From NCBI GenBank assembly GCA_015233495.1, contig JADFXQ010000013.1, positions 1 through 38,702 of the forward strand: 38,702 nucleotides of DNA, written 5' to 3'. Numbering within the stretch: the first letter of the stretch is position 1; each line of letters starts with the position of its first letter. Made by a program: the position numbers and the translations under genes. Of this stretch, positions 1-38,702 are shown one piece after another. The stretch comes from Candidatus Omnitrophota bacterium. Lineage in GTDB: Bacteria; Omnitrophota; Gorgyraeia; Zapsychrales; Zapsychraceae. A model generated the notes under the pieces. The model saw only the letters and a list, made by a program, of their open reading frames with translations, was not told where the DNA came from and did not search any database.

Positions 1-684
1 ATTTTGGGTGACTGCCAGCGGTTCTTTATGCGCCAGCAATCCCACAATCACCCAAACCAACTCAAGCTTATATTTTAAACGCAAACGAGCCAGAACATGG
101 GCGGCGGCCGCGGCCATGTCTGCGTCGAGAAATGGGCAGTCTATCTTGATCCGCGCCAGATGATGATCACGCGCTTTTCTAAGTTGTTCTCTCGATACGG
201 CGGGTTTCGCGGGCTGGGCCGATGCCGCCAATGTTTGGCCGTTCGACTGCGGCGTTCGCGCCGATTTCGTTTTTTGCCCTCCTGCCGCCGCAAGCCCCGG
301 AGCTTGGCCCAGTGTTCCATTGCCATTTTGCCTCAAAAATAACCCTTCGATCTGGGGATCAAGGTTATAGCCTTTTTCTCTTATATATGGCCCGAACTCC
401 GGCAGACGAAACAACTGAATAAACTCCGGCGTATTCATGAACGCCCGAATTGTCTCTGAGACGAATTCCGGGTAAATAACTTTCGCCTGCATCTTGCTCG
501 CGATTTCTTCGCAAGTCAGTGGCACCGCGTCCTGTCCGTCCAGCAGTCCTCTGAACCGCCAGCCAAGAATTTCCCTGACAGTCGATTGCGCCAAAACACC
601 GCACGACTTGACATAAGAGTCAATCGCCCGACTTAATTGCCGGATCAATTTCTGTGGAATCGGCGCAACCGGGCTGGACGTTGC
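1..684 (-). other. Module of unknown function leaving the window
   Basis: TATSSPVAPIPQKLIRQLSR starts a helical domain (REILGWRFRGLLDGQDAV, VSETIRAFMNTPEFIQLF). A Gly/Ala/Gln-rich linker and a second region running off the edge follow. Parts resemble the C-terminal half of the module at 7.15-8.6 kb. No family is recognised. Confidence 0.5.
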
Positions 685-3600
685 AGTTTCGGGGACACAA
701 AGATAATTATCAAATTTTCCGGTTTTTCTTAATTTTCTTATTTCATCGAATGCCGATATTTTTATTCTTTTGACCCTTACTGATGCCCCATACCCCTCCC
801 GATTCGCCGGTTTTAAAAATGCGAAAAATAAGAAAATTTGATAATTATCTTTGTGTCCCCGTATTATTTGTCCCCGTATTATTCGTATTATTTGATCTTC
901 CCTGGCGCGGCGGATAACTTTCAAATAATCATGCGCTTTTGTAGGGGCGTCCCTTGTAGACGCCCGTTGCGCTGTCGCGCCTGGACGACGGGCGCCCATA
1001 AAGGGCGCCCCTACACCCGATTTTGAAACCGGATGCCGTTTGATTGTTGGGGCGCCCATGAAGGGGGCCCATACATGCGATTTAATCGGTGATGCGGCGT
1101 GGAGATTATGCATAGCCGCTTGTCTGGCTATTTCCGTTTTGGCTTTATGAGCGATGAGACGCCGGTCTCCGGAGGATAAGGGCCGCGCTCCGACAGCCGC
1201 AGTCACAATGTCAGCGTTGGCAAGCGGGTCGCGTTCTTTTAACACTTGAACGCGCCGCGGTTGGCCGTATATCCCGATCGGATTTTCGGCGTGTTTGGAC
1301 ACCGGCACCCGCGCCAAACCGCGGTAATCCGACGGGTCGATATTCACATCGGGTGAGAAGGCAAGATCGGACGGCAAGGCGCCTTGCGGCAAACGGACTA
1401 CGGACATTGCGTTGCCATTTTTAACCGGGTGCAAATACATGACAAAAATATCGTTTTGCAGGGCCGCGCGCAAGCGCCAGAAATTTTCGACAAACCCGCC
1501 GTTGAAAACGATATTGTCCGGAGTGAATGTTTGGTTAAATGTATAATCTCCGGCGTCGATTTTTATGAGGAAGCCGCCGTTGGCCGCTCTTAAAGATTTG
1601 CCAAATTTATAAATCCAATGGGGAATGGCCGCGGCGGAGTAATCATTTTCTTCCAACGCGCCAAAATAATATTTTTCCAAATCTTCCGGAGAGATACAAA
1701 CGATTTCATAGGCCCGGCCTTTGGAATCCCTGAAATTAACTTTAAAAACATTGTAGCCTCGCTGAACGGTCATCTCGACTTTATTCGCGATCCAATCAAA
1801 AGCATAATAGTTCGCCCACTCGCAGACAAAGTCAAACGCGCGATCCGGCTGAGCGGTCACAATACGCATACGCAACAAATCCCGGATCTCATCAACACTG
1901 TGGTATTCTTCGCGTCGATCACTGTGAATTTTTTCCCAGACGCTGTACAAAGCCTTGACACCCGCATAGACTCCCGCGACGATCCCGGCTGACTGCAAAT
2001 CCTCGGCTAATTGCCGGCGCAAATTTTCCAACCCATAACCGGCTTCTTCATAACTTACTTGTAAAACATTCTCAACCGCAGCCTTGATCGCCTGATAACT
2101 TTCCGGATTATTTAATAAGAATGCCTTTTCTTTCAAATCTTCCATAATCACAAGCGCGTTGACTCTCTCCGCCAACGGCGCGGTGATATGCAGAATTTTC
2201 TGATGGCGATATTGCCGCTCATTTTCATCGGCCGTGGCCGGCACGGCCTCCAGTTCATCAGCGAAATATAATAATAATGTCTCCGGTTCATCCGCCTCGA
2301 CGACGATCATATTCATATAATTTTGCAGGGTCGACCGGCCTTTGATAGCCAGGATATATTTTCCATTCATATACGGCAAACGGCTGATCTTCGCCAGACG
2401 GGCTACCCGGCCGGTGATCGTTTCGACCTGCGGTTTTTTAAGAATGGATTTCAACCCCCGCGTCCCAAAAATACTTCTTAAATCCGGAACCGGTATTTTG
2501 TGCAATAACGCCGCGTAAATTGTCTCCGGTTCCGCGCCCCAGCCGGCCGCGTATAAGGCGACCCTCAGGCAATGTTCATGATATGTTTGCCCCGAAGGAA
2601 ACCGCTTGCCCGCGTAACGCGGCGCCACAGCGGCCCAAATCGGCCGGGTCAACAAATTCCCTGACACAGAGCCCTGATGCTGCCGGAGCAAATCCTCGAT
2701 CTGACCAAGCATATATTCGCTGTCCGAAATTTCCGCAACCGGGCTGGACGTGATCAAACGATCGCTGGGGGAAGGCGAGAATTCGCCGGTTGCATCATAT
2801 GACGGGAAAATATGCCCAGATTCCACGAATAACCTTTTTGAATGATATATATGGAAGCCTAAAACAGCCAGTTCGAGAATGGACGGCTCGCCGGCCCAAA
2901 ATAAAGCGGCGCATTCCCGCAAAGAAAGCCATTGTTTGTCTTGCGCCAGGATTCGCGCTTCAATGTCATTGACCGGCGGCACCGGCGTCATATCCAAATA
3001 GCGTACATAATTTTGGCGCAATTGCTTTCGAATTTGCGCGTAGGATTTTGATTTTAAATCATTTCGAATTTCCGGATCAATCCCGAGGTTGAATATGATC
3101 CGGCAACAATCCGGTCGAATGACCCACGACATACCGGATACAATCAATTTTTTTTCGCCGTCTCTGTCCGATCCAACAACCGCTAATTGCGGCATATCAT
3201 CATTCTCGATCAAGACGATCGTCCCGTCTCCAATAAGGTCATCGGCGTAGATCAACGCTTGCGCCGATTCCACAGATCGGTCGAAGATCCCAATGGGTAA
3301 AAGATTGTCCAATGTCCTATCAAATTCCAGGCGCCGGTTTTCGGTCATTAACAAACCGGTTTTTTTACCATTACATAAATCGGCAACCCGGGTCCCGGTT
3401 TTCGCTTCCAGAGCGGCATGCAATTGATCGATATTGCACAACTGCCCATGCCACAGAAAAATGTTGGACGGTGTCATCCGGTCCGCCAAATCCAAAATTT
3501 CATTCTGCGAACTATGCTCGAAGAATGGGAATAAGACGACTTCAGCGTTCACTTTTATAAACCGCCCGTCGCTTTTAATAACATGTCCCCGGTTCAATCT

Positions 3601-6600
3601 CAAAATCTTACGACCTAACGATCCTTCAGATTGAGTCCCGATTAAAAACACGGCGTTCGCGGGGTCTCTTAAAACCAGTGGGGCAATCGCGCCGGATAGC
3701 CCGCCGTTGAGGTTGCCGGAAGGAACCACGATACAGCCGTTCGGATACTCACCATCGCGGAATTCATATAATAAAAATGGATTCACTCCGTTTTCTCTAT
3801 TAAATAACAGCGCCGGCGATTGTCTCGCTGGCTGCCCGTTTTGTCGGATCTGCAGATCAGCGCTGTGACGGTCATAGATTTGATTAAATGTCGACGCCAT
3901 GCCTCCCGTATAAATCGGGAATTGCGGATATCCGGGATAAAATTGTTGATAATACCGTAACATGGCGATGATTTCCTGCGTCCGTCCGAGAGCCGCCGCC
4001 GGAATCATCACTGTGCCGCCTCGCTGGATCACCCGCGCCACGGACAGCGCCAATATTTCTTCTTCGTCCCGCTGGTGAAAATTGACTCCGCAGCAAGTCG
4101 CTTCCGTCACAAAAAATGCCAACGGCCCGTCAATGGACGGGTTCAAGCCGCGCAATAAAACTTGTTGTCCCATGGTAAAATCGCCTGTGATCAAACCCAG
4201 CCCCGCCGGTGTTAAGATATAAATGCAGGCCGCGCCCAAAATATGGCCGGAATACTCCAGCCGGATTTTGATATTGTCGCAGACCTCATACCATTGATCA
4301 AATTCAAGACCATGGATTGCCTTCAAGGCTTGTTCAACGGAATTTTCATCATAGAGTTCATAATAGCGCGAGCCCTCCTCCAGGTTCCGACGTACAAATG
4401 GCAAGGCATCCCTTAAAATAACTTGCATCAAATCTTTCGTCGGAAATGACGCGAACATCGGCGTGTTGAAAAACCTTTTATAAAAAAGCGGAATTCCGCC
4501 CACATGGTCGAGATGCGCGTGTGTTATAAAAAGATGCGTGGGATTCAAGCGTTCTAATAAATCAAAATCCGGAAAAAGATCCGGGCTATCAAATCGCAGG
4601 CCGCAGTCGAACACCATACGCGCCGCGCCGATTTCGACGAACAAACAACTGGCACCGATTTCTCCCGCTCCACCCAAGGGGATCATGGTGACTTTTATCC
4701 CGGCATAAGCCGCGGTATCCTTCTTGAAAACCGGTGAGCCGGCGGCGTGCAGATTGGCCAGGACATCGCGGCTGTAAATCTCGGCGAAACTACGACGGGC
4801 GCCCACAAGGGGCGCCCCTGCGTCGGTAAAAAATATCCTCATGAAAATGGTTGTATCTTCTTCCGGGCCAATAAGATCGGGAGATCTGACACCAATTATT
4901 GGGCTGGAAGTTGCTGTCGGCACAAACGGAACAAAAGTTTGGGGAAGGATAATTTTTTGTTGATCGCGGAACCAGAAATTATGCGCGGCCACGACCATAC
5001 GAAGACGGCGGATCAATTCTTCTCTGATATTTTGATCCGGGACTTCGCGGTTGATTTTTTGTTCCGGCCAGACATATTCCGCTTGCGCCTGACGGACCTT
5101 CATATACCGCAATGAGCCGATGAAATTATCGATTTCCTGAATCAAAGCGGTTCGCCGCACAATATAATTCTGCACATCGTCGCGCAACTTTTTGTCAGGG
5201 ATTCGACCCGTCATTTCAAACAAACGCTCCAAGGCTTTGGGGCTGTCTTGCTTCGCCAACACGGCCGAAGCCAACAACTTGAACGGCCCGCTGATCCATA
5301 AAAAGGCCAAGACTAATTTCCCCTGCCAAAAATGATTGCTGATATAATCGCGCAGCAGAACCGACTGATCAACCCAACTGATCGGCAAACGAATCACTGC
5401 GTGGGAAAAGCGCGTTTGTTCGGGATTGAGCGGCTGATGCCCCGCCAGGGCCGAGAGCACTGATTTTGTATTTGCCAACCAATGGCTGTAATTCCCGACG
5501 ATCTGGCTGTTGAGCCGGCTGATTTCAGAAAAAGTCGCGTGATCGTCCCAGGTCACATGATACCAATTCGCGATGTTGTGCAAAGGCATGCCATTGCGGA
5601 AAGTCTCGGCAGTGATCACATGGATCAACCGGGTTTCGATATAAGCCTGATACGCCCACAACCCCAGCATAAACAATCCCGCCGCGATCGCGAATCCGCC
5701 GACCACCTTGCCCCAATTCACCGGCGATGACGCGGCGTCATCCGGTTTTTCCGTGTCGGAATTTTGTTCCGGAATATCTTGTGTAACAACCGGTGCGTTG
5801 TTTTTTAAAATCCTCTGCTTGATAAACCGGACGCAACATAAAAAGCCGTCGATGACTACGGCCAGATAAAATACCGGCGCGAAACAAAAACCACATAGAT
5901 CAAAAAGATTAAATGCCGGGTTAAATCCTCTGATCTTCATAAAAAGAAAATCATTCCCGTAATTGGGCGCAACTCGCCAGCAGATCAAATTAAGACACGC
6001 AAAAAATAATATCCCTGACAAAATCGCGCATTCCGTCCATTGTCTTAAATGAAAATCCGGCGGTTCGTGCTGTTCATTGCGACTGAACAGTTTATTCTTA
6101 TAATACGAAAAGGGGAAATTTCTGAAGACTCGACCCCATGTCCAAACGAACGGCACAGTCAGTGTCGCCAATAATATTCCCGTCAACACACAGGGATTTC
6201 CCTCCTTTTCAATGTGCGTGATATTCACAAAGTAAAGCGGACCGGCCAAGTGGTAACAATATCCGGACGACAAGCGCAACTTGTCGGAATGCAGGGTCAC
6301 GCTGAGAATTTGCTTAATGAGCCCCTGGGTCAAATAAACCCGGCAACCGGTTTCCCATAACCACAGAATCACACCGACAAAAAGACCCGCGAACATATAG
6401 GACGAATGTCTTTTCAAGTGAGTCAAACGCGCCAAAATAAATATCGCGCCGAGAGAATAGGCGATGATAAAAGCCGGATGTAACAGCCAATGCGCCTTCA
6501 ATGCTCCGGTAAAGCCAAGCAAAACACCGGCCGATATCGTTAATTCCAGCGGGAGATATTTTTTTCCGATCGCCGCTAAAGACTGAACCATCGTCCGGGA

Positions 6601-6888
6601 ATAAAATCCCAATTTCCCCATGCCTAACGATAAAATGCCGGTAGTCGGGTTCTTTTTTTTCATGACCATGACATACGAAAATATACATAAAATCACAGAA
6701 ACGCCAAAGGCAATCGGTATCAAGTGCATTAATACATTTAGCGGAACAAACTTGATACTCAACAACCCCAACACCAAGAATATGGCTGACGCGATTGTTG
6801 ATTGCCTAGTATTATTGTCTTTCTTTTCCGGATCGCTCACCGGGCTTGAGACCTCTATATCATATTCAGCGCTTGGGCCGGCGGGCTT
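1..6888 (-). CDS. Left part of the giant modular gene, open to the window edge (not in ORF track)
   Basis: I read all triplets of this frame by eye. No TTA, CTA or TCA (stops on the minus strand) occurs between 1 and 6888, giving 2,296 open codons. The track misses it because it has no stop in the window. Its translation begins KPAGPSAEYDIEVSSPVSDP and continues the module pattern: membrane, beta-CASP nuclease, RSH-like. It has no convincing start of its own (GTG 6840 is inside SSPV, without a ribosome-binding site). Restoring one C near 6878, as in the paralogous site at 18360, joins it in frame to the giant ORF. Confidence 0.88.
689..867. mobile_element. MITE-like element with 29-bp perfect terminal inverted repeat
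   Basis: GGGGACACAAAGATAATTAT plus CAAATTTTC at the left end is the exact inverse of GAAAATTTGATAATTATCTT plus TGTGTCCCC at the right end. The ~120-bp interior has no gene. Tandem GTCCCCGTATTAT units follow to about 890. A short relative lies at 10940-11005. It is open in the giant frame. Confidence 0.8.
941..1076. repeat. Cluster of three REP-like palindromic units
   Basis: GTAGGGGCGTCCCTTGTAGA (941) faces an inverted copy, GACGGGCGCCCATAAAGGGC (988-1013), and a third diverged unit lies at 1048-1076. The first two could form a long hairpin. All are read through in frame by the giant ORF. Confidence 0.8.
1099..2755 (-). other. Module: RelA/SpoT-like HD-synthetase-TGS protein, catalytically degenerate
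   Basis: After SSPVAEISDSEYM there is an HD-like part (TYHEHCLRVALYAAGWG, TIYAALLHKIPVP). ALLHKIP replaces the usual ALLHDVVEDT, so the metal-binding HD dyad is lost. GVYAGVKALYSVWEKIHSDR and DEIRDLLRMRIVT then follow the synthetase pattern of RSH enzymes. The key synthetase G and Y/D residues are not clearly kept. A TGS-like stretch (MSVVRLPQGALPSDLAFS) follows. It probably senses or binds nucleotides without making alarmone (inferred). RSH similarity rests on domain order and spacing. Confidence 0.75.
2790..4740 (-). other. Module: beta-CASP metallo-beta-lactamase RNase-like domain
   Basis: VTMIPLGGAGEIGASCLFVE opens a metallo-beta-lactamase fold. THAHLDHVGGIP is motif 2 (HxHxDH), YSGHILGAACIYI holds the motif 3 histidine, and ITGDFT contains motif 4 aspartate. 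The beta-CASP insert follows with the PAAALGRTQEI signature. The late motif, FEHSSQNEILDLADRM to NIFLWHGQ, supplies the last His ligands. This is the layout of RNase J, CPSF73 and archaeal aCPSF enzymes that process RNA 3' ends and 5' ends. The active-site residues look complete. A helical extension of unknown role follows. Confidence 0.92.
4793..4822. repeat. REP-like palindromic unit
   Basis: ACGACGGGCGCCCACAAGGG plus GCGCCCCTG, one member of the GGGCGCCC palindrome family. The giant frame reads GAPLVGARRS through it. Confidence 0.8.
4880..4898. repeat. Junction-associated repeat GAGATCTGACACCAATTAT
   Basis: The same 19 bp occur at 23765-23783. Diverged versions lie at 28451 (GAGATTTGACGCCATTTAA) and 31103 (GAGATCTGCCGCCATTCAA). 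Each abuts an SSP or ASP junction. Confidence 0.75.
4913..5735 (-). other. Module: single transmembrane helix and helical soluble domain
   Basis: AASSPVNWGKVVGGFAIAAG continues LFMLGLWAYQAYIETRL, one membrane helix. It is followed by an amphipathic, mostly helical region of about 230 residues (LRDYISNHFWQGKLVLAFL, RTALIQEIDNFIGSLRYM). The family is not recognised. It ends in TSSPIIGVRS, with the conserved IIGVRS repeat. Confidence 0.5.
5736..6850 (-). other. Module: polytopic membrane domain
   Basis: After SSPVSDPEKK come seven or more hydrophobic segments (IASAIFLVLGLLSI, IAFGVSVILCIFSYVMV, YLPLELTISAGVLLGFTGAL, YMFAGLFVGVILWLWE, VLTGILLATLTVPFVW, ECAILSGILFFACLNLI, GFCFAPVFYLAVVIDGFL). The layout suggests a transporter- or sensor-like membrane domain, with no family signature recognised. 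It ends at DAASSPVNWG. Confidence 0.7.
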
Positions 6889-7154
6889 TTATTAATAATA
6901 CTCAATATGCCCGGGCAAACCGGCTCGGCCAAAACTTCCGTGATGTTTCGATGGCCGCGGCCAACCCGCATGATTTGAGGCGATGTCTTCCCTAATAAAA
7001 GGCTGACCGCTATTGCGTGGGCCCGGATCTTTTTTAATTTTGCCGAATCCGGCGATTCGGCCGCGGGCACAACAATCTTTGCCGACCGGGAATCCGCCTT
7101 GACCCCCGCCAGCATTTCTGAAAAAGCCCGAATTCGCAGGGCGCCCACCGGCGA
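6855..7154 (-). repeat. Truncated, internally deleted repeat of the 17.8-19.1 kb module
   Basis: SSPVGALRIRAFSEMLAGVK matches SSPVGVPQIRAFSEMSAAVK. Then about 126 codons are missing, in frame, between the two copies of GCATCCGGCG seen in the parent, and a second in-frame deletion follows LAEPV. The last part reaches the copy of NKSPP, where a missing C shifts the frame into the stop at 6855. It is a decaying duplicate that ends the giant ORF. Confidence 0.85.
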
Positions 7155-10100
7155 ACTCTGGTTCGGCCGCGCCGGTTTTTGCGGCGGCCGGGGCTTGATT
7201 TTAATTTCTTCACCGTCGAGGCAAAACCTCTTTGACGGAACTTTGTTGTATAAAATATTTTGTGCGATATACCGGGCGTGATCGGCATTATAAACTAGAG
7301 TTAACCGTCTTAAAATCGCGGATATTCGGACAACAACCGCGATGTTGTCGACCTGTATGTCAAACATGATCGTTAGCAAGCGTTCTTGGTCGCAAATTTC
7401 TTTTAGCAAATCTCTCGTGACTCTCTGCGTTGTCAAGTCGCATTGCAATAATGTCTTGGCCGCGTAGATATACACTTCCTCATACGGCAATTCTTCTCGG
7501 TCTAAAATTTCCTTAATCAAATCCCATTCGGATCGCGCAACATCGAATGTGCAAATCGCCCATAACCATACTGGCTGGTCGGATGTTGTTCCTGATTTTT
7601 TCGGGGTTTCAGAAATCTGTTCCGCGCTCGTATCCAACGGGGATTTCCCCAGAACCGGCTTGGCCGCGGCCGGTTGATCGGCGATGGATTCCGCCCCTGG
7701 TTCCACGTCCGAATTTTGCAAATTGTTGCGTACTATCGCGGCTCCCTGCTGACGCGGGGAAGGGGGAGTCCTTGCTTTCTCCGTCGACGGACGCGCCGGG
7801 GCAGGCGGAGCTTGTTCTTCTGTCGCATTATTCAAAAAGCCCTTTTCACTAATGTACTTGGCCAAATAAGGGCAACGCATAATGCTCATAAAGGACAACT
7901 TCCGCGCCGGATCAAAAAATGCCTGGATGATTTCCGCGATGGTTGCTTCCTTGACCTGTTGATGATTCGGGAAAATATCATGTTTGATGCTTCGGTAGCT
8001 CATTGGATCAGCGCAAATATCCAACCGATCAGTTTTATACGGCGGCAGATGAAACCGCATTCTTAATAATTTGATATGCGTCTCGTAGGCTCCCGGCGTC
8101 TCCACGCTCTGCTTAAACGCATCGATACATTCTTCCAACCGCTGCGCCAACAACTGGCCAATGGTTTTTACTTCTAATCTATCGTTTAGATATCCCTCGA
8201 TGAGTAATTCGGTAAAACCGCAGGTCTGCGGGTGCACATGCTCCGCCAAAAATTCCTTCAATTGACTGATTTGATGCTGCGGCCAAATCTTGTCATTCTG
8301 GGCTTGCGCTTGAAAAACGTTCAGTTGCCTCATCAAATGTTCCTGATCCAACAAAGTCATACCTAAAAATTCCAACCGGCCTGCCTTATCATATGCGATG
8401 ATTTCACGATATTGCCGGATCACCACGATTCGGGCCTGCGGCTCTTGATCCGGCAACACCTTAAGCAGATTCGGATACGCGAGCACAAACGTCCCATGAA
8501 CAGTCAGATAATAAATCACGCCGGCCGGCGACATTATCCGCCGATCATTAATGACAAACTTCTCCGACATAGCTTCATGCTTCTTATAAGGACAAGGTTG
8601 CCAGCCCGCGTCAAGATTGCCGCTGCCCGCCGGCGAGGAACATCGAGGCCTGCCCACTATTTTATTGCGTTGCGCGCGCGCAATCACCGCGCTGGAGGCT
8701 AGGTGTTTTCGCGGTAATTTTTGGGAATAATCACGCAACATATTCTCGCCGGTTTGACGAACTGTTGGGTGGTTGATATTAGCTATCAAGCCAGCCGCTT
8801 CTGTCACCATGATGTCGCCCAATCCCCGGATCGCTTCGAGCATTTCCTGGCGATTGTGTTGCAATTGTTCATCCGTGAGTGCTGCGATCAATGTCTCGGC
8901 AAAATCCGTCGGTTGTTGCCAATGATGCAAACGCCTTAACGCGTGGAGCCGCGCCGCAGTCGGTTGGGCAGAGTTGAATAAAATTTGGCGGAAGGCATCC
9001 GTCAAATTGTGGACCGGCTCTTGCGCCGCGAGAAGAACATTTTCCGCTTTGCGGCTTATGCCGTCATCCGCGTGCGTTAACAAACCAATCATGGTCGTCC
9101 GCATATCATGGAGAACGGCTTGATATTGAGGCAGGCTCGAACGTCGTGAATCCTTTTCCGGTTGCCGCAACCAGACTTCTGTCGTGTCCAAGACCGAGGA
9201 CAATATTTCCGGGTCTGATTCCTGCCAAGCCGATTCCAAAACTGCCAAAACATCCGGCATCGCGACAAAAGTTTCTAAAAATACCGCGGCCTCGCGGCGC
9301 GTCTTTTTGCCATAGGCGGGCTCTTGCAAAATGTCTGCCAAACGGGCAACCATCCGGGTGGGGTTAGGAAAATATTCCCGCAGGGTCTGAAAAGCGTATT
9401 TCTGCACCCTATAATCATCATCTTCCAACCCGCGATCCAGCACGGCCACAACCGTATTTTGATAAAGTCTCTCTCTCAATTGCCCGACTGGAACATCGAC
9501 GGAAGAACGTTCGCGCCGTAAATGGACATTCCTTTCCCCCTCCTTCTCCGCTATTTTGATGATTACAAACAACTCGCCGATCACTTCATAAATCATTCTC
9601 CGAATCGGCGCCGCGTTGTGGCGGGTATACCGCAATAAAGGCCGGATATTCCGGGCGCTAAGAGCCAGCAACTCGCCCTTGATCCGGTCCTGCTGGGAAT
9701 CATTTTCGTCATCATCCGTGATATGCCAAATCTGCCAAGCCACCGGACACAATTGCGGCAACAAACAAACCCGTCCCACCTCCAACCAAACCCGCCGCCC
9801 CCATCCCAACGCCACCGGGCTGCTGCTTTGCGGTATATTCGTAGTATCACAGTGCGACACCTGCTGATCGCTTTTATAGGGGATGGAAATCCCCGGCCAT
9901 AAAATCAAATAAAATAAACCTGCCCCCGCCGGGACCGATAGAAAATCATTCAACCAAAATCGATCCATCGTCCCTAACAGCGTCCCCTCTTTAGAGAAAA
10001 ACGGCCATTGATTTGCCTCTCGACAAATACGATAAAAAGTAAATCCTAAAAGACGGAGCGCGCCCAATATTGAAATCAACGAATGAACTTTACTCGCAAC

Positions 10101-13100
10101 CTGAGATTTAAGTGACACACGCTTTTTTGTCGTTGTCGAAGATGACGTTGATGAAGATGAACCTGTGCCGCTTAATTCTTCCTGGATAATAATCCAATGA
10201 CATACGACAGATTTTGTGATATATTTTTCAACATAGGAGAGCCTTAAGATGAAAAATAATTCCGTAGCCAAATTATCAAGTAAGCCGGTCAAGTTGGAAT
10301 CTTTAAAAAACTTCACTAAGATCCCCGCGAATTTCCCGCTGGCTTTTCCGAAACAATTCAAAGCCGCTGTCATTTCCGATAAAGATGGTATCCCGGGATA
10401 TTTTGTTTTTGACACGCGGTCATTTTGGGATCTCCTTTGCGCCGTCGATGAAACTCTCGAACGGCAAGTTTCCGCGAAAGAATACGTTGCCTCGAATCCC
10501 GTGGGCTGGCTTATTGACGCCATTGAAGGTGAGCTTCCCGTGAATCCCAAACTGATCGCCCGACTGAAAAAAGGGATCGACGAAGCCGCGAAATTGGGAT
10601 TCGTCCCATTGGAAACAATCAAACATTCCTTAAGCCTTAAATAAATTTCATGGGCCTCTTTATCCAATTTACTAAAGCCGGCGAACGCGAATTTCATAAA
10701 CTTTCGTCCGGGCTTAAACAGCGCGTACTGGAAAAACTGGAATTGTATATTTCCTCCGGAAATCCCCTTTCTTTTGCCAAACCCCTGGTCAACTTGCCGC
10801 CCGCGACCCATAGATTCAGAGTCGGGAAATACCGAGTCTGTTTTTATTTGTCCGGAGCAAATCTCATCATCGACAGTATAGACACCCGCGAAGACGCTTA
10901 CCGCCAACGATGAAAAATTAGACGGCTTTCGATCTGTTCTTAATACGAGGACACAAAGACAGAAAATTAAGAAAATTTGATAATTATCTTTGTGTCCCCG
11001 TATTATCTTCGCGTCAAGATTGCCGCTGCCCGCCGGCGAGGACGCCAGGACTATATCTTCTGCCAAACACGAATCAAAAGCATCGTTGACGCTTCGACGA
11101 CTTCTATTTAATTTGACATTAACATGAAAAACAGGTATATATTTCTTTAAAGGAAGGTGACGTATGTCCAAACAATTATCGAATGACGAATTTTTCGACT
11201 TAAATTTTGAACGGTTAGTCAAAAAATTCCCGCGACAGCGAGTCGTCATTTCTAACGGGCAAATATTTACCGGCCACGATGCGGTTGTGAAAGCTCGCCA
11301 ACAATTTCCCGGATCAATCCCCATGTCTGTGCCTATCCCTGCGCCGGAAGAATTCGCCCATCTTTTATGAAACAGATGATTAATTTCCCCTTCGCTAAAT
11401 ATAAAGGCGGGTATTATCCCATTATTAGCCTGACTGTCGTCGGTAAGGATGGCCCCTTGGAAACCAAAGCCTACGTTGATTCCGGGGCAAGCGTGTCGAT
11501 ATTCACCACGACGACCGCCTTCGATTTGGGCATTGACTATACCCAAGGAGAAATCTCTTATACTATGGTCGGCGACGGGAACTTTATCCCCGTTTATCAT
11601 CACACGTTGTCCCTGAAAATCGGCACCGTTTCCTTTAAAGCGAACGTCTCTTTCTCCCCCAACCTGGGAGCTGACTTCAATCTCCTCGGTCAAAAAGACA
11701 TCTTCGACACCTTTATCATTACCTTCAATCAACGCAAAAGGGTTGTCTCCTTTACGCCTTATCAATAATCCTGTGTGTTGGGCCTGCATCCGCTCCACCA
11801 ACCGCTCCAAAATCGCAGCCTCGCCCGGGTTCACAATCACCGGCGAGGACGATGGCGCCATATCAGACAGGCTCTCCACCCAATGATTGCGACGGCTGAC
11901 TTTTAAATAAACGTCTTGGATATTCAACCGTTCGGTCCAGGAGGCGAACGGGATCCGGTAATGGTAATAAACCGATTCCGCATCGGCGCTGAAAAATTTC
12001 CCGTCCACAACTGCCAACCAAATGAGCTGTTCCCTTTCGATCTCCTCCAACCCGGCGAGAAACGGTTTTTTCAATATGGAAATAAATCCGGACACCGCAT
12101 CGCCGGCCAAGACTTGCACAACGTTGCGCGTGTCGCGATTCCATATGACACGAAAATAAGGCAGCATGGATAACAACATCATCGGGACGCGCCTATTGCG
12201 CCAATGAATAACTAAATCTTTTCCCATCGTCGGATACGCAGTAATCGGATTATGGCGGGAATCGAGCGTGCATGACAAACGAAACATCTCGCCGCTGGGT
12301 TCATCAATAACATAACTCACTAATTCATGTCCCGGCCACCAATCCAAAACACCGCCCTCCGGAAGGTTTTTGATCCCACGGCCCTGACTTATGTTCTCAG
12401 ATATTTGATCCAACAATTCCACAATCCGAGCACGGTCATACTGCTCCGGAAAAAACGATTTGTGCACCTGCGCCGCATCAGCATTCGGATAATCTCCGTG
12501 ATAACTGTGCGCGGCAATGATATGATCAATACACTTGGGGGAAAAATACAAAAAGCCGGATCCATTCTCTCGTCCATTGCGGATCATTTGCAGCCAATCC
12601 CATTGTGTATTCGTTATATATTTCAAACTCGGTCCCACCAGTTCCGCGCACGCTTCTGCCAAAATCGACGGCATACCCCATCGAATCAAAATCTCGATAA
12701 TCCGTTTTTTGTCGACTTCAATCAGAACGGAGATCAATTCTCTTGCTGGTAGGATTCCGTCTATGATCAATACCTGAAATACAAAATAACAGAAAATCAG
12801 ACCGATCTGTGCAGATTGCCGTGAATCACGCCGGCCCAATGTCTGGCAGGCCAGAACCGCCTCCAACGCGGCAAGCGGCCGTCCCAAGCCCAGCATGACA
12901 TCGATCTGCATGCCATAAAGTTGCACCCTGCCCGGATCGTTCACAATCAATTTTTTGAGCAAATCCAACGCGTCGTCGAATTTATTCCATAACATATAAA
13001 TCCGGCATAAATGCTCCAAAGCTAACGAAATATTAAATGAATAATAATTCCCTTCTGCAGCCTGAAAAAAGGTCAGCGCTTTTTTCAACCACATTTCCGC

Positions 13101-16100
13101 GGCCGCGTAATCACCCATATCGCAATAGACGGATTCCAACGACAACATGAGATTAGGATCATTGGGACGCTGCTGTTGTTCTGTTTGAACCAATATTAAC
13201 TTTTCGCTAATGGACCCCGTCAGCCGCATCTGTGTTTCATGTCCGGCCGTTGCACAAGCCTTATCCGGCTCCTTCGACGTTGATCCGCCTTGGTGGTTAT
13301 TCTGTTGAATGTTCTTGCGCGCCGGACTGGATGCGGCGCGTCCCCGTATTATCGGCGAGGACGCCCTGGGCAATTGGATAATGAACGATGTGCCGCATTT
13401 ATGCCGGGTATCGACGAGAATTTCCCCGCCGAGTCCCTGGATGATCCGTTGCGCCACGTCTGTGCCGAGGCCATGGCCGTCCTGGGATGTGGTAAATCCG
13501 GCGGTAAAAAATTCCGGCAGCATTTCCGCGGCACCCGGCGCTTTCGGGATCAGCCGCATATATTCCAACGCGATCCCCATCCCATTGTCGGAAATCATGA
13601 CGTGCACTTGTTTTGCGTCGGCCGCGGTAAACAATACGACTTTTTTGATTTTGGTCGCGCCGATAAACGCGTGCTTAAACGCGTTTAAAACCAGATTGTA
13701 AAACACCCGGAGCAACTGGACTCTGATTGCCATGACGAACGGTTGGGCCTCGGAATAAATTTCTACGATCTCGACAGTATGATCCCGCATACTTACCACC
13801 TGCGCCGCCTGGCTTAACAGTTGATTGATATCAATCGCTTCGGTTCGGATCAACCCGGACCGCAAGTCGGCGCCCGGCAGAATCGATCCGAAATACTGCA
13901 TGACCGCTTGAATATACCGCGCCGCCGCATAAGCTTGCGGGGCTTGCCGCATGAGCCGGCCCGACGTGGCCGTAAAATGCATCAGCATTTCTTCCACCGA
14001 TCCCAAGGCCATTTCCCAGACAGACAATGGGCGTTGGGTTTCACTGCCGCGGTTTCGTCCATACCGCGCCCCAAACAATATCGCGGCGGGTGACACCGGG
14101 TTGAACGGCTCCAGGATATCATTGTTGTATTTTAATTTTAAATAATCCGCGATCCGATCAACCACTCTGATAACCGCCTGGCCGCCTAATGTATCTCCGT
14201 AATATTCCGATTTTTCAATCTCCCCCTTCACACAACTCAACCAATTCCGAACATCATGCGTGACCCCGCTCCACTCCTTCTGCCACACATCCGCCTCATC
14301 CGCATCCGCCGGCGAGCTCGTCAGAGAATCCCTTGACACGTGCTCATCGCTGGTCGTCCACATATCGCTGCGGCCCCGCCGCCCCCATCCCGACGCCACC
14401 GAGCTGCTACCTCCGGATGTCTGCCTGCTTCGTCCTAAGACACGATCACAGTCAACACTGTATCGATAAGGGGGGATGAAACAAAATTCTCCGAAGGTCA
14501 CTGCGGCTGGATCGGGACTCCCTGACCTGACCTCAACTAACTTAAACCTGATCCCGCCCGTATCCGGGACCGGCCGCAATTGCGCCCACTTTAGGCCGTT
14601 ATTATGCCACCCTCGTCTGAGCGCTAACAGATCGCCGTTGGGAAGCGCGCCCAATTCTCCGTCATAAACAATCCCGGAATCATGAACCACGCGAACCGCG
14701 GCCTGCCCCATCTGCCGGCTCAAGGCTTGTAATTCCTGCATCAAAACGTTTATCTTATTCATCCAATCTTTAATTTCTACCAAGCGCGGGACATCGAAAG
14801 CGGACGCTAATAAATAGCGTTGTTCTCCGCCTTTGGGCTTGCGGAACAATATGCCTAAAGCAACTTGTCTTTGCATATCGTTTCTTAAAGGGAAAAATGC
14901 ATCCAACAATTTTCGATATCGCGTAAATGTCATAAAATCATACCGCGCCAATTCCAACAGCCGCACGACGACCTCGTCCTGACCTTGTTCCATGCAACGA
15001 ACCAACATCTCCTGAAAATTCTCGCAATGACCCGCCGGCGGCAAAGGGACCGCAGTGCGCATCCGCTGACGCGCCGCAGCCAAAACCGATGATAAAAGCG
15101 CCAGCATAGCGGGTTGGTTTTCCGGAAAAACAAAATTATTGCCCCTTAAACCTTCCACCGCTGACAGGTCCGATCGAGCGGGAACGAAAATCCTCCCCGG
15201 GTTCCCCGGCTTGACCGCTCCGGGTAACGGCAGTCCTTCCATATGGGAAAATTCACAACGATAATCAGCCTGCATCGACAAACCTGTTTCATATCCATTG
15301 GCCAAAGCAGCGACATAGGAACCGGGAAATTCGTCCGCGAACCGCTCCCGCTTCACGTTGAGCGAAGACAGCGGCGAAGCAGCAGAACGCCGGTCTTCCG
15401 AAGGCGATAGCGCTCTTTGGAATTCAGCTAAAATGGCCCCATGCATATCCCGCGCAACAACGCCCTGACTGACGAGATTGAGTTCCTCGTTGACTTTTCG
15501 ATACATAAAATAAAAACTTTCGCAGACGTCAATTGGAGAATAGCTGTGGATTATCGGAAAAGCCCAATCCTGTCTTCCGGAATAGGTTTGTCCCGGGGTT
15601 TCTCGGGAAGGAAATACACGATAGAAATGTTCTTCCGAACCGATTGCATCAGACTGAGACATCTCTTCATCATCGTATAAATGCTGTATCAAGCTGGAAG
15701 CATTGTGTTCCGCTGGCAATGTTTGCTCGGAATCACGGGATTGCAAGGCAAGCCCTGCCGGTCGTGACACCGGGCTTGCAGATCGGGGATTGCCGGTCAA
15801 CTTCTCGAGCAGAGCCCGGGACCGGGTCTGCAGGTCCTCATCCGGTCCCTCCAAAACTTTTTGCAAACACGTAACCGCCTCATCCCGCAGCGTATTAACA
15901 TCAACGCCTTTTGGGGGGCAGGTGGCTCGCCGCATGAGAAGGACATTTCCTAAAAGCCACCAGGCTGCCGTAAGCGGCTCCTCGAATTGATCGACGTGCG
16001 CGCGCAAATGATATTCCGCGCTCCTCAATAAAGATTCTTCCGCGGCCGGATCTTGTATGGATAAATGAAACTCCAGCCTTCCTAAAATCAGGTGGATCCC

Positions 16101-19100
16101 GGTTTTCATGTGTTCGGACTCCGCCAACCAAGAGGCCATCTCATAAAGATTGCGCAGGCAATATAAATATCCCGGTCCGACGGACAATTGATTCCGTCGC
16201 TGCATCGCCACTTCGGCCAGACATTTCGTTAAACAATAAAAATATTCAAAATCCGCGCCGCTCTGCCGCAAAATGTGCGCCAGGTCTGTGTCTGTTTCCA
16301 CGCCATAACGATCCTGAAGTTCGCGGACCAGCGCCGAAAAATGCCGCTGATTGAACGCGCTCACAATGTCCGTGAACGGGTCAATCAATCCCAAATCCTG
16401 CGCGGCCCGGTTGAAATATTCCCGCGCTTCCGTCGCGCGTCCGCAATACCAATGCGCCAGCCCCAATTGGATATTAAAATCACCCGGCGCCTCCACATCT
16501 CTCTCGTTGCGCAAAAATATATTGCGGGCCGCCGCGAGATGCTCGTACGCCGCTTCGCGTTCACTCGCCGCTGAACCATTGTGGCTATCCCGTCGGGATT
16601 CCCGTAAAATGCGCGCCTTCGCCATAAAATAATGCGCAAACCCTTGAAAAATGTCTTCCTCCGGGCTTTCTGCAAAGTCCAACGTGAGTCTCGCCCATTG
16701 ATCAGCGGCTTGCCAATCACCTCTCTTTAAATAAACCGCGGCTTCCGCTAAATCAAAAATCATGTTTGTTAATTGGTCCTGACCACCACATGCCAACACT
16801 CTGCCCCGGCCGAAATAATGAATCAGATGTTCCGGCAATAAACCACTGGCCTCAAATGCCACAGCCAGCGCCGCGTCCAGCATGATCCCGGCAAGATCCG
16901 CGTCGGTAAATTCGAATGCCGGAATAATGGTAAAAATTATTTGTTGTTCCGAGTGAGAAATTTCGACGGCGCGCACCTGAAACATTGAGAATCCTTCGCT
17001 GGCCGCAGCCTTGAACTGTAATTGAAATATCGTGACCCATAAGCCCTCGTCGGCGCAAACAAAGACCATCGACCTTAAAATATCAGCTAAAGCGGGTAAA
17101 CCCATCCCTTCTATTTGGCAGGCCCACGCATCTTGGCACTTTCTCATTCCCGGCGATGGCGGAATACCATTCCCGTGCAGCGCAACCGCCACTTTCAATT
17201 GGAGAATCTCATCCGGGTCTAACCGTCGATTAGCAATAATCAGCGGCTGGCGATTGTCCGCCGGGCTGGATGCGCCGCGCGGGAACACATTTAAAATAAT
17301 GGGCGAGGCCGCGGCTTTGTTTATGGCCGTTGCTAGATCGACAGCGCGGAACTTGGCAATCCTCGTCGGATACCGTTCTTGCAAACGATCTAAATTCGAA
17401 TATCCGTCCTGATTATGCAAATCATGCGCTTCCCGAGATCTCAACACCGCTGCCGCAATCCGCGATCCTGCCGACGAGGCCCGGACTGTTTCGAGCGTCC
17501 CATGCCGCAATCCGGTTTCGATCGGACTGCCAGACGAAAGACTTGATATAAATAAACCAACGGGCCCGCCTCGCTGTGTGGACCTGGGTGTCCGGCCGCT
17601 GATGTCGGACCATTGAGAAACGCGCCTCAAGAGACCTCCTCCAAGTTGACATGACAAAAAGGCGCTTTGCGCGGGGCCGGCGCGATAAGGCAAGCCCGTT
17701 GGTTTATTGTTAATCTTGTAGGGGCGCCCCTCGTGGGCGCCCGTAGTCGCCGCGTTTTGAATCGGCGAGGAGACCGCGTCCAAAACTGCGCGCCTGGCAT
17801 TCGGGCCATCCGCGCTGGGGATGATCTTGATGCTGCGCGGAATTTCTAACGGCTTGGGAACAGCGCCGAGCTTACTTAAATAATGCTCTTCATAAATCCG
17901 GGGCGCGGCTGATCGTATTTGGGTCTTATATGTATTCCTCCTCCCTGATCGGGACAATTTGATCAATCGATCTTTCAATCGCCTCCGGGCCAAATAATGC
18001 GGGTCTACGCTTTCAATATACTTTAATTCTTGTTGCTCCTGGATCACCAGCATTTGTTCATCATACCCCAAGGTCTGCACGCATCCCGATTCCATCAAAT
18101 CCTCGTCGGATTTAAAAGACATCACCCGCGCCAATAATGCCCCGTATTCAAGATCAACTTCGTCTAAGATCCCCGCTCGCATATCTCTTTGATGCCAAAT
18201 TTCATGGTGAATTGTTTCCCCTTCCCCCGGAGTCAAATATTTCGGGCATTGAGCGGTTGCCAGCAATCTTTGCTTGATTTCAAAACCTGCGTTGGGTTCG
18301 GGAGTGACAATCATCAGGCGGGAATTTTGAGCAGATGCCATGCCGTATTCAGCGCTTGGGCCCGGCGGGCTTTTGTTAAAAATACTCAAAATTCCCGTGC
18401 CCGGAAGAACAACATCATTTTCAATAATCAATCTCCACGGCGTGTCCACGCATGCCTTATAAGCGTTGTTCGCCGCGGCAATATCCCCGAATAATAATCC
18501 GTCCGGCCAAACCGGCTCGGCCAAAACTTCCGCGATGTCCCGGTGGCCGCGGCCGATCCGGGTGATTTGGGGCGATGTCTTCCCTAATAAACGGCTGACC
18601 GCCATAGCGTTGGCCCGGATTTTTTCCAATTTTGCCGCATCCGGCGCGATCACCAATCCGCCATCCGTCATGATCAAAATTCCGCGCGGCGTCTCAAACA
18701 CCCGCATATGGCTGATCAATTGGTCCCCCACCTTTAATCCGCCGTCCATCCCAGCCCGCATCAATGTCCCCGTCGCGGTCGTGCCTTTTAAAATCAAAAT
18801 CGGTTCTGCCGGCCGCTCGGCCGCATATTTGATACCGAGCGATAAAGCCGCGGTCTCATCCTCGACGTCCAATATTTCCGGCTGCGCCGCCTGCAAGGCC
18901 AACAACTGCTGTGCCTCGATCATTCCTTCGATGACGTGACGCTTCCCAGTCAAAACCGCGCGGACGCGCTGACCCATTTCCGCGATCAGCATATTCAAAG
19001 CTTCTAAAGCATCCGGCGATTCGGCTGCCGGCACAACAATCGTAACCAACCGGGAATCCGCCTTGACCGCCGCGGACATTTCTGAAAAAGCGCGAATCTG

Positions 19101-22100
19101 CGGGACGCCCACCGGCGAGGACGCCAGGACTATATCTTTTGCCAAACACGAATCAAAAGCATCTTTGACGCTTCGACGACTTCTATTTAATTTGACATTA
19201 ACTCCGAAAACGGGTATATATTGTATTGAAGACGCAAAACTACGAAAGGGCGGTGTTTTCTTATGCTGACAAATTACATTACTTCTTCCCCGGCCATTTG
19301 CGGCGGCGACCCTGTATTTAAAGGCACGCGCATTCCGATCTATTTGGTGCTCGATCTGATCGAAGGCGGGCTGTCGATCCTGGAAATCAAAAAGCGTTAC
19401 TATCCGCAATTGTCGGAAAAGGCCATCCGAGCCGCGCTCCACTACGCAAGCGATATGATCAGAACTGCGGAATTTGTCCCCTTTCATACCGTCGAGGCTT
19501 AGCATGGAATTCATCCTCGATGAAAACATGCCGGTCGAGTTGATTTCCTGGCTTAATGAACAAGGCCATAAAGCAACCCGTGTCGTTCTGGGGTCGGACG
19601 ACGAAGCCGTCGCCGCTTTTGTTAAAGAGCGCAAAAATGTTCTTCTGACTCTGGACCGCCACTTCGCGAATACATTGAGATTCCCGCCCCAAAATTTCCC
19701 CGGTATCGTGCGACTAAAAATCCATCCCCCGTATATCCAAGACATCATATCTTCTCTCGATAAATTATTCCGTTCGTTCTCGCAACAGGAACAATTCAAA
19801 GGCAAGCTCCTCATTGTGGAAAAAGACGGGATTTTTCTCAAAGAATTTTGAGCGGAGCGAAGTGACGACGAAGTACCGCGCCCGGTCTGCGCGACCGACC
19901 ACCGCCGCAACAACCCCGTGTGTTTGGCCTGCATCCGCTGCACCAACTGCTCCAAAATCGCAGTCTCGCCCGGGTTCAAAATAACCGGCGAGGACGCCCT
20001 GGGCAATTGGATAATGAACGATGTGCCGCATTTATGCCGGGTATCGACGAGAATTTTCCCGCCGTGTTTCTGGATGATCCGATGCGCCACGTCTGTGCCG
20101 AGGCCCTGACCGTCCTGGCATGTGGTAAATCCGGCGGTAAAAAATTCCGGCAGCATTTCCGCGGCGCCCGGCGCTTTCGGCATAAGCCGCATATGTTCCA
20201 ACGCAATCCCCATCCCATTATCGGAAATCATGATGTGCACTTGTTTTGCGTCGGCCGCGGTAAACAATACGACTTTTTTGGCTTTGGTCGCGCCGGTAAA
20301 CGCGTGCTTAAACGCGTTTAAAACCAGATTGTAAAACACCCGGCGCAACTGGACTCGGATTGCCATGACTAATGGTTGGGCCTCGGAATATATTTCTACA
20401 ATCTCGACAGTATGATCCCGCATACTGACCACCTGCGCCACTTGGCTTAACAGTTGATTGATATCAACCGCTATCCGATCAACCAAGCCGAGAATCGCCT
20501 GGCCGCTTGGCGTTTTCCCGCGATCTTCCTGTCTTTCAATCCGTCCATTCAAACTCGTTAACCAACTCAGAATATCATGCTTCATCCCACGCCACTCTTC
20601 CTGCCACATATCCTTCTCATCCGCTTCTACCGGCGAGGAAGTATGCTTGTCGTCAAAATTTTTCAGTTGGCATGATTCGTTGCGGGGGTTCTTATGAATG
20701 GTCCGACTCCAGTCAATTTGTCCGTCGTTCAACTCGACAGGCAAAATAGAAACCGACATGGCCCGTTCGCTTGGCGAAAACAGCCCCAAGTCATCACGCC
20801 AGGCCATCAGGATCAGACGCATGACCTCCCGGTGGGCGGGGGCAATCATCAACGGATTGGAGCAGCAATATCGTGACCGATAGGACGGGAGATTGCCGGT
20901 TTGGTCTTTTAAAAAATAATCGAAAACCGTCAGCAATAATTTATACCGCGCGGTCGCCGGATAGCTGACCGGATAAGCTAACATGGCCGCGACGCGGTCC
21001 GCGGCCGGCCGGCTGTTTTGGATCAGGCGGATTTCTTTAATAATAGCCGGACATTGCCCGGCGATTTTTCCCAAGGGTATCCCTTTAACAGCGTAGAAGA
21101 CAAAAATGACTGTTTTGACATATTCTATGGACCCTTCATCCAATCCCGTCAAATCCAAATCCTGAAACAGCTTGGTTAAACCGCAAACGGTTTCCGCCGT
21201 GAATCGATGTTGAGTAGCTGCGCCCATCAGATCATTCAAGGCATACGCGATAAAGTCATCGCCCAGAGATATGATCAAAAGATTGATCAACTGTTGTAAC
21301 ATCCGGGATTCATAGGCCTTCAGCAACATGGGAATCAATATCTCCGGATCAATGTCGCGGCTGATTCCGTTAGTTCTGCCCAACCGCAACCTGCCAAACA
21401 CCTGGGCCCGCGGATCAGGGACTGTCAGCAATGCCGCGGCCGCGTCGCGCGCCTCGTCGGAATTTTCGCTGTGCTGAGCGCACCAGATCAGACTCTCGAT
21501 CACTTGCGCTTCACGCGACCCGGCCCGCGCCAAAGCAATGGCCGCGTGCACGCCCCTGCCCTTTGTGTCAAACGATAATATTTCCCGCAAACGGTCCTCA
21601 CCCGCTTTCGCCGCGACCAGACATTCGACAGCCGCCAGCCGCCGGGCCCGGTCAGGACTTCCCAAATCGGTCAATACTGTTTCCGTGTCTGCGCCGATTA
21701 AACCGGATAAACGATTCGCAAATCCGTCTTCCGTCTCAATCACCCAACGGATAAATCGCGGCTGGGTCGTCATGATTTTCATATCCTGATGTCTCAAATC
21801 ATCAACCGCAATCGGTTCCGGCAGCCGATCACCTGTCCAGGTGATTCGCCAACCATTATTCTGATTCCCCAAAGCATAACCATACACATCCCGGCCGCTA
21901 TGCCGATAGCGGATCATCATCGGAGATTTTATGACGCGCTGGACGGTCATATCCCGAAAGGGCAGCGCGCCAGGATTTACGACAATGAACACTTTATTGT
22001 TATGCAGCAATCGCGCGTCTAAATAGGTTTCGCCGATTCCGGGGCCCAGCAAGGTAAGAACCGGAACAAATCCGGTTTCATTGATCGCGGTCAAAAGGCC

Positions 22101-25100
22101 CAGATGGATCCCCTTGTCCGTTCCCCACAACAACCAATCTCCGACGGACGGCATGATCCCTTGGCCATAAACCAACGGTCCGATCAATTCCAGGACACCG
22201 CCTTTCGCCAACGCGATCCGCCGCATCAAGCCCTCCCCCCCAGCGTCCGCGCCGGGCCGCTTCGGTTCAACCGGCGAGCTGGACGGGGGGCGCGGTGGAT
22301 TTTGGTCCCTGGTTGAATCTGCCGTATCGTCCGGGAACCGGGAGCGCAGAATCACGATGACGGCCTCGGATTTTTCCGGGACGCTCAACTGATATTGTCG
22401 GGCAATGTCCTTCAGCAACGCGATATGTTCCGACGGAGCCAAGTCCCAGGACACCATCATGGAAATACAGCGATCGATCAATGTCTCGCATTTTTGCCGA
22501 TCCCGTCCGGACAACCCTATCCGCGCCTCCAATATTTTGTGAACAATCGCGACGCGAAACGCCTTGCGGTCGTTTTCCGAGCTCTCCGCAATCCCGGCTA
22601 ATGATATCCATTCGCTTGATCCTTTGAGCCGGATCATCATGGCCATATTCTGACAATACGCTTCCAACGCTTCCGGCGGCAAATTCGGATAATCCAATTC
22701 CAACGCGATCCCAAAGGGATGAACACTCGCGGCCAGCCGCAGAAGTTGGCTGACATCAAATAGGGCGGGGTTTTCTACTCCCGCCTCGACAATCGCCACA
22801 GCCTGCACCTTGTCCCAAAACAAAAGGGGCTCACTGCCATGCGGGATATAACCTCCCGGCGTCCTCACCCCCATCACAAACGCGTCGCCCTTCAGGGAAA
22901 TCCTCTGAGGATTCAAGACAAAGTTTTTTATTCCGGTTTCGGAAGCCGTTTCCCCAGGAGCGGTCTCCCGATCAATCTGTCGCCGCAACACTCCGATGCC
23001 GGGCCAACGCCACTGTCGTAATCGCGCCGACAACCCGCCGAGAAAAACGCCGAATTTAATGATTTGCCGGGAAAACATGGCAAGCAGACCAAGCACAATC
23101 GCGAACATTGCCGCATAGATCCAATTGTCGTTAGACGAATCCGGCGGGATCGTCGGAGGCGGATTAATGTGGGTTGGCGGAGTCACCGGTTCGTGATTCG
23201 GCGCTGAGGCCGAACGCGGATGAGACTGCGCGGCAGACGTGGTTTTTCGCGACACGCTGTGACTCGGCCGCGCAATGATACGCACCCTTGCCTGATGTCC
23301 CATGGCTGGCAAACGCAATTTCATGCCAATGCGCAAATGGTTCGGATTTTTTAGATGATTGATTCTCTGAATTTTCCGAACCGCGCCCCGCGGCCCCCAC
23401 AAACTCGCTTCGGTCACCGATTGACCCGTCGCCTTCAAATAATTCCGGGAAATTTCTCCCAAGGTGTCTTCCGCCGGGACGCGCTCATTCCATTGCTCAA
23501 CAACCGCGAGACAGCGGCCTTGCTCATCCACCCTGAAATGATGGCCAAACACCGGCGAAAGCGACGTCAAAAATAAGAGTAATCCCAAAACCAATAACCG
23601 AATAAATGGTGTCAGATCTCGATATCTATATGAGGTATAATAAGTTATGAATATTTTCCAAATTCTCGCTATCCTTTTTCCCGCCATAATTAAAAACAAA
23701 AGAACACGCTCGACGAGTGATTTTGCAAAAATAGCCATAACATTATATCTGGCAATGCTTTGTTGAGATCTGACACCAATTATACGTATTATGATAGGCG
23801 AGGCGGCATTGTTACGATCAAAATGACCTTCTTCATCGGTTATTATCTCCGGGAAGCGTTCCGCTACGGATTTGCAGGCTAAGACAATTTCGGCTTCGAT
23901 CCGGCCGGGCTGGCCTATGGCGGCACTGCGCCAAACGATTTCAATGCCGCGATCGTCGTAACATCTCATTCCGGTTCCCCAATCTCGGCCGTCCCACGGG
24001 GCGCAGACAACAACATAACCGGCATATTCTTTTCCCAAATAAATCGAATTTTTCCGGCAAATCACATATCCTGTCGCATGGACCCGGACCGGCTCAATCA
24101 AGAGAGTCATTTTCGCCGAAGTGTCTTCTTTTTCGGCGAGAAGGACCTCGTGATAATAGACCCGAAATCCCTGGCGTTCGCCTTCCTGATAAGACCGGAT
24201 GTCCACGTTTTCTCCGACAAATAACTGGCCGATATTATGATATGTTCCGTATTGAAAGCATCCATTGCTTTGCACCGGCCGGCTCACTTGAGCTTTGAGC
24301 CGGGTCGTCTTGCCTGTCGCTGGCGCCTTGGCTGGAAAAATATTTTTACCGCGGGCCATAAAAAAATTATTTTTTGCCGGGTCATAATAAACCAGCATCC
24401 GGCCCGCGTCTTCCTCCGGCCGCGACCGGATCAAAACTTGGGTTTGCGAATTTTGACCCACATCATAAATCCACGTTCCCCGTCGCATCGCGCCGGTATC
24501 ATCCGTTGTGACGATTTGCAAATAATTTGTATATGCGCCAGCCGCGCCATCCCAGCGCCCAATTTCCGTATCTTTGAAATAAGCGCGAACCGCGCCTTCG
24601 CATTCCGGACAAAAACGGATTGTCCGGCCGGCCAAGGCCGCGGCAATAAAAATCTGCTGACCTTGCCATACGCCATATCCATTTGCGTCCGCGGTCACGC
24701 GGCGATATCGAGGCTCCGGACGCTGCGCGGGCATCGGTCTCACGCCGTAATATTTCGCTTTCACATCTTCCCGGTCGAGCAAGGCCGTCAACGCCGCCGC
24801 GGAAAAATAATATCTCCCAAAGGTATATAACCAACCGCAGCGCGAAACTCCGTCAACCAAAATCGGATGCTGGCGCATCAGACGGGTCAGCAATCGCACG
24901 ACTTTGCAATAACCCGTTCCCAGCACCATTAATCCGCAACGTACCATGGCCTCTTTCGCGCTGATGCTGGTTCCAAATCGGGCGAGGACCTGTTGCGCCA
25001 TCTTTTGTTCCAAATAGATCGGCAGGACAACCGCCCGATCCAACATCCTCATTCCCTGCGCACTCTTTTCATAAGGAGCACCTTTATGTTTTGGAAATAA

Positions 25101-28100
25101 AAGTTTTTGCGCATAATGCCGTTGCCGGCCGAGTAGTTCGGAGATTTCAATGGACGAATATTGCGGTTTTGCTAAAGCTTCGGCTAAAGAATATAAAACC
25201 TCGGAATCGGTTTTCGAAATTCTCTGTTGATCATCACTCGCCACAATCCCATTCTCCGCCAGACGGATCACAAAAGCGGGATCAACGCCTAATCGGGCCG
25301 CGACCTCTTGCGGCTCATAGAAACGGATAGGCTCAACCGCCGGCGGCAACGGCAAAGCAGACTCGACGCTGACCGCCGCTTTACGGATCAGCCGACTCTT
25401 GAGAAAATTACTAAAACGTGTTGTGCCGGATTCCAAAGCAGCGGGTGGCGCCGTTCTGCTAAATATAATGCTTATGTAATCGAACGCCAAATCCGCACTG
25501 CGAGGAGCGTGACAATTATCCGCAAGTGCTTCAACAAATTCCGCCATATCATCCTGCCCGGGCAAAGGAACGCCGAGAAATTCCACCCTCCCTTGCTTAT
25601 AGAGCGCGACGATTTCCCGCAAAGCCGCGCCCATTTCTCCGCGCTCGTTCATCCTCTCACCCCGACGATAAATCGAAGTCAAATCAGGATAGCTGATAAT
25701 AATTTTCCCGTCATCAGCCAGCCAATATTTCGCGCCGCTGTCTGTCGTAAAATAAACAGAAACCGCCGGCGATGCGGAAATGTGTTCGGTTAAAATATGC
25801 CGGATTGGATCATATTCCCGGCGATGCGCGATTCTGCGCGACACAACGTCTCGGCAACCGTTTTCGATCCGGACTGTTTCGGCAAGCGCGACTTCTAAAC
25901 TTCCCGCGGCCGTAATCAAACCATGGCGGTTCAGGCGAATCGCTGAATATTTTCTGATATGTTCCCGCACAGCACGGACCAATTCGTCGCTGCCCGGATG
26001 CAAATAAGGAACAACCGGTATATCCCGGAAGTGTTTGCCGATCAGCGCCAGCGCTGTCGCGATCGGCGCGTGCGTGTGCACAACTGCGTTGACATCCTCG
26101 CGGGTGAGATAAATGATCCGGTGAAAGGACGCTTCGATACTCGATTTCCAATTCCCTAAACCGCGTACCGGCCGGCCGGTTTGCAAATCAATGCCCACAT
26201 ATTCTTCCGGAGACATAACAGCAAACGCTTTTCCCGTAGCTTTGATGAGCATGATCCTACGGTCTTCGGGTAAAACACTCGTGTTCCCGCTGGAATGCTT
26301 TACTAAACCGGCAGCGGCAATCCGACGGCCAACGCTCTGCAATTGCAACCGTAACGCCGCGATTTCCGCTTCGTCATATTCCAGATCAATGGGTTCCTCT
26401 GCTGTCTCCAATACGGATTTTCCTTGAGGAACAGGATGGTATAGCCCCAAAATCCTTTGACATTGTTGTAAATCAAAAGGCTCCACCTGCCCGCCCACAG
26501 CCAATGTTGCCGCGATCTTTACGGCTGTGTCCTCGACCATGCGAATCCGCATCCAGGCCTGGGCAAAATCCTTGCCGCGGCTGAAAATCCCGTATTGGCG
26601 CGTCATCACCACCGTATGGCGAGACAACAAATGGGCCAACATTTTCGGAGTTTCATCGACGTCATTCGTCACAATATAAGACATCGCGCCACACTCATTT
26701 AAATGGGAAACATGGTCCGGATTAAAGGAAACAATCTGCTGATTATTTTCGCGTAAAAAGCGGGCCACCGGCGGGTCAGCTTGGGCGATACATATTTGAG
26801 GAAATCGCGACTGCAGGATGGAAAACAAATCATCAACCCACTCCGGCCCAGCCCGGATCCGCGTCGCAGACAATTCCGGCGAGCTCAGTTCATCGCCGGT
26901 CACAACCAGAATCCACTGACTCCCCGGCAAACCAGCCCGGCCCAAAAACCCAGAGCAAGAATTCGCCGGTGAAGCTGAAGCTGCTATCGACGCGCCAACT
27001 TCTATCTCGTAACTAATAGGACCATCGTAGGGGCGCCCCTCGTGGGCGCCCGCTTTCATCGGAGTAAAGTGTGTGTCCCTTAATTCTCTGGATGAGCTCC
27101 GTAAATTTGCCGCGCGATAATGACCTTGACTTTTTGGCGAGCCCATAGTATTGTTAAAAACAGAAAGAGGTTTATAAGTATGGTCAAAATTATAACCGGT
27201 ATTTATGAACAAGGCATTATCCGTCCTTTGCGCCGGCTCCCATTTTTCAATCGGCAAAAGGTTGAATTGCGGATTGAAATCCCCGTTGAAACCGCGCGTT
27301 CCACCAAGGCCATCATTCATGTCAACCAACGCGCCGGCAAAATCATTTCCGAATCTCCCCATTTGAGCTCCCTGGAAAGTTAAACCATTTTCAAATAACG
27401 ACGCGCCAAGTTCTATCTGATCACTCGTAGAACCGTCGTAGGGGCGCCCCTGGTGGGCGCCCGGCGTCGTTGCGCGCTCTGATGACGGGCGCCCACGAGG
27501 GGCGCCCCTACGACTGTAATCTGATATGACCGCGGAAGAAGCAGCTGGAAAACCCTTACTTGGTGAAGCGGCGAGAAAATCCGAATCTTTTAATACGGAT
27601 TTTGTCGCAAAACCGATATAATACCCCTTGGGTAAAGAAGGCAGATCCACCAAATCTTTTCCTTGGCCCGGCGCGCGGTCCACGGCCAAATAGAGTTCGA
27701 TCTTGCTATCGGAGATTGAAACATTTCCCACATAGGTATAAAGAAATTTTGTCCCGAGCCCTTCGATCGTTAGAGCAACGGAAACCGGCATATAAAAGAA
27801 ATCGCCCCAATCTTCATTCCCCCGCTTATGAAATAATACTTTTTTCTCTTTCAACCCCGTCTCCAAACGCGCCGCTGATGCCTTGAGTTCATTTCCTATA
27901 AAATATTGATACACATAACTGCCGCGCAATGCCTCGACAACCGCATTATCCACCTTGGTTTCATCTTCCTTCGCCCGATTTCCCGCTGGCTCGTCCGTCC
28001 AGGGCATATCATTGTCGTCCCTATCGCTATCATATTCTTGTTTGGACATCTGCATCGTCTGTGCCTCGACAACTTGGCGCGCCCTTAATGATTGTTGATG

Positions 28101-31100
28101 TCGTCGACGCTGTGTCCATTGCGCCATACGCATTTGCCAGTATCCAAAGAGCCCAAACCTACCTGCTGATATGATAAAATCGGAAAAAGATATCAACCCT
28201 ATTGCTAAAACAATGATCCAGAACAACCACGGAAACGTGACACAGAAAGCCAAACAGATCACAAACATCGCACCCCACACGGCAAATCGAATGACACGCG
28301 CGAATATAACGATCCCTCGGAAAACAGCCGGGTTGACGCGGTTTTGCTGTTTCCAGAAAACATCGCTGCAATATCCAATCAACCGCGCCAACCCGTTGCG
28401 CGGCATTCGCTGCGGCGCATTGTCATCGCTAACCGGCGAAGAAGAATAAATTGAGATTTGACGCCATTTAATCGGGCTGGACACCTCCCCCTCGGGACCG
28501 CCGGACGCGTCTTGTGGACCCGACATTGCGATAACTTCTTGTATGCCCCACACCTCTCCCTTAACTCGGACTTTCGACACGAGGCCGAGAATAACGTCTA
28601 AAGGCAAACCGGTCGACTGCGCCAGCCACACATGCGGCGCCGATTCTTGGTGTCCCTGATAATAATCAAAAGCCGCTTGGAACAAAATGTCGATTTCGGA
28701 GGGACAAAATTCCATTTCGGTCGTCAAGATGAGCGTTTCCCCTTTTTCCCGACGTTGCGTATTCATGGCTTTAATGAGCCAACTGATTTTGTTGACTGTC
28801 AAATCACATCCTAAAATCTTACGCAGACTCTCGTAAGACGGATAACCATAAGGATATGCTCTTTTAAATCTTGCATAGCCGCGTATGACACGCGTCGGCA
28901 CAATATCATTTTCATTCGCGACAGAAAAAAGTTCGACGCTAACATAACTGCCCGGGATATATTCGATGGCCACCCATCGATTGTCCGGCGACAAAGCAGC
29001 CGGCTCCAACTGGGTCATCAGACCATAGAAATTTTCAACTTCCGGGACACCGGCATACCGAACCGCAACATCTCCGGTGATTGTCCTTAAAGCATTTAAT
29101 TGTTGAATCCCTTCGTCGATAGGGAAGACCGCATTCCTGATCTCGTCCGCTTTTCCCGTCCACGATTCATCCGGATCAGGCGCGGCCAAAATCTGTTCCA
29201 GTCTTGAGCGTTCTTCCGCCGCGGCCGGATCATCCGCAGTTGTCTCCCGCGCCGAAACCGCGCCTGCACGGGATCCTGTGGATGAAGTGCCGCACTTTAT
29301 ATCTAAGTAATGCTGAATCGTTCTAAATGGAAATCCCGGTCCCGCCGGACTGGAACCAGCTCGATCCGGCAAAGCGGCGGTCGGGACCATCTGCGACTTC
29401 GGTGAAACTTGGCGCAACGGAATGGCCGTGGCCATATCCTGGGATTTGAGTTCTCCCTGCTCATCAATGGACAACACCCGCGTCACGAACATCCGAAACA
29501 ACGGATCGCGAAACATAAACGTTCGATATAATTTCCACGCGTCGTCAAACGCGCTGGTATCGCGGCAATTTACCCTCACCTTTTCATACCCCCGGAATTC
29601 AACGAAATCCGCTGACCGCGCCAGGGTTTGGGCCTGGTCCGCAGTCATGACCGTATCCATGATCGGCAAAGTCAATCCGGATTCACGCATAATCCGCCGG
29701 ACATCTCCGGAATACCCTATCACCGAACTGCGCTCCGCGAACGCTATCGCCGGAGATAACAAAGAAGGCAGAAGCGCGTAGAGCAGGGCCCAGGCACCGG
29801 CCAAATGTTCAGGAATGTTCGCGGCCTGTACAGGAAGGCTAACCTCCCATTCCGGCCGTTGAACGTCCGGAAAAAATCCCCGCATCGATGCTCCGCGGGA
29901 CGGACGGTCCGGACAACCAACGGTAATCAACGGCACAGACGGGTCAAGATCATAGCGGACATCCGCGCGCAAACTGTAAAAAAGCAATTTGTTGTAAGCG
30001 CCGCCATTTACTAAGGAAAAGGAATAGATGATTTTAAAAACATCGGCCGCGACTTTTCGCAAAATATCTCTCAACGCATCGTCGGCAGATAAAAATGGCG
30101 TTTTCACCGCGGCAAAATTCTTATAAGAATATCTCGTCCATTCACTGCCTCGTCCCGGGACCGGAAACCGATATTGATGAACAGCATACGGCCGATCCAA
30201 CGCCATAGTCAAAACCATGCCCTGCGGGGTACGCCGAACCGATGTATCCAAGGCATAACGCACGGACCGGTCTGTATGCGCGGCAAACGCGTCCGTGAAT
30301 TCGCCGAAAGGCAAAAACGCGTCCCAACCCGCGGCCGGCGAGGAATACAACGGATCAGCCGGGCTGGACGCGACGGGGAATCCGGCGGCTTTCAAATATT
30401 TTCTGAGGATCGCGAAATTTTCCTCATATTTCCACATTTCAGATTCGTTGCGCGGCTGGCGCAAATCCAAATGGAGCATCACATCGAATGGGTCCATTTC
30501 GAAAGAGCGATAAAATTCCAGGATCTCGTAAACTTTCGCGGTCAAGGCCTGACCAAAATATCCTCGATGGTTTAACCGGGGACCTAACAAAGCCATTGCC
30601 ATTTGCAGATCAACGCGGTCGATATTCTTAAACCGGACCACGCCGTTTTTCTTGCCCCAAAATGGAGAAATCACCATCACATACGCTCGCGGAAATATAG
30701 TTTTGATCTCCTCCAGACCTTGCCGGGAAGCTGTCTCGAAAACCGGGACCTTCCCCGAATCGATGCTCCGGATCAACTCGCTTTTACGCGTAGCGTGACT
30801 ATTCCGGATCAGGCAAAGTTCTTGTTGCCGGTCTAACGCGGCAAATGTATCCGCGTCAACAAATTCGCGTTGTCCCGATTCCCATTCATCATCAAACCGC
30901 ATCGGCCGCGTGGTCAACACGGGAACATACACATACCATTGCGGATAATACGCCAACAAAGCGCTAACGACCGCGGATTTCCCGCTCGACATTGATCCCA
31001 GAAACACCAACACCCGAGTATTGGGGAATACTTCCTCCCGATATTCCGTCCAATAATCGGCATTCCCCGCCAGCGGACTGGCCGCCTCTGACGCGGACAT

Positions 31101-34100
31101 TGAGATCTGCCGCCATTCAATCGGGCTGGAGCTTTCGGACGGGCCATCCTGTTCCGTATGTGGATTTGCATGCCCATTCTGCAAATAGATATGGATCGCT
31201 TCCAAATCATAGACAATCGCCTGGCGAGCGTCTTCTGCCCGGGCGTTTATACCCCGACCTGCGTCCCCGAAATTTTCTTCCGAGACAATCGTGGGAATAT
31301 AACCCACTCCGGCCAAGGCATTCCCCAAATCATGCGTGAAATTTAAAAGCAGATCTTGCGGATCAACATCATCTTTGACTCGAGAATTCAAAGGCAGCCG
31401 CACTGTGAATTCAGAAAAACGATGCAACACGCTATTGACAGCAACGGTTCCGCCCAAGGCCCGCGCAAATATCTGCACAATATAAAGACCTTTGCCCGTG
31501 CGTTTAACGCCTTCCCTCACCTTGACCTCCGGCACAATAAAACGGCGCTCGAAAATTTTCGTCCAATACCGTTTTGCAATCCCGCACCCGTTATCACGCA
31601 CCAAAATCGTGATCCAGCCGGGCGAATCATTTTTAACGCTGACATAAATCTGGCCTCCATAGGAAGTATATTTAATCGCATTGGTGATTAAATTTTCCAA
31701 AATCCCGCGCAACAGCTCGGACGCGGTACGCAGGCGCGCCGATCCGTCGGAATCGATAAACAACTTTTTTTCCTGGGCCGACAAAGACGGCCGATGTTTG
31801 GCGCGAATGGCTTTTATCATTTTCTCAATATCCACGTCTTCCGGCTTTAATCCCCGGCCGCTTTTCACATTCATGACTTTTGTGATAAATCGTCTTAAAC
31901 GCACGCCGATATCCGCCGCGATCAATATGCTGTTTTCAATCTGCGGAATAAATTCCTTTTTATCATCCGCAGCCAACTTCGACTGATCGATGTTTCGGAA
32001 TGCCTGACGCAGCACAGTTAATTGATGTAAACAATCATCCATCAATCGCGCCGCTCCAATAATCTGGGAATTCGCGTATGCCTCAAACCACGCCCCCCGC
32101 GCCGCGTTCATCGAAACCAGCATCTCGATAGGATAAATAAAAACCCCGGCGAGCAAATATCCCTCGCTCAAAATCCGCCAAACCAAAAACATATTCGAAT
32201 CCATAATCACCGGATAAATCCCAGACATCAACCCCGCCGCCGCGACAAACCCTATTCCCACCCCCAGCAGACGGCAAAAATCAAATCCTTCCTTAAATTT
32301 TATCTCCATTGCCAAATGGCCTTGCGGCGTGTTCTGCGGATAAATGGCCGCCAAGATCGCTCTCTTCAGCCGTTGCCCATCCAAAGTATTGACCAAAGCT
32401 GTCCAGTCCATTTTTTCAAAAAGAATTTTCGATCCGACCCTCTGCAATTTTATCGCAGTTTCAATGACGCTCTTTTGATCAGCGCTTAACTCCTCGTTAT
32501 GTCGAAGTTGCTCATAAATCGTAAAGATATCCGGGCTGTTGTTTAACCACGCGACGGCTTCTTTGGCCGAAGATAATGCCGGCATAGATGTTTTTGCATC
32601 CTGGCAGATTTTTTGGATCAACTTTTGAACTTTAGCTAAATCATTTTCAAATTCACTCGCCCGAAATTCCATGGTTTCTGCCAAATGAATATTTCCGCTC
32701 AAAATATCCGCTACTTGAAACTCCGCCAATTTCGACCGCTTGATCAAAGCCTCGGCCAACCGGCCCAGAGTGTGCGCCGCCAGATACGGCCAGAACACAA
32801 TTTTTAAAACCAAGTTCAACCACCCCGCCCGCCCAGAAAAGAAATTAAAAACCACCGGATCCCGCCCCGCCGCCGGCGATGCGGCGTTTCTCGTCGAGGC
32901 GATCCCTTCCGCCGGCGAGGAGCAAAGCAAGTCTCCCACGACACAATGACCTTGACATGCCGTCAAAGACGCTGTAAACTTTTTATGAAAGAGAGGTAAA
33001 CCGCCATGAAACCGGAAATTCAAAAATCCTTGGATCGGGTCAACAAAATCCGCAGACTGATGTCCAAAGCCAGTTCGCCTTTTCGGGGAATGACCAAACA
33101 ACAAATGATCGATGAAATCCGCAAGACCCGAGAAAGACTTTGGAAGGAAGAAAAACTTGCTGTGCATCCTCGATAGCAATGAATACATCTTCGGGCTCGG
33201 CGCTGTCCGTGAGCCCATTTGCGAAAAACTCATAGAAGAAATCATCAAGTCTTCCGGTAAAATAAGTGTTCGTTTACCAAGATTCATTGTCAAAGAAGTG
33301 CGCCATAATCTCACTCCGGAAGCGTTTAAAGAATTCATCATCCTCATTAACAGCTTAACTGTTGTCGACGAAGATTCCGAGGTGCCGTTTGATCTCGGAG
33401 TAAGATTCGAATCCTTAGGATTAAAGATGGCCGATGCATTCATCGCCTCATATGCCGCGCCGGTCACCCGAATGTCCGCCGGACTGCTGACGCTTGCCCC
33501 GGCCGGGCTGGAATGCGTGTGACCTTGCGGGCCATGCGTATGACCGTCAGCGCCGTGGGTATGTTCACCCGCTTTAATTTCCTGCGAAGCCCGGTCATAG
33601 ATTCGACGTAAAGCATCACGCGTTTTCCCTTTGCCCAGCGCCTTCTTAATATCAGCGATACTGTCATTGCGCAACGCGCCTTGCTGCATGGCCTGGGCCA
33701 CCGCATTGATCAGTCCTTCAAAATCTTTATCTTTCTCCCCGGATTTCAAATAGCGGATCACTGCCTGAATCGTGACGTTCTTCAAATCATGCTTTTCGCT
33801 CTCCCCGATCTCCGTATCCAAATCCTTATTGCTTTCCTTGACCAAAACCTCGGACAATTCATCCAGCATCTCTCCCATGTCTTTTGTGCTGTCGTTAATC
33901 GCCTCCCTAATCTTATCAGCCTCGTCTCCCGCGGCCGCCGCGATTTCGTCTGCACGCTCGGCAGTCAAGGCATCGTTGTAAACCATCCGGTCACACCAAG
34001 CAAATACCGACGACAGCATCATTCCGGACACCAGCCCGCCGATGGGCGAAGAGCTGACCGCGGGTGAGGCGGTGGTTTCGTTCTGATTTTCAGACAATAA

Positions 34101-37100
34101 TTGCTTCAAATCCGCGAGGGTTAAAATTAAATCATTTTCCGAAAACAATCGCTCAAGAGTTTGCAATCCAAATTGCGGGTCTAACCACACACCAACATAG
34201 ATGTCTCGATATTTATATAAAACGAAACTGATCGCTCCATACAAAGCAAAGCCGATCGTACCGACCGTAATGACTTCGTTTGCCGTCTGCGGACGGGCAT
34301 AAGGCCGCAGTTTTTCCAGACGGCTTATAAAATTTGCTACATTGTCATATCCCACTTCCGCACTGAATTCGTTGACTTCCCGTAAGGTAGGTTTAAAATT
34401 CCTTAATTTTTTGTTCTGTTTCTCAGCATATTTAACAAGCAAAGATTCCGAATCGGAAATGATGTCCGCCAATTCCGACGGATTCATGGCAACGGCAGCC
34501 GTTTGCGCAACGGACGGAACCGTATTTCCCGCGCCTGGGAGCGTTGCCGCGGGCGCGGGAGGCGTGACAATCGTCCCCGGGGTCAATGGCGCGGCCGGCA
34601 GTGTGACCACCGGGTCCGGAGTCAACGGCGCCGGCGGGGTCTGTTGTTTTGCGGCCACGTTGAGCCAATACGTTGTCAATCCGTCTTTTGAAATCACCCC
34701 AAACTCGGTCCCTTCGATCTGAAGCGCTTGTTGTTTGATTTCCAACAGTTTGCGCCGGACATTTTCCAGAGACGGAAGCTCTTTTAAAAGTTCTGCCGCA
34801 GCGGCCGCGACGCTTTCCTCATCGCTCACTGCCTTGCGCATATGACCGTACAATATCTTCGTCTCGCCATCGCCCATTTCTCCGTCGCGCGTCACCCCTA
34901 TCTTGATTGTGTCCCCGGCTTGCTCCCAGCTCAAGCGGATCATGCCCGCGTCCGCGCCCGTATTGTGCGTTTTCGCCCAACGGATAAATTCGCTCAACCA
35001 AAGATCAGCGATGTCCCGCGCCGGTTCACCGCGGCCGGCAAACATCGGCATAATTTGTTGATCGACCGCCGTGGTCAATGCCGTATCTTGACGGCCTTTC
35101 GCAAGATTGTGATTCGCCTTCGCGCTCCCGGGGGCCGTCATCGCGACCGCACTCATCGGTTGAAACGGCGCCATGACCTGACGGTCCGCGTCAGTCAAAG
35201 CTTCCGCCGCGCCGGCATACGGCGCAGTCAAAATCCGCGTCAATTCAGCTTCGCTCAAACCTTGTGTCTCGTCGATCATCCGGTCGATTGCGGCCATCAG
35301 CTGGGCGAACGACACGGCCGCCATTCCCTGGGACGCGTCTACGCTTAAGCGGCTCGCTTCCTGATTCTTCGGCGTGATTTTCAGCCCCAACCCGCCATCT
35401 GATTTCAAATACACATAAATCGTGCCCCCGTCCAATGCCTCGCCCTGGCTGTGCGCCCGAATGATTTCATCCGCCAGAGGCTGGGCCACTGTCTGCTCGA
35501 TCAACCGCCGCATATTCCGCGCCCCGTGCGCCGGGTCAAATCCACAGCGCACCAGCGGATCATAAATACTCACCGCGGCCCGCGTCCCGTCGGGCAGACT
35601 GTCCACCTGCAGACTGTATCCGCGTTCGCCCAACCGTTCCTCACCGATTCGCCGCTCCAGCATGATCCGCGCCACTTCCCGAATCTGCTCCTCAGTCAAC
35701 GGCACAAACGGCACAATCCGGTCAAACCGATCCACAAAATACGCCTCGTATTTTTCCTTCAACCCTTTGGTCGCTGCCGCGCTGATCACGTCATACATCT
35801 GATTCAATATCGCTTGCACCGCATCCGGACTTGTCACCAGATCCAAATCCTGCTGTAACCGAACGCGCGTGCCCGGATTCTGCTCCCGGCTGATCGATCG
35901 CCGCAACGCTTCAATGGCCTGCTCCCGGTTCACAATTTTCAACAAATTCCCCAGCCGGTCGGTCTCGTCCTTGACCGACTCCATCCCGATGTTCGACGTG
36001 CAAATCATCAACGTATTGTTGAATCGCACCTCGCCCTCATTGTCCGACATCACGCCTTCTTCAAACAACGCGCCCAATGTCTGCACCACTTCCGGATGAG
36101 CTTTTTCAATCTCGTCGAACAAAATCACCTGATAAGGTTTGCGGCGCACCGCGCCGGTCAACGCCCCGGGCTTGTCTGACCCGATATATCCCGGCGGCGC
36201 GGAATGGAATTTCGTCTCCGCCCCAGGGAACCGGTATTCCTCCATATCCAATTCGAGGATCGCTTTTTCCGAACCAAATAAAAATTCCGCCGACGCCTTG
36301 GCCAACGCGGTTTTTCCCACGCCCGGCGGGCCGACGAATATGAACACACCCATCGGCCGTTTCGGGTCCGTTAGCCCGGCCCGCGCCCGCCGCACCGCCT
36401 GGGCCACTGCCCGAATCGCCTCATCCTGCCCGATCACCCGTTTGCCCAAATGTTCTTCCATGCCCATCAACCGCTTTGCGTCATCCAATGTCAACTGCGC
36501 CAAATCAATCCCGGTCTTTCTCGCCACTTGACTACGCACCATGTCTTCCGTGATATGCAATCGGCCGTTCATCACTAGCCGGTTTTGCATCAATCCCGCG
36601 TGATCCAGCACCAACCGCGCAATCCGGTTATATGTCCCCAATTCAGTTTTCCCTTCAATCCCGCGTTTCTTGCAGTCCAAATAACTTGCGGCTTCCAGCA
36701 TCAGCTTGCTCACCAATGACCGTTTCGACCGTTCGTTCCGGTCCTGCTCGTCGATATACCAGGTTATTGTCTCTTCGAGCAGTTGCACGGCTTTATCCGG
36801 CAAGGTCCGTTCATAAATGAATCGCTCCGACAATTTCACGGCCGCCTCCAAAACTGCGTCCGGGATTTCAACGTCATAACGTTCCTGCAATGGCCCCCGC
36901 CGCGCTTTTAGAATATCCATGGCCTCGTCCGCCGAAGGTTCCTCGATCTTCACCTGCCGCAACCGCCGCGTCAGCGCGTCGTCAAAACTGATGTATTTGT
37001 CAAATTCTTTGTAGGTCGTGGCCCCGATTAGACACACCTCACCGTTCGTCATATATTCCTTTAAAACATCTCCGGCCGACGGGTCCAATGCTCCGGCCTG

Positions 37101-37526: not shown

Positions 37527-37589
37527 CGGAGAAGAACTGATCAGTTTGGATTGGTCCAGTGACCCGCGGCTCTATTCCAATTGACAAAC

Positions 37590-37618
37590 TTGACTTCAAA
37601 GAGGAAATGTATTAGGCT
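37590..37618 (+). promoter_or_regulatory. Candidate sigma70-like promoter of the DUF104-mazF operon
   Basis: TTGACT and a weak TAGGCT are separated by 17 bp, upstream of the DUF104 ribosome-binding site. The -10 element matches the consensus poorly. The position fits the other embedded operons. The reverse complement of the neighbouring DNA holds the two stop codons (TGA 37596, TAG 37572) that split the giant frame. Confidence 0.45.
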
Positions 37619-38702
37619 TGCTAGTAGAGAGGTGATTCCTATGACTAAACTCTTGCCTGCCGTGTTCGAACGCGGCATATTCCGCCCGATACGGCCTGTA
37701 AAATTGCCCGAACACAAACGGGTTTTTTTGACCGTCAATATCTTCAATGACGACATCCCCGCCCTGTTGATCGGCAAACTTGCGGAAAAGTCCGGTAGTT
37801 TCAAATATTTGAGCGATCCCAGAGAAGACATTTATTCCATCAACGACGGAGAAGCGATCTGATAATATGTCAATTCGGCGCGGCGATATTGTTCTTGTCC
37901 CTTTCCCGTTTACCGACTTAACCAGCGTTAAAGTTCGTCCCGCCCTCATCGTATCCGATGATCCCCAGAACCAAGACGTGATCATTGCTTTTATCTCATC
38001 CGTCGTTCCCGCTAAACTCAAAAAAACGGAATATTTATTGAATGTCAACGATCCGGATTTCTTCACCACCGGTCTCAAAACCGTCTCCGTTATCAAAATG
38101 AATAAACTTCTGACAATATCCTCCGCCTTGATATTACGACGGCTCGGCCGTGTCAATCCCGAGTTGCAACAAGAGCTCAACAAACTCCTTAAATTAGCCC
38201 TCGGCCTATAAGCGGTAATTTCCCCGGCCTTGATATTTTTTGCCAAATGGCCGCCTAAAGCATCCACCGGAGAACTTGACTCTTCTTGGGCGGCTAAATT
38301 TTCCTCGATGATCGCGGCCTCATCTGACGCTGTTCCGGGATGCGAAATACTCTCTAAAATTTCATTCGCCGCCAAGGTGTCGTGTTGCTCGCTAAGCCCG
38401 GCCAACAATCCGGAATCTTCCGCCCATGCCCCCAACTCCTGCGCCAAATTCTGTCCATCCTCATTCACTGCCGATTCGACGATTTCGCGCACCACGGTTT
38501 CGCTGTCTTGAGTAAACACATCCTGTTTCAGCCCCTTGACCAATTCGTCCATATACACTTCTTCAAACGCCCCGCGATCCAGCCGGTCTTCCGCCATCAG
38601 CCGTTTTAAGACCTTGTCCAAAATATGCTGATGACTCGGGTCTTTCGCAAACCCGTCTTCCTGCTCAATATCCTCGCCGTCCACTTCGCTCTTCACTTCT
38701 TT
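37596..38702 (-). CDS. N-terminal-side segment of the giant modular gene, interrupted by a toxin-antitoxin insertion
   Basis: The frame is open to the window edge (codons KEVKSEV precede the listed GTG start), so this is the 3' part of a longer ORF. The native-looking portion, about 38212-38702, encodes an acidic, probably alpha-helical stretch rich in E, D, L and A with no recognisable family. It ends in the junction motif EESSSPVDALGG. Downstream of that, translation is only the antisense of the MazF and DUF104 genes, and it stops at TGA 37596-37598. The frame is the same as that of the giant ORF starting at 37526, which suggests the two were one gene before the toxin-antitoxin pair landed. 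The coding status of the 38212-38702 part is likely; the rest is probably not native protein. Confidence 0.7.
   Translation of the reverse strand, partial: KEVKSEVDGEDIEQEDGFAKDPSHQHILDKVLKRLMAEDRLDRGAFEEVYMDELVKGLKQDVFTQDSETVVREIVESAVNEDGQNLAQELGAWAEDSGLLAGLSEQHDTLAANEILESISHPGTASDEAAIIEENLAAQEESSSPVDALGGHLAKNIKAGEITAYRPRANLRSLLSSCCNSGLTRPSRRNIKAEDIVRSLFILITETVLRPVVKKSGSLTFNKYSVFLSLAGTTDEIKAMITSWFWGSSDTMRAGRTLTLVKSVNGKGTRTISPRRIDILSDRFSVVDGINVFSGIAQIFETTGLFRKFADQQGGDVVIEDIDGQKNPFVFGQFYRPYRAEYAAFEHGRQEFSHRNHLSTSKPNTFPL
37641..37862 (+). CDS. DUF104 (AF2212-like) antitoxin
   Basis: This 73-residue protein begins MTKLLPAVFERGIFRPI, the characteristic start of the DUF104/AF2212 family of small beta-rich antitoxins (family knowledge). 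The listed upstream TTG start is less likely, because a GAGAGGTG ribosome-binding site lies just before the ATG at 37641. The gene ends 4 bases before a MazF/PemK-type toxin start, forming a two-gene toxin-antitoxin operon. The protein should bind and neutralise the partner ribonuclease and may repress its own promoter (inferred). It is embedded opposite the giant minus-strand gene. A paralogous lone copy lies at 27180-27383. Confidence 0.88.
   Translation: MTKLLPAVFERGIFRPIRPVKLPEHKRVFLTVNIFNDDIPALLIGKLAEKSGSFKYLSDPREDIYSINDGEAI
37867..38211 (+). CDS. MazF/PemK-type endoribonuclease toxin
   Basis: The 114-residue product starts MSIRRGDIVLVPFPFTDLTS and continues with KVRPALIVSDD, the hallmark N-terminal strands of the MazF/PemK/CcdB-like fold. 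Length is typical for the family. Known members cleave mRNA at short sequences, and their activity is blocked by the cognate antitoxin. It follows the DUF104 antitoxin by 4 nt in one operon. DUF104 is a less common partner for MazF than AbrB-type antitoxins, but such pairs occur. The gene lies antisense to the giant gene just downstream of an SSSPV junction, and its cassette breaks the giant frame. It looks intact. Confidence 0.92.
   Translation: MSIRRGDIVLVPFPFTDLTSVKVRPALIVSDDPQNQDVIIAFISSVVPAKLKKTEYLLNVNDPDFFTTGLKTVSVIKMNKLLTISSALILRRLGRVNPELQQELNKLLKLALGL

Follow-up and report, generated by a model that had tools for sequence, protein, structure and literature searches.

The window, a stretch of 38,702 bp that makes up the whole of contig C16 in a draft genome of 2.1 Mb (G000), carries on its minus strand a giant ORF and, upstream of it, a second ORF in the same frame, with an adjacent pair of small antitoxin and toxin genes on the plus strand between the native parts of the two (cassette F; Table 1). 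The native part of the upstream ORF runs from about position 38276 to the contig end and the rest of it is the complement of cassette F; its start is unseen because the window is all of the contig. The toxin gene product matches PF02452 with 57.8 bits (cut-off 23.1) over positions 1-108 of the 109 in the profile, and the gene order of the pair is the same in relatives. Judged from the two families, DUF104 and MazF would work as an addiction pair. PADLOC gave no match, and no second close mazF was found in G000.

On the minus strand the native sequence ends with SSSPVD at about 38276 and resumes with SSSPVDM at 37535. A sequence-only reading of this DNA had pointed out these edges, the shared frame of the two ORFs, and the DUF104-mazF pair and two in-frame stops lying between the native parts, all of which we confirmed: both edges lie on a perfect 13-bp repeat, both genes have profile matches and the two stops, TAG and TGA, were located. 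The two copies of the repeat, ATCCACCGGAGAA, are 741 bp apart, that is 3 x 247 or 247 codons. The repeat alone is no proof of a target-site duplication because matches of at least 13 bp are not rare among the SSP sites of the window (13 of 378 site pairs), and we gave it correspondingly less weight. These two stops alone break the frame, and both fall in a 106-bp leader that runs from the left SSP to where DUF104 starts; across DUF104 and mazF the giant frame contains none. It is the leader of the window copy, and not the TA genes, that breaks the giant frame. A frame of 10,615 aa, read as open across both parts, was set aside, as it ignores the two leader stops.

Table 1 Features of the window, with positions counted from its first letter.
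Feature	Position	Strand	Remarks
Giant ORF	6855..37526	-	10,223 codons, 30.7 kb; ClpB-like AAA at start; 26 SSP motifs
Upstream ORF, same frame as giant ORF	37596..38702	-	runs off contig end; at least 368 aa
Cassette F antitoxin gene, DUF104/AF2212-like	37641..37862	+	PF01954 1.2e-6, above Pfam curated cut-off
Cassette F toxin gene, MazF/PemK	37867..38211	+	PF02452 1.5e-15, above Pfam curated cut-off
Left 13-bp direct repeat	37521..37533	.	perfect copy; SPVD on minus strand
Right 13-bp direct repeat	38262..38274	.	perfect copy; SPVD on minus strand
In-frame TAG stop, cassette F leader	37572..37574	-	CTA on plus strand
In-frame TGA stop, cassette F leader	37596..37598	-	TCA on plus strand
Cassette A: DUF433 + DUF5615 (PIN-like)	19263..19851	+	PF04255 6.6e-19, PF18480 6.4e-15
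Cassette B: small partner gene + aspartyl protease	11164..11768	+	PF13650 3.5e-6
Cassette C: antitoxin-like gene + RelE-fold toxin	10249..10913	+	Foldseek top matches RelE, E 6e-5
Cassette D: orphan DUF104 gene	27180..27383	+	68-bp direct repeat either side, 26985-27052/27396-27463
Cassette E: small antitoxin-like gene + C-terminally altered PIN-like gene	33006..33522	+	PIN E=0.019, below cut-off

At least five further plus-strand cassettes lie antisense within the giant ORF, and the giant frame is open at each of them (Table 1, cassettes A to E). Cassettes A and B (19107-19996 and 11028-11851 with their ends) are alike at both ends (93% and 90%), including the SSP codons and a promoter-like left end, and carry different cargo. 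The RelE fold of the cassette C toxin, which has no Pfam match, comes from a single-sequence model with a pLDDT of 75, and cassette E is probably a decayed cassette. SSP codons are found within 450 bp on both sides of five of the six cassettes (permutation P=0.0006; P=0.002 when the end-sharing cassette B is left out; overall range 0.0006-0.004). The proposal in the sequence-only reading of a frame-preserving insertion at an SSP site thus gains support from this proximity, and also from the cassettes at unrelated sites in relatives described below. The SSP motif itself is in tenfold excess in the giant ORF (26 seen, 2.5 expected) and its codons are varied (TCCTCGCCG, TCCAGCCCG, AGCTCGCCG and others), which indicates a motif at the protein level, possibly a linker or a processing motif; a mobile repeat at the DNA level was rejected for the same reason. 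Across the stretches of G000 that were sampled, totalling about 1.2 Mb, SSP is near chance in ordinary ORFs (18 against 13.8 expected) and reaches 25 against 2.0 expected in the giant ORF of contig C15, so that the excess is mainly in giant ORFs. A single open frame of 13,134 aa takes up all 39.4 kb of contig C15 (L052, L070) and might be part of the same giant gene as that of C16; no recognisable nested TA gene or cassette was found in it.

Some further features of the giant-ORF region were observed alongside. In the PIN-like gene of cassette E (33157-33522), SSP-linker sequence in complement has apparently taken the place of the C terminus. An 86-bp palindromic dispersed repeat at 27432-27517 adjoins the orphan DUF104 gene and has partial copies at 941-1014, 4784-4829, 17718-17744 and 26985-27064, and a 500-bp internal duplication (93%) at 19986-20484 and 13353-13855 lies at the end of a HATPase module of the giant ORF.

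The same arrangement recurs in Omnitrophota that are related to the window genome at the family, order and class level; all genomes compared are draft MAGs. The MazF homologues nearest to that of the window are nested antisense in uninterrupted giant ORFs (G090, at least 4354 aa; G025, at least 6645 aa; G003, at least 8721 aa; G066, at least 4858 aa; G045, at least 12050 aa). A more distant homologue in G038 is also antisense-nested, in an ORF of at least 4551 aa. The giant frame is stop-free over about 1.4 kb round each relative's cassette and per 1-1.4 kb the other two antisense frames contain 13-51 stops; the G025 giant ORF itself terminates 151 bp upstream of its mazF. The flanks of the nested DUF104-mazF cassettes are non-homologous between genomes, and the insertions therefore look independent. 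The nested DUF104-mazF cassette of G090 (L108, 10000-10700, contig C11) has a duplicated flank of 23 aa, a direct duplication of about 69 bp. In a set of 80 MazF loci taken from named genomes, an antisense frame of more than 1,000 aa runs through mazF at six of eight Omnitrophota loci and at none of the 72 from other phyla (Fisher test, 9e-8). The nested antisense arrangement is thus well supported as recurrent at unrelated sites and, among the MazF homologues examined, restricted to Omnitrophota. The sequence-only reading had also proposed looking for an allele free of the cassette; none was present in the plasmids, the 92 relatives or the collection of genome contigs searched, the last two of which include no genome of the same genus.

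We then considered reading frames in a set of 34 TA genes that are nested. Across none of them does the giant frame meet a stop, and its relative phase is 0 or 2 in every case, phase 1 being absent. The codons TTA, CTA and TCA account for 0 of 258 Leu and Ser codons where the giant frame is in phase 0 and for 74 of 343 elsewhere (2.5e-20), and phase-2 stops for 0 of 1784 where the giant frame is in phase 2 and for 76 of 1492 where it is not (4e-27), contrasts that partly reflect the choice of cases since the 34 genes were found inside open ORFs. This shows that TA genes of this kind are not in general open on the antisense strand. The pN/pS of MazF ranges from 0.15 to 0.41 in its own frame against 0.27-0.66 in the giant frame, showing that MazF in nested copies is under protein-level constraint, stronger in its own frame than in the giant frame. 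When synonymous codons were permuted gene by gene, most of the P values were weak; the DUF104 row was computed from a start one base off.

Nesting extends to other TA families. Over 37 genomes, seven of 30 HicA loci and eight of 19 DUF433 loci are antisense-nested in an ORF that covers the fetched locus essentially from end to end, the others with few exceptions have short antisense frames only, and no HicA or DUF433 gene at these 30 and 19 loci is nested in a sense frame. HicB, DUF5615, PIN, MNT/HEPN and DUF2283 genes are nested likewise. When the antisense ORFs of eight giant ORFs were ranked by coding potential the top ones were mostly TA genes. With all tested families counted, nested TA genes were seen in at least twelve Omnitrophota genomes. 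The second DUF433 gene of G000 (L232, C23:185526-185693) lies antisense to an ORF that spans its full 3.2-kb locus and contains one SSP.

A promoter-like motif, TTGAC[ACT]-N17-TATATT, is present in the cassettes of three relatives, with a clear TATATT in G003, G066 and G045. The window cassette has a TTGACT box with a poor -10 region, and no consensus promoter match was found in the window. As regards the split, the sequence-only reading had it that the cassette itself divided the giant ORF, and this holds in so far as the cassette leader carries the stops; it does not extend to the TA genes, which are stop-free, and the giant frame is open in relatives. For these reasons the split is possibly secondary, the leader stops having been either gained after insertion or brought along with a TA part that was already adapted to nesting. 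The 10,223 codons downstream of the split contain no further stop, which leaves three options: a young break, a tolerated break or separate translation of the downstream part. No sigma-70-like promoter was seen on the minus strand between 37480 and 38702, which is a weak test, and it is plausible from the sequence that the downstream part lacks a ribosome-binding site and promoter of its own.

There is good support for a TA cassette having been inserted into a giant gene, and cassette F is probably one of a class of self-promoted TA cassettes that repeatedly enter Omnitrophota giant genes at or next to SSP linkers, in antisense orientation and with the giant frame left stop-free. According to this mechanism small TA cassettes would enter giant genes at, or close beside, Ser-Ser-Pro linker segments, with the TA genes on the opposite strand and the giant frame running through their complement without a stop. 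The cassettes would be expressed from their own promoter, and the insertion would be tolerated because the SSP segments are presumably linkers between domains. Since the loss of a giant-gene stretch would also remove the antitoxin, TA pairs may be retained as addiction modules, and by analogy with superintegron TA cassettes these modules may protect and stabilise a costly giant gene.

Cassette F might alternatively be a TA pair of the ordinary intergenic kind, placed between two genes independent of each other, and it would then be by coincidence that the frame is shared and that the edges read SSPVD. The two stops that part the ORFs, the fact that 13-bp matches among SSP sites are not rare and an Omnitrophota homologue in ordinary surroundings (G076/L130) agree with this, but the upstream ORF passes through cassette F in frame with stops in the leader only, the part of that ORF whose openness is undisputed contains five other cassettes, the frame is open in relatives, and at 59 of the 72 MazF loci from other phyla not one antisense frame is open across mazF. 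We hold such a coincidence to be very unlikely. It is likewise highly improbable that the giant frame is untranslated through the cassettes and its antisense openness a by-product of composition. Giant ORFs do have few annotated domains, as this would lead one to expect, but the unused antisense frames are full of stops at the same places, the two stop contrasts (0 versus 74 and 0 versus 76) argue against it, and published peptides map to a giant ORF of another Omnitrophota (PMC10066038).

If SSP-encoding DNA were a recombination site, TA pairs could travel in an integron-like manner; cassettes A and B, alike at both ends including the SSP codons and different in cargo, fit this, as do the direct repeats of 13-69 bp that flank cassettes F and D and the G090 cassette. 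The varied SSP codons point instead to a motif of the protein and not to a DNA site, and the likeness of A and B is explicable by segmental duplication, since other duplications exist in the giant ORF, so that we consider site-specific insertion unlikely. A strong rival is neutral tolerance, whereby TA pairs land anywhere, giant genes offer a large target with lax linkers, and a giant ORF survives only antisense, stop-free insertions, with no stabilising role for the pairs. This accounts for the antisense orientation and the SSP preference without invoking function, and ORFs of at least 1500 aa make up about 10% of the 1.2 Mb sampled from G000. It is harder to reconcile with the protein-level constraint kept by nested MazF copies and with the counts in G000, where both DUF433 genes, both DUF104 genes and the only close MazF are nested and three HicA genes are not, although the counts are low and the choice of the window was not random. 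Neutral tolerance could well be correct, even if we would stop short of calling it probable. The stronger form of our preferred reading, in which Omnitrophota giant genes are addiction-protected arrays with TA pairs on the opposite strand, selection on two strands for a stop-free frame, deletion penalised and SSP serving as standard docking points, is put forward tentatively, as a possibility.

At such loci one DNA stretch carries two coding layers, and on a large scale: one strand encodes TA genes and the giant frame passes unbroken along the opposite strand. Standard gene callers, we expect, probably miss nested TA genes, and the TA content of Omnitrophota may consequently be underestimated; some of the sequence in giant ORFs that lacks annotation may be TA genes in complement. 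Should the cassettes indeed guard against deletion, this would go some way towards accounting for the persistence of genes tens of kilobases long in bacteria whose genomes are small.

Cassette F resembles the known type II TA systems of DUF104/AF2212-like and PemK/MazF proteins in both families, in the antitoxin coming first, in the gap of a few bases and in a promoter-like leader. Those systems usually lie between genes, whereas cassette F lies antisense inside a giant protein gene. Giant ORFs are known from Omnitrophota, for example in V. archaeovorus LiM with 39,678 aa (PMC10066038), and the window ORF of 30.7 kb is like them in exceeding 20 kb and in having few annotated domains; the main text of that paper makes no mention of toxins or antisense genes, and a search of the open-licence literature turned up no published account of TA genes lying inside giant ORFs. 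In Vibrio superintegrons, TA cassettes with their own promoters build up in one long array, which they have been proposed to stabilise (PMC12548467, PMC3948777). The likeness to these superintegrons, as judged solely from repeats and SSP codons, goes with a clear difference in form, in that the Omnitrophota array is a single ORF and its cassettes are flanked by SSP codons.
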